Assembly (NCBI GenBank): GCA_951799445.1
Contig: OX637297.1
Coordinates: 6,572,001-6,636,000 of the forward strand
Direction of reading: 5' to 3'
From: Pseudisothecium myosuroides
Taxonomy: Eukaryota; Streptophyta; Bryopsida; Hypnales; Lembophyllaceae
Length of the DNA: 64,000 bases
In this document: positions 1-64,000 of the stretch, piece after piece
Position numbering within the stretch: the stretch's first letter is position 1
Layout: each line of letters begins with the position of its first letter
The notes under the pieces: model-generated
Told to the model about the DNA's origin: nothing
The model's input: the letters and a program-made list of their open reading frames with translations, nothing else
Databases searched by the model: none
Position numbers and translations under genes: made by a program

Positions 1-3000
1 ACCCAACCCTGTACTTTAATGACCTTTCATTTCAAATGTCATGGATTTTGTACGTAATGGGTTCACCAAAAAAGTGTACAAGTTGCAAAAATTTTCAAGA
101 TTTAAAACCCACAAGAGATTTGAATTGAAAACCAATTTTAATGAACCCCTACATAGATTTTTTAAAAACATAGAATAAACTCGACCTTGTACTTTAATGA
201 CCTTTCATTTCAAATGTCATGGAATTTGTACGTGAAGGGTTCACTCAAAAAAGTGTACAAGTTGCAAACATTTTCAAGGTTTAAAACCCACAAGAAACTT
301 GATTTAAAAACCAAATTTAATGAACCTCTACATGGGTTTCTTAAAAACATAGAATAAACCCGACCTTGTACTTTAATGACCTTGCACTTCAAATGTCATG
401 GAAATTGTACATGAAGGATTCACCAAAAGAATGTACAAGTTGCAAACATTTTCAAGGTTCAAAACCCACAAGAAATTTGAATTCAAAACCATTTTTAATA
501 AACCCCTTCGTGGACTTTTTAAAAACATAGAATAAACCCAACCGTATACTTTAATGACCTTGCATTTCAAATGTCATGGAATTTGTACGTGAAGGGTTTA
601 CCATAAAAGTGTACAAAATGCAAACATTTTCAAGGTTCAAAACCCACAAGAAATTTGAATTCAAAACCAATTTTAATGAACCCCTTCCTGGATTTTTTAA
701 AAACATAGAATAAACTCGACCTTGTACTTTAATGACCTTTCATTTCAAATGTCATGGATTTTGTACGTAAAGGGTTCACCAAAAAAATGTACAAGTTGCA
801 AACATTTTCATGATTCAGAACCCACAACAAATTTGATTTAAAAACCATTTTTAATGAACCCCTACGTGGGTGTTTTAAAAACATAGAATAAACCCGACCC
901 TGTACTTTAAAGACCTTGCATTTCAAATGTCATGGAATTTGTACGTGAAGGGTTCACCAAAAAGGTGTACAAGTTGCAAACATTTTCAAGATTCAAAACC
1001 CACAAGATATTTGAATTCAAAACCATTTTTAATGAATCCCTACGTGGATTTTTTAGAAACATAGGATAAACCCCACCTTGTACTTTAATGACCTTGCATT
1101 TCAAATGTCATGGAATTTGTACGTGAAGGGTTTACCATAAAAGTGTACAAGTTGCAAACATTTTCAAGGTTCAAAACCCACAAGAAATTTGAATTAAAAA
1201 CCAATTTTAATGAACCCCTTCCTGGATTTTTTAAAAACATAGAATAAAGCCAACCCTGTACTTTAATGACCTTGCATTTCAAATGTCATCGAATTTGTAC
1301 ATGAAGGGTTCTCCAAAAAAATGTAGAAGTTGCAAACATTTTCAAGATTTAAAACCCACAAGATATTTGAATTAAGAACCATTTTTAATGAACCCCTTTG
1401 TGGGTTTTTTAAAAACATAGAATAAACCCAACCGTGTAGTTTAATGACCTTGCATTTCAAATGTCATGGAACTTGTACGTGAAGGGTTCACCAAAAAAAT
1501 GTACAAGTTGCAAACATTTTCAAGATTGAAAACCCACAAGAAATTTGAACTAAAATCCATTTTTAATGAACTCGTACGTGGATTTTTAAAAACATAGAAT
1601 AAACCCGATCCTGTACTTTAATGACCTTGTATTTCACATGTCATGGAATTTGTACGTGAAGGGTTCACAAAGAAAATGTACAAGTTGCAAACATTCTCAA
1701 GATTCAAAACCGACAAGAAATTTTAATTAAAAAGGACTTTTAATGAACCCCTACGTGGATTTTTTAAAAACATAGAATAAACCCGGCCCTGTACTTTAAT
1801 GACCTTCCATTTAACATGTCATGGAATTTATACGTAGAGGATTTACCCTAGAAATGTACAAGTTCTAAACATTCTGAAAATTCAAAATCCACAAGAAATT
1901 AGAATTAGAAACACATTTTTAATGAAACCCCACATGTTTTAAAAGAAGTATAGATTTAACTCGGCCCTGTACTTTAATGACCTTGCATTTCAAATGTTAT
2001 GGAATTTGTACGTGAAGGGTTCACCGAAAAAATGTACAAGTTGCAAACATTTTCAAGATTGAAACCCAAAAGAAATTTGAATTCAAAACCATTTTTAATG
2101 AACCCGTACGTGGATTTTTTAAAAACATAGAATAAACCCGACCCTATACTTTAATGACCTTGTATTTCTTATGTCATGGAATTTGTACGTGAGGGTTCAC
2201 CAAAAAAGTGTACAAGTTGCAAACATGCTCAAGATTCAAAACCCACAAGAAATTTGAATTAAAAACCATTTTTAATGAACTCCTACGTGGATTTTTTAAA
2301 AACATAGAATAAACCCGACTTTGTACTTTACTGACCTTGCATTTCAAATGTCATGGAATTTATACATGAATGGTTCACCCAAAAAATGTACAAGTTGCAA
2401 ACATTTTCAAGATTCAGAACCCACAAGAAATTTGTATTAAAGACCATTTTTAATGAACCGCTACGTGGATTTTTTAAAAACATAGAATAAACCCGGCGCT
2501 GTACTTTAATGACCTTCCATTTCACATGTCATGGAATTAGTACGTAGAGGATTAACTATAATATTGTACAAGTTTTTTACATTTTCAAGATTCAGAATCC
2601 ACAAGAAATTTGAATTAGAAACCCATTTTCAATGAAAACCCACGTGGTTTTTAAGAAATATAGAATAAACTCAGCCCTGTACTTTAATGACCTTCCATTT
2701 CACATGTCAGTGAATTTATACATGAACGGTTCACCAAAAAATTGTACAAGTTGCAAACATTCTCAAGATTCAAAACCCACAAGAAATTTGAATTCAAAAC
2801 CATTTTTAATGAACCCGTACGTGGATTTTTTAAAAACATAGAATAAACCTGGCCCTGTACTTTAATGACCTTCCATTTCACATGTCATGGATTTAGTACG
2901 TCGAGGATTTACTATAATATTGTACAAGTTCCAAACATTCTCAAAATTCAAAATCCGCAAGAAATTTGTATTAGAAACCCATTTTTAATGAAAATCCACG

Positions 3001-3150
3001 TGGTTCTTAAAAAATATAGAATAAATTCGGCCCTGTACTTTAATGACCTTCCATTTCACATGTCATGGAAGTTGTACGTGAAGGGTTCACCTAAAAAATG
3101 TACAAGTTGCAAACATTCTCAAAATTTGGAAAAAATTGGGACTTAAACTT
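1..3150. repeat. R1 satellite: about 17-18 tandem copies of a 178-bp unit
   Basis: The same phrases (TGTACTTTAATGACCTT, TTTCAAATGTCATGG, TACGTGAAGGGTTCACC, GTGTACAAGTTGCAAAC, TTTTTAAAAACATAGAATAA) recur every 178 bp from the window's left edge to about 3150. Equivalent minus-strand stops end at 392, 570, 926, 1104, 1282, 1460, 2525 and 2881, all multiples of 178 apart. The array is cut by the window edge. The nucleosome-scale period is typical of plant centromeric or heterochromatic satellites. The short open frames inside are a by-product of the repeat. Confidence 0.95.
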
Positions 3151-3900
3151 TAACTACCTTCAGTTTCAAAAATCATAGATTTTGCACGTAAAAGCCTCAC
3201 CAAAGCAAATTTGGAAGTTGCAAATTCTTTGAAGATTCAAAATCCACAAGAAATTCTAATTTAGACTAATTTTTAACTAAACTATACGTCAATTTAAAAA
3301 AAAATAGATTTACCACGTTCTCTGATTTAATGACCTTGAATTGCAGAAGTCAATAAAAAAAGACTGTAAAAATATTATGGAATTTCATACGTGCATGCAT
3401 AAAAAATTATTGAGGAAGTTGTAATTACTCTTAGAACTTAGATTCCACCACTACTTCCAAGTCTTATCCATTGGAAAATTCATCTTCACATGAAATAAAA
3501 AAAATCGGGAATACAATATGCATTGTACTTTAATGTCCCAATTTTAAAAATGTCATGGAATTCCATATATGCATGCATAAAAAGTTCAAGGTCCAAATCC
3601 ATGTCCGCATTCATATCACCCGCCAAATTTTAAATTTGTTTACGTAATTCAAACAAATGGGCCATGCCCTATATTTTAAAGAAACTTAAATCCATAATTC
3701 ATGAAAGTAGTGCACGTGGGCCTCACCCAAAAAAATGGGAATTTGTAAATGTCCACAACAATATTTCCAAATCCTTGGCCGCATTCAATTTATCCCCCTA
3801 ATTCTTAGAGCCACATGAGAATCACAAAGGGCGAAAACAGTTCCCCATTTACAATCACATTGGAAAGCTATATGTATTTTACATATTAACCCGAACAAAT
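3150..3900. repeat. Decayed edge of the satellite array
   Basis: Past 3150 the R1 landmarks continue in the same order but with heavy substitution, for example ACTTTAACTACCTTCAG, TTGCACGTAAAAGCCTCACC, TGTCATGGAATTCCATA and GCACGTGGGCCTCACCC. The portion near 3360-3540 matches the R3 family (reverse complement) better than R1, sharing the TGTAATTAC..TAG.A.TTAGATT.CAC block. This is the progressive divergence expected at the margin of a tandem array. Confidence 0.7.
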
Positions 3901-5800
3901 CGGCCAAGCCCTAAAAGTGAAGTAAAAATTTATAATTCTAGCACCTTTAATTATGCTTCTTCCCTTATTAAACAAAGGGCCCTATTGTAGCAAAACTTTT
4001 CTTCTATTTTTTCAAATCCCCATTCAAAGAAAATAATGAAGTGCAATGATTCATTCAAAATGTTTTGTAAAAAAAGATTTAGGCTACAAGGGGGGTAACA
4101 TTCTTACTAGGCATTCAAATATTTGGTATGATAGTACTTCTAAAAGAATTGTCATACTTTAAAATATTTATCATCTTAAGTTTATAGGAATGTCATTCAG
4201 ATCCCAAAGTTGAATTTTACTAGAATAAATAGTATTTAGTTTAGAATGCACTGCAATCAATTATTGCAAGACAATGACCTTTTTTTTAACTTCGAACTTA
4301 TTCTAAGGTAAACTTTACAATATCCAACATATTTATTCAAAGAGAATAATCATAGGTATAGGAATCATAGTTTTATAAGTTTAAAAAAAAGTGGCAATAT
4401 AAAGTTAAATACATAAACTTAGAAGGCATTTTGAGTTGTTGGTATCAAATTTCATCTAAAATCTCAGTTATGACAATGAATACACTGAACCATAATTTTG
4501 ACTTTAATCTGTGAATTATTTTTTACAATTATCATTTGAAAATTAATTAACATTAAATTCTTGAATCTCCTAGATTGCAATTCATATTATAGTTTCATAT
4601 TTTGAGAGATTGGGCTATACTTAGAGCTTCTAAATGTTACATAGTAATATCAAGTAAAAGAATATTGACATATAGAAATATCAGAACTCTTATATATTTG
4701 TTTCTAATTATGTAAAAGACAAACAGTTGATCTTGAGTACCTTGAGATAAGATTTTAGTGATGATTATGGATATCAATTTAAAATTTATTTTCGATTATA
4801 ATGGGACAGGGCACACGAGACTGTCAACAACACAAGATATTGTTGTGGTGTGAAAACGATTGAACTTCAATATTTTTATAAATAAAAAAATTGAAATACA
4901 TAATATTTTATTTTTGAAAAAACCCATGAACTCTTCCTTGTAGCGAGTTATTTGATGGTAGTTACCAAAAATTCAACTAGACAAAAGAAAAATGAATCTT
5001 TACATCTCACCTGTAAACATATTAAATAAAACAAAAACAAAAGAAACCTAACTCAAGCTATGGACTAATATGCCAAGCTAGGCTTACCCTAAAACCAAAA
5101 TAAAAGGAACAATAATTTTTGAATTCTTAACCAAACTTGGAAATAATATCTTTTCTACCATTATCTACTTCAGAAGTATTGCATACTTGCACACTAATAA
5201 TATTGACCTATTTAAATAGAATAAAATGCTTATAATTGGAAATGGGACAACCTAATTTCGCTATGCATATAGAATTGCACGCGTGGTGTGATTTAAGGGA
5301 ACTACACCTAAAATGGACCGTTGTTCAAGAGTGAATGGAATTTTTAAACTAAAAATGAAGTGGGAGGAAATAGAAAATGGGGCACATAAAGGACAAGTGT
5401 AAGATGATGGTAAGGTCCATTTCAAATATTGAACAGCTCTATTAATAGAATTATAGAGGTGGCAAGCTTGCAAGTGGTCCATTTATTATGCACTTTCCTT
5501 TGGTTTAACTTTTTATCTCTGACATTTCTTCGTGTGTATCAAATTTATTTAGGCATCATGTATATGACAGTTTTGACACCATACACCTTGTTATTTTACC
5601 CAATTTGATTCATACTCCTTCACCTATGTACAGAAATTGTTGTTCATTTTCTAGAACATATTGTTGTGCCTTAGAGCTTAAGTGTGCTATTTTAGTTGTA
5701 GTTCCTTTAGTAGCGTGAAGGTATTAGGGTTTATGCTAGTGAAGTTTTCAAATTTGGGTAGGGTCCGGTTATCAATGGAGAAACTGGATATGGGTTTGGG
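3900..5800. other. AT-rich stretch with no recognisable gene
   Basis: Short open frames only, none with recognisable protein character. No tandem repeat or clear mobile-element terminus was seen. Confidence 0.5.
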
Positions 5801-6412
5801 GGTACAACAACGTACGGGTATATGGGCTGATTTGAACGGTGCACTGCTCTAGCCTCGGGTTTCAATTGGGTACTCGGGTCTCAACCGGGTATTACAGAAG
5901 AAGTTTCGGCGCCAACCTAGGGTTTGGCGCTCACTGATTAGCGTTCCTGTTTCTGGCAGGTTCCGTCCGTGTTGTTTTTTGCTGGTTTTTTGGCTTGTCA
6001 TGTTTGCCTTCTTGCGCGCATGCTTGAGGTACTCGGAAGCAGGGAGTTTGGAGAATCTTGGGGAGGTCTGGAGTGTGACGAGGGAAACAAATGTTGTGGC
6101 ATGGTAAACGTGCGCATCTTCTCGTGAGACTGGCTGCATCTTCTTGTGAGACTAGCGCATCTTCTCGTGAGAATAGCTGCTGTGGAGTGTCTTGTGAGCG
6201 CTTAGTGAGGGTCGTGTGAGTGCTTGCTTGGTTTGTGAGGGTCGTGTGAGCCCGCTAACCCAAACCCTTTCACTAGCCGTCTCAAAGCCGTGTGAGCGCC
6301 AAGTTTTTCGTAGTGCCTGTGAGGTTCGCTGCTGTCCGACGACGCGGTTCTTGGGTTTACAATTTTGCACGTGGAGCTGAGCGGGAGGAAAGAAGAATAT
6401 TGCAGGTGAAGG
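5800..6412 (+). other. Candidate non-coding 5' exon with splice donor
   Basis: A moderately GC-rich stretch ends at CAGGTGAAG/GTGAGC, a good splice donor with GT at 6412, and T-rich intron-like sequence follows. Local short repeats are present: CATCTTCTCGTGAGA three times near 6115-6175 and GAGGGTCGTGTGAG twice near 6205-6250. No protein frame is convincing. This is only a suggestion of a 5' leader exon. Confidence 0.2.
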
Positions 6413-7074
6413 TGAGCTTGTTTTCACCCTAAACCCTCAATTTCTTTTCCGTTCAGTGGCTTCTGCTGGATTGTTTGTGGTTGTTGAATGCAAATTGATG
6501 TAGAACCTGAATCACGTTGCTTATATTCTTGCTGCTCTACTGGTTTAGGGTCAGCTGCTGTGCTGGTCTGTTGTGTTTTGGTCTTTCAATTGGCTTAAGG
6601 TTCTTAGGATTTCCACACGATTAGGTTCTTTCAATTGCTTGCTGTGTTTTGGTATCATGAACCAGCTTAGGGTTCATAGGGTTTCTACAACATTGAGTTG
6701 CTTCATTTGTTAGAGTTCATTAGGGCTTCACAGTTTAGTGTTTTAAATGCTGTGCATGTCATGTGGCTTTAGGCTTTACGGGTAGGAATTTTTTGCAGTT
6801 GAATTAGCTAATGGTTGTTTAGGGTTAACTAGCTTGCGATTAGAATTGCACGTGGTTGTTTTTTGAATTGCTGAGGAGTACAATTGCAGATGGTTTGTAC
6901 TTGAATGCTTAGGGTTGCTTCCAATCCTGTTTCTGCAAATTTGTGATTAAAATGCTTAGGAGAGAAATGCTTAGGAGTGTAATGCATATGGTTTGAGTTT
7001 GGAGTGCGATGGATTGTTTTTGAAATTGGTTCTGTGATTTCGATTGATTTGTGGAAGCCACTACTTCTGTGCAG

Positions 7075-7150
7075 AATCAAGAGCTAGCTCTGAATCTGTA
7101 CGCAGCTGGCATTGCGAACTTCAGGAGATACTACTGCGTAGAGCTTCCAG
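7075..7150 (+). other. Candidate 76-bp internal exon
   Basis: Flanked by an acceptor (TTCTGTGCAG) and a donor (CAG/GTAAAT). The frame between them is fully open and reads as plausible protein (NQELALNLYAAGIANF, then RRYYCVELP). I do not recognise it. No partner exons were identified with certainty, although the donor near 6412 lies upstream. Confidence 0.25.
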
Positions 7151-7439
7151 GTAAATTCAAGTCTCGAAGGTCCTGGCCATTAGAAAAGCTTGTAATGCAT
7201 AGAAAATTGAGAATGCATAGGAACTAAGAGGTAAACAACGTTTTAGTGTTCAAGACTGAGAGATGAAGGGATTCTGGCCACGTTTTTTAGGGAGAATACT
7301 TTTACTTGCAAGCCGTAGTATCTGAATCTAGTGGCAGGGGCATCAAATGTACATTAAGGTCGTTAACAGACCTTAAACCGAAATATTACAAACCCTAATA
7401 TTTAACAAGCCACTGCCCATAATCCCAGGCAGATGCGCT

Positions 7440-8135
7440 CTACAGGAACCAAATGTCGTAGCATGTAGGACAGAACCAAGAAATTCAATATATAATCAGC
7501 CCCCAATGTCATTTCAGCGCGAGCCATGCTGAAATGAGTTATGCCCTGCTTGAAATAGCTCATAAACCTTAGAAATCAGGTCCCCAAAATCTAAGACGCA
7601 CGCGGTCTACGCAGGAAACATATATCGAAGCCTCTAGGACAGTATCAAACACCTCTAAACTAAGAGGTCGGCAATGTCACTTCAGTGCGACTCGCGCTAA
7701 AACAACTCATACCCTTATTGTTACATAAAAAGCCCTCATATGCATATCAAAAAAGTCCCCAGAAATATCAGACAATCTCGAGGAAAAGAACTCCATACCA
7801 GAATTGTCAATTCAGTGCGATCCGCGCTAAAATGACATATTGCCATGTCATGAACAGTTCATCATAAAAAGAGTATCAATTCTAAAAAGAACGATATCTC
7901 AAATCCCAATTATAATAGGACATGACAGTTCAGCGCGCCTCGCGTTAAACAGGCAGAGGGATCATAACTATATTATGATGTAAAGACCAAACTGAATAAC
8001 GAGACACAAATATCTCAGATAGGAAGAACACTTAAACATTGTCAATCACTTAACCGTGACGCTCATACGGCAAATGCTAGAACCCATATAGAATACCTCC
8101 GACATGTCTGTTTAGCTCGACCCGCGCTAAAGAGT
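7440..8135. repeat. Five-copy array of a palindromic element in degenerate 120-180-bp units
   Basis: An imperfect palindrome of about 21 bp, half-sites TTCAGCGCGA and TCGCGCTAAA, starts at 7513, 7681, 7811, 7929 and 8111. Spacings are 168, 130, 118 and 182 bp. Most copies follow a GTCA-type tetranucleotide. The first two units also share flanking text (AGGAA..A.AT.TCG.AGC and TAGGACAG). The array ends about 40 bp before the ATG of the next gene, so it could be a promoter array, a set of hairpins or subterminal transposase sites. None is proven. Confidence 0.8.
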
Positions 8136-8169
8136 TAGGATAGCTGACATCATTGTTGAACAACGCAGG

Positions 8170-9190
8170 ATGGAGAACCTTATGGACGCGCTGAATATGT
8201 ACTTCAAAAAATTTGAAGTGCACTTTGACGACGAGTACAGTGGCGTGGACGAGTCTCTAATAGAAGGCGATTATTGGGAATTTAAAGAGCCCGAAAGAGT
8301 GGAGTTCTAGGGATTCGTTATGCTCGCGTTCTCTAATGACTTCTGCTTCACTTATAAATTCAAAAACGCGCAAGTGTATTTGAACTTATCTTTTGACAAG
8401 AAGGTAAAAGATGTCGAAGCAGATACCCATCCTATGATCAAAATCAAGTGTGTCACCACAATCAAAGGCATTGAGAAGAAGGATCAATACCACTTTGCAA
8501 TTTGCATTGATTCTGTTCTAATTCCTTTTAACCTGACCCCATTGCTTCCGAGCCTTGAGCCGACGCCTTTCCAAGATGAAGTGAACGAGCTAGAGAAGAA
8601 ACTGGATAAAAAGGAGTGGCAGAATGCTAACGGGTCAGCACTGGCCTGGAAACGCCTCTGCTCAAAAATAAGGACGCTGTTCGGGGACTTTAACACACAG
8701 AAGGGGAAGCACGAGATGTAGAGTGCAATGAACCGGCCAAAGTCCGTTTCGATAGATATTGTTAATCAGGGTGTCAGCTAGAGTTCCAAACAAACTCTGG
8801 TCCAGGAATCAGGGGCCGGTCGCGGAACAAAAATGACCCCGAAGTCTACCAAGAAGATTGTCCAAGAGAAAGGGAAGAAAGCGGCAGCCTCCCCCTCCAC
8901 TCCGAGAGCACCCACAAGATCCACTGAGGAGTCAGAATTTGCTGACGCCAACTTCGCGGAAGAGATGGTTAATATACCTCACTCGCGAGCCACAGAGAAA
9001 AAGCAGGACTATAAGGCTATCAGCGAGACATACCAGAGGTATTGGACAACATGCGAGGACGCGTATGTCTTGAAGGTTGACCAGAAGAAAGAAATCGACA
9101 TCTTCCAACTTATTGAGGCACCAACAGGGTTGTCAGGACGTCCGGACGGACGTCTAGAGTCCCGGGACGCGACCCCCCCGGACGTCCCGT
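8170..9190 (+). pseudogene. Broken gene of unknown family, possibly the N-terminal part of the 30.7-kb ParB/methylase-like family
   Basis: One reading frame starts at ATG 8170 and runs about 340 codons to the TGA near 9190. It is interrupted only by three TAG codons at 8308, 8719 and 8779, and protein-like sequence continues after each. It begins MENLMDALNMYFKKFEVHF and includes an acidic, Lys-rich middle and a Pro/Ser/Lys-rich linker near 8830-8940. The last recognisable residues are KKEIDIFQLIEAPTG near 9090-9130, after which the frame enters GC island 1. I do not recognise a domain. The abrupt end at the island suggests truncation. A link to the 30.7-kb gene rests on both genes being cut by an island with the same end module and is inference only. 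Confidence 0.5.
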
Positions 9191-9530
9191 GACATTTAGT
9201 TTTTAAAAATTTACCGGCCGGTAAATAAGCCGTCCGACCGCCCGTCCGCCGCGTCGGCGACCGCGCGTCGGCCCGACTGCCCGACTGCCCGACCGCCTGT
9301 CGCCCCGTCTGCCCGACCGCCTGTTGGCCGCGTGGGCGACCGCACGCCGGCCCGTTGGCCGTCCGCTCGATTGCCCGTTGGCTGCGTCGAGCCGACCGCG
9401 GTCCCAACTGCGCACCTGCCCGAGCATAGACGACCGCCCGTTGGCCCCAGCGCGCTCGACCTCGCCCGTCCGCTGGAACGCGGCCGATCCCGACCCCGAT
9501 TCCGTTCAGCCCAGCCGTTCTTGAATCCCA
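9133..9530. repeat. GC island 1 (CGGTCGG/CCGACCG-rich)
   Basis: Abrupt change to very GC-rich sequence made of degenerate CCGACCG/CCGTCGGCC words, open in several frames on both strands because stops are rare. The left boundary falls inside the preceding gene frame (ACAGGGTTG/TCAGGACGTCCGGACG). The segment ATTTAGT..AAAAATTTACCGGCCGGTAAAT at about 9194-9230 matches the right end of island 6 in inverted orientation, suggesting a mobile or terminal module. The many overlapping frames here are not genes. Confidence 0.75.
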
Positions 9531-11750
9531 CTAATTTAAATTTAGGGTTACTAAAATATAATATGATTTTCTAGTGTTTCAAAAAAATAAAATACATATA
9601 TATATATAATATGGATGTCTATCCCTGAAGCTTTAATTTATTGAACTTGCGCTTATAATGAAACAAATATGAACAATTTAAATTTATTGAACAATCTAAG
9701 ACTTTCATTCCAAGAAATAGTCATAGGATTCAAGTTTTAATGCAATTTCTACAGCTTTCAAATAATAAGTGTTTCACATGGTTGAATTAGATTGCTCAAG
9801 CAACCTCACCATTACAACTTCCGTATATTGTATTTTAATTCCATGTTAAATCTTTTTATGGTTTCATTTATTTTACATCCTTCCATCATTTTTTTGTTTA
9901 TCAATTTTTAATGAATGAAAATAGAATTTCGAGATCCTCAATTTCTTTTTTTTGCATTTGGAATTGAAATATTCAACCATAAATAGTTTTAACATCAAAT
10001 GAAATTGAACAATAATCCTGAGGTGAAACATGTATTAGAAATTTTTTTTTTCATTTTCACACCGTCTTATTTTTGGTTGGATACTTTGATACATTCATTG
10101 GTGTCCATTATTCCTTCATCTTTTATTTCTTTTAATTTTAAATTTATAATCAATTTATTTTTATTTTTTCCTTTACTATCAACTTTTTGTTTCAACAGTA
10201 TTCCATCTTTGTTTTCTGGAACCATTTACCTATCTCTTTACACCCGTCTTTGGAGGATTGGGGAAACACAGGTTTGGTATGATTTTTAGTTGGTTTATTT
10301 TGAGTTTAGGGTTCGCCCTATTTATTTTTAAAACACACTTTCGTCGTTGCGAATTTCTTTTTTCACACCCATTTTTTGGGGGAGTACAACCCTTTGTTGT
10401 TTTAAAAATTTTACTTCTCTTCTAACACCTTATAATTTTTCTGGGGTGGAGACAGTTTGGCATGAATTTCTTTTCCTTAAATGTGGACACCCTCCATTTT
10501 GATTTTTAAATATTTTTGTCTATGTTTTCACCAAAATTGATGTGACAGTACAATTTGTAATACAAGTACCCATTTCCAGGAAAAAAAACTTTTTGAATAA
10601 ATGTAACAGTAGGGTTTACAAAAGTGATGACTTTAGAATACGTGGTACAAATTTCACAATTTCTCACCATGTGGATTGCAAGACCAGGTGCAAGACATTA
10701 GTGTTTGAATTGATGATAACCCTTTTCTATCCCTTCTAAAAAACAGACACCTGCCCTTGATGTAAAATTCATGTAAAATTCATGTAAAATTCATGTAAAA
10801 TTGTGAAATGTGAATTCATTATTTCACACCGTATTTTCTGTGCCTTGAGGGAGGATTGTTTGGTTCTTGAGATATTCTACTTTTCTTCGTACAGTGTACA
10901 CCCTTTCTTTTGTGGAACGGGGGTTGGAGGGGAAACACTTTTGTTCGTACGTATTTTTTGGAAAGGATAGAATTCCTTCATTGGTACGTATTTTTGTTGG
11001 AGGGGAGGGGGCACTAGTGCAGTACACTTCCATTTTTTTGGGAAAACCTCTTTGGCTATTATAAATTTCTTATCTAACGTCCATTTCCCTGTGGGCACAA
11101 TTCTTTTGTTCTTCAAACATTTTGTTTTTTCTTCACAACCTTTGTGAAACAAATGATAAGTTCATAGTTTCATAGTTTCATTGGTATGAAACAAAATTAT
11201 TTAATTTCCACTGGTAATTTAATAAGTGTGTTCATTCATTTTTATAGGTATGGATTGGAATTATCAATTATGCAAGAAAACTAATACTCCTGAGTTCTAC
11301 CAAAACAGGGATCGAATAGAAGATTTGCACTTGTATTTTCAAGAGTTATATTCATAGCCCAAATTATATGTAAGGGTGGGTTTATGGTGGCATTCTTCTC
11401 TTTTTATGATTTTCTTTGTTATGCAATCTTGCCAATACAACATACATGAAGAAAAAGTACTCCGTTTCTCATCCAAACATGCCTTACGCTTAGTATAGCA
11501 CAAACTTGTAGTCATTACAATTTCAAAAACACCCAACAATTCAAAACGTATATCCAATTTCACATACATTGGTATACATTGTTGGAGCACATACACTACT
11601 CATTGCTTACACGTAAATCCTCACCTTCGTATTCATGTACTACTTCTACAGTTCTATATACTATGGTAAGCCGGTACATCAGTAGTATACTAGTATTTAA
11701 TATGAATGTCGAAAGTGTTCATCCGACACAGGCCACCTATGAGTACTGTT
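9530..11750. other. AT-rich stretch with no recognisable gene
   Basis: T- and A-rich sequence with short frames lacking recognisable protein features. G-rich patches lie near 10920-11030. Only the short tandem repeat listed separately at 10760 stands out. Confidence 0.5.
10760..10802. repeat. 11-bp tandem repeat, 4 copies
   Basis: ATGTAAAATTC is repeated four times in direct succession, the last copy ending in TTG. Confidence 0.9.
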
Positions 11751-11753
11751 GAA

Positions 11754-13181
11754 TCAATTGACAACGTGCGCCAAATTGCCTTCTTTTCTGATGACCCGGT
11801 CCCAATACTGATGAAACGTCATTGCTAATATGTTGTGGGTCAATCGGCTCATCTGGGGAGTTTCCCTTTGCAGTTGAGTGTAGGCCTCGGACCTACATTG
11901 TTTGCTGATCTTCTGAGCTATTTTAGCTATTGCATATTCCTCTGTTTCACGTGATAACTTTGGAATGAGGTGCACATTTGCATCTTTCTCGTGCAAGTAC
12001 GCAAGCTTCGGATCCAACCACCACCTCTCTCTCAGAGTTTTTTCCTTCTCAACAGTAGATGTGAACGTGTATAAGGTTGTAGGGGGGTCACTACCTAAGG
12101 TGGTCATGTCCCAGTCACAAACTCCAATGTAGACGCGAGACTCGTCGTCAGGAAAGTGAAACATGATGTTGTTCGGAGAAAGATCATTGTGGAGATATCC
12201 AGTTACATGCATTGCATGCATAATGTGCGCCAATGCCCATGCAAGCTCCGTCCGCTTCTTCCTAAACCGACGAAGGCGGAAAGCATTAATCACACCTTCT
12301 TCCGTTGTACGTTCATATAGCAGACGAACATGTATGTCATCCGGATAGTAATTATCCAAGTTCAACATCTCACGTAGTGTTCCGCCGTTCCACCAATACG
12401 AGTACCCTTCATTCCTCGTTGTATGCACTGTAGCAAACTGTATCACGCCGGCATGTGGAATCCTCATTGCCATTGATTCGTTCATGTGCTCCAACCTCGC
12501 TAGCTCTGGCCTTGTCATGTGGTGATTGGATCTCTTCGCAGTGAACTCCCAAAATAAAGCTATTGGAGCACATCCTTCAATTCGTACCCTCCGAATTGTG
12601 GCATATCCTCCTCTCATGATCTTTTCATCTTGAAAAATCACCCGTGCCGTGTCTGGAAGTGCTATCAAATAACCTCTGCCACGTTGCACTTCAGCCTTCC
12701 CATCATTGGATCCCCACCATCCCACGGACCCAACTCTATTTCGCTTCTTAGCAAATGGAGAGCATCGCTTGGTAAACAAGTCTGCTCTGAGGATGACTTC
12801 ATCAAATGCGTCATCATCTGGGCGGTGCTCCTTTCCATGTTTTGCTAAGACAACCTTCGCGTTCCACAACGCATCATTTGTCCTGTTATCCAAAAATTTG
12901 AGAAAACCCCTCTTATCCATCTCGTGACTCCATTCCGGAACATTGAGGGCCTCCAACATTCTCTGCTTCATGTCATCTTTGAATTTTTGTGGACACTCCT
13001 CTTGGTACCTAATGTACTTGCTGTCCAAGGATAAAGTGCTTTCGGACTCATAGAATTTGATGGTCAATTTGATGAGAAACTTCTTGCATGCATCTGAGGG
13101 AATTTCCCTCGCCGATTCTATGCTGCTCTGCCCTGTTTGCATCACTTGTTTTCCCTTCGCTGTCTTTTTCGTTCTCGGCAT
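11754..13181 (-). CDS. Divergent protein kinase-like protein (475 aa)
   Basis: Intact intronless frame ending in TGA. The start chosen is ATG 13181 (context ACCATGC); the longer frame reaches only a TTG. Residues 1-170 match no domain I know, with a basic N-terminus (MPRTKKTAKGKQV). The kinase fold is visible after that: glycine loop GGYATIRRVRI near 191, lysine in FTAKRS near 216, a likely helix-C Glu near 231, hinge-like YWWNGGTLREML, catalytic loop YLHNDLSPNNI near 330 (HND for HRD, with Asp and Asn kept) and VCDWDM near 355 (DWD in place of DFG). All key catalytic residues are present, so activity is possible, but the loop variants are unusual. Substrate and pathway are unknown. GC island 2 lies about 260 bp upstream, with TATAAG between. 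Confidence 0.8.
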   Translation of the reverse strand: MPRTKKTAKGKQVMQTGQSSIESAREIPSDACKKFLIKLTIKFYESESTLSLDSKYIRYQEECPQKFKDDMKQRMLEALNVPEWSHEMDKRGFLKFLDNRTNDALWNAKVVLAKHGKEHRPDDDAFDEVILRADLFTKRCSPFAKKRNRVGSVGWWGSNDGKAEVQRGRGYLIALPDTARVIFQDEKIMRGGYATIRRVRIEGCAPIALFWEFTAKRSNHHMTRPELARLEHMNESMAMRIPHAGVIQFATVHTTRNEGYSYWWNGGTLREMLNLDNYYPDDIHVRLLYERTTEEGVINAFRLRRFRKKRTELAWALAHIMHAMHVTGYLHNDLSPNNIMFHFPDDESRVYIGVCDWDMTTLGSDPPTTLYTFTSTVEKEKTLRERWWLDPKLAYLHEKDANVHLIPKLSRETEEYAIAKIAQKISKQCRSEAYTQLQRETPQMSRLTHNILAMTFHQYWDRVIRKEGNLAHVVN

Positions 13182-13420
13182 GGTGATGGTATTTAATTCC
13201 AATTTTTAACATAGATTATGAATTCTGTGGAACCTCAAATTCGAAGTTCATGCTATCACGGACAAACTTGCCAAAAAAATTGGCAATAAGGTGCCCCCAA
13301 ATAATACTTTTGCTTTTCCAAAGAGAGGAGCCAATGGAAGATAAACCACCAAGCTCTCCGCTCCACTTGCACAAGCAAGGGGGTAAGCAAAAGTGAAGGG
13401 CGGTTGGGGCGATTGCCCTT

Positions 13421-13428
13421 CTTATACT
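13421..13428 (-). promoter_or_regulatory. TATA-like motif upstream of the kinase gene
   Basis: The minus strand reads CACAAGTATAAGAAGGGC at the edge of GC island 2, about 240 bp before the ATG. Confidence 0.4.
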
Positions 13429-13434
13429 TGTGGA

Positions 13435-13870
13435 TGGCCCAACCGCAAGTCACGACCGTCCGCAAAGCCGACCGCCCGTCGGCCACATTGGATGGCCGTG
13501 AGGCGCTTTAGGTCGGCCGACCGCCCATCGTGCGGTCCGCTGCGCCGGCCGACCGCGGTCTAGGGTTAGGGCGGCTGACCGCCATATCGGATGGCCCAGC
13601 CCATGTCCGCCTCATCGAACGGTCCGGGATCGTGCGATGGGCGGTCGGTTGTCGCTCAGCGGTCGGGGCGGGGCGATGGGCGGTCGGCTGTCGCTCGGCG
13701 GTCGGGGCGGGGCGATGGGCGGTCGGACACCGGCGGTCGGGGTCGGTCAGGGGTCCGGTCGGACGGATGGTGTTCGGGCGGGTGGCAGTCCTCAGTCGGG
13801 GGGTTCTCGGTCGGGGTCGCGGTCGGTCGGGGTCGGGGTTGCGTTGTTAACCCCTCAAGGCCCAAGCCCT
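13435..13870. repeat. GC island 2 (GGTCGG-rich), upstream of the kinase gene
   Basis: Very GC-rich. Includes near-exact tandem copies of a GGGCGGTCGG..GTCGCTCGGCGGTCGGGG unit of about 47 bp at 13636-13730, then degenerate GGTCGG runs. Multiple overlapping frames are artefacts of composition. Confidence 0.8.
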
Positions 13871-14290
13871 TTCGGGGTTTAAAAACATCATCGCTTTTGA
13901 AGTGATATAGTTCAAAATTTTAGTTAGGTATAAAAATCTTAATCGTACAACCTTGTAGTGTACTTGTTGTAGATGACATGAATCAAATTTGGAGTCATTT
14001 GACCGTGTACATAGCAAGATTATAATGTTTTAGTGTAAAAAGAAGATCTTGAAATTTTCCTACAAACGTGAAATTCGATTTCTAAACCTCCTCAAATGAA
14101 AAAAATTTAAACTATAAAGTGATTCAAAATCAACATACAAACACATTGGTGGAAAAAACCATCATTGAATTGACTCATTGTGTCTGCAAAATGGCTTGCA
14201 AATGTAAAAAAAATAGCAAGAAAAGTTGCAAAAAAACACAACTAAGGGTAAAACTCTTTCTACTAGAATGCTTCTCAATCACTCATAAAT
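13870..14290. other. No recognisable gene
   Basis: AT-rich, with one short Lys/Cys-rich frame that has no recognisable features. Confidence 0.5.
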
Positions 14291-14830
14291 TCTTGGATTA
14301 ATATGAAATTATAGCCACACAAACTGGACTAGTACGTGCAACTTTTCCAATAACTTTTATTGAAATCGGACATTGTATGAAGAAGAAACAAGCCGCCGAA
14401 GTTCACTATAATCCAATGTCAGGGTTAGGGTCTTGAACTTCGAGTAGCTCCGAAACATTCAAAACAATTTGGATTGACATGAAAATTCCACCACAATAAC
14501 TAGACATCAAGGGGAACATAACGCAACAAATTTTTGGAAAACTAACACTGGATAAAGGAGATACAAGCCCTCGAAGTTGCAGCCTTCAAATGCATTTTGG
14601 TGACCCCAAATTGAACTTGTGAACTTTGATTGGCTTCCAAGAAATCAATACATCTTGGATTGATCTGAAACTTTTACCACATAAACTATAAGAGAGAGCG
14701 CAAATTTTTCAACAAGTTTTATTGAATTCAGACATTGGATGCAGAAGTTACAGCACTCTGAATTGGACTTGAAACTCTGTAAAGCCTTTTTTGGGCCCCT
14801 TGGGCGTTGAGGGGTTAAAAGGTACTCTAT
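14290..14830. repeat. Three diverged tandem units of about 180 bp
   Basis: A block of type TTGGATT.ATATGAAA.TT..CCACA.AAACT recurs at about 14292, 14468 and 14651 (spacings about 176 and 183). Each is followed by CAACTTTTCCAATAACTTTTATTGAA-like text and GACATTGGAT. Copies are strongly diverged. The sequence differs from R1-R3, but the period is similar. Confidence 0.6.
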
Positions 14831-15173
14831 TTTATAGAGTACACACGTACACCTTCGAGTTAGGCTTTCCGTTGAAAGAGTCCGCACTGACATTCAAATG
14901 AGATAATGGGAGAAAATAGTCTGATCAAAAATTTATATTCTTGGAAAAAATTGGTAGTACAATAATGGATTCAAACAGAAACACCACCACATATCTACCA
15001 TATTATGACATATTCGCATAAAAGTTTTTTATATCAACATTGCAAAAAACATGCCTGTAATTTAGTCATTTATTGAGGTCACTATAGTATGCGTGTCCCA
15101 AATAACATTATAGGAATACTAAAATAAAATCCTTCTACTTCAAGACACAGGAACTACGATAACACACACTCCT
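14830..15173. other. 3' flank of the Gly/Tyr-rich gene; nothing recognisable
   Basis: AT-rich, containing no supported gene. It probably holds the 3' untranslated region of the minus-strand gene that ends at 15174. Confidence 0.4.
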
Positions 15174-16546
15174 TTACTCAGAATCAGAATCGGTGTCATC
15201 TCTCTGATTGGGGCCTGCACGACCGGATCCAAGTATACCGACATATGGTCCTCCGCCGTAGATGTCTTCATGTCCGCTTGGTGCACCTCCTTGTCCATAA
15301 TTGCCCAAGTAAGGACCTCCAAAAGTTGGAGGAGGAACTGGAACATTGTACTGAGATCTTCCTTCACCTGAAGGTCCTAAACCGCCGGAATAAGAACCTC
15401 CATAATGTTGATATGATCCACCTGGAGCACTTCCACCATAGAAATGGGAGCTTCCTTGGCTCGAACCACCATATTGCGTGCTCCCATGCCTTTCTACCCC
15501 ACTCGTAAAGTCAGTTTCAAGATTGTTACCGTAGTATGATCCACCTTCAGTGGGCCCACCATAATAATGGTAGCCTCCTCCGGCTCCTCGGCTAGAACCG
15601 CCATATTGCGTGGTTCCTTGAGTCTCTTCCTTGTGGTCCATGCCACCTTCGGGATTGTTTGCGTAGTATGACCTCTTTTTGTGGACCCAAGATAGTACTC
15701 CGAGCCTCCTTGGCTAGAATGACCATACTGCGTGGTTTCACGACTGCTTCCCCCGCTTTGAGAGCCATCTCGTGGGTCATTACCGTAGTGAGAACCACGT
15801 CTCCCTCCTTCTGGGCCTTGTGTACCGCAGTCAATTTCGTATGACCTACCGTGCCCATGTTGTCGACCACGATTGTCTATACTTCTGCGCATTGCCTCTA
15901 GCATGTCCTGTTCATACATAATGTCATCTTGATCTTCTTGACGTTCGTGCCTCTCTCCAAATGTCACAGGCGCAGCAGCATCATTGACATCATCGTCTTC
16001 TTCCGATTCATCCTTTGCATCCGATAGCACAACCGACGAAAAATGTCCAAAGCCTCGATTGGACCACTCTCTGATGCAATCGCTTTCTTTATCCCACTTC
16101 GTATCAATCACGTGGGTTGTGCAATTCAGTGTATTCACATTTCTACCTGGAACTGTGCGCCAGTCCACTTCTTTGTGGAGTACAATCTCTGCCCAAACCA
16201 TGGCCATGACCCTATACAACATGATATTTTTTTTCCCCTTTGGTAAACCGGTTGCCTTTCGGACTTCCTTGTATCGTTGCACAAAGTGTTCGCTCTTACA
16301 CGTAGTAGTTTGTCCTTCCCAACGAGGTTGTTGCTGCAGTGCGCGGTCTTGATCCCAAAGTTTGGAGATGTGCTTCATTTTGATGTATTTTTTGCACATT
16401 GTGGCGTTCCACAGTTTTGTGGGCTCTTCTTCCCATCCAGGTTCCGCTACACAAAACGGATTAGTCCAATCTTCCCAACTCATGTCCTGCGATCTTCTCC
16501 TTTTGCTGGCCTTCTGACCTTTTCTCCAGGGTGTTCCATGTGGCAT
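15174..16546 (-). pseudogene. Protein with family-N N-terminal domain and Gly/Tyr/Ser-rich tail, one frameshift
   Basis: Starts at ATG 16546 and ends at TAA 15174-15176 after an acidic DTDSDSE. Residues about 20-125 (WEEEPTKLWNATMCKKYIKM, then HISKLWDQD, a CKSEHFVQRYKEVR block and VLHKEVDW) clearly match the N-terminus of the RING gene at 19.15 kb. A middle acidic segment (DESEEDDDVNDAA) follows. The tail is low-complexity, rich in QYGGSSQG and GGSYYGNN repeats, resembling prion-like RNA-binding-protein tails. The frame shifts near 15668-15674: GGTCATACTACG would continue the YGG repeat if one T were restored. It could be a real indel or an assembly error. There is no known function. GC island 3 lies about 200 bp upstream. 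Confidence 0.7.
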
Positions 16547-16559
16547 AGTGACCTTGCTT

Positions 16560-16738
16560 GAAATGAAAAAAAACGATTATAAATTTTAAATCACATTGTC
16601 AAATACGCGGATGAAGACTGCAAGAGTCAATTGGACAAGAGCACTCGGACCCCCACTCTATAAGTGGAAATTAAATGCATGAAAAATTTTAATATCCAAG
16701 CACAGCCATTCACACACCTAGCCGGAAAGGGCGCGTAG
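16560..16738. other. 5' leader/promoter interval of the Gly/Tyr-rich gene
   Basis: AT-rich spacer between the ATG at 16546 (minus strand) and GC island 3, containing no other gene. Confidence 0.4.
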
Positions 16739-17125
16739 AAACCCGAAGGCGATGGTTCACCCACTCCGGAAGGGAACGGACTGTGAAGAAATGAGCCGTC
16801 CGCTCCGCTATTTATGCGGTCGGACGGGGGCCTGGCGGACCAGCCGAGGCGACCGCATCGGATGGCAAAAAATTGGACGCGAAGATCCAGCGGACCACAT
16901 CCGTCGGCCGCTGGATCGCACGGTCACCGACAAAGGGCAGACGGAAGCGGCGGACGGAAATGGCGGTCGGCGCACCAAAGTTCCGGACGGCCATGCGGTC
17001 GGAAAGGCGGGCGGACGACGGACAACGGATGTCGGGCGGTCGGGCGGGGTGGTGGTTGGGTGGGGTGGCGGTCGGGCAAGGTGGCGGACGGGCGGGCGGG
17101 CATTTGGGCGGGCGTTCGGGTTACG
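16739..17125. repeat. GC island 3
   Basis: GC-rich block of degenerate CGGTCGG, GGACGG and GGGCGGGC words, immediately 5' of the minus-strand gene that starts at 16546. On the minus strand CGACCGCATAAATAGCGG at about 16808-16825 is a TATA-like site within the island edge. Confidence 0.75.
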
Positions 17126-17299
17126 CAGCATCACGTATTCACGTAGGAAAAAGTTTTCACTGCCTCCAATTAAATGTCATCATTAAACCCTCCCAAATTT
17201 AATGAATTACATCACTCTTAATTTTGAATAGTTGTCTATTACATTTGTGTTTACACTTGAAATTCTTATTCATTCTAATTGAACATCTCATTCAAAAGA

Positions 17300-18190
17300 C
17301 AAAAACAAATTAAAAAAAACATTTGTTGTATTTAGTGGAACTTACATTCAAAGGTCATGATATTGAATGGGGATTATATGAGGATAAAAATGTGGAAGTT
17401 GTAAATATTCTCAACTAAAAGAAGCCTTGTGGGGATTAAATTCTTGCCCTCCTTTTAAAAGCCAAAAGAAAATAAAAACAAAACATTTGTAATTTGTTGT
17501 ATTTAGTGGAACTCAAATCTAAATGTCAAGAATTTAATGGGGATTGAATTCATTGAAGCATTAAAAAAAATGTGCAACTTGTAAATATTCTCAACTAGAA
17601 GAAGCCTTGTGGGGATTAAATTCTTGCCCTCCTTTTAAAAGCCAAAAGAAAATAAAAAAAAAACATTTGTAATTTGTTGTATTTAGTGGAACTCAAATCT
17701 AAATGTCAAGAATTTAATGGGGATTGAAGCATTAAAAAAAATGTGCAACTTGTAAATATTTTCAACTAGAAGAAGCCTTGTGGGGATTAAATTCTTGCCC
17801 TCCTTTTAAAAGCCAAAAACAAATAAAAACAAAACATTTGTAATTTGTTGTATTTAGTGGAACTCAAATCTAAATGTCAAGAATTTAATGGGGATTGAAC
17901 TCATTGAAGCATTAAAAAAAATGTGCAACTTGTAAATATTCTCAACTAGAAGAAGCCTTGTGGGGATAAATTCTTGCCCTCCTTTTAAAAGCCAAAAACA
18001 AATAAAAACAAAACATTTGTAATTTGTTGTATTTAGTGGAACTCAAATCTAAATGTTAAGAATTTAATGGGGATTGAACTCATTGAAGCATTAAAAAAAA
18101 TGTGCAACTTGTAAATATTCTCAACTAGAAGAAGCCTTGTGGGGATTAAATTCTTGCCCTCATTTTAAAAGAAAAAAACAAATAAAAATG
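17300..18190. repeat. R2 array: five tandem copies of about 180 bp
   Basis: GAAGCCTTGTGGGGATTAAA recurs at 17421, 17601, 17772, 17952 and 18131 (periods 180, 171, 180 and 179). Copies are highly similar, so the array is young. The internal order TTGTATTTAGTGGAACT, AAATGTCAAGAATTT, AAAATGTGCAACTTGTAAA parallels R1 (TGTACTTTAATGACCTT, AAATGTCATGGAATTT, AAAGTGTACAAGTTGCAAA) in the same orientation. Confidence 0.9.
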
Positions 18191-18480
18191 GGAAGTCTAT
18201 ATTTTCTTGAAGATTCAAGGAACAAATGCCAAACCATTGCATTTCAAAATCAAAGTTTTTTCATTAAAAGAAGCCTTCATTGTATAGGAATTAAGGAAAA
18301 TCCTATTTGACCCTATTCCTAGTACCGCAACAAAAAATTTGCTAACTAATGTGAGGTTCAATGTTTGATATTAAAACCAAAGGCAATGTTTCATTCCATT
18401 TCTTCCAAAAGAACAAAAACTAAATGTAACAGAAAGTTAGTTTTTTGTGTTTAGTATTCACTATACTCAATGTCTATAGT
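18190..18480. other. AT-rich spacer without a gene
   Basis: No protein-like frame and no repeat beyond decayed R2-like text. Confidence 0.5.
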
Positions 18481-18481
18481 G

Positions 18482-18540
18482 TAAGGGTTAGGGTATAGGG
18501 TTAGGGTTTAGGATATAGGGTTTAGGGTATAGGGTTTATT
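18482..18540 (+). repeat. Degenerate interstitial telomere-like repeat
   Basis: Runs of GGGTTAGGG, GGGTTTAGGG and GGTATAGGGTTTAGGG variants over about 58 bp. The TTTAGGG flavour is plant-type, but the copies are mixed with TATAGGG, so it could be simple-sequence drift. Confidence 0.6.
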
Positions 18541-18679
18541 ACTTTAAGGAAATTTAAAATATATGAAAGAATAGCTGAAATTACCCTTCACTCCATTAAG
18601 GGTACATTGGATGCTTGTGGAATGAAGTGGCATTGTTTAAAGTCCCAGCTGAAATTAGTAGAATCCAATGTTCAGAGCA

Positions 18680-18925
18680 AACGACGCCGGGCGGTCGTTC
18701 GGGTCGGTCGGGGCGACCGCGGTCGGAGGCCCTCGGCGGTCGGGTCATCCCCCGCCATCCCCTGCCCGACCTGGCGACCGCTGCGATCGGCCCGCGGTCG
18801 GCGCCGACGGCCTTGCCCGCGTCCGTTGCCAAAGCGGTCCGTAGGCTTGGGGCTGGTCCGCGGGGTCCGCGACCGGTTCGGCGGCGGTCGCGATTTAGGT
18901 TTGGGGTCGGTCGGGTATAAGGGGA
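18680..18925. repeat. GC island 4
   Basis: GGTCGG/CGGTCGGGG-rich block that ends at GGGTATAAGGGGAGACGG, about 220 bp before the start of the RING gene. Confidence 0.8.
18915..18922 (+). promoter_or_regulatory. TATA-like motif for the RING gene
   Basis: GGGTATAAGGGG lies exactly at the 3' edge of GC island 4 and is followed by a CT-rich leader (CTTCTTCACTTCTTCTCTCC), as expected around a plant transcription start. Confidence 0.5.
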
Positions 18926-19147
18926 GACGGCCTCCTTGGACTTCTTCACTTCTTCTCTCCTCCGACGCCAAGTTGGTTGTGCTACTGTTGCTATAAGCGC
19001 CGGTTGCTCCTACATGGTGGAGAGTTGGGGTCATTGAGCTTTCATTACTGGGTTTTTTTCACAAATTCACTTGTGCACAGACATTGGAGGTCATTGGCGT
19101 GCAAAATTTATTTAATTTGAAGTGCCCGCAATTTGAATTTGCCAATC

Positions 19148-21964
19148 ATGACGGGTGAAGGTGCTGCGGATATTGATCGGATGACTTCAATCGCTGAGAA
19201 AAACAAGAAGGTTAAACCAAAGGGAGCGAAGCATGAGCTTCACTACGAGATTTTAGATGATCCGGAAATCAAAGCCGAGAGCCATTGGGAGGAAGAAAAA
19301 GCAGAGTACTGGACGTCCAAACTGTGCAGGCAATATGTAAAAATGTACCACATTGACAAGTTGTGGCCTCGGGATTCGCACGACAGTCACACAAAGGCTT
19401 TCGGTTGTAAGCCATCGACTTGCAACAACGATGAATTTGTCCATCGATCGAAGGAAGTGTGGCGGGCCCTCTTTGGAGATAAGGCAATGAGTAAGGGGTA
19501 CATAAACTACAGTTTGGGGTGTACGGTGTACGCGAAACTCATATTGAACCGCAAGGTGGATTGGAGCACGTTTTCGACGACAACGCAGGCTCCACTTTTA
19601 ATTGGAAAAGATGAAAAAGATATTCCGCATGTGCCCAATCATGGGGCAGAACAAGAAAAAGTATTTAAAAATACTACAGCCTTTGTGTCCGAGGCCTTGG
19701 AGGAAACAAGTGATTCATTACAGTTTGGTTTTCCAACGGAATTAAAGAATGTCTCTTTGGTAGGTGCAGAAATAGAGGTATTCTCGACTCCTCTAACAAA
19801 AATGAGCAATGCTTCCGTGGGAGGTGCGGAAGGAGAGGTCTTCTCAACTCCCTTAACAATCGTGAGCACTACTGCTATGGGAGGTGCAATCGGAAAGGTG
19901 TCCTCAAATCCCCAGAGGACCGTGAGTAGAGTTCCTGTGGGAGGTGCAAAAGAAAAGGTGTTCTCCACTCCCTTGACGACCGTGAGCAGTGCAGGTGTGG
20001 GAGGTGCAGAAAAAAAGGTCCTTCCAACTCCCCTATCAAAATTGAACAATGCGGTCATGGAAGGTGCAATAGGAGAGGTGTTCTCAACTCCCCCAACAAA
20101 AGTAAGCAATGCCTCCTCGGGAGGTGCAAAGGAGGAGTTGTTTATCACTCAGCAAACAAAACAAAGTAGTATCTTCTTGTTTGCTGTGATGGGAGAGGGG
20201 TTGATATCCGCCCCAATTTTGGCAACCGTACTAGGTTGGGATTTTCCTCCAAAGAAGGACAACTTTGCGATACCAAACAAGGCAGCTTCTTTACCACGAA
20301 AAGAGGTCGATGCCAAAGAAGTGGCAAAGGCGTATGCCCAAATTGATAGTCTTATAGAGAGCAATGCTCTAGACCCTCTAATGTACACACCTCTTTCTAC
20401 TTCCTTGCCAATGAGTCCGGTCAGAAGCCCAGAAATGGAGGTGCAACCACCACGAAGAAACGGAAAAGAACACAAGGACGTGGCCAAAAATTCTACCACT
20501 AGTTTTACAGAGATTCGCAACGAGCATCCGCATTTGTCAGACATGAGTGATCTCGCTCTTCGGCAATTCTGTCAAATGCCGAGTGCTCATGAGCTAGAGT
20601 ATTTGCTAGAGTGTGATGAGCGTCTGAAAAAACTTGAAGAAGGCACACCTATCAAAACCCCGAACAACAAGGCCAGTAGTTCTATATTCCATGCAGGGGG
20701 ACCTGCCAGGCCAACCATTGCGGAAATAGCTTACCAATTGACGTGTTCAGCTCGTATTGTATGTCAAAATGTCCCCAAGCTTATTGAGTTGGCTTTGGAA
20801 TTTTCTAAAATGTTGCCTGCACTTCTGACTGGTGCCTTGTCTTTCTTGGATTTCACTAAGTCTTGGGTGCCAGTTCTTGACGACAAAGTGAGGCCAACAA
20901 ACACATTCAGTGGCTTAGAGTCTAAGAATATGAATTTGAGGGCAAAGTGTAAGGACTTGATACAGAAGTGGAAGATGGAGAAGCAGCTTGTGAAGTGCAA
21001 GAATGCTGAAGTACTTGCACAGGCGGATGTAATTGACCGATTGGTCACGGTTAACACTCAGTTGTGTGAAATGAGACCCACCAGAACCAAACCTCGAGCA
21101 GTGCTGGTGGACGAGATAGCGAAAGCCGGTCCGTCAAGGCCGCATGAGGTAGTGTATTTGGATGACGATGAAGACACCCGCAAATGGAAAGTGAAAGCAC
21201 GTTCCGCTAGTCCGGCGCCTAACCCAACTGGCATAGATGCTTCCATGCAAACTGAAGGCCAAGAGTTTGGAGAGCTAAAGCAGAAATTGGAGGAGGCAAT
21301 CCAAGAAAAAGTGCTTTTGCAGTCGGAGTTGGAACGATTGAAAGAAACTCTCCACATGGACGACTACATGCCTAAGAGCGGATTGGAAGATAGATGGTTG
21401 GTGTGGATACAAAAACTAGAAGACAAGCCCTCCGTGATATCACGAGCAATGCAAAGTGTTCAAAAACTGGCAAGGAATTCGGATGAAGATTGCAATGCCG
21501 TTTTGACGTCTTTAAAAAGGTTCAAGAATGCGTTTGATGAACGTACGGGGGATTACACCGAAATAACATGTTGGGGAGACATGGATGCCATGTTTGAACG
21601 GTTGAATCACACGAAGAAAGAACCACAACCTAAGACTGTGAATTGGTCCTTCGAAGCAGAGGAAGGACGGGTTCCTCACAATACGCTATCAGCACACATC
21701 AAGAAGGAGGAGAAGATAGTAGTGAGTGCTTGTGACACAGCCCCGAGCATGTTGCATAGTTATTGTAGCGCTTGCCTTGGTGCTCTTGGTCCTGAAGGAG
21801 CCCTAACTATGGGTCAATGTTGCCACACTTTCCATGTGACATGTATAGTCAAAGCGTCACTAAGTCGTTCGATTTGTGCGAAGTGCCGTGCTCCTTTGAG
21901 CCCTAGATTCTATGAAATGCTTGGAATACTAGAAGTGATGCCCCCCGGCCACGAATACACTTGA
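19148..21964 (+). CDS. RING-H2 finger protein with family-N N-terminal domain and 20-residue tandem repeats (938 aa)
   Basis: Intronless. ATG 19148 (CAATCATGA) is preferred to the upstream TTG. Residues about 40-145 carry the domain shared with the gene at 15.2-16.5 kb (SHWEEEKAEYW, LCRQYVKMYHIDKLW, CNNDEFVHRSKEVW, KLILNRKVDW). At 19741-20160 seven exact 60-bp units encode 20-residue repeats (EVFSTPLT..SNASVGGA type). The middle is helical and Lys/Glu-rich, probably coiled coil. The C-terminus is a RING-H2: CSAC, then CCHTFHVTC (C-x-H-x2-H-x2-C), then CAKC, at residues about 872-915. RING-H2 proteins are typically E3 ubiquitin ligases; that role is inferred. The same frame continues past the TGA at 21962, so the original protein was probably longer. 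Confidence 0.8.
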   Translation: MTGEGAADIDRMTSIAEKNKKVKPKGAKHELHYEILDDPEIKAESHWEEEKAEYWTSKLCRQYVKMYHIDKLWPRDSHDSHTKAFGCKPSTCNNDEFVHRSKEVWRALFGDKAMSKGYINYSLGCTVYAKLILNRKVDWSTFSTTTQAPLLIGKDEKDIPHVPNHGAEQEKVFKNTTAFVSEALEETSDSLQFGFPTELKNVSLVGAEIEVFSTPLTKMSNASVGGAEGEVFSTPLTIVSTTAMGGAIGKVSSNPQRTVSRVPVGGAKEKVFSTPLTTVSSAGVGGAEKKVLPTPLSKLNNAVMEGAIGEVFSTPPTKVSNASSGGAKEELFITQQTKQSSIFLFAVMGEGLISAPILATVLGWDFPPKKDNFAIPNKAASLPRKEVDAKEVAKAYAQIDSLIESNALDPLMYTPLSTSLPMSPVRSPEMEVQPPRRNGKEHKDVAKNSTTSFTEIRNEHPHLSDMSDLALRQFCQMPSAHELEYLLECDERLKKLEEGTPIKTPNNKASSSIFHAGGPARPTIAEIAYQLTCSARIVCQNVPKLIELALEFSKMLPALLTGALSFLDFTKSWVPVLDDKVRPTNTFSGLESKNMNLRAKCKDLIQKWKMEKQLVKCKNAEVLAQADVIDRLVTVNTQLCEMRPTRTKPRAVLVDEIAKAGPSRPHEVVYLDDDEDTRKWKVKARSASPAPNPTGIDASMQTEGQEFGELKQKLEEAIQEKVLLQSELERLKETLHMDDYMPKSGLEDRWLVWIQKLEDKPSVISRAMQSVQKLARNSDEDCNAVLTSLKRFKNAFDERTGDYTEITCWGDMDAMFERLNHTKKEPQPKTVNWSFEAEEGRVPHNTLSAHIKKEEKIVVSACDTAPSMLHSYCSACLGALGPEGALTMGQCCHTFHVTCIVKASLSRSICAKCRAPLSPRFYEMLGILEVMPPGHEYT
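19741..20160 (+). repeat. Coding minisatellite, 7 x 60 bp
   Basis: GAGGTGC-type units start at 19761, 19821, 19881, 19941, 20001, 20061 and 20121, exactly 60 bp apart and in frame within the RING gene. Confidence 0.9.
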
Positions 21965-22735
21965 TGGAAACTTCCACTTGACCAGGGGCCCTTCAAATTT
22001 CATAATTATTTACATTGGGGTAAACCTTTGATATGGGATGCAAGTGAATGGAAGCATGGACTATACGAAAAGACTAAACAAGCGGAAGATGACTTCATAT
22101 GGATGACTATAAACAGAGAGGTTGAGTTGCGAGCCCGAGGTATTGAAAATGGAGAGGCTCGTGAATTGTTTTGTCGCAACATGGGGGGACATTGGAGCGT
22201 GCAACACAAAAAATTCTTCCGGTTTCCCGAGAAGGAAGTAAAGAAAGGGCCAGATGGGAAATGGATAGAGGTGGAGCGTTCAAAAGAGTTCAATGACCAG
22301 TATGACATGTATAACCACGATCTGATAGGTAGGGCCCTTTTTCTATCGAAGTTGGAAGAAGCTGCAGAATTTCGTGCTCCTATAGAAATTGGTGGGCAAA
22401 CAAGTACAGAGCATGCATTAGTGGATGTGGTGGGGGCATTCAATAGGAGGATGGCCGACATTATAGGTCAGTGGAGAGCCTTCTTGCTGGAAGGAGATTG
22501 ACCGAGCAAATTACAGTTGAAAAGTGATGACGAAGTAGTCTAGGCAATGGTAGATCAAATAGACAGTGCTTTGAGAGCCTTAAAGGCAGAAGACGTGGAT
22601 TTGACTCCCACGAGGAATAAAAAACGCAAAAGGCTTGAAGAAGAGGACGACCATTCTCTACAGTCAAAACGGCTATTTTTTATGGTTGACGTGGAAGTGC
22701 AAAGTGGAGGCTCCATCGTCCGCCCGAGTCAATAG
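21965..22735 (+). pseudogene. In-frame 3' continuation of the RING gene, separated by stops
   Basis: The same frame as the RING gene stays protein-like after the TGA at 21962: WKLPLDQGPFKFHNYLHWGK, then an open segment to TGA 22499 that includes ARELFCRNMGGHWSVQHKKF. It continues past TAG 22541 to a basic NKKRKRLEEEDD segment (possible nuclear signal) ending at TAG 22736. Both TGAs fit CGA decay and the TAG fits CAG decay. Alternatively this was a separate downstream gene. No domain is recognised. Confidence 0.55.
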
Positions 22736-22739
22736 CGGG

Positions 22740-23270
22740 AAACTTGCCAAGGAAGTAGACGACGCTTGGCTCAAGAAGGGATGTCTCCTGTTTTGGTAGA
22801 CGGTAGCGGCAGATGATTAGAACTTGTAGGGGAAATTTTTTCTCTCTCTTAAGATGCAGCTATAATAGTATAGTAATTGTTGTTTTGATGGTACAAGGAT
22901 TGAGTAGTACTAAGTCATTGCACTCATGGTATGTCATGAGTTCTTTATAATATATAAATGTCTATGCAATGGAAACGTATTTTGATTTGGAATTTTGTTA
23001 ACAATGTATTTTGTGTCCTTCGCGTACAACATAATTTCACATCCATAGTTATTAAATCCATGTAATGCCATGCATATGTACCATACAATTGCATTCCTAT
23101 TTGTCCAGCTACATTGCTCAAACGAGTAAATAAAAAATGTGAATGAAATATGCACAAACAAGACCCTAAGTCTCAGGTAAAAGCTTTGATTAATAGCTAC
23201 AAGTATGTATGATATTCCCACTCGAAGTAAAATTCAATTTGTAACTAATAATTAGAAATCACCATTGAAT
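22740..23270. other. 3' flank of the RING gene; nothing recognisable
   Basis: AT-rich, with no supported gene. Confidence 0.4.
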
Positions 23271-23274
23271 ATGA

Positions 23275-23400
23275 ATACATCAAACTAAGATTTGAACCCG
23301 TGACCTCTTCGAGACCAATAATCAATCTAGTGAAGTAGCCCCTAGGTGGTTGCAGCCACTGGAATGCCTGCTGTGGTCTGAATGCGGTAGACAGATTGTC
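23275..23400 (-). repeat. Possible tRNA-derived (SINE-like) relic
   Basis: The minus strand contains GAGGTCACGGGTTCAAATCT, resembling a tRNA variable loop, T-arm and B box (GGTTCAAATC). A weak A-box-like TGGCTGCAACCACC lies about 65 bp upstream. It does not fold as an intact tRNA by eye. Confidence 0.3.
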
Positions 23401-23409
23401 ATACCCCAG

Positions 23410-23620
23410 TTATCACCATTGCCGATCGACCGTCCCACCACCGACCGCCGTTCCGTCCGCGCGGCAGTTGGACCCGACCGCGTGCCCTTCGTGTCCGCCC
23501 GCCCGCCCGCCCGTGGGCCCCGACCGAACGAGCGTCGGCCTCGCGCGGCCCCGCAGCCGTCCGCTTGGCCGACCGCGCACCCGACCGCCCGACCGCCCTG
23601 TCCGCGCCGAAGGTCACCTC
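23410..23620. repeat. GC island 5
   Basis: CCGACCG/CCGCCCG-rich block about 310 bp upstream of the hAT transposase ATG. GAGTATAAGTGGGAGG (TATA-like, about 23692) lies between island and gene. Confidence 0.75.
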
Positions 23621-23689
23621 ATTGGATGGTCAGGATTTAGTAGCCGTTGGGATTCCTCTCTAACGATCGTGGCCAGCTGCACAAGGCTG

Positions 23690-23700
23690 AGGAGTATAAG
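23690..23700 (+). promoter_or_regulatory. TATA-like motif upstream of the hAT gene
   Basis: GAGTATAAGTGGG sits about 70 bp downstream of GC island 5 and about 240 bp before the ATG. Confidence 0.35.
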
Positions 23701-23933
23701 TGGGAGGAAGAAAGTATGTCAAAGCACTCTTGAGACACTGAACACTAAGATTTCCAAGGGCTAGGAGCTGCAATTTTTTGTGTCCCTTGCTTGGTAATGC
23801 ATAGTTCAGTGGACGGGGGGGCCTTGAATTTTCAAGGCTTTGTGCACGCCGTGCTTGTTACCGTTTGGATATTGTGAATCCAGTGTTCACGTTTTCAGCT
23901 TGTTTACAATATAAAAAATTTGAACCCATCACC

Positions 23934-26900
23934 ATGAGTAAGGACTTCTCCACTTGGTATGGAGTCTCGTCACCAAATAAAGTGCAATGCAAGGCTTGTC
24001 AACTCATCTTCGCCAAAAAACCATGCCGTATGTTGAGCCACCTAGGATATCAAGGCCCATCAGGCTTTCGTGATACCAGGGTCAGCCTTTGTCCTAGGTT
24101 AACAACAGAGGTTCAAGTTCTATTTCTTCGTTGTGAAGGGAAATTTCCACGGCAGCCTGCGGCCATTGACAACGTAGATGGAAACAACACGCCTATAGAC
24201 AGAAATGATTTTTTGAATGGCATGGGTACGACGCGTTCTACGTAGGAGGATTCATGCACGGCACCACAAGAACTTCTAGGTGCGGGTTCAGAAATAAATC
24301 GAACCACTGAAACATACGGTGAACGTGGAACTCCAAGGGCATCAAGTAGTAGGCTGCATAAATAGAGTAGTCTAGCTGATGGCTTTGAAGAAACAACCAA
24401 ACAGAAATTGAATGCTGTATGGGCAAACTTTTTTTACACGGCAAACATACCATTTGCTGTAGCTCAAAATCCAGCCTTCAAAGAAGCAGTGAAGAAAACG
24501 GCAGAGTAGAATCAGCCATACACCCCACCATCGTATCATGATCTACGACACAAATTGCTAGATCAAGCGAAGGCAGAGCTTCAAACAAAGCTCCATAACA
24601 GAATCGAAGATAGCGTTAGGAAATTTGGAGCAACATTGTCTATCGATGGATGGAGTGACGTTTCAAATCGCCCATTAATAAATGCCATGCTAGTCTCAGC
24701 CTCAGGGGAGGAATTCATTGGATCGGTAGATACAAGTGGGGTGGAAAAAAACGCAAAGTATTTGGCGTCTGTGTTGGAGAGATTCATAGAGCACGTGGGT
24801 CCCTCAAATGTGGTACAAGTGACTGCGGATAATGCACCAGTGAATCCAGAAGGGTGGAATTTGGTCTCCGCTAGGTATCCGCACATGTTTTTTCAAGGGT
24901 GTGTGGTGTACGCCTTGAATTTGTTGCTAAAAGATTGGGGGAAGTCAAAATGGATTTCGGATTACGTGGAGAAAGCCCATGATATAGTGAAATTCTTCAA
25001 GAGTAGGCAAATGCCGCTTGCCATATTTCGAAAGCACAAGACAAAGTTGAGCTTGTTGTTGCCGGCAAAAACAAGGTTTGCCTCTAATTTTATTATGATT
25101 CACTATTTGCTGAAGGTTAAACAAGAATTACAACAAAGTGTGGTGGATCCACAGTGGGTCGGGTATGTGCAGAAGCTGAAAGACACCCGAAACACGAAGC
25201 CGCGCTCAGAGTCTCGAGCTGTAACCCAATTCATTTTGAATGATCATTTTTGGAATCGTTTGATGAATATCAAGGAAGTGGTGGCTCCAGTTGTGTATGT
25301 TCTACGTGATTTGGATGCCAAGACACCATGCATGGGCAAGGTCTTGCATCTTATGAGAGGTATACAGAAACATGTCTTCTCTTTAGAGAGGGCGCCTTTT
25401 AAATTGTCTGTAAATCAAGCCGAACAATTGAAGATCTCGTTCTTGAAGCGACACAAAATGGGGGAGACAGATCTACACTATGCAGGAGCACTTCTAAATC
25501 CGTACTTGCTTCATGATAAGGAATTGGCCGACGATACAGAAGCAACGGAGGCATGCAAGCGGGTTATTCAAAGAATATGTAAACCAGGGGAGTACGCGAT
25601 GGTGGTGAAGGAATTTGTAGCCTTTCGACATAGAACCCCTCCGTTCCATAACATGTTGAATCCGGATGAACAAATGTTGTCGGCACATGCTTGGTGGAAT
25701 TTTGAGGGTGCATGCGGAAAGCTCATTGCTCCAATTGCCAAGAGGATATTGGCCCAACCGATATCATCATCTTCATGCGAACGAAATTGGAGTAGCTATT
25801 CGTTTGTTCACAACAAGTCTTGGAACAAGTTGAAGACACAGAGAGCAGCAGATTTGGTGTATGTGTACACCAATTCAAAAGTCTTGGCCGCATCGAAGGT
25901 ACATGATGAGAAGAAGTGGTACAAGGACAACATAGAGTCGGAGGATTCAGAGGGGTTTATCTTGGAAGACGAAGAAGAGGTTGACGATGACGGGCTACAA
26001 ATTAATGACAAAGATGTCATGAACAATGATGTAGAGGACTTTGATGATGGACCGTTTCCTAGTCCAAATCGGAGTAATGAAGATTTTGATGTTGATCACG
26101 GAGACCCTTTCGAGTTTGAATCAGATGGGGACATCGGTTTAAATGAGGACAACAGTGCAGATGATGCAGATGGTGGCATTGGTGGGGATGAGCCCCAAAT
26201 TTCTATAGCACGATTTGTAGATGGAATTGGGTTTCTCAGTAGCCAAAACCTTGTACCAGAAAGGGAAGGTAGGTACGAAGAGGTAGCGGTGGCAAATGAG
26301 ACGACTGTAGCCAATGATGGCACTGGAAAATCGAATGAAGTTCTTGGAACTTCAAAGGCTACATCCGCGGTAGTGGAACAAGTGCAAGAGAGGGACAAAC
26401 AGAATGGCACATCACAGTTTGAGCTCAATGTCTCAATGAACGTGGACAGTGCTTTGGTCCCATGTACTGTGGTATTGCCGAACCATAATAGTGTCGAACC
26501 AAGTACTGCAAATAGTGGAGGAACCAAAGTTCAAGAGAATGTTGATCATGGTTTGATGCATGGGTCTAGGAGCCCAATTCGGGTGAACAACAACAGAGGT
26601 AGGAAGCATGTCAAGGAAGATCCTCAAGTACCACGACATAGTGGTCCTCCGCGTGCAGTGTCAAAAACAGCGGCAACAATCGTGCGTGGTTCGGGAAACT
26701 CTAGCCGCTGGGACCGTATTGTGAAGATGTCAAAAGAAGCACGGCCTCACATCAATTCAAATGAAACAAAGTCACCATCCAACGGTGATGAGGACGAGAC
26801 ATTGGGTGAAATGCTTGTTCGGGAAGCTAGCCGTGCATTGCCACAACGTTCAACCAAATCATTGATCCCTACAGGGCTGTCTATGAATGCAGTGAAGGTA

Positions 26901-27302
26901 AACATTCAAGGAGGGGTCGGAGTACTAAAATTGGAGGCGAAACATTTTATCAAACCCAAAAACAAAAGCGAAATGCAATCGTTTGTAGCTAGCCCAAGAA
27001 AACAACAAAACACAGGTAGAACCCCCCTTGATGCATGTCTTCCTGTTCCACAAAAGAAAATGATGAGTGTTTCCCTCAGGGAAGATAAAATGAAGGCTAT
27101 ATTGAAAGTAAAGAAAGAAAAGAACCAAGGCAAACGAAGGAGATCAAGTACGTTGAATAAAGTTCATAAGGAAGGAGTGACAGTTCTAAATTCTTCATCG
27201 GACGACATGACAGACACATCTGACAATGAAGACATTGGATGGGGAAATGCAGGAGATTGTAGCGGAGCTGAGGTGAAAGGAGATAGTGATTACAGGCCTT
27301 AG
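23934..27302 (+). pseudogene. hAT-superfamily transposase (DUF659 type) with long acidic tail, three in-frame TAGs
   Basis: One frame from ATG 23934 (ATCACCATGA) to TAG 27300, about 1,122 codons, broken only by TAG at 24243, 24363 and 24507. The N-terminus is a BED-like zinc finger (CKAC at 19-22, His 36, Cys 53). DUF659/RNase H-like core: first Asp in SIDGWSD (about 238), second in TADNA (about 299), last Glu in the hAT dimerisation block SSSSCERNWSS (about 616), then DLVYVYTNSKVL. The expected C-x-x-H-x-L-N-L motif reads CVVYALNL, so the His is lost; H-to-Y and A-to-V both fit C-to-T change. Residues about 660-1122 form an acidic then Lys/Ser-rich tail that most hAT proteins lack. Terminal repeats were not identified. 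The three stops make it an inactive or readthrough copy. Confidence 0.85.
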
Positions 27303-27600
27303 CAAATAAGAATTGTAGAGTTTTTGTGATAGGAGACTTGCGCGCTCAGATGCATTGAACACATGAAGAAAATGGATTGGTTGTTCGTAGAACTTTTCAT
27401 TGTAGTACTTATTTGCACAATGATGTAGAAAATGTCATTACAAATTGTGTATTCCAAAACCGTTCAGAGAGAATCCAACAAAGCTTCATTGTGTTTTTCC
27501 TTTCTTTCATGAGGCATCATGTACTGCAAAATGTTTATAGAATGTCAGAAGATATTGTTTGTAATTGTTGTAATACATAGAAAAATGTAAGCATTCATGT
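27303..27600. other. 3' flank of the hAT gene
   Basis: AT-rich and non-coding. It leads into the R3 array. Confidence 0.4.
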
Positions 27601-30250
27601 ATGGAAAGGCATGATTCTTTCAAATGCGAGCCATTAAGGGGCCAAGGCCCATTTTCTTCCCCATTTTTTTTTAATGAAAAGAAGATGAATTTGGAATGGT
27701 AATAAATTAAATGTTGTAGTGAAATCTAAATCCTAGGGGTAATGACATCTTTTTGAAATAAGTGTAAGCTTTCACATATGGAAATGTAAGATTCTTTCGA
27801 ATTTGAGCCATTAAGGGGCCAAGGCCCATTTCCTTCCCCCTTTTTTTTTTAATTGAAAGGAAGGTGAATTTGGAATGGTAATAAACTGAATATTGTAGTG
27901 AAATCTAAATCCTAGGGATGAAGACATTTTTTTCCAAAAATCATTCATTAACATATGGAAACACATGATTCTTTCAAATGTGGGCCATGAAGGGGCCAAG
28001 GCCCATTTTCTTCCCCATTTTTTTTATTGAGAAGAAGATGAATTTGGAATGGTAAATAAATTGAATGTTTTAGTGAAATCTAAATCTTAGAAGTAATGAC
28101 ATCTTTTTTTCAAAAATGTAAGCCTTCACATATGGAAATGCATGATTCTTTTAAATGTGAGTCATGAAGGGGCCAAGGCCCATTTCCTTCCCTTTTTGTT
28201 AAATTGAAAAGAAGATGAGTTTGGAATGGTAATTAATTGAATATTATAGTGAAATCTAAATCCTAGGGGTAATGACACGTTTTTTTCCTAATATGATTCA
28301 TTAACGTATGGAAATGCATGATTCTTTGATTTCTTTCAAATGTGGGCCAATAAGGGGCCAAGGCCCATTTCCTTCCCCATTTTTTTTAATTGAAAAGAAG
28401 ATGAATTTGGAATGGTAATGAATTGAATATTGTAGTGAAATCTAAATCCTAGGGGTAATGATATGTTATTGAAATAAGTGTAAGCTTTCACTTATGGAAA
28501 TGTTAGATTCTTTCAAATGTGAGTCATGAAGGGGCCAAGGCCCATTTCCTTCCCTTTTTTTTTAATTGAAAAGAAGATGAATTTGGAATGGTAATTAATT
28601 GAATATTATAGTGAAATCTAAATCCTAGGGGTAATGACACATTTTTTTCCTAATATGATTCATTAACGTATGGAAATGCATGATTCTTTGATTTCTTTCA
28701 AATGTGGGCCATTAAGGGACCAAGGCCCATTTTCTTCCCCATTTTTTTTAATTGAAAAGAAGATGAATTTAGAATGGTAATAAATTAAATGTTGTAGTGA
28801 AATCTAAATCCTAAGTATAATTACATCTTTTTAAAATAAATGTAAGTCTTCACATATGGAAACGAACGACATTTTCAAGTTCCAGCCATGAAGGGTTTAG
28901 GGTCATTTCCTTCTTAATTTTTTTTAATTGAAAGGAAGGTGAATTTGGAATGGTAATAAATTGAATATTGTAGTGAAATCTAAATCCTAGGGATGAAGAC
29001 ATTTTTTTTTCCAAAAATCATTCATTAACGTATGGAAACACATGATTCTTTCAAATGTGGGCCATGAAGGGACCAAGGCCCACTTTCTTCCCCATTTTTT
29101 TTATTGAGAAGAAGATGAATTTGGAAAGGTAATAAATTGAATATTTTAGTGAAATCTAAATCCTACGTGTAATTACATGTTCTTGAAATAAGTGTAAGCC
29201 TTCACGTATGGAAATGCAGGATTTCTTTCAAATGTGAGCCATTAAGGGGCCAAGGCCCATTTCCTTCCCTATTTTTTTTAATTGAAAGGAAGGTGAATTT
29301 GGAATGGTAATAAATTGAATATCATAGTGAAATCTAAATCCTAGGGATGAAGACATTTTTTTTCCAAAAATCATTCATTAACGTATGGAAACACATGATT
29401 CTTTCAAATGTGGGCCATGAAGGGGCCAAGGCCCATTTTCTTCCCCATTTTTTTTATTGAGAAGAAGATGAATTTGGAAAGGTAATAAATTGAATATTTT
29501 AGTGAAATCTAAATCCTACGTGTAATTACATGTTCTTGAAATAAGTGTAAGCCTTCACGTGTAGAAATGCAGGATTCCTTTCAAATGTGAGCCATTAAGG
29601 GGCCAAGGCCCATTTCCTTCCCTATTTTTTTTAATTGAAAAGAAGATGAATTTGGAATGGTAATATATTGAATATTGTAGTGAAATCTAAGTCTTAGAAG
29701 TAAGGACATCTTTTTTTCAAAAATGTAAGCCTTCACATATGGAAATGCATGATTCTTTCAAATGTGGGCCATTTCCTTGGGTTTTTTTAATGCAATGGGT
29801 CTCCCATTTGTTCAAAAATAAATAAAAAAAATGTGGTCCATTAAAGGACCGGGCCCATTTTAGTCCCCAATTTTTTAAATTCACAAGAAGATGAATTTCT
29901 AATGGTGACAAATTGAATATTTTAGTGAAATCTAAAACTTCAGTGTAATTACATCTTCTTAAAATAAATGTAAGCCTTCACGTATGAAAATGAATGACAT
30001 GTATAAGTTTCGGCCATTAAGGGCGAATGCCCATTTCATTCCCCATTGTCTTTAATTCACAAGAAGATGCACTTTGAATAGTAACCAATTGAATATTTTA
30101 CTGGAATCTAAATCATAAGTATGTCCACATATTTCTTTCCAAAAATGTAAGTCTCTGCGTAATGAAAATGCATGACGTATTCAAATTTGGGCTATTAATG
30201 GGTCAAGGCCTACTTTCTTCTCCATTTCTTTTAACTCTCAACAACATGTC
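27600..30250. repeat. R3 array: about 15 tandem copies of about 177 bp
   Basis: GGGGCCAAGGCCCATTT recurs at about 27641, 27818, 27995, 28172, 28357, 28534, 28719, then with variants to about 30201. The usual period is 177 bp; two 185-bp units contain an extra GATTTCTTT. Copies diverge toward the right end (29.76-30.25 kb). Reverse-complemented, the unit follows the R1 order, including CATACGTGAAGGCTTACAC against TACGTGAAGGGTTCACC. Confidence 0.95.
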
Positions 30251-30329
30251 ACATTTCATTGCCCTTTTCATTGATTCAAAGTTTTCATTAATCGTGTTAA
30301 GTATTTACTATTTCCCCTAAACCGACCAC

Positions 30330-30700
30330 TTAAAACCGCCGCCCCGCCGTCCCCGATCGATCGCTAGACGGGCGGTCAGCCCCGACCAACCGACCCGGTG
30401 TCCTCGACCGATCGCGATATCGGCGGTCGGCCCCGACCGACCAACCGGCCGGCCGCCCACGCTGTCGGAACAGGTCGACCGCCTCGTCGGGACCGACCGA
30501 CCGGGCGTCGGCCACACCCAACGGACCGCCCGCTCCACCCCCCGACCCCCCCACGGACCGCCCAACCGCCAGCGCCGACCCCCTGGCCGTCCGCTATACC
30601 GGCCGCCATTTACATCGGCGAAAATTTTTCGACCACTAAATTACGAATCGTCCGCTGCGTCCGGACGTCCGGAATTTGGACGTGAATTCCGGTTGGACGT
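30330..30700. repeat. GC island 6
   Basis: CCGACCGACC/CGACCGATCG-rich block between the R3 array and the ParB/methylase-like gene. Its right end (about 30598-30680) carries TTTACATCGGCGAAAA, ACTAAATTACGA and GTCCGGACGTCCGG, the inverted counterpart of the left end of island 1. Confidence 0.75.
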
Positions 30701-33700
30701 TTGGATTCGTCAACCCGGGGCACCAGTGACTTTCAACATTCGATCTAAGTAAGAAACAATCATCAAAGACCTAGTGAATTGGCTCCTAAACATTCTCGAC
30801 AAGAGCACAAAACAGACGCTCTGCGTGATGCCCGTCGCTCACACCAAGAAGCCAGAGAAGTGGGAGGATATTGAGGGCGGGCAATTCTACATTATTAATG
30901 GCCAACACAGCGTTGCAGCCAACAAATTCATGTTTGATGATGAAAACGGCGTCGATCACAATCAGAGGGAGCATTTTCGAAAATGGAACTGCTTCATTGT
31001 TTAGTCAAAGGATGCAGAGAAGCTGCGTTGCATCTCCGCATACTATAGTCGCACCAATCACTTCATAGCCGTCCAGCCATCTTGGTCGACAAACATTCTT
31101 GGAGCGCGGGCTGTCTGGGAAGCAATGGGCAAACCGACCAATCCTAAACAGGCCCAGTCTGTGGGAACGGTGTCCAATACGAGGCGGACAACGTAGAACA
31201 GACAAAAAAAAATGACTTCCAGGTTTGTTTTCATGAGATCGAGTAACTTTGATGAGATGCCAATTTCGTTATTTTTTTGTCAATTGCCTACGATTCAGGT
31301 CGATGTGAGCTAAAGTGCATGTGGCTAGTGTTCCAGAAATTTGAAAAGGCAGTCTTCGTGCGCTTCTCCATGATTGAGGTTAACAAGAGCCTCAAAATCA
31401 CGAAAAAGGGTGGGAAAGGCAGGGAGGAGAAACTGAAGGTCACAAACTAACTGAAGCTCATCACCGCGCCCGACCACATCTACAAGCTCTGGAGAGAAGT
31501 GATCACTGCTGCCGCGCATGGCAAACTCCTCAACCCTGATACGGATAAGCTTTTCAATGAGAAGGAGGGCTGGAACCCGGAGAACTTGGCGATGACCCGA
31601 GACTTCTTCAAGCATTTGGGTAATCTTAGTTACGACGAACTCGCCAAGCTTGCAAAGCACATTCTAAACCAAACGGGGGGCAAGCGTACCTACTCGAACC
31701 CGAAATGTACAATTAAGGCGATTTCATCCGTCTTTGATAGCTGCTATACAGTGAAGGAATGGGTGGAGAGACAAAAACAAAAGCACTTGGTGAAGAAAGA
31801 GCTTCACCTAATCGACCCAGGGCTTGGTCTTTTGAACGCTAGGAACGAGCTTATTTCAGAGAACTAGAAAGCGTTTAAGGCTGACCACTTCTTTTCGAGA
31901 GCAACCATGGACGTCCTTCTCGACCAACCTGGGGAGGCCTATTTTGGTCAGGCGAAGCTGGTGAGCGCAAAGAACAAGTCTTGCTCTGATCTTTCAGAAC
32001 AAGCGTCTAAGTTTTTTAAGGTCTTTCTTGAGCAGAAGAAGAAGTTTGTGAAGCCCACTGCTGTGGGTCATTATCGAATGTACAACGTACTGAAAAACTA
32101 TATCAATGAGTGGCCACCGCGTTCATGGACCGAGGAGACCAAGAAGCGAATGACACTCGAGGTGTTTCGGTGCCTTCCTGGGATTGAGAAGAAGGAAGCG
32201 TCTACTGTTGACAATCCTTACTTTGTTGAATTCATGACTTCAATGGTCAAAAAGAAGTATCCGACACTTGAAGAAGTACCAGCGTGGCTCTTCATTTGTG
32301 CAGACGAGAAGGAGCAAGCGCAAGTTCTAAAATTTGTGGAGGCTAATGAGGTCCTAAACTCTTACAGTATGGAATTCTCTCTTTACCACTCAGGGAAAAA
32401 CGATCGGCTGGGGGACGTTGCAGCGGCAAAGACACCGAAGAAAGTGCTGCTCATGTTCCTGCAAAGTCCAAAGAGCCTAAATCCAGTAGTCATTCCATCT
32501 GAATTCTTGTGCCCGGAGACTGCGAGGTACATTAAAGCACGCGCTTATAGTGAGCTTGAGTATCGAATCCATAATACAGAACTCCGGATGGAATTTTACC
32601 TTTGGCTGGTCAAAAGGTTTTGCAACCCGGGCATGTGTGTATTCTCCGGATTCACGGGAGGCAAATTGACTTGCGCTACGATGGTAAGCAACGTCAGTCT
32701 CTTCTCGTTATTTTGCAAATGTTTTGTCATATGTTTGGTCCTGGTATTGCAATTCAGCTCCAGTTGCGCTGAACTGCATGTCTGCAAATAAACTGACGTA
32801 CCTTCCCGCTGCAGATGAATTGTGTCGACGTTTATGCTCTCGGACCAGCGGAGCAGTTGTTCTGATGGCAAGAAATCTGTGCGAAGGCCATGACGTTAGA
32901 CAAAGCAGACTTTTTGGAAGGCGGGTATCCCCTGTCCTGCGGCGCAGGTCCACGTTCGACACCCTCTTCTTCGAAGAAGAAGCTGAGGTCCAGTCAGGAG
33001 TCATTTGGCAGTCAATAGAAAAGAAAGTTTGCTGCTATCGACGACGATGATGAAGACGTATCCGAAGATGAGGAGGAGGAAGAAGAGGAAGAGGAGGAGG
33101 AAGAATTTGATGAGGTCGTGGGACTAGAGGAGATTCCCACACCAACCAGTCGTCCTTCGGCCGATGTACCGGGCTCTACGGCATCCAACATGCTCCCGCC
33201 GTTGCCCCAAACGCCGGTCACGTCGACTGCATCCAAGCGCCCGACGAAGAAGAAGAAGAGAGACACCACCAGCAGTGTGGTCAAGCAATTGGCCGATCTT
33301 CAGATGCAGAATGCGATGTCGCTAGCAACTATGCAAAAAAACACAGAATTAGCACAGAAGAACACAGAGTTGGCGATTGCTCAAATGAGGGCTGATTAGA
33401 CCCGTGAAAGGCTGGCAAACATCGAATTGCATAAAACCAACCAAGACTGGATGCGGGAGGAGTCCAAGAACAATCGAGAGCTTGCCTTGTAGAACCGGGA
33501 AATGCTGCAGCTTTTGATGGCCAAGGTAGGGAACGAACCCATTGCGTCGCTTCAGCCCGCAATTCAATCTCCGCCGTTGCAGCTACAGGGTCAACCATCA
33601 AGTTCAAACATCAGCAATGCGTCCAGTCCTTCGAATTTGGCGACGGTGGACCCGCCGCTCCCTACAGGCGTACCCGTTCTGACCCCTCTTCCACTGACTG

Positions 33701-33858
33701 AAGAAACAGTGCCTGAGCCCATTTTTCCGGTTGACCACAAAGAAATGCGGGAAGAGCGTCAAAGTGAGAGCTTGGTAGCAGAAAACCATTGGGTAGCAAG
33801 AGTTAAAATTGTGCAATTTAAAGTAAAGTGTCCCACTTTTAAGGAAATGGCAAAGTAG
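30700..33858 (+). pseudogene. ParB/DGQHR-like plus DNA (N6/N4) methyltransferase-like fusion gene, with introns and stops
   Basis: First part (30.7-31.2 kb): the conserved FYIINGQHSVAAN at about 30886-30925 resembles the G-Q-H core of ParB-like nuclease/DGQHR domains, followed by WNCFIV..NHFIAVQPSWSTNILGAR. Middle (31.3-32.68 kb): two long helical segments. Near 32580-32683, NTELRMEFYLWLV and CNPGMCVFSGFTGGK resemble the PGD-VLDPFAGSGT AdoMet-binding region of N6/N4 DNA methylases. A clean intron follows (GTAAGC at 32684 to GCTGCAG at 32814, phase 0). Then come a poly-Glu run (33.07-33.11 kb), a Pro-rich part and a coiled coil with KNTELAQ/KNTELAI repeats. Stops lie at 30750 (TAA), 31002, 31194, 31865, 33016, 33397 and 33490 (TAG), 31448 (TAA) and 32863 (TGA). 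ParB-methylase fusions are known from phages. No NPPY-type catalytic motif was found, so the methylase call is tentative. Confidence 0.5.
32684..32814 (+). other. Spliceosomal intron in the methyltransferase-like gene
   Basis: The 131-bp insert runs from GTAAGC to CGCTGCAG. Coding frame changes from phase 2 to phase 1 across it and the protein reads on (GGKLTCATM, MNCVDVYALGPAEQ). Confidence 0.7.
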
Positions 33859-33937
33859 TGATTGTTTGAACACAATGTGCTGAAATTTTGCAATAACATT
33901 TTGAATGACCATAGAACGGGTGCTTTCGGAGTTTCAG

Positions 33938-36113
33938 GGGTAGACCAACATTATGGGACTTCATCCGAGACGTTGCAAAGAACTTGAACCACGACCATCG
34001 TGGACATTGGTACTCTGAAAATAGAAAATTGTTTGTGCAAGTCATGAAAGTCTACGGAGGTAAGCGGATGTGCGATGTATTCAGTTTCAATTACTGCGGA
34101 CCCAATTACAATACAATAAAACGGGATCACTGAAAAGGGATGCAGTTCGTGCTAGGTGAGCACAAGGAAATTATCGATTCCATTGCTAACATTTGTAGTA
34201 AGGCAAAATTAGCTCATGGAATAACCGTTCCAATTCCTGTAATCTTAGCAGAAGATGAAACCAAAGTTAAGGGCCGAGTTGCTTATGAACCCAAATGGGA
34301 CAGTCTAGCTGGATTTTGTGGGCATGTTGTTGATCATATTTGTGTTTCTGATTTTAAACCTAATGTTGGTTGCGGGGAGGAGGGGTACAACAAAATTCTT
34401 GACTCCTTTTGAAACAACAGAAAAGGTGGATTTGCTCGGGTTATTGTTGTCAATCCATTGCATGATAAACTGCCTAGACGTGTGCTTGTAGCCTCGTGCA
34501 CCTGTAATTGCTTTGACCCTGCTTGGGTTAGGAAGCAGTGGGGTGTGATTGATGCATTGTGGGGAAAAAAATGCCTGATTGTTGTGGGCCCTATTGTTGG
34601 CCATTCTAGCGATGGTGACTCAAGAAGAAGGCAACTATTACTACAGGATTATAGAAGCTCACTTGGTCCACGTTTGAGTGTTGGGTGGAAGGGTTGGCAT
34701 TTAACGTGTTTGCTGGATGAATAGGGAAATGTTCTTGGACTTCATGATCAAGACTATATTCATAATGGAAAGAAACTCATCAACCCTCTTCTTTCAGCTG
34801 TGCGTGTTTTGCAGTTGGGTGGGAATGTTTGTACCCATGAACACTTGGGATTTGTCTACAATCGTTTCACCACTGACAAACATGGCCTGAAACAGGAAGA
34901 CGTGGATCGCAAGGATAGACAAAACTGGGCTTTGGCACAAAGGATCTGTCAACTAAAAGTGAGGCAGTGCTTGAAACTTTTACATGAGTCCCTCAATGTA
35001 CACAAGGAAAGATGCTTGGGTACTGAAACTTATTTGTAGATTTGTGTTGACTATATAGATATATTTTGCTTGCCAATTACAGATTTGAGGGACAGACTTG
35101 TGCTCGCTTCAAAGGTTTGTTTCTTCTTTTGCCTATGGAGATTATGGCTGAAGCATGGTGACCACTCAGTTCTTGGAAATTCAAAGCAAATAGTAGAAGC
35201 GCAGCACTTTGTTAGTAAGCAATGCTTTATAGATATTCAGCTGTCATGTGGCTTTGTTGTACTACTAATTTATCGTTTCAGGGATAATTTGTACACCTAC
35301 CCGTGCCACTTCACCTGACAGGAAGTGATTCATGCAAAAAAAAAAATCCAAGATAGGTGGCATGAATGGTCAAGAACGAGCATATGACTTTCATGAACTA
35401 GTCAACACAGTGAACACCCTCAATCAGTTGTCTACCATTGAATATGGAGAAAACGGACTTCAATTCAAGAAAGTGTATAATAAAATGGAGAACATTTGGG
35501 CACAGCTGCATCTACTAGAGGAAGATCAAACTTCTTGTAACCTAGGCGACTACAGCATGATACCAACAAACAAAGAAGTTGTGGAGGCATTGAAGGAGGG
35601 CTTTGTCCTGGTGCAGCATTCACTTTGAATTTTGAATATGGTGCCACCATGCATGCAGCACCTGCCAAGAAGATCTGGTCCAAAAAACCTTGGCTAATTG
35701 AGAAAGAAGCCTGCAGCTTCATGGCGTACACTCCAGCTGCGAATCTAGTGCAAGGTGAGGATGGTGACTGTGAAGTCATGCGTGACACTTTGCTAGCGGC
35801 GTCCTCAAGCGGCCAAGGCAATGAACTTGCAGTGCTGGAGGAATTAGAAGACGAGATTGTCACCGAAAGTTTGGATTTGCAGTGCGTTTTGGAGGATGAA
35901 ATGTGGGATGTTGTAGCTGATGTACTTAGTTCTACAGATTATCAGGTCTCCACAGCATCGACACTAGTCAAAGTGCTCCCAGTTGTTGAGTATGGGGGCC
36001 TTACAATCTTTAAGTCGACGCTCGTGTCCCAATTGAACGAGAATCCCTTTCTATCAAAGGACCGCTTGACCAGAGTGAAGCATTCCCTTTACTTCAACAA
36101 CCATGGCAATTAG
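33938..36113 (+). pseudogene. Broken mobile-element-type gene of unrecognised family
   Basis: The frame begins after an acceptor (GTTTCAG, 33937) with GRPTLWDFIRDVAKN, then CDVFSFNYCGPNYNTIKR, LAEDETKVKGRVAYEP, CLIVVGPIVGHSSDGDSRRR, HDQDYIHNGKKLINPLLSA, HGLKQEDVDRKDRQNWA, WRLWLKHGDHSVLGN and, near the end, TIFKSTLVSQLNENP with LSKDRLTRVKH. Stops interrupt at 34131 and 34410 (TGA), 34722 and 35037 (TAG) and 35316 (TGA). The segment 35330-35600 is in another frame, so indels are present. From memory, similar motif strings occur in repeat-derived uncharacterised proteins of animals, which would point to an old, widespread DNA-transposon family. I cannot name it. Its strict co-orientation with the preceding gene suggests they may belong to one element. 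Confidence 0.5.
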
Positions 36114-36824
36114 GTAATGGCTGCTAATTCTTCAAACACGTGCGTTCTAGGTCTAGGGTCCAATTGCGGTATCTATTTTGTGTAGCGTTCTATGACCGCC
36201 AAGGCATCAACAATGAAGGCCGTGGGGAAACAATGGAAAGGTGGTGCCTCAAAACGTGGGAGTCCGACTAACATATTATGCGCTGTAGATGAAAATATTT
36301 TAGTAAGGCTCCCGGTTCAAATAATTTCAAATACGACCATATTGACACTAAGTGGGTAGACATAGAATCCATAATCACTACGGTGACTCTATCTTTCAAT
36401 TCCATTACGTCAATTTACACAATGAATTTGGAAGATGCTGATGCCTTGAATAAGTTTGTTGCAGACTGACAGTGAGGGTTCTTCCAAATCTAATGGCGAC
36501 CACTGTTTCCTGGTTCACTCCATCTTTGAAGTTGTGTCTGGTTACAGGAATATTTTTACATGCCTGTTCCAATTGAAGTAGCCCTCTGTTGTTACCGAAA
36601 TTGTTTTTTGAAGCCGACAGATTGAAGTAACCCCAAGTTGTTAGTGCAAGTATTATTGAAAGCCTGCAAGTCCAAATAGCCGCACCTGTTGACGCAGCTG
36701 CAAATCCAATGCGAGCAGACTTATTCATGGGAAGTTCCTAAATTACCATATATTCGCCTTTGAATTTCCACCTTGTTTGCTTGGGGTATTCTTCTATCGT
36801 AATGTGGAAATGGTGTTTCATTGT
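36114..36824. other. No recognisable gene
   Basis: AT-rich, with short frames only. It lies between the broken gene and the 5' end of X element 1. Confidence 0.4.
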
Positions 36825-37860
36825 TGTGGGAGTACGGAAACTCAAGAAGTAAAGAAATAGATTAGAATAGGACTAGAATAGAGTAAAAAAAAATTGATTT
36901 TTGGTAAGACATAGAGAATTGGATCCAATTACGGATAACTTGAGAATAGTCAGTTTCTATATTGCTAGAACTGTTACGGCTGGTTTATTACTAGAAGTAA
37001 AACGGATTCGGAATCCGGAAATGCACCGAATGGATGGAACCTACGGTCTAGACTTTCAGTCTAGGAAACTAAGGTACTGTTACGGGAACGGTGTCCTACC
37101 CGTTCTCCACCGGGAACGGTCAGCTGTTTGTCGGGTACTTAAGTCCACCGCCACTCCATTCTTCTCCCTTTTTTGTAGGACTCTGCACACGCATAGTTGA
37201 GAGAAAGAGCGGTGAGTTAGGGATCGTGCCAGAGAGAGAAAGGTGAGGTTGGTGCCATTTGCGCCGGATTAGTGTTCTTTATGTTGGTAAACCATGGCGG
37301 AAAGTAGCGATCCAAAAACCCATAGACATACGGTCATGGCCCAAATAGTTTGTCCGGCTATTCCTACCAACCCGACCATCCGAAAGCAGTTAGAGGAGGA
37401 TCTAATGGGTATAGGGTGTGTCGGATTGATATGGAGGCCGTGGAACGTCAAGGACCAGGAGATGATTGAGGAGCTCATCTCAGGGATTCCAAATCAGTAC
37501 AAGTTGACGGTTAGGGGTCGACCCGTAGCTTGGACCGAGGATGTTTAGGCAAAGGTGTATGAGTTTAAGAAGTCCGGATCTGGATTAGCCTCCCAGACGG
37601 ATAAATATGCAAGCGGAAAGTTCCAGAGTCCGGCCAATTCAAAGGACGGGTACACCATTAGTAAATGTAAGAACGATAGGCATAAACGGGTGTTAAAATT
37701 CCTGATTCCACTTCTATATCCGGAAAAGCCTACCTGGGTTACGATCACGGTGGCTAACACCATCTTTGGAGCTATGGAAGATAGGTTCGTACATTGGAGT
37801 AGGGTTATTGCGGGTGTGGTGATGAAATTGGTGGAACATGTGTCGAGGGGTCACTAGAAG
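36825..37860 (+). mobile_element. X element 1, 5' end plus truncated gene
   Basis: Starts with TGTGGGAGTACGG, matching the 5' terminus of X element 3 (TGTGGGAGCAC). After a leader of about 470 bp comes the X gene at 37294. Similarity to other X proteins stops near 37857, so the 3' part is missing or diverged. Confidence 0.6.
37294..37857 (+). pseudogene. Family X protein, N-terminal fragment
   Basis: ATG 37294 (ACCATGGCG) opens a frame broken by TAG at 37546 and ending with TAG at 37855. It matches the first about 190 residues of the intact X protein at 42.9-44.7 kb: RKQLEEDLMGIGCVGL, RPWNVKDQEMIEELI, GKFQSPANSKDGYTISKC, LIPLLYPEKPTWVTITVANT and IFGAMEDR. Function unknown. Confidence 0.7.
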
Positions 37861-39174
37861 AAACACGTGCTTTTAGTGACAATGTTGAAAACGCAAAACC
37901 ATATCATTTGCGACATGTGCGTAGCCGGCGCAGATGTCACAAAAAATACGTTCCTATGAACATGCCCCAAACGCCTTGAAATTCAAAAAGACATACCCCA
38001 CAGTCCGCATGTTTTCTAAAAACATGTCGACCAACACGTTGTTTGAAGCTTGTGAGAAGGCGCCATGTGGATGCCACGCTGCTTCCATGTCAACAACATG
38101 TATGTGGGCAGTGCCACGGGGACTTTTGAGAAATTCCACCCGCTGCTGAAGTGTCACAACAGCTGGTGTTGCGGGTTTCTGATGTGGATACAACAACTTT
38201 TGACGTGGACATGGCGAGAGATGACATGGACTGCACAGTCATTGCAGTCCATGTGGCCGTGCAATGCAAACTCTATTGTTAAGGACGTGCATGTTAACAA
38301 CGCAAACGTTTTTTCAGATATCGCAGTGGACATTCAGAAGTTCCCTGAACTATGCTAAAGACGTGACTTTGCGTGTAACACAATATCTATTGCCTACAAT
38401 GCCAAGAACGTGTGGATGTTGCCCAGACCATGGTCAACGTCAGTGTTGGTATTCAACATGACTTCTACTTGTTGTTTGTGCTATCTTGCAGAACATGCAT
38501 GACAATATAGTTTGTTTTTTGCGTTTTTTGATATATGTAAGGAGACAAATACAAGTTTTTAATTGCATGAATAATGTTGTTTTTGACAGTGTCCTCTTTG
38601 GTACATGTTATAGTCTATATGTGATTTGACATCGCGTATGATAGTGATTTGTATAATAATTGTTGTTGTGAACATGCACGTTTATGACGCGCATGTTTCT
38701 TAAGAGAAAACTACAAACAATATTGTGTTTCCAAAAATGCACACTTGACGCGCATTTACGTCAAACCCAATGCGTGCATGTTGCCAGCGCCATGCTTGAC
38801 ATCACTATTGATACTATAAATGACTCATAGACGTCCTCTGTGCTATTTTCTGAAACATCAACTAATATGAAGTTTGTTGTTCTAGTGTTCTATGGCTGTT
38901 CATATTTGTACATCAAAATGGGCACCTCATATTGAAGGCTATGTTCTTGTGCCCTTCATCAAAATAACATGCATAGTAACACGGCCTAATCACTTCGTAG
39001 TTAGTATAGCTTCTGCAATAGTAAATGTAGATTATATTGGTCATTGCTAACAGAGCAACAACTTCTATTGAAATTAGCACTCTGTTTGAGTATGTGGAAC
39101 TAAAAGGTAGTCCACATTACATAGTCTACCATTCTGTCTTTTGTTTAGCATGGACTACAAATTAGCATTTTTAA
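37861..39174. other. No recognisable gene
   Basis: Sequence rich in ACATG/GCATG words with no protein-like frame. It contains a 12-bp-arm hairpin around CATGGACTGCA..TGCAGTCCATG at 38224-38254. Confidence 0.4.
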
Positions 39175-40213
39175 TGTCGTATAGTGTTGCAGCACAGAGT
39201 AAGAGAATTCTTTGTTATACTCCCAAAAACCACTCTAAAGCATAACAAAATGACTCTAAAGATCGAACCCACGAGATTCTGTGAAGTGTCTAGCTCTATT
39301 TCCAACTTAAGCTCAGTCAGTATCCAAATTCCACTTTCCGGTCCTACTTCTAAAATCGGAAACACCAAAACACAGAAAACTACGACCAGACCTCTCTTTA
39401 TCGCTTCCGGTCTGTCCAGCTATCCGGTCCTGTAAAAACTACCACAATCCAGGATCTTCTAACTTCCAATCCCGGTACTGCTCTAGACCGATCCTTTCCG
39501 GTCCACGCACACGTACTCTTACTCCAATCTGGTTTGATTTAGCCTTTGTTTCACCATCAGAGGGTTCGCTGCTTGCTTTTGAAAGTGGCAAGTCCGCCAC
39601 TCCTTCCGTGACTTATAGTGGCTGAAGACCCACTTCTCTATTCTTCTACTTTCTACACTAACCTGGATCCGGTTTGATCCTTCACAACCACCCAGACAAC
39701 AATCCGGATTGTAGGTCACACAAAGACCCCCCATACGATCCTCTCATATTACAACAACCTTGACGCCAAGTTCTCTCCGTGCGAAGTTAGGCGGTTACAA
39801 GTGAACCCGTCCGTTCCAACATCAGCTAAAGTTCTTCCGTTTACCAACTAGGGTAGCAAGACCTCACAGGAGATCGAACACTCAACTGGATTTCCCACCC
39901 AGGAGCTCTAGCGCGACTAAGGAATCCCTCCCTATCCGCCTAGCCTAACAACAGTTTTCTCACCCGAAATCCTAAACTATAGAAGTGCTAAGGAACTGAA
40001 AACCCACTCCCAACTCTTTACTATCCACTCACTTGCACACAAGAGCAAGAACAGTAACACCAAGGGGAGAAATCTCTCCCAAAACGACTTGCGCCCTCCT
40101 AACTCCTCACCATACAACTCTACCAAACTCGGGAAAGATGCACAACAAGAAACAAATAAAATACGCAAGAAGATTCAGGTGAAAAGACTCCCAGTCTCCT
40201 TCGCAGAGACTGA

Positions 40214-40221
40214 CTTATATA
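40214..40221 (-). promoter_or_regulatory. TATA-like motif in the 3' tail of X element 2
   Basis: The minus strand reads TTTTAAAAGTGTATATAAGTC about 170 bp beyond the stop codon. A strong TATA here, 3' of the gene, would be expected of an LTR or of a second promoter. Confidence 0.4.
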
Positions 40222-40385
40222 CACTTTTAAAACACAAAGTCAACAAAAAGGGCCCCCAAAGTCTGCGCGGAACTTTTGGTCCCATCCGATCCGGTCAGAC
40301 CGGATAGACATCCAATCCGAACCAGACAGACCGGATCAACATCCGGTCCGGTCCATCCTAACATATTTACAAAACAAAATCCTAC

Positions 40386-41504
40386 CTAATCTACCATACC
40401 CTGATCTACTCCTTGATCTACTCCTGGGTCCATATCCTGGTCCAAAACTTGGTTAATACTTTGATCCGGACCTTGATCTGCACCCTGATCTGGGGCTTGA
40501 TCCATACTTTGATCCTGACCGTGGTTCAATGTAGGACTCTTGGGCTCTTCCGCTCCCAGCTGGTTGAAAACTTCCGCCAGGTCCCGGTTCCGCTCCCCGT
40601 GTTCATGTTCAGGGACATCAGACCGCGGCGACGAATCTAAGTTAATGGGTGCCGTGAGTTTCTGTCCACTCTTCTTTGACTGGGGAGTCCGATCCCTTCC
40701 TTCCCTTCGGATGCCACCAACCGGAAAAGATTTCGGTAGCAAGAGGTCCGACAGATGGATCTCTCTAGAGAACACGGATCCAGTCAGCTTTTGACTACTC
40801 ACCTCCATCCGGTCTGCCGCATCTCGTGCTTCCACCATCACCACTTCTACCTTCTCAGAGAAGTCAGTCAAAATCCGAACCAATCGAGTTCCGGATAGCT
40901 TCTTATCCCTGAGCACCCCCTCGTCAAATAACTTCGCCTTGGCGGCGGCCTCACCAGTCTCCCCAAAAGTGGCCTTCACCTGCTCCGCTACCTTCCGTGT
41001 TACTTCCGCCATCTCCCTAGTGGCGGTTACGTCCTCTTTGAAGGCGAAAAGTTCTGCCTTCAACAAATCGACTTCCTCCTGAAGTCGACGAATCTCAGCT
41101 TCTTGCCTCCGGATCTCAACCGGGCTGGAGATGAATTCTGCCACCACTGCCGGAAGTTGGCTATTCACTGGTGCATTCACCAATTCTCCAATCTGGGTCA
41201 GAATCCTTTTCTTTACCTCCCAATCCGCTCGCACGCCGCAGAGGACGGTGATCAACTGGTTGAATGGATCATTCGGATCCGATTCATCCAAACCCGGTCC
41301 TTCAACTTCCGGTCCTTTCCCAGGATTGGAAGTCTCACCCGGGGGTGTTGGTGTTCTTCTTCGGTGATGAGGCGTCGTCTTCTGCCGCTTGTTCAGTGGC
41401 TTGTGTAGCTCCTCCTCTTCTTCTTCTTCATTGGAACCGTTTCCGTCCTCCTGCTCGGCATCCGTTTCCGATTCCCCATATTTCAGGAGCACCTCTTGAG
41501 TCTT
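40386..41504 (-). pseudogene. X element 2 gene, C-terminal part
   Basis: Open frame after the insertion site: KTQEVLLKYGESETDAEQE, an acidic NEEEEEEEL run, a Pro-rich basic stretch, a coiled-coil region (EIRRQEAEIRRLQEEVDLL), the conserved AKLFDEGVLRDKKLSGTRLV block and a C-terminus of D-Q-x repeats (DQGADQGPDQSINQ). It ends at TAG 40386-40388. The upstream residues MLCCVTT lie in the inserted element and do not belong to it. It joins in frame with 45380-46041. Confidence 0.75.
41500..41504. other. Target-site duplication, left copy
   Basis: GTCTT, identical to 45380-45384, directly abutting the element's TGTCGT end. Confidence 0.8.
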
Positions 41505-44500
41505 TGTCGTAACACAGCAAAGCACAAATCCCTCCCTTAGGTGCTAAAGTAGTGTAAAACACCTTAGATGACTCGTGTATCGTTCCCACAGGATTTTAAC
41601 TCGTAGTTTCCTCAAAATTCCCGGAACAGGATCCGGAACACAAAACCAAAGACAAACAGAATCCGGAAATAAGATGTAGAACTAGACTTCCCGATCTGTA
41701 TTTGTTTAACTTTCTCTTGTATCAACCTAGCTCTCAAACATATTACCAATCAACAAGGAATAGATCGGCAATCCTTCACAATAGTAGTAGTAACTTAGTA
41801 TCCGGCTTAACTAAATGCAGAACCGGAAAGAGTGTCTTGATCCTGTACCTTTCCCGGATCCGGATCTAGCAAGCAATGCGAACAAGGGTATAGTTTAACC
41901 TCTACATCAGAGGGTTCCGCTCTTGGACTTAAGGAAGGACACGTAAATCCTACCCTCCACTGGTTTAAAGTGGCTGAAGTTCCACTAAAAGAGAAATAAC
42001 AAAGAAAAACAAAGAAAACAAAGAATACCGGAAGGCAAGTATTTCCTCACAGCTGATCCGGGAAGTTACTCCAGACAAGAAGGTCACTCAGGAAACCCCT
42101 ACTATCCCACTTACTACAATGACAGACTCTGCCAAAACATGGTTCCCAGAGCAGAGCTAGTACCAACTAACTAAAGGATCCCAACTACTTTCCAGTTCCT
42201 CTCTTCCGGTAACAGCAAGACCTCATCAAATGTCGGTTAGCATTTGTACTTCAACCCAAAGAACTCACCCAACCTAGGAACGGCTATCTCACTCAGAAGA
42301 CCCTCAAGGAAAATCAGCAGATGAAACTACCCCTTAGTATGCCAATTCTTCGTAAACCAACTCCTAATACTCCCAGAACCGGATCCAGACAGAATCCGGG
42401 GGTCATCTATTCTTCTCCAACACCTGCAAACCAGCTACCCGCACTACCAATGCTTAACACATTGATGGCGTACCAACACAGACTGAGACTTTTCAGACCA
42501 GTACTTGCGAAGTGGAAATCTGAAATCAATTTACAGAGTACTGAAAAATATACATAAGAATACCTGGGGCATCCAACCAAAGTCAGCCGCCTAAATACCA
42601 AACACCCAGAGACCCCTAAAGGCCCCTGGGAATCAAAAGGAAAGGACCAGAGAATGACACCTGTCATTCCCCTTATCCTTCCCACGTTGACTTTCCTACC
42701 ACAACCCGCCGATCCGCAAAATGTGGATCTCAGATCCTAAAAACCCGGAAAGTGAAGTCCAGGTTCATCCAACTGAAAAGCAGCTAACTGACTGCTTCCT
42801 ACCTATCAAAAACTTGAGTTTTAATACTAACCATGCTAGGGTCAACTCAAGGAACTACCTAACTACTTCTTCTGCTCCTTCGGAGAAGGTGCCTCCAACT
42901 TGATAGCTCCTTTCCGAGCTGGCTGTTTCCTGCTGGGCGATGGTTTGGGTGGCTTGGGATACTTCCCCTTTGTTGCTGAGGCTGTCTTACCCTTGAACTG
43001 CGAAGGCGAGATGGTCTCCATGTCTGTATCCTCTTCCGATTCAGAGCCCGGATGTGACTCGGACTGGGAACCGGATCCCGACTGGCTGCCCTCCTGTGCT
43101 GAGTTACTTGGCGACTCGCCTTCCTCTGAATGATGACTAGCAGAAGTCGCCTCCCTTCCTCTTTTTGGTGTTGTCTTCTTCTTCGTGGTGCTGGGCATTG
43201 TTGGAGATGGCTTCGAATCCTTGCTCGGGGGTGTCCCAAGTTCTGATCCGGACTTCCGGGCCTTCTCCTTGGATCCGGATCCATGCCCTGATCCTTCTCC
43301 TCCTTCTGACTTCCGCTTAGAAGTTTCCTTTGCGGGTGTCTTCTCCTCCTTGGGCTTACTCTTCGGCTTTACATTCGCTGGGGGCGACATTGGCACCTTC
43401 TTGGAACCTTTGAACAACCCCGATTCTTGAAGTACATCCCGGATCTCGAACATGAATTTCTCCGTGACATCAAAATACTCAGCCAGAACTTCTACTGACT
43501 TGACTGCTACCTCTGACCCGGCCTTACGGATCCCCTCATTGAATAATTTGGCCTTGTTAATCACATTTCCCGAATTTGACACAAAAGCCCTAACTCTACG
43601 GAGGGTCTCCTCAGCCTCTGGGGAAAGTTTCTTCCCCTTCTTACTCTCCTCAAGTTCCCGGGTTAGTTCCTGGTTCTGCTCAGTCAACTCCTTAACCCGG
43701 GATTCCCACTTCCGGTTCTCTCTATCCCGGAGTAAATCCTCAATCCTCTTAGCGAGTTCAGATGCGTTTACTCCCCCTAGCAGCCCACATGCACTCTTGA
43801 CTGCTTTTCTCTCCACATCTAACTCCTCTCTGAGCCTCTCCAGATCCTCAATGATTCTACCTAGCAGTTTATCCTGGGGATCTTTCTCATCCGGGGATTC
43901 CTCACTCTTATTCCCCTTCTTCTTCTCTGAGGCTGGAATCTTTTCTGGGGTTTTCTCTTCCTCTTCTGAGGATTCTCTCTCGGATCCCTCGTCATTCTCT
44001 TCCTCTACCTCTTCTTCTCCCTTTGGAGTGATGTTCAAATTCATAAACGTGGTGGCAGCCTTATAGGCAGTTCTCTCTGGGCCTCTCAAAGTTTCTAAAT
44101 ACTCATAGAGGTGAAATATAAACGGCCCTATTGCTGTCGCCTTGGTATTTCCTAAGGATGAGACCATCTTGGTCACTCTCTCCTTAACAATACCAGCCCA
44201 GAAAACCTTTCTATCTCCACTCAATGCCCCAAATATTGTGTTGGCCCAGGTTAATGTAATCCTGGTCGGCCGTTCCGGGTACAGGATTGGGAGCAGGAAC
44301 TCTAACACTCTCTTCTCCCTCTGATCCTTGCAATCCGCTACGGTGTACCCATCATTGCCATGAGGGGCTTCAGAGAACTTACCCTCATGAAACTTGAGCG
44401 TCCGGGACGCCATCCCCTCTCCCGGTCTTGGAAAATCGTATACCCGTTTCCAGGTATCGACAGTCCAACTGCTGGGAAGAGCCCGGGAAGTCTTCTCCCA

Positions 44501-45379
44501 TTCGTTTGACTGATCCCTCATTAACTCCCGGATCATGTCCTCGTTTCTCAGCTTCCAGGGTCGTTGCAGAAAGTTCACACACCCCATCTGCGCGAGGTCT
44601 TCCTCCAACTGTTTCCGGTAACCCGGATCTTGCGGGATGATTGGAACAACGTTCCTGAACTTCAAGGTAACAGCTCTGCTCCCTTCGCCCTTCACCATTG
44701 CACTCAAACTCCCACAAGATACCCTCAAAAACAATCCTCACATAGTCCCTCACTAAAGCAAAACTGCAGAGTTCTCTTTCCCAGTCCTATCTCTCTCTCG
44801 GGTCCGGGAAACTCGGAGCTCTTTCTCTCTTTGCAACTTGACTCTACACACAACGACTCCAAGCGCTCCAAGGTCTCTACAATCCTCCAACTGAGAAGTG
44901 AGAGAAGAAAATCCGACCCCTGGGTCTTCTCTCCCATCCAGCCGCTTTCCAACCGTTAGGATTTCCCGTTAGGGTTTTCCGTTCCCGCTGAAATCCCGGA
45001 GGATTGTGACCGTTAAACGGTCTTCCTTATCTTCCAGTAGAGCCGTTGGATCGCAGAATTGCCCTAACGGCTTCTTCTGGGATCTCCGGTATCCTCTGGT
45101 ATCCTCCGGTACATGTTTATACCCGGCCCCGGTATATTGAACAAGTCCAGATTCACCCACCGGTTCCGTATCCGGTTCCGGATATCTCGATAAATCAGGG
45201 AATCTAATTTCCCCTTCTTAACCTATTTATCTATTTACTATTATCCTATAATGGAAAAATCTTAATTTTGGTAAAACTCCTATCTAAGCCTTGTAAAAAG
45301 CTAAAAATTTTACCATTTCTCACTCCTTCTTTTAAATTCTTAGCTAACTAACCTTATCCTTACATTTTGTGCTCCCACA
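41505..45379 (-). mobile_element. X element 3: complete 3,875-bp element with 5-bp target duplication
   Basis: Inserted in the X gene of element 2. Plus strand: GTCTT (41500-41504), then TGTCGTAACACAG ... GTGCTCCCACA, then GTCTT (45380-45384). Removing the element and one GTCTT restores the reading frame. The element starts TG and ends CA on either strand and is oriented by its gene on the minus strand. I found no long terminal repeat copies; the first 20 bases of one end do not recur at the other. It contains one gene (42863-44698), a leader of about 680 bp with a TATAAAC (about 45116) and a tail of about 1.36 kb. Recent insertion is likely because the frame is intact. Confidence 0.85.
42863..44698 (-). 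CDS. Family X protein, intact (611 aa)
   Basis: Intronless open frame from ATG 44698 (GCAATGG) to TAG 42863. Residues about 10-205 are the conserved family X domain: NVVPIIPQDPGYRKQLEEDL, RPWKLRNEDMIREL, SSWTVDTWKRVYDF, MASRTLKFHEGKF, NDGYTVADCKDQREKRVLEF, YPERPTRITLTWANTIFGAL and KATAIGPFIFHLYEYLETL. Then follow an acidic region, a long predicted coiled coil (about 280-400), the AKLFNEGIRKAGSEVAVK block and a Ser/Lys/Pro-rich basic tail. There are no reverse transcriptase, integrase or transposase motifs. As the sole product of a mobile element it may be a capsid-like (Gag-analogous) or DNA-binding protein; this is inference. It is the only copy in the window without internal stops. Confidence 0.75.
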   Translation of the reverse strand: MVKGEGSRAVTLKFRNVVPIIPQDPGYRKQLEEDLAQMGCVNFLQRPWKLRNEDMIRELMRDQSNEWEKTSRALPSSWTVDTWKRVYDFPRPGEGMASRTLKFHEGKFSEAPHGNDGYTVADCKDQREKRVLEFLLPILYPERPTRITLTWANTIFGALSGDRKVFWAGIVKERVTKMVSSLGNTKATAIGPFIFHLYEYLETLRGPERTAYKAATTFMNLNITPKGEEEVEEENDEGSERESSEEEEKTPEKIPASEKKKGNKSEESPDEKDPQDKLLGRIIEDLERLREELDVERKAVKSACGLLGGVNASELAKRIEDLLRDRENRKWESRVKELTEQNQELTRELEESKKGKKLSPEAEETLRRVRAFVSNSGNVINKAKLFNEGIRKAGSEVAVKSVEVLAEYFDVTEKFMFEIRDVLQESGLFKGSKKVPMSPPANVKPKSKPKEEKTPAKETSKRKSEGGEGSGHGSGSKEKARKSGSELGTPPSKDSKPSPTMPSTTKKKTTPKRGREATSASHHSEEGESPSNSAQEGSQSGSGSQSESHPGSESEEDTDMETISPSQFKGKTASATKGKYPKPPKPSPSRKQPARKGAIKLEAPSPKEQKK

Positions 45380-45384
45380 GTCTT
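45380..45384. other. Target-site duplication, right copy
   Basis: GTCTT, directly following the element's CCCACA end. Confidence 0.8.
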
Positions 45385-46041
45385 CCACTCCTTCTCCTCC
45401 GTGTCAGTGAGAAGCTGGTGGTGTTTGTAAAGCTAGAAGATGTAGGGACTCACAAGTGTGGCCCTACTCCTTCCAATCTTTGGAACCAGATGGCCTACCA
45501 GATCGGAAAAGATCTAGGCCCACTCCACTTTCCGTTCCCCGCTCACGGCTCCAAAAATCAAGTTACCGAGGGCTATCGTCACCCTCGTCGGTTTCTCCGG
45601 GTGGATGATCAGAACCAAAAACTAGAGAAGGTTGCGATGCCAGTTGTCCAAACAATCCAAGACCGCATGCCCGTCCTTCGAGTCTACGGTACTCCGAAAC
45701 TTCCCCCGGATGTATTCGTCCTTCCGGCTGGCCATCTCTAAGCCTCCCACCCGGAAGTTGTATACTGACCTCCACATCTCTTTTGTCCAACTGCTCGGAA
45801 TTCTGCAGATGGTATTGTCGAACTGATTCGACAATTTTCCTAACAACTCTCTCACCATCCGCTCCTCTCTAAATCCCCAGGGTTTGTCTAACAACCCTTG
45901 ACAACCCATCATGGCGAGATCCTCCATGAGATTGGCCTGCTCCTCCTCCGTGGAGGGAATGACCGGACTCACCTTCCGGAGCTTGACTACTATTGCGGAG
46001 GAGTTGGTCAGTCCTGCTCTGCACTTGCAGAGCTGAGGCAT
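45380..46041 (-). pseudogene. X element 2 gene, N-terminal part
   Basis: ATG 46041 is the likely start. The frame reads SPVIPSTEEEQANLMEDLAM, SSWTKEMWRSVYNF and GKFRSTVDSKDGHAVLDC, then continues through TAG at 45622, 45514 and 45433: IIHPEKPTRVTIALGNLIF, SGERKVEWA, SPYIF and TEEKEWKT. It is cut at 45380 by element 3. Its continuation is at 41504. Confidence 0.75.
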
Positions 46042-46323
46042 GGACACGTGCTGTGCTAACCAGATTCTCCCCGAGACTACCTTTCTCTCTCCTAGCCGCA
46101 CGTCCCGTTCCTCACCTTCACTCTTCCGATCTCAACCGGAATATCACTAACCCTGCAGCACACACTAACGCATTGCGCAGGCCTGTTCACTAACACACTA
46201 ACACGCTCACAGTCACACTCACAACACAGGAAAACAAAGCGCTGGGAAAGAGAGCAAAATACACGCAGAGAAACGCCTCCAGCAAACAGAGTTTGAAAAA
46301 GAGTAGCAACTAGACTGGTCAGC

Positions 46324-46333
46324 CTATTTATAG
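46324..46333 (-). promoter_or_regulatory. TATA box of X element 2
   Basis: The minus strand reads CATACTATAAATAGGCTG, a near-consensus plant TATA box about 285 bp upstream of ATG 46041. Confidence 0.6.
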
Positions 46334-46559
46334 TATGATATGTCATCATGACCAAATCCGGTCTTGACCTAATCCGTTCCAACTCAGATCCGTTCCAATT
46401 CAGATCCGAGTTAGATTCCGATCGAACCCGGATCGTCCACTACTTCCGTTCCATAGCTAATTCTTAGTTTTTCATTATCTCCTGCTCGAATCCGGATCCT
46501 TGTTTACGGTTTCCGTTCCAAGTTTTAGGTAACTTAGAAAAACCAAAAATTTACACTGC

Positions 46560-48000
46560 GACATATAGACAATGTGCCTAAACCCATGTTTTTTAGACAT
46601 AACAAGTATGTTTTTAAGAACTACGCAACTTTAGCACATAAACTGAATGGAGGGAGAACACCTAATCATATTAAAAGAGCATGTGCGCAACAATGGAACA
46701 TAAAACTAGGTGAACAACACTACAATAACTTCAGCATGGATTTCTAAAACTTACATAATATAAAAGACGACACTTCTCCAACTTTGATAATGTTGTTTCA
46801 GATGCCGAAAGGTTGCTGCCATTATTGGAGGTTATCATTTCTTAGGACATGTCCAGCTTGTTGTACTCTGCAAAATGGCCTGCGTTACAATTGTTTGGTT
46901 TAGGACACCGTATGCTGCATCAGAAGTGTTTAAATCCAAAGTATGTACAAAATCCAAGCTAGTCTTTTCCCTCTTCATTTCTATCATCTTTCCTTTAAAA
47001 CTAAACATAAGAATTCACATTCTACATTTCTAACTTTACCATTCAAGATTGAGCATGCAGTTCATGTACCCAATACAAGCACAATCTAGTGTCGTTGTAA
47101 TACAAAAAAAATTTCTTTTCTTTACATATGGCTTGCACTTTGTGCCCTCAATTTTTTTGTAAAGTTCAAGAGGACTTTGTCCTTTCTGCATGTTGTCTGC
47201 ATTTTTCACGTCTGAAGGGTGAGTTCAAGATGGCATTTGTATTCACGTCATCCATCAAGTGATGAATAAACAAAGTATAACCTCATGCAATGATGTAGTA
47301 ATTATAACAAAAGCTCTTTCTAATCAGCAAAAAAACATCACAATCTTTGCCGTCTTTCCAAAGCAACATCATGACCGAATTCCTATACTATACTTTCTAG
47401 AACTACCATGTTCCTACATCTTTAGGTGGTCTTCTTTGCATATGATAATAGAACATGCAAACATGAGGCGCAGGAAAAGACATGCTTGCACTCTTCTCAT
47501 TGACGGACCTTCATAGGCACGATGACTGACATGTGGTCCTTCCATAGCCATTGAGCATAAAGTGCTTTTACAACCTCTGAATTTGTAATTGCACTATAAA
47601 TGTCACCATCTTGTCATATGCCAATTTTCCAATATCCCCAGTCCTTGCGTGCATCATATTCTTGGCTCTATGATGAATACTATGACAATTGCAACCAACC
47701 TTTTATTTCACTCCACATATAGTAATGGACACTAAAATTTCGACCGCTACAAATGAGCATTAATGAAAGCAGACTGTCCATTGCAAGTTTGGCGTACAAT
47801 TTCCTAGTCAAGTTAGATGTCAAAGTTACCTTGCAAGTGCAATAATGCAGTCCACATGAGCCGACTTCCTGCCATTGTACATTGACCACATCATTTGCAC
47901 ATTGTCAATGACATGCCAATTTCAGATGCTCGTTTGCACATTCCCTAAATGTACCATTGCCACTCCCGTTGCTAAAAAATACCCTACATGAGAGTCTCCG
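46560..48000. other. No recognisable gene
   Basis: AT-rich with frequent ACATTG/CAATGT words and short frames only. Confidence 0.4.
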
Positions 48001-48011
48001 CCATTCTCTCA

Positions 48012-48090
48012 ATGTCTACAACTTGCTGGAAGTAGTGGATGCCTTAAAGGCCTTTAAGGGCATCCACTACTTCCAGCAAGTTGTGGACAT
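48012..48090. repeat. Near-perfect 79-bp palindrome
   Basis: Arms of about 39-40 bp (ATGTCTACAACTTGCTGGAA.. and its complement ..TTCCAGCAAGTTGTGGACAT) meet at CCTTAAAGGCCTTTAAGG with no spacer. About two differences separate the arms. It could form a cruciform or long hairpin, or arise from an assembly fold-back. Confidence 0.9.
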
Positions 48091-48099
48091 GACTACAAG

Positions 48100-48790
48100 A
48101 AGGCGCCATGCCAACACTTCCACAACCTCCCTTTCAACAAATGCAAGCATCCAATTGTTCTATGTGAATCCAATCCTCGCCTCTACGTTCCTTGCCTCCG
48201 TCATGTTCATCACTAGGCATTGTACATTGATGGACATACAAATCTTCAGTATTCCGGCTCACCATGACTTCATACATACTTCTCATATTCTATTAACTAA
48301 ACCACACTTTATGATATACAACACATTGAGAGCAGAACAGAGAGTATGGACTTCCTAATACAAGTACCATGTACAGAATATACCTCATTGAGTTCACGTT
48401 GTTGTTTACATGTACGTTTCACACATTGCCGTTGATATAAACTGACGACAACGCCTAACATAGATGATCATATATTGATGGAATGCGTTACTTCTTTGCC
48501 CCCCCCCAAAGGGCACTGCCATGTAGAGCACACTCTTTGTAGGCCTCTACAATTACATGCTCATTTCCAAAAAAATGTAAAGTATGTTGAAGTCTTAACA
48601 TTTTCTTCCTAAAGGAATGACGTTTAAAAATAGACAATTGTCACTATATGCATGCAATGTCCTCCATAGAAAACAAAAATCAATGCATATTGTATTGATG
48701 TCATGTCTAATTGCTTTTCATTGCCACTTTGGTTAAAATGCCTTTTTGTCTAGAGTTCTTGCCACATTCATCCACAATCTTTGCCCTCTA
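48100..48790. other. No recognisable gene
   Basis: Short frames without recognisable protein character. Confidence 0.4.
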
Positions 48791-49080
48791 TAGTCTAACA
48801 ACATGTGCACAAGTCAACCGTCACTTACTTCTTCTAGCATTGTACAAAGGATACCACACCCACTATGCGTAAAATTTAAATTTAGAAATGAGTCACAAAA
48901 AACAAAAAACTTTAAGTACCTTTGGTATAAGAGCACCGTTGCAGTAGCAATGTACATCCAAGATTCCAAGCCCGCTTTAGGCACAGAGGTCGGGATCCTC
49001 AATCCCTGTAGACATATGTTGTTTCATCAAATGTGTTGCCAATCCCAATCATGCAATTGACACATTCTAATTAAGCGTAT
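48790..49080. repeat. Segmental duplication, copy A
   Basis: GTCAACCGTCACTTACTTCTTC ... CCAATCCCAATCATGCAATTGAC matches 51635-51915 in order and spacing (offset about 2.84 kb), with moderate divergence. Confidence 0.65.
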
Positions 49081-51320
49081 ATACTTCTTAGGTTGATATA
49101 ACTATACAACATTTGATGATAGATAAGATATTAAATAATAGGAATGAACAGTCACTTACAACCAATACCATATTCAAAACATACCACGGTCATTGTACGT
49201 TGGTGTTCACATGTACAATGCGTCTACTATTGCTGAGGTCAAGCAATGTCTTCTTGAGGCTCTTAATTTTTTTTCATACATGGACATGATGTTGCTACAA
49301 ATTTTCTTTTCTATTGAAAGAACTACCACATTGTTGTCTACCCCAACCAACTTTGTGCAGATGTATATTGACCGTGTCATCATTCTGTACATTGTGAATG
49401 AAATGCAAACTTTGGAAGCTTGTTGTTACATTGCATGAACTTCCCATTGTGACGACCATCACAAGATCGCACCCTTTATGACCAGTTGGCTTTGTCTATT
49501 GTTTGCAAGTTTTAAAGGGCTTCTAGTGTTGTCTGCATGTTTGAATTAAAAACTATATAAAGATGCCGTGCCAACACTTCTATAATTATCTCCCTTTCTA
49601 GAGATTCATGCCTTAGACAATGTGAAGTCACTCCTTGCTACCTCCGTCATGTTAATGACTAAGCCTTGTACACTAATGGACACAGAGAACTTTTAGTACT
49701 CAAGGTCACCATCACTTCATATATACTTCTCATATTGATATAACTACACAACATTTGATGATAGATGATACAAATAAGAAAAAAACAAGGATGAAGGGCC
49801 ACCTACTACCAATTTCATGTTTAGAACATATCGCACTCATTGTACATTGGTGTTCTCATGTACAATGTGTATGCTGTTGTTGAGGTCAAGCAATGTCTTC
49901 TTGAGGCTCTTCATTTTTTTTCGTACATGGACATGATGTTGCTACAAATTTCCTTTTCTATTGAAAGAACTGCCACATTGATGTCAACGCTGGCCGGCTT
50001 TGTGCGAATGTATGTTGACCGTGTCATCTGCACATTGTAAATGAAATGCAAACTTCAGAAGTTTGTTGTTACAATGCATGAACGTCCCACTATGACAACC
50101 ATCACAGAAATGCATCGTACATGACTAGCTTCTTATGTTGTATTCAAGTTTAAAAGGGCTTTTTTGCTGTCAGTAAGGTTTAAAGGGCTTCTGGTGTTGT
50201 TTGCATGTTTCAATTAAAAACTACATGAAGCCACCATGCCAACACTTCCATAGTTACCTCCCTTTCTAGAGATGCATGCCTTAGACAATGTAAAGCCACT
50301 CTTTGCTTTTGCCCTTGCCACCTCCTTCATGTTAATGATTACACCTTATACACTAACAAATTAATAAAGAGAACTTTAGTATTGAGGGTCACCATCACTT
50401 CATATGTATACTTCTCATGTTGATATAACTACACAACATTTGATGATAGACAACACAATAAGAAAAGAACAATGATGAAGGGCCACCTACCACCAATTTC
50501 ATGTTCAGAACATACCGCACTCAATCATTGTGCGTCGGTGTTCACATGTACAATGTGTCTACTATTGCTGAGGTCAAGCAATGTCTTCTTGAGGCTCTTC
50601 ATTTTTTTTCCTAGGTGGACATAATGACGCTACAATTTTCATTTCTATTGAAAGAACTGCCACATTGTTGTCTATGCCACCCGGCTTCATGCAGATAATA
50701 TATGCTGACCGCATCATCTGCACATCGTGAATGAAATGCAAACTTCAGAAGCTCATCTTTACATTGCGCAAATGTCCCACTACGACGACCATTGCAACAA
50801 AGGACCCTACATGATTGGCTTCTTCTGCTGTTTGCAAGTTTAAAGGACTTCCAATGCTATCGGTAAGTTCTAAGTAAAAAGTACTTGAAAATGCCATGCC
50901 AGCACTTCAATAACCTCCCTTCCTATAGAGGCTTGCGTTGGACAATGTGAAACTGTTCCTTGCTTTTGCCTTTACTGCTTGGGTAATGTTAATGACTAAA
51001 CCTTGTACACTGACAGACATAGAGAACTTCAATTTACACGGTCACTATTACTTCTTACATACTTCAAATGGTGATATAAGTTAATAACATTTGATGGTAG
51101 AAAAGACACTATTAAAAGAAGAACACCAATGAAGGGCTACCTACTACCAAATACCATATTCAAAACATACCGCATTCATTGTAAATTGGTGCTCACATGT
51201 AGAATGCGTCTGCTGCAATTGAAGTCAAGCAATGTCTTCTTTAAATTGTTGATTTTTTTCATATATGTACATGACAATGTCACCTATGGACTAACAACAA
51301 GATTTGACATAGACCACTAA
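49080..51320. repeat. Four tandem units of about 650-690 bp
   Basis: The block TGGTGTTCACATGTACAATG.., then GAGGTCAAGCAATGTCTTCTTGAGG, then TTCTATTGAAAGAACT recurs near 49190, 49840, 50530 and (partly) 51190. The short frames inside share translated text (EVKQCLLEAL.FFSYMDMMLLQ) only because of the DNA duplication. Confidence 0.85.
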
Positions 51321-51629
51321 CTTCTTGAATGTTGTACTTTTGTGCCAAAAAAGAAAATGATAGGTGAACATTGTGTATTACAAAGTCTACCTAGATGTCC
51401 ACAAGTACATGTACATTTTATAGAAATTGTCAAGTATTTTCACGTCCAAACTGTATTTTCTGAACATATGACGTTAATATATAGATAACTCCTAGGAAAT
51501 GCATGCAACTTCATGCATCAAAAATAGAAATGAAAACATACCGTAGTCATGTGCATTGTAATTGTTTTCTAAATGCCACTTTGTATTCAATTACCTCTTG
51601 TTGAAAGTTCCTGCAATCTTCATCCTTGT

Positions 51630-51920
51630 TTAGTACTCTCTGTACAGCAACATATGTCCATGTCAACCATCACCTACTTCTTACAGCATTGCAAACAAAG
51701 TACCCCACTTAGTATCCCAAAGGTCAAATTAAATAATCACTCAAAAGATTTAGAAAGCATTCAACACTTCTGGTACATGAACACCACTCAAGTAATACTG
51801 TGCATGAGAGTCTGTATTCTACATGGAGCTCAAGATCTTGGGTCTTCGTAGACATGTGTTGTTGCATTAGACTTATTGTCATTCCCAATCATGCAATCAG
51901 CCCATTCTAAGCACAAACAA
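51630..51920. repeat. Segmental duplication, copy B
   Basis: Counterpart of 48790-49080: GTCAACCATCACCTACTTCTT and CATTCCCAATCATGCAATCAG at the same spacing. Confidence 0.65.
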
Positions 51921-54900
51921 AATTAAACATGCAGACATATATAATATCTTCTTCTATTGCTTGTAAGAAGCTGCCTTCATTCAATCATGTAGCTGATTTT
52001 CTGTGACAAAGAAGAAAGTCTATAGTCCAGAAGAAGAAAAATGTTGTACCACACTCTTGTACACATAACAAGGCCTTGTACGGACGGAAGTGTAGAAATA
52101 GTGGCACTTTTATTTGCAAAATTCACCCGAAGCGTTGCCATTGCACCTACATCAAGTATGTTGTGTACACAGAGAAATTGTTTTTTCTTCCTTTATGAAT
52201 GGCAAAGTAACATTTCATTCACATTGTTCAATGCAAATATGAAGTCACATACATCACCACTGTTGTCCGCAATTCATATGATATTTCTCAGTTGTCATTC
52301 TTACCTTGTGAGAAGCAGCACACCATTGTGCAATGCGGGAAGCTGTCACACTAGAGCGCCGAGGACTTGCATAATAGATGGCTCCTTATAATACACCTTC
52401 AATCTACACATACACATAATACAAGTTCACAACTTTGTCTTTCCAAATTGGAAAAACCTCTTAGTCACCGTAATGGTTAGGCCACACAAATTTTAAGCCC
52501 ATCCAAAAATTCACAATAAAAAAAACACAAACAAGTCATTGCAAGCATAATGTTCAACGACCATTCACTTAGGATGTTTTCGATACAAAAATGCAACAAC
52601 TAGCACAGCAACGCCAATACCTTATTCAACGTACCAAAGTAGAACAAAGCACTTTTTTTTTTGCACTGCCATAACCACGTACGTTAGGATACTGTATGAT
52701 AGCAACGCATTGCTCTATTCAGTGCCATAGTGTCCACAAACAACATTTTTTCAAAAACAATGTGGATGGAGGCATCCCCCAACTCTTGCTACAAGCAAAG
52801 ACGACCAAAATGTTAGTAGATGAATTTTGTTTTTTAGAAAATAGGTGGAAGCTAACATTATTATGTTGTACACGTGTTAGCTAGAAATATGTGCACGCGC
52901 AAGACATCACTAGTGTCTCAGATCACAAGCCTCACAAGCATAGAATTTGAGAATTTTCAACGAGCACTTAAAATACTATAAATCCAACTTGCACAGACTT
53001 GAAGAAAACAACTTTGCCACTTACATGTAGCACTACACAACACCTTGATAGCACTGCACAATATCCTAAACCCTAAACCGATGGGCTACACATGCAACAT
53101 GATACCTAACAAAGGAAAAACTGATACATTGTAAACATTGCAATAGACGGACCTCTACACAGACGCAGCCACAACAAACAATGCACAAATTTAAGAAAAA
53201 GGACATGACAATCCTGAAGTGTAGAGTACACAACTACGTCTAGAAAGCATTGATAGTCCTTCCAAAGTACTGAACAACAATAGGCTAGGTCTTTGGAGTT
53301 GAAAGTGTATTCGCTTGCCACTTCAACCGTGTAAGGATCATGCTCATGTGTTGCCTTTGTGCTCAAGAAATTCGGTGAGCGTCTCCCTCCGCTCCGTTGC
53401 TTGCATGTATACAAGTAGATAATTACAAAATAGCAAACATTCACCTATGTAGATAGCATGTTTCTATGCTTGCATCGTACAGGCCTAAAACTAGGGTTTG
53501 CCTATGGCCATGTTCCTAGTATAGGCAAACTAGATGGTGGTTATGGTGGCAGCGGTGGTGCTAATGTGCAACTCACACATATTATCAAAGAGTTCTAGAC
53601 GTGCACGCTAAGTGCAAAACTGCAATTGCAAAGGCAGAAAGGAAATTGAGGTTGCATAGTCACTTACCAGTGAAGAATTGGCCATTCTTGGCTTTAGCAT
53701 TTGTGAGGTTTTCAGTGCCTCTACTGCTACGGTTGGTGCAATTACTTTTGCACATTGAAGACATAAACTACCTTGGACGCTTCCTCTCCTGTGCAGTTGT
53801 GGTGTGTATCTCCAAGAAGCAACCTTCATACTTGTTGGGCACGCAATTTCAACAACTCTGCGGACGAAGTTCTTAGAGATGCAAAGTGCAACCCGGGTCA
53901 AATATAAGTTGACCGCCTCCTATTGTGGTACACTCTTCTGACCACTAAATGCCATAGCATGCCTACTACATCCCGTTTATAATTCCATAGCTCAACGGAT
54001 TTCCTCAATTGATGCACTGCTATGGCTTCTCACCAATTAGGGTTTTTCTCACAGACATGCTCAAAAATACTTTTCTTTCTATGACCTAACTTTTGCATAA
54101 GCAGGAGACATGTGGACACAAGGACACCTGCGTTAGCCTGATGTACACAGTACAATGTGCACTACGCTATTACAAAAGATTCAAGCCTAAACATTTTGCA
54201 CAACAACACTATATTCAGTTTGTTGTATAGAAAGGTTGCAGACCACGACAAATGTTGTGCTCATCATCCCATGATGTCGGCTACGCATACAAAGGACTCT
54301 AGGAGCACGGTATACTTGCAGACGTGCTCTACAGGTGTCCCTTCTTCTACATTTTTTCTTTTCTAAATGCAAGAGATGGTTTCCATGTCCTTGAGGTGCT
54401 TTTGTTAGTTGCATGCACTACTGAAATAGAAAGGGCTAATGTGCATGTCCTGCCGTTGTCGTCAATGTTGCCCTCAATTTTTTTTAAAGGGAATATTTTG
54501 TCTGGGACTTATTGTGCACTTGCACTCCACTACTTTCCAATATCTTTGCTTACTACCATTAATAGTGAAGTCCTATATTGCCCACTTGCGTTATATGGAA
54601 TGTACAAAGATACGCATTCAATATAAACATGCAGCATCATCATGCAAGAAAAAGTCCTCGGCATTCACTTGTCTAACAAGATTCTGCCTGAAAAGAGTGT
54701 ACCTAGCGTGACACGCTCTTGAACATGAAAAGTGAACCTTGCAGCTAGAAATGATGTCACTAAAGTGGCATGTTTTCAGGTGCATTGCATAGTGTCATTA
54801 AACCAATATAATGCTTATATGAGGAGGGGCTCCCAAACATGGAATCTGTTAGGGAATGTGATGTCAAATCCACAAAAGAGTGTGATTTTGCAAACAACGT

Positions 54901-54960
54901 GTATTCCTATTAATAATTTCATGTAAACCACACCAACTACCTGCAACGGCTAGTATTTCT
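51920..54960. other. No recognisable gene
   Basis: AT-rich intervals with short frames on both strands. None shows recognisable domain features. Confidence 0.4.
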
Positions 54961-54967
54961 TCACATG

Positions 54968-55150
54968 GACCACATGGACTTGTATGAGCTTGGTTTTGTG
55001 GTTTTTGAGAACTTCATGCTTGATGACGTGTATTATAGAAACTTGTATTGCATGTTGTGGTTTTATGACAATTTCTTGTCTGATAGTTGGGAAGACGACT
55101 ACGTCAATTGGCTAAATGAACAAGTATTTTCAACCATGCTGGAGGCATAG
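54968..55150 (+). other. Short protein-like frame, unrecognised
   Basis: An open frame of about 60 residues rich in aromatic and acidic residues (LYELGFVVFENFMLDD, DDYVNWLNEQV), ending in TAG. It has coding-like composition but no recognised homology and no partner exons. Possibly a gene relic. Confidence 0.2.
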
Positions 55151-55584
55151 CCTTTTGTGAATTTGTGAATTTTTGCTCCCTAGTTCCTAGACTGCAATCA
55201 TTGTTCTAGCAATGCAGAGTGCATGTGCTTTGTTCATGATGGATTTGGTTGGAATTTCTTTGCAACAGCCGATATTTCTTGTTGATGTTATATTTGCCAT
55301 GTATAGTACTCGACATTCCTTTTTGTATCAAACGCATGTAGGATGACCTTCAATAGTTTACATGTTCTAATTCATGTCAACACTAAAATATTGAATGTGT
55401 GGTGGCTTTGGTAGTTTGGTTGTTATTGCAACAAGTAAGTGCAAGGATGTAGTGTTGTGTTGCTAATAATACATGCTTTAGACGTCCATTGCTTACATAT
55501 TATTGTAGAAGCATATTTGTTCACAACATTGTTGTTGAAATGAATTTACTACTGGTTCACTTTCATATTGTTATCAATTGTGCA

Positions 55585-56640
55585 GACAATGCTATTGGAG
55601 CGCAAACCTGACAATGCCGACATAGAAGAAGATGTGCAAAAAAACATGTTAATTTTGCAGCAAGAAGACACCAACAAGAAAAGGCTAAAGTTGGTACCTA
55701 ATCCCAACACTGTCCAGGCACGTGCAAGCTACGTACGGAGAAGTTTGAGAAACATGTAGAGTTGTTGGAGGCATTAATAATGATTTACAAATTGCAAGTG
55801 TGGAATAATGTACTCAACAAAAGGTATGATGGTCAATGTTTAGAGGCCAAAAAGTTGGACACAAATTCCATCACACGCCCAACAAGCATTGTGTTGTATC
55901 AAGCCATTCTTGTAGCCATGTCACACGGCCTTCCAAAGGCAGTGAATACTGCAATGGATTTTGGCAAGTGGAGCAAAGTCTTAGCAGTGGCCAGTGGACA
56001 ATGCTGCAAAATTATAGAGCAGTGAGAAGGAAGTACTTAAATTCAATCAAAATGCAGTGTATCCTTATTGTAGAGGGGACAATGAACTACATTGTAGATT
56101 GTAGATTTGCAGCCAATGTTTCCATGTATTTACAAACTTCTCTGTATAATTGTGTGCATGTTATAGGAAATAGCACACTGATCTTTTGTGCGGACAAGGG
56201 TGTCAAGGCAACCAAGCATGCAGAAGTGAGTTTTGTACACATTGCATTTGTGAAGCACTAAGCATTGAACATTAGAAGGGAAGGACTGTTTTTGAATTTG
56301 GCGGCATGTTGTCTACGCATGCTTATCCTAGAGTGTGTGCTTATTTTGAACTTGAGTATTACCGTACTTGGATTGATGATTTACGCATGACCATGCTACT
56401 GGATTGTAGTGAAGACCGTCAAAGCACATCAAGTTGAATGCAAATTACGAGAATAACGCGGTGCAATTAGACAAAGACAGTGTGGAAGACATTGTCAAGT
56501 GGCCACAGTCTACAGTAAAAAGTGCTTCAACACCCCATTGGTGCACTATCAATTTCCATTGCAAGAAAGAAGTCATGACTCGGAAGGTGAGAGAAACTTG
56601 TATTAGCAAAATTAGAATTGTGGATGGAAGAAGGCAGTGA
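55585..56640 (+). other. Possible gene relic, unrecognised
   Basis: An acceptor-like TCAATTGTGCAG precedes a frame reading TMLLERKPDNADIEEDVQKN. Further short frames follow in different phases at 55762-56025 and 56434-56640. I recognise no domain; it may be a decayed gene or chance. Confidence 0.2.
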
Positions 56641-58130
56641 GGATGTCAATTGGGCGCCCTCTATGCAAGACAAATGAGTGCAATACTTCTCTTGCAATGA
56701 AATGTTGACTTACCTAAAGTAGTTTTCAAGGATAGAGTGCAAGAGTGAGATGTTTTTGCACACAATGTTGAAGCAAACTAACTGTCTGTGTTCATGTAAT
56801 GCAATGTTTGAGTGATGTTTCAATGGAAAACATCCATTATTTGAAGTATTGGACATTTTTATTACCCTGTAGCTGCTGTCGTTGCATGCCTAAGTGAACG
56901 CTTTTTTTATGCTTATTTCAACGACAAAGTTTGATTGTAGAGAAGAGAGAAGCAAAAAAAATGTGCGGGATGTTGAATACATGCTCTAACAAAATGTTTG
57001 GCATGTGGAAAAAGGATAAATCAAGTGGAAAAAAGTAGGGACGCCGCACCGTAACCATATATGTCTACAGTCGCACGTCGAAAACATTCATGCATTTTCT
57101 ATATGTGTTTCTCTTTCTATGTGTAAGGCCTGCAAGCCATGCTTCTTAGAGGATAACATGAACACCATGTTGCTTGATATATTGATGTTCAGGTCTTGAA
57201 AATACTGCAGTCTTTATGTTGTCCTTGACAATGTTTTGTCTTGGTCTCGTGGATGCCAAGACAATAACAATAGTGAGGGATTTGAATAAGAAATGGTTTT
57301 CATGGATGAATCAAAGGTGCAAATGGTTGTAGCAATATGTCAATTTTAGGAAAACACAACAGAAATGTTGCACTTTTTAGAAGCCCTTTGCTTTGCAAGC
57401 ACAAATAGAATGTCATGTTTTAGAAGATATAATGCACCCAAACATACCTCTTTCATTCAAACAAGTAGAGAGGGCACTCAATATTGTTTGTGTGTCAAAT
57501 GTTGGCTGGGGCTTTTTGAAAAGAATGTGCATTGTGGTGACTTTACCAACTTTGACTACTTGTAGTCATTGCAGGTACTTGTAACTTGCATGCTTGAGCA
57601 CTGAGGTCCAGTGAACAAAAAAACAGCCTTCTGTGGACTACAAGCACGGGTTTGGATGCCTACATAATGTGTACAAAGGTACTTCAATATTTGAGTTCCA
57701 TACTTGAGTCCACAGCGTGTTCCCTACCTTATAATAATAGGTATATTGTTGTGTATTTTGTTGTCAATGACAATGCTTTGAGCATGCGAGGTGCATTTTG
57801 TGTTCACTGCGTTCATCGGTTGCGCTTGCTGGAAATACAAAATTATTGTATTTAACTTTGACATGGATAAGTGAAAACAAATTAGAATGTACGGACCATG
57901 TGGGAAGTCCTTTGTAGTTGTCCTTTACAAAGACGATTCGTTTGTATAATATAAGTGCTAATGAATTTTGTTTTTAATTTTGACAATTAATGATTAGTTC
58001 ATAATTAGAACTTTTTTAATGTAATTCATAATTAGAAAAGCTCATGATTACATAAAAACACTGTATAATTCTAATTTGTCTCGAATAAATGCTTTTCCCA
58101 TGTAATGTTTAACTACAGGAGGTCTCAAAA
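56640..58130. other. No recognisable gene
   Basis: Short frames only. Confidence 0.4.
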
Positions 58131-58990
58131 GTGGCAAACATCATTGCCAACATGCACAATATTTGGCTACGTTTTTAGTAACACGTTCCCTTGATGACAA
58201 GTACAACGTCGTTGCCAGTGTGCAAGATATCTAGCTCCCTTGTCAGTTCTAATGGAACTCCAATCCATTTCTAGCCTCATCATCTATGTCAGCAACACAT
58301 TTTTGGAAAACTTTGAAGTCATTGCCCTTCCCATATCTTTTTAACATGCGGTTTGGTTTTTAACAGTGTTCTTATTTCTTTGTTATTTCTTTGCTAGTGT
58401 AGTTGAACGCAATGTTTTGGCAAACCTTATAATGTTCCTCTTACTAAGAATATTTTTTTTATAATTGAAAAGCAAGAAGCTTAAGAAACTACTTATCAAA
58501 CTTTTGTATTGAAATGTCAAGTGCTGAAACCATGCTTCTAGCGCATTGCCGTTTAGAAATGACAATGTTGTAACACTATTACATGAACACATACAATGTG
58601 GCTTAGGAAATAATATTGGTGTTGGTATTAAGACAACATGGTTGCAGGAAAAGCACATTCTCAACATTGTTGAATCAATACATGCCATTTTCCATAACAC
58701 ATTGCCCTCAGCATAACTATAACATCGCAGCTAACGTGCAAGATTCCATAACATGTTGCCCTCAACATAACTACAACGTTTCTACCAACAAGAAAGACTT
58801 TCATAACACGTTGCTCTCAACATACAATGACGTAGCTGCGTGCTTGCGAGATTTCAGCCTCCTTTGTCACTCCTAAGAGAAGTCGAGTCCATTTGCAGCT
58901 TCTGCATCCACGTCAGCAACGCTTTTTTGGAAAACCTCAGAGGACTCGCCCTTCCCGTGTCCTTTCATCATGTGGTCTGGGTTTTACATG
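58130..58990. repeat. Duplicated segment with internal 54-55-bp repeats
   Basis: 58140-58365 and 58760-58990 share CAGCAACAC.TTTTTGGAAAAC and GCCCTTCCC.T.TC and lie about 620 bp apart. Inside, TTCCATAACA..TTGCCCTCA.CATAACTA units start at 58690, 58744 and 58799. Confidence 0.7.
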
Positions 58991-59286
58991 AATTCATGTA
59001 ATAAGTTTTCAAGAATTACCCATGGTTAAAAGTAAACCCCTTGCCAACGTGGCAAAGTCATGCTCAATGCAATGTTGTAGACAAACAAACCCATCCTATT
59101 CTAGACGTTCTATAAAATATAATTGTTCATTCCAAGAGGACCTCGTTATACGGCTGACATACACACGTTAGCCCACATATTCCACAAAATTGAAGCAACA
59201 TACGCCTCACAATTTCTGACATACTGATGTCGCTGGCAGCATGTCCTGTTTTTTTCTAGCGTCTCCCGAAACACCGGTTTCTTATA

Positions 59287-60653
59287 GTGGGTAAGTACAG
59301 CCCTCTCAATTCGTACTTGTTCCACCTCTATCATCAAAAGGAGGTTCTGAATAGCCAAGAGGTGATAGCGTACAAAACCGGAGCCACAATCCTACGGTAT
59401 GGCCTTATAGGGGAGGTTGAGCGGGAGTCAGAAGAGGAAGAACAACAAGAGGAACTAGTTGATAAACGAGATAAGCAAAGGAAGTCAACCGATCCGTCTG
59501 CAAGAGGAAAGGTGCCAGCACTGGAAATCGGAGAGCCTAGCTAGACTCCGGTAGCGGAAGAACCTTCGGAGTTCTTTGATGCTGGAATCCAATGGGTGCG
59601 GCATGCTCGGCAGTTGCACGACAACATGGCAGATTTTGTAATCGAAATCAGTGAAGAATTGAAGGTGAAGCCAGAGAAGATTTTGGAGGAAATCAAGCAA
59701 CAACCAGGTGTTGAGGTGTTGTACAAAAAGGATGAGTGGATCCACAACTTGGACAAGGAGCGGGATGACCTCCAATCCCGGGTGAATTGGACAGAAGGAG
59801 ATGCGGTAGTAGCAAGGTAGAAGGAGATGGAAGCTCTCTAAGTCGTCCAAAATTTGATGACATTGGTCACGCAGCCATCGAATCTTGTGGTCAGATCCAA
59901 ACTCTTTAACAACCGGCTAATAAGTGAAGGCCACCTATCCGAATCAAAGGTAGTAACAATCCTTGTCGACTTTCAAGCCTGGATGGATGCGGTGTTGAAG
60001 GAAATGGGCCAACTACTGGGACACCTTGATCCGGATAAGGTCATGGACTTCTCGCAGTTTTCGGAAGTCTCCTCCATATTCCTAAAGACTCCGATTAAGC
60101 AGGGTTTGGGGTCCCTTCTGCAGCCACTTACGGGTCCATCCTCGAGTCAAGCACGGATACCACGGACGAGTGCAAAGGATGTACGCAAACTTGAGAGGGA
60201 GACAAGTGTAAAGTCGGTTTTGGTACAGCAGAAAGTTTTCGTCCCACCAATTGTTCCATCAACCCAAATGACTAGGACAGGGTCATTCAAGTTACTCGGA
60301 CAAGAAGTCCGCAACGATCTCATTGATCGGATTGGGGCCTTGTCGAATCCGGCCCAGACCCATCTGGAAGGCTTCCCTCACATGCAGCAACCTTCGCCTA
60401 AACGGGACAGCACAACGATAGATTTTGAAGAGGCGTCGCCCGAGAAGGAGCTGGATGAGAGATGATTGAAGAATCCGAGAAAGAGGAGTACGAGACCAAA
60501 TCCGAGACGAAATCTGATGATGACTTGCCTCCACCAATTATGCGCAAGATTCAAACTTGGGTCACAGTCAAGGCGACTCCAATGAAGTTTGCTAGCAAGC
60601 CACCTACAGATAAGGGCGGTAGCAGTTTGAAGAAGCTGCGGAAGGGGAAGTAA
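59287..60653 (+). pseudogene. Family X protein, C-terminal fragment (X copy 5)
   Basis: The frame joins the family at PLNSYLFHLYHQKEVLNSQE and AYKTGATILRYG (aligning with FHLYEYLETL..AYKAATTF of the intact protein), then an acidic EEEEQQEEL run, a coiled coil and VRSKLFNNRLISEGHLSESK (the AKLFNEG block). TAG at 59542 and 59818 and TAA near 59838 interrupt it; it ends in TGA at 60463. A last piece (60462-60653) lies in another frame. The 5' half is absent. Confidence 0.65.
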
Positions 60654-60659
60654 TTAGTT

Positions 60660-62520
60660 AAGATGTTTTTAGTTAATTAGGATTTTGAATTTTAGTTTCA
60701 AAACGGGTTTTCCATGTGTGGCCCTGGTTCCGGATTTCTAGGGACAACTAGCTTTTGACTCTCCGGATATCTTGGTGGGTCATTATGCGGTCACCCTGAA
60801 AATGTGTTGGGATGGAATGAAAGGGCAATTTTTGATGTGGGGCTATTTACCTTAATTATTGTATTTAAGATGACCGTATTTTTACATAAAAAGCTACAAG
60901 GGGCACATTTATTATACCCTATGGTTTTTGTAAATTCATTCATGCAGTTTTTTAAGTAGGGCTATCTTATATATAAAATTTAAGTGTCTTATTGACCAAG
61001 TGGTAGTTTACGACCCCTAAAAAATCAATTGTCCATTGAATGAATAATTGAAAATCTAGATAGGATCTTATGAAGTTAATTTTGGTTGGTTGTTCACAAA
61101 ATTTTGACACAAGGTGTGAACATGTATCTTTTTAGTGAAAATACATATTTTTTTCTAATTGAGTACCCAAATCAAAAGTTATGTCGCCTTGAACTGTTTT
61201 GGCAACCCGGACAATTTGGGCATCTTTGGGGCACCTTTTGCAAAAAAAATCATCAACTTTTGAAATTTGGCATGTATATAGCTAATAAAATATGGCATAC
61301 AATTGTCAAAAAAATTATTTCTCAAATCACATACTAGGAAGAGTCAAATTTTATTAGCTATCTTTGGGTGCGTGGCTTCAAGAAAAAACATTTCCTTCTA
61401 CTTCAAGCCCTATTATCTTGTATTATGTGAAGTCAAAGTTCTTGAAAATTTTCCTATATATTTCAAATGTTTGTTTTTAATTTTTTATTGTTTGGATTTC
61501 AAATAAACAATTTCCTCATTGCACAAGAAATCATCAAAAAAATGACTAGCATATTGTTAATGCACTTAACTTCTTTATATTGTAGGTTGATTTAGAGTAA
61601 GCTAGACTTTATATCTGCTTCTGAGATTTTTCATGGATAAACCTTACATCAAATATTCATTAATGGCCCAAATCATCATTTTTGTGTAGAGCAAAAATTT
61701 AACTTTAGGAGGGCTCGAAGTCTGCTAGCCGTGTTTTGCAGGAATAAAAAAAATCTTACTTCAAATGTTCTAATCTTTCAATCTACATGGTCAAATGGGT
61801 TGAAATTTTTTCCACATATTGCCTTATTAGTCTAATACACTTTTGTATGGTTGAAATACACAAAAAAATTAATTTTTAATTTTGGACAATGCATCAAAAT
61901 TGGGTAGTTTTTGACTTTTTTGCCACTTCCAAAACACTCTCCAGCCTTTAGGTATTAATAACAAGTTTATCATTAAAAACTTCAAAATCCCCATTGAAAC
62001 TATTTTGTGAACATTCCATCCAATATGAGTGTGTTTTTAACATTTATGGCTTCAAGAATAAAGTTAAGCAGACTATAAACTCTATTCCCATGTTGTACAG
62101 TTTTTCATTTGTTGAACCCACTAAGGTAAACCTCCCTATTTGTGCAATGTAACAATTTTTGCCATTTGTGGTCAATGCCTTACATTTACACTTAATTTTT
62201 TCAATATATACACTACCAGTACCATGGAACAATTTTAGTCAACCACCCTTCATTGTAGATTTTCTTGATTATGTCCATTTTATCATCCATATGAAATTAT
62301 TTGTCCACATCAATATTGATTGTACTAAGAAAAATTTGCTCAGCCTCTATCTGTTAAGGCTAACTTATTAATAAAAATTCCTACTACATGATCTTTTTAT
62401 ATACCCTAATTTATATATAATAGAATATCTAGCATTTTATAGACCCTATAGTAGCTCTACATATTATATAAAATTTCTCTGCTTTGAATTAAATAGATCC
62501 TATCTTTTAACTCACGTAGT
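60660..62520. other. AT-rich stretch without a recognisable gene
   Basis: The first about 150 bp may be the tail of the X copy (TCCGGATTT, CTCCGGATATC). The rest has no protein-like frame. Confidence 0.4.
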
Positions 62521-62539
62521 TTTCTAAAAAATTGACAGT

Positions 62540-62932
62540 GATCTCCCTGGGAATAGAAAACCAGCCATTTGGAGAGACGAGGTTGGAATCCGGAAGGGAC
62601 GGATCCGGATTGAATTCCAAATAGCATTGTAACCGGAAAGAGAGTAAGACGTTGAGACAGATTGCTTGGGTGTTTGGGAAGAAAATCCAGAAACCTTAGC
62701 TTGTGATAACATATTAGAATTCCCTGGGACAATATTTCGTGTTATCTTACCACGTTTTTGTGTTTCTGACCGTCTTCGCACTTCAGCACTTTTGGATCTC
62801 AGCACTTCTGACTTGGAGGAGCTGCATGAAACCCTCAACCGTGGTTGGGAGCCTATGAAGGGTTTTTTTACGCCCTCAGCAGTGTGGCAAAGTTATTCAA
62901 TGCAGTGGGTGACCCTAGGAGCCTGTAGATGA
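62540..62932 (+). other. Possible exon, unrecognised
   Basis: A CCGGA-rich patch (62580-62640) like the X-element regions is followed by an open frame from 62666 to TGA 62932 that contains LSTSDLEELHETLNRGWEP. Its coding status is uncertain. Confidence 0.2.
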
Positions 62933-62939
62933 TAGGTTT

Positions 62940-64000
62940 CCGTTTCTGGTGTCGCACCCTAGCTTGGTGGTTTTTTCCCCTTCTTGTTGATGTAGTGTGT
63001 GTAGAGTTTTTTGAATTTCATATAGTCCAGGCAACATTTTATGTAGCAGCTGTGAACTAGATGTATTTGAAATTGTGTTTAATTAACACATTTGAGGCTT
63101 TTCATCGGCAGAGATATGTATTTTCTTCCTTCTTGCATTGTTCATGTTGCAACACCTAGATTTAGTGTTGGTTTTCCATTTCTTTTCTATGCTTTCCATG
63201 TGCATGTTTGCTTCTGGGAATGGTGGTTCATTTCTATTTCTCCATTTTTGTGGACTTCAAACAAGTTTAGCTCTTGTTGACTTATTGAATAGGTTCATTT
63301 GTCTGTTCAGCTTTGCACACAAATTCGTTTTAGGAGTTCTGGTTTAGTTCATCCAACCCATTTTTTTTGGCTGCTGCTGCATTGTTCTTGGGATGTTAAA
63401 TTTGATTAGCTTTTGCATTTGTTTTTTGCTTTGTATAAGTCTGTCTTAATGGAACTGTGGTTCTTTTTAGTTTCCCCATTTTCTTTGACTCCAAGCCGTG
63501 TTTATGTGTTACTGAAATGCAAAGTTTGTTTTGATTTTCCTTCCTCTCAGCAAAGCACATATTACCTTCTTAGAACCGTAATTGAACTACAATTTTCCCT
63601 ATTGATTTTGCTCAAAACGGATTCTGCCTTTTTTACATGCACCACTTGTAATTGCCTCTCCATATACTGTTTCTACTTTGCACATCCCTATTTTGGGGAC
63701 ATCTGAATTATTTTTGCTCTTTAAATGGTGCGTTTAGTTCTTTTAGACTTTGCACACATCTTCTTTTGGGGGGTGTCATATTTGAAACCCGTGTTTATGG
63801 ATTATGGATTCCATGTAAATATTCTACAAGAACATACATGCAACAAGGTATGCTAGTATAGTACTGTTTCAAATTGAATGCAGTGAGTGTTGTGTTTTCA
63901 GTTACATGGTCTATCTGTCTTTTTCCTTTGCATTCACTTTTTTTTCACTTTACTTTTTTTCGTTGTAAGAAAGTAAGGGTGTTGGAAATTGACCCTACTT
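62940..64000. other. T-rich stretch without a recognisable gene
   Basis: Strongly T-rich plus strand, intron- or UTR-like. Short frames are hydrophobic only because of poly-T codons. Confidence 0.45.

Follow-up and report, generated by a model that had tools for sequence, protein, structure and literature searches.

Solo LTRs are ordinary components of genomes, and a protein gene located inside an LTR, and thus carried by both LTRs of an element as well as by its solo LTRs, is familiar from the LTR ORF (sag) of mouse mammary tumour virus. This is an animal retrovirus, and its likeness to the element described below, here called family A, concerns the layout only; among the matches listed in the literature on LTR ORFs and on moss and plant elements it was the only similar layout, and no ORF inside a plant LTR was found there. 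Family A shares with the solo LTRs of plant Ty3/gypsy elements the TG...CA ends, the 5-bp duplication, the single LTR and the numerical excess over complete elements, and differs from them in that its LTR measures 3.9 kb and carries a conserved ORF for ~600 amino acids. As far as the account in PMC6317226 goes, most duplications in plants (93.4%) measure 5 bp and LTRs of up to ~5 kb are known among the non-chromoviruses. The rice elements Retrosat2, RIRE3 and RIRE8 are described as having LTRs of ~3 kb or more and an extra ORF0 of unknown function, Retrosat2 being represented by 429 solo LTRs vis-à-vis 162 complete elements (PMC3485330). Compared by description, the likeness to family A lies in the long LTRs, the extra ORF and, for Retrosat2, the solo LTRs, whereas that description locates the rice ORF0 upstream of the gag-pol ORF and does not place it inside the LTR, within which the family A ORF is found (PMC3485330). 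The additional ORFs of Retand, Grande and RIRE2 are presented as antisense and located between pol and the 3′ LTR, the sense ORFs in this position including env-like proteins, and regulatory or accessory roles have been suggested for those of Retand and Grande (PMC11963269; PMC7264820). Family A resembles these elements in having a conserved protein other than gag-pol near its 3′ end, but its ORF is in the sense orientation and within the LTR (PMC11963269; PMC7264820); the extra ORFs of plant retrotransposons covered by these accounts belong to the internal region (PMC11963269; PMC7264820; PMC3485330).

The locus lies in a window of 64,000 nucleotides from the moss Pseudisothecium myosuroides (assembly GCA_951799445.1, contig OX637297.1, positions 6,572,001 to 6,636,000 of the forward strand), to which all coordinates without a locus or contig label refer. 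Whereas a preliminary description of this DNA had presented the inserted segment as a complete mobile element, the insert is almost certainly the solo LTR of an LTR retrotransposon, probably of the Ty3/gypsy type, nested in the solo LTR of a related family, B; the parent element, with gag, an integrase piece, a primer-binding site and a polypurine tract, resides elsewhere in the genome. The features are the following:

36825..37842, plus strand: third relative, truncated, with a TGTGGGAG end and an ORF fragment having one in-frame stop
39180..39184, no strand: left copy of the family B target-site duplication, TATAG
39185..46563, minus strand: solo LTR of family B, ~3.5 kb when the insert is subtracted, into which the solo LTR of family A is inserted
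40386..41504, minus strand: family B LTR ORF, 3′ portion
41500..41504, no strand: target-site duplication copy 1, GTCTT
41505..45379, minus strand: solo LTR of family A, 5′ TGTGGGAGCACAAAATG ... GTGTTACGACA 3′ when read on the minus strand
41505..42079, minus strand: last ~575 bp of the family A LTR, delimited by subfamily comparison and read, by inference, as R-U5
42863..44698, minus strand: LTR ORF of 611 amino acids plus stop (ATG at 44698), with a conserved N-terminal region followed by a predicted coiled coil
45376..46002, minus strand: family B LTR ORF, 5′ portion, containing in-frame stops and sharing 41.6% identity with the inserted ORF over residues 7-215 of the latter
45380..45384, no strand: target-site duplication copy 2, GTCTT
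46564..46568, no strand: right copy of the family B target-site duplication, TATAG

The insert (41505-45379, 3875 bp) reads TGTCGTAACACA...TGTGCTCCCACA on the plus strand and is bordered on both sides by GTCTT, so that the segment with TG...CA ends and a GTCTT duplication is present in the sequence as first described. Fusion of the flanks minus one GTCTT yields, as had been claimed, a frame that is open through the joint, and the fused flanks match five uninterrupted relatives in one piece across the joint with 77-82% identity (L021, L028, L030, L032 and L036), the sixth locus matched, L001, being the window copy itself, in two pieces; the alignment with L028, the only one inspected letter by letter, is ungapped at the joint. 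The statement that the segment has no terminal repeats likewise holds, in that comparison within the 3875 bp gave no direct repeats, as is to be expected of a sequence that is itself one terminal repeat. Of the further copies invoked to support the ends, the TGTGGGAG sequence at 36825 does resemble the 5′ end of a third, truncated relative, whose ORF fragment shares ~46% identity with the inserted ORF over residues 11-182 of the latter; on the other hand, the ACGACA at 39175 (minus strand) is coincidental, the outer relative ending at 39185 with TATAG directly beyond.

The interrupted element belongs to a numerous family. The 18-base 3′ end of family B occurs 814 times genome-wide with ≤2 mismatches (reversed control, 6), and two further family B copies, with the duplications TCAGA and AGAAT, themselves split family A LTRs. 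When the lists of gag matches and of 3′ ends were compared, a gag match was found 305-332 bp past the family B 3′ end at 7 of the 100 places listed, and the primer-binding site stands 10 nt past the LTR in both gag-linked junctions read. None of nine family B 3′ ends, at other loci and in the window, is followed by its own primer-binding site, which is what solo LTRs should show; in the window, one solo LTR is thus lodged within another. At L006:4818 (plus strand) a sequence resembling a primer-binding site follows a different LTR-like end (ACGACA TTTT TGGCGCCGCTG), which suggests a further related family into which the L006 copy inserted.

Elsewhere in the window, an ORF resembling a kinase/APH (11757-13205, minus strand; PF01636, E=4.1e-5) recurs by eye at L024:7514-8776 (plus strand) and may therefore belong to a repeated element. 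A hAT-type transposase with DUF659 and a hAT dimerisation domain occupies 24510-27299 (plus strand), and at 1-3126, 17386-18188 and 27582-29772 there are satellite-like tandem arrays whose periods are close to 178, 180 and 176 bp.

The search for family A covered 388 Mb in 222 contigs. The insert protein gave at least 73 genome matches (71 of 2975 first-look candidates scored), the 22-base 5′ end 158 and the 24-base 3′ end 133 occurrences with ≤2 mismatches (100 places listed for each end), the reversed-pattern control being 0 for either end. Among the 54 copies with both ends read, window copy included, 50 are bordered by a 5-bp duplication with ≤1 mismatch: 25 of the 27 full-length copies of a first set, to which the window copy belongs, and 25 of 27 further end pairs, lying 1.7 to 20.2 kb apart (3.8 to 4.0 kb in 19 of the 27). 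The duplications are exact in 40 copies, carry one mismatch in 10 and two or more in 4, and those of the split copies L011/L057, L027/L120 and L021/L113, checked separately, match too. These data, with ends that are common genome-wide, bear out the earlier view that the segment was inserted into a relative by an integrase-type mechanism and has exact ends, confirm the existence of many further copies with 5-bp duplications and show that the GTCTT pair is not due to chance. Two copies without a duplication of their own (L037 and C2:651604) are both followed by a primer-binding site, as expected of 5′ LTRs; two others of the 54 (L015 and C1:10539191-10546566) lack a duplication with no explanation. 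In the window copy and in 24 more of the 27 full-length copies, a single LTR with no internal region stands between the duplication copies.

Two candidates for larger units were discarded. The L039/L040 tandem pair is not one full element, each copy having its own duplication, and a supposed longer autonomous class of ~7.3 kb was rejected on the evidence of L021, the one such span read, in part: here a family B LTR is nested in a family A LTR and splits it. L036 likewise contains a nested family B LTR. At C10:783161-803370 family A ends 20.2 kb apart are accompanied by matching GCTAC duplications and delimit a further complete or heavily nested element. The first 40 bases of the 3′ flank are identical at C49:408535 and C217:105617 (L074 and L075), so that both contigs may carry copies of the same region.

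The LTR was said to encode a single unrecognised protein and this description stands: no Pfam family scored above its cut-off for the 611-residue sequence, and Pfam analysis of this protein with 48 relatives gave weak matches only, many of them to coiled-coil families, Transposase_28 being absent from the 25 families shown of the 62 matched. PHROGs returned one match (E=0.0005), located in the coiled-coil part, to a family whose function is unknown. A protein collection yielded 96 relatives at E up to 0.01 (8000 candidates scored), no named family appeared among the best 120 of 193 proteins of a profile search, and contig scans found no relatives in viral and prokaryote contigs. The protein consists in outline of a conserved N-terminal region (~220 residues) followed by a predicted coiled coil and a low-confidence charged tail; the predicted structure is weak (mean pLDDT 52.8, pTM 0.36) and a PDB fold search produced 16 matches up to E=10, none of them at E≤0.001. 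The LTR ORFs of family B share 32-34% identity with the inserted family A protein; the LTRs of both families encode homologous proteins of ~600 amino acids. A weak relative of the LTR protein is also seen at 59293-60465 (plus strand; tblastn E=0.007 for 59293-59394), where an ORF at 59842-60465 resembles it by eye.

Could this ORF be a passenger, captured once and now decaying? In-frame stops, found in 11 of the 27 full family A copies, would fit such a history; the other 16 have none, stops having been counted in codons aligned to L001, with insertions relative to L001 not counted. Against it, the family A ORF displays a dN/dS of ~0.22 (mean pS 0.105, pN 0.024), calculated from the 241 of 351 pairs with pS <0.3, which are not independent and leave out 110 pairs with pS of 0.3 or more. 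The ORF is under purifying selection, and the constraint is probably stronger than this value indicates, since neutral decay after insertion raises the ratio. The homologous ORF in the family B LTR and the relatives in the protein collection likewise speak against a decaying passenger, which is accordingly an improbable explanation.

A selected ORF within the LTR raises the question of its position relative to the LTR regions. When two family A subfamilies are compared in 50-bp blocks, identity is 0.78-0.98 over the last ~575 bp of the LTR, vis-à-vis 0.46-0.86 for the ORF, and the sense ORF sits upstream of this conserved 3′ end; if the latter is read as R-U5, the ORF is probably located in U3. 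Recombination between subfamilies could be another source of the conserved LTR end. A TATAAA at position 259 of the LTR is not conserved in the second subfamily, and no promoter could be assigned.

The retrotransposon anatomy emerges from the sequences adjoining the LTRs. Four of the 80 3′-end readings, which represent 79 distinct places (L039 and L040 share one), continue alike with a short spacer followed by TGGCGCCGCTGCCGGGGA or a close variant, a primer-binding site resembling the tRNA-Asp type. This junction between LTR and primer-binding site occurs 11 times genome-wide with ≤3 mismatches (control, 0), and in nine cases a gag match lies 323-335 bp downstream (150 of 336 gag candidates scored), the junctions at C11:15314963 and C11:14379800 being without gag among the matches listed. 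The gag of L029 scores above the cut-off (PF03732, E=1.4e-9), while the integrase piece (PF00665, E=2.4e-5) falls below the curated cut-off and two zinc knuckles of the internal region (PF13917 and PF00098) are both below theirs. At the other end, the polypurine tract GAAAATGGGGTGA immediately precedes TGTGGGAG and is identical at L030 and L112 (C5:28186822); in L030 the C-terminal region of the integrase ends just ahead of the polypurine tract and the LTR. The parent element is known here from its LTRs, primer-binding site, gag, integrase piece and polypurine tract, parts that, like the LTR status of the insert and the duplications, are observed in the genome. Family A LTRs are concentrated on contig C11 (16.9 of 388 Mb, ~4% of the genome), which holds 24 of the 100 listed family A 3′ ends (133 in total) and seven of the 11 junctions; complete family A elements seem over-represented there, as would be expected where recombination is rare.

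One two-LTR element can be pieced together at C5:28170039-28220342, where LTRs in the same orientation lie inside one duplication, with CGCCC on both outer sides. Its 5′ LTR extends from 28220342 to 28216500 with CGCCC outside (L037) and is followed by the primer-binding site, a gag with stops and the polypurine tract at 28186822 (L112), and the final LTR end at 28170039 is again followed by CGCCC (L036). The element was read outside the intervals 28175540-28186801 and 28186843-28212499, at its ends, in the first 4 kb of the interior and in part of the 3′ LTR; its span of ~50 kb is assumed to reflect nested insertions between the parts, and a different gag at C5:28197419 and the family B LTR of L036 lie inside it. 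A second candidate on C2, pairing L029 with L030, could not be established as a single element, its outer flanks being different (CTTTT and ACCGC).

These findings weigh on the remaining explanations of the insert. A self-standing 3.9-kb unit, devoid of terminal repeats and mobilised by an integrase supplied in trans, would account for the individual duplications around 50 of the 54 copies and for the lack of internal direct repeats; it accounts neither for the junctions joining LTR, primer-binding site and gag, nor for the polypurine tract ahead of the 5′ end, nor for the two-LTR element within one duplication on C5, and is very improbable. In TR-GAG elements and LARDs, two LTRs enclose an interior that holds only gag or is non-coding. 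Such a non-autonomous gag-only or large-derivative element might be suspected from a 3.9-kb sequence that encodes a protein and no pol, but the 3.9 kb are one LTR with no repeats inside, and Pfam shows no gag match for the protein they encode, whereas the true gag is separate, in the internal region; the probability of this reading is minimal. Equally negligible is a cut-and-paste DNA transposon of, e.g., the Ginger type: integrase-like DNA transposons can share the TG...CA ends and short duplications, but by eye the terminal inverted repeats extend here over only 3 bp in family A and 7 bp in family B, Pfam gave no transposase match, and sibling copies are surrounded by retrotransposon anatomy, up to the two-LTR element on C5.

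On the view that a Ty3/gypsy-type element left the insert behind as its solo LTR, the parent would have integrated by reverse transcription and integrase action, generating the 5-bp duplication, and the target would have been the LTR of a family B element, now itself a solo LTR. Recombination between the two LTRs, an inferred step, would then have excised the gag-pol interior, so that a single LTR remained between the duplication copies. With a sense ORF for a protein of ~600 residues carried by the LTRs of both families, this ORF would be, in the full element, the last gene of the genomic RNA, copied into both LTRs. By analogy with the extra ORFs of Retand and Grande, the LTR protein may have an accessory role in replication.

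The supposed new class of mobile element is thereby removed, the insert being a solo LTR, and the smaller novelty that remains is that in at least two related families the LTRs contain a gene for a protein, with selection shown in one. A more far-reaching and rather doubtful proposition is that a Ty3/gypsy lineage moved a selected gene for ~600 amino acids into U3 and that its solo LTRs are expressed units. If this were true, each integration would deliver two gene copies, LTR-LTR recombination, which normally disarms an element, would leave an intact gene, and solo LTRs would supply the protein in trans to the surviving elements or influence silencing or recombination, the more than 100 LTR ends of family A and the several hundred of family B marking potential gene copies. 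Annotation pipelines could list such LTR ORFs as orphan multicopy genes, and solo LTRs of this kind, beyond being regulatory scars, may be gene copies.
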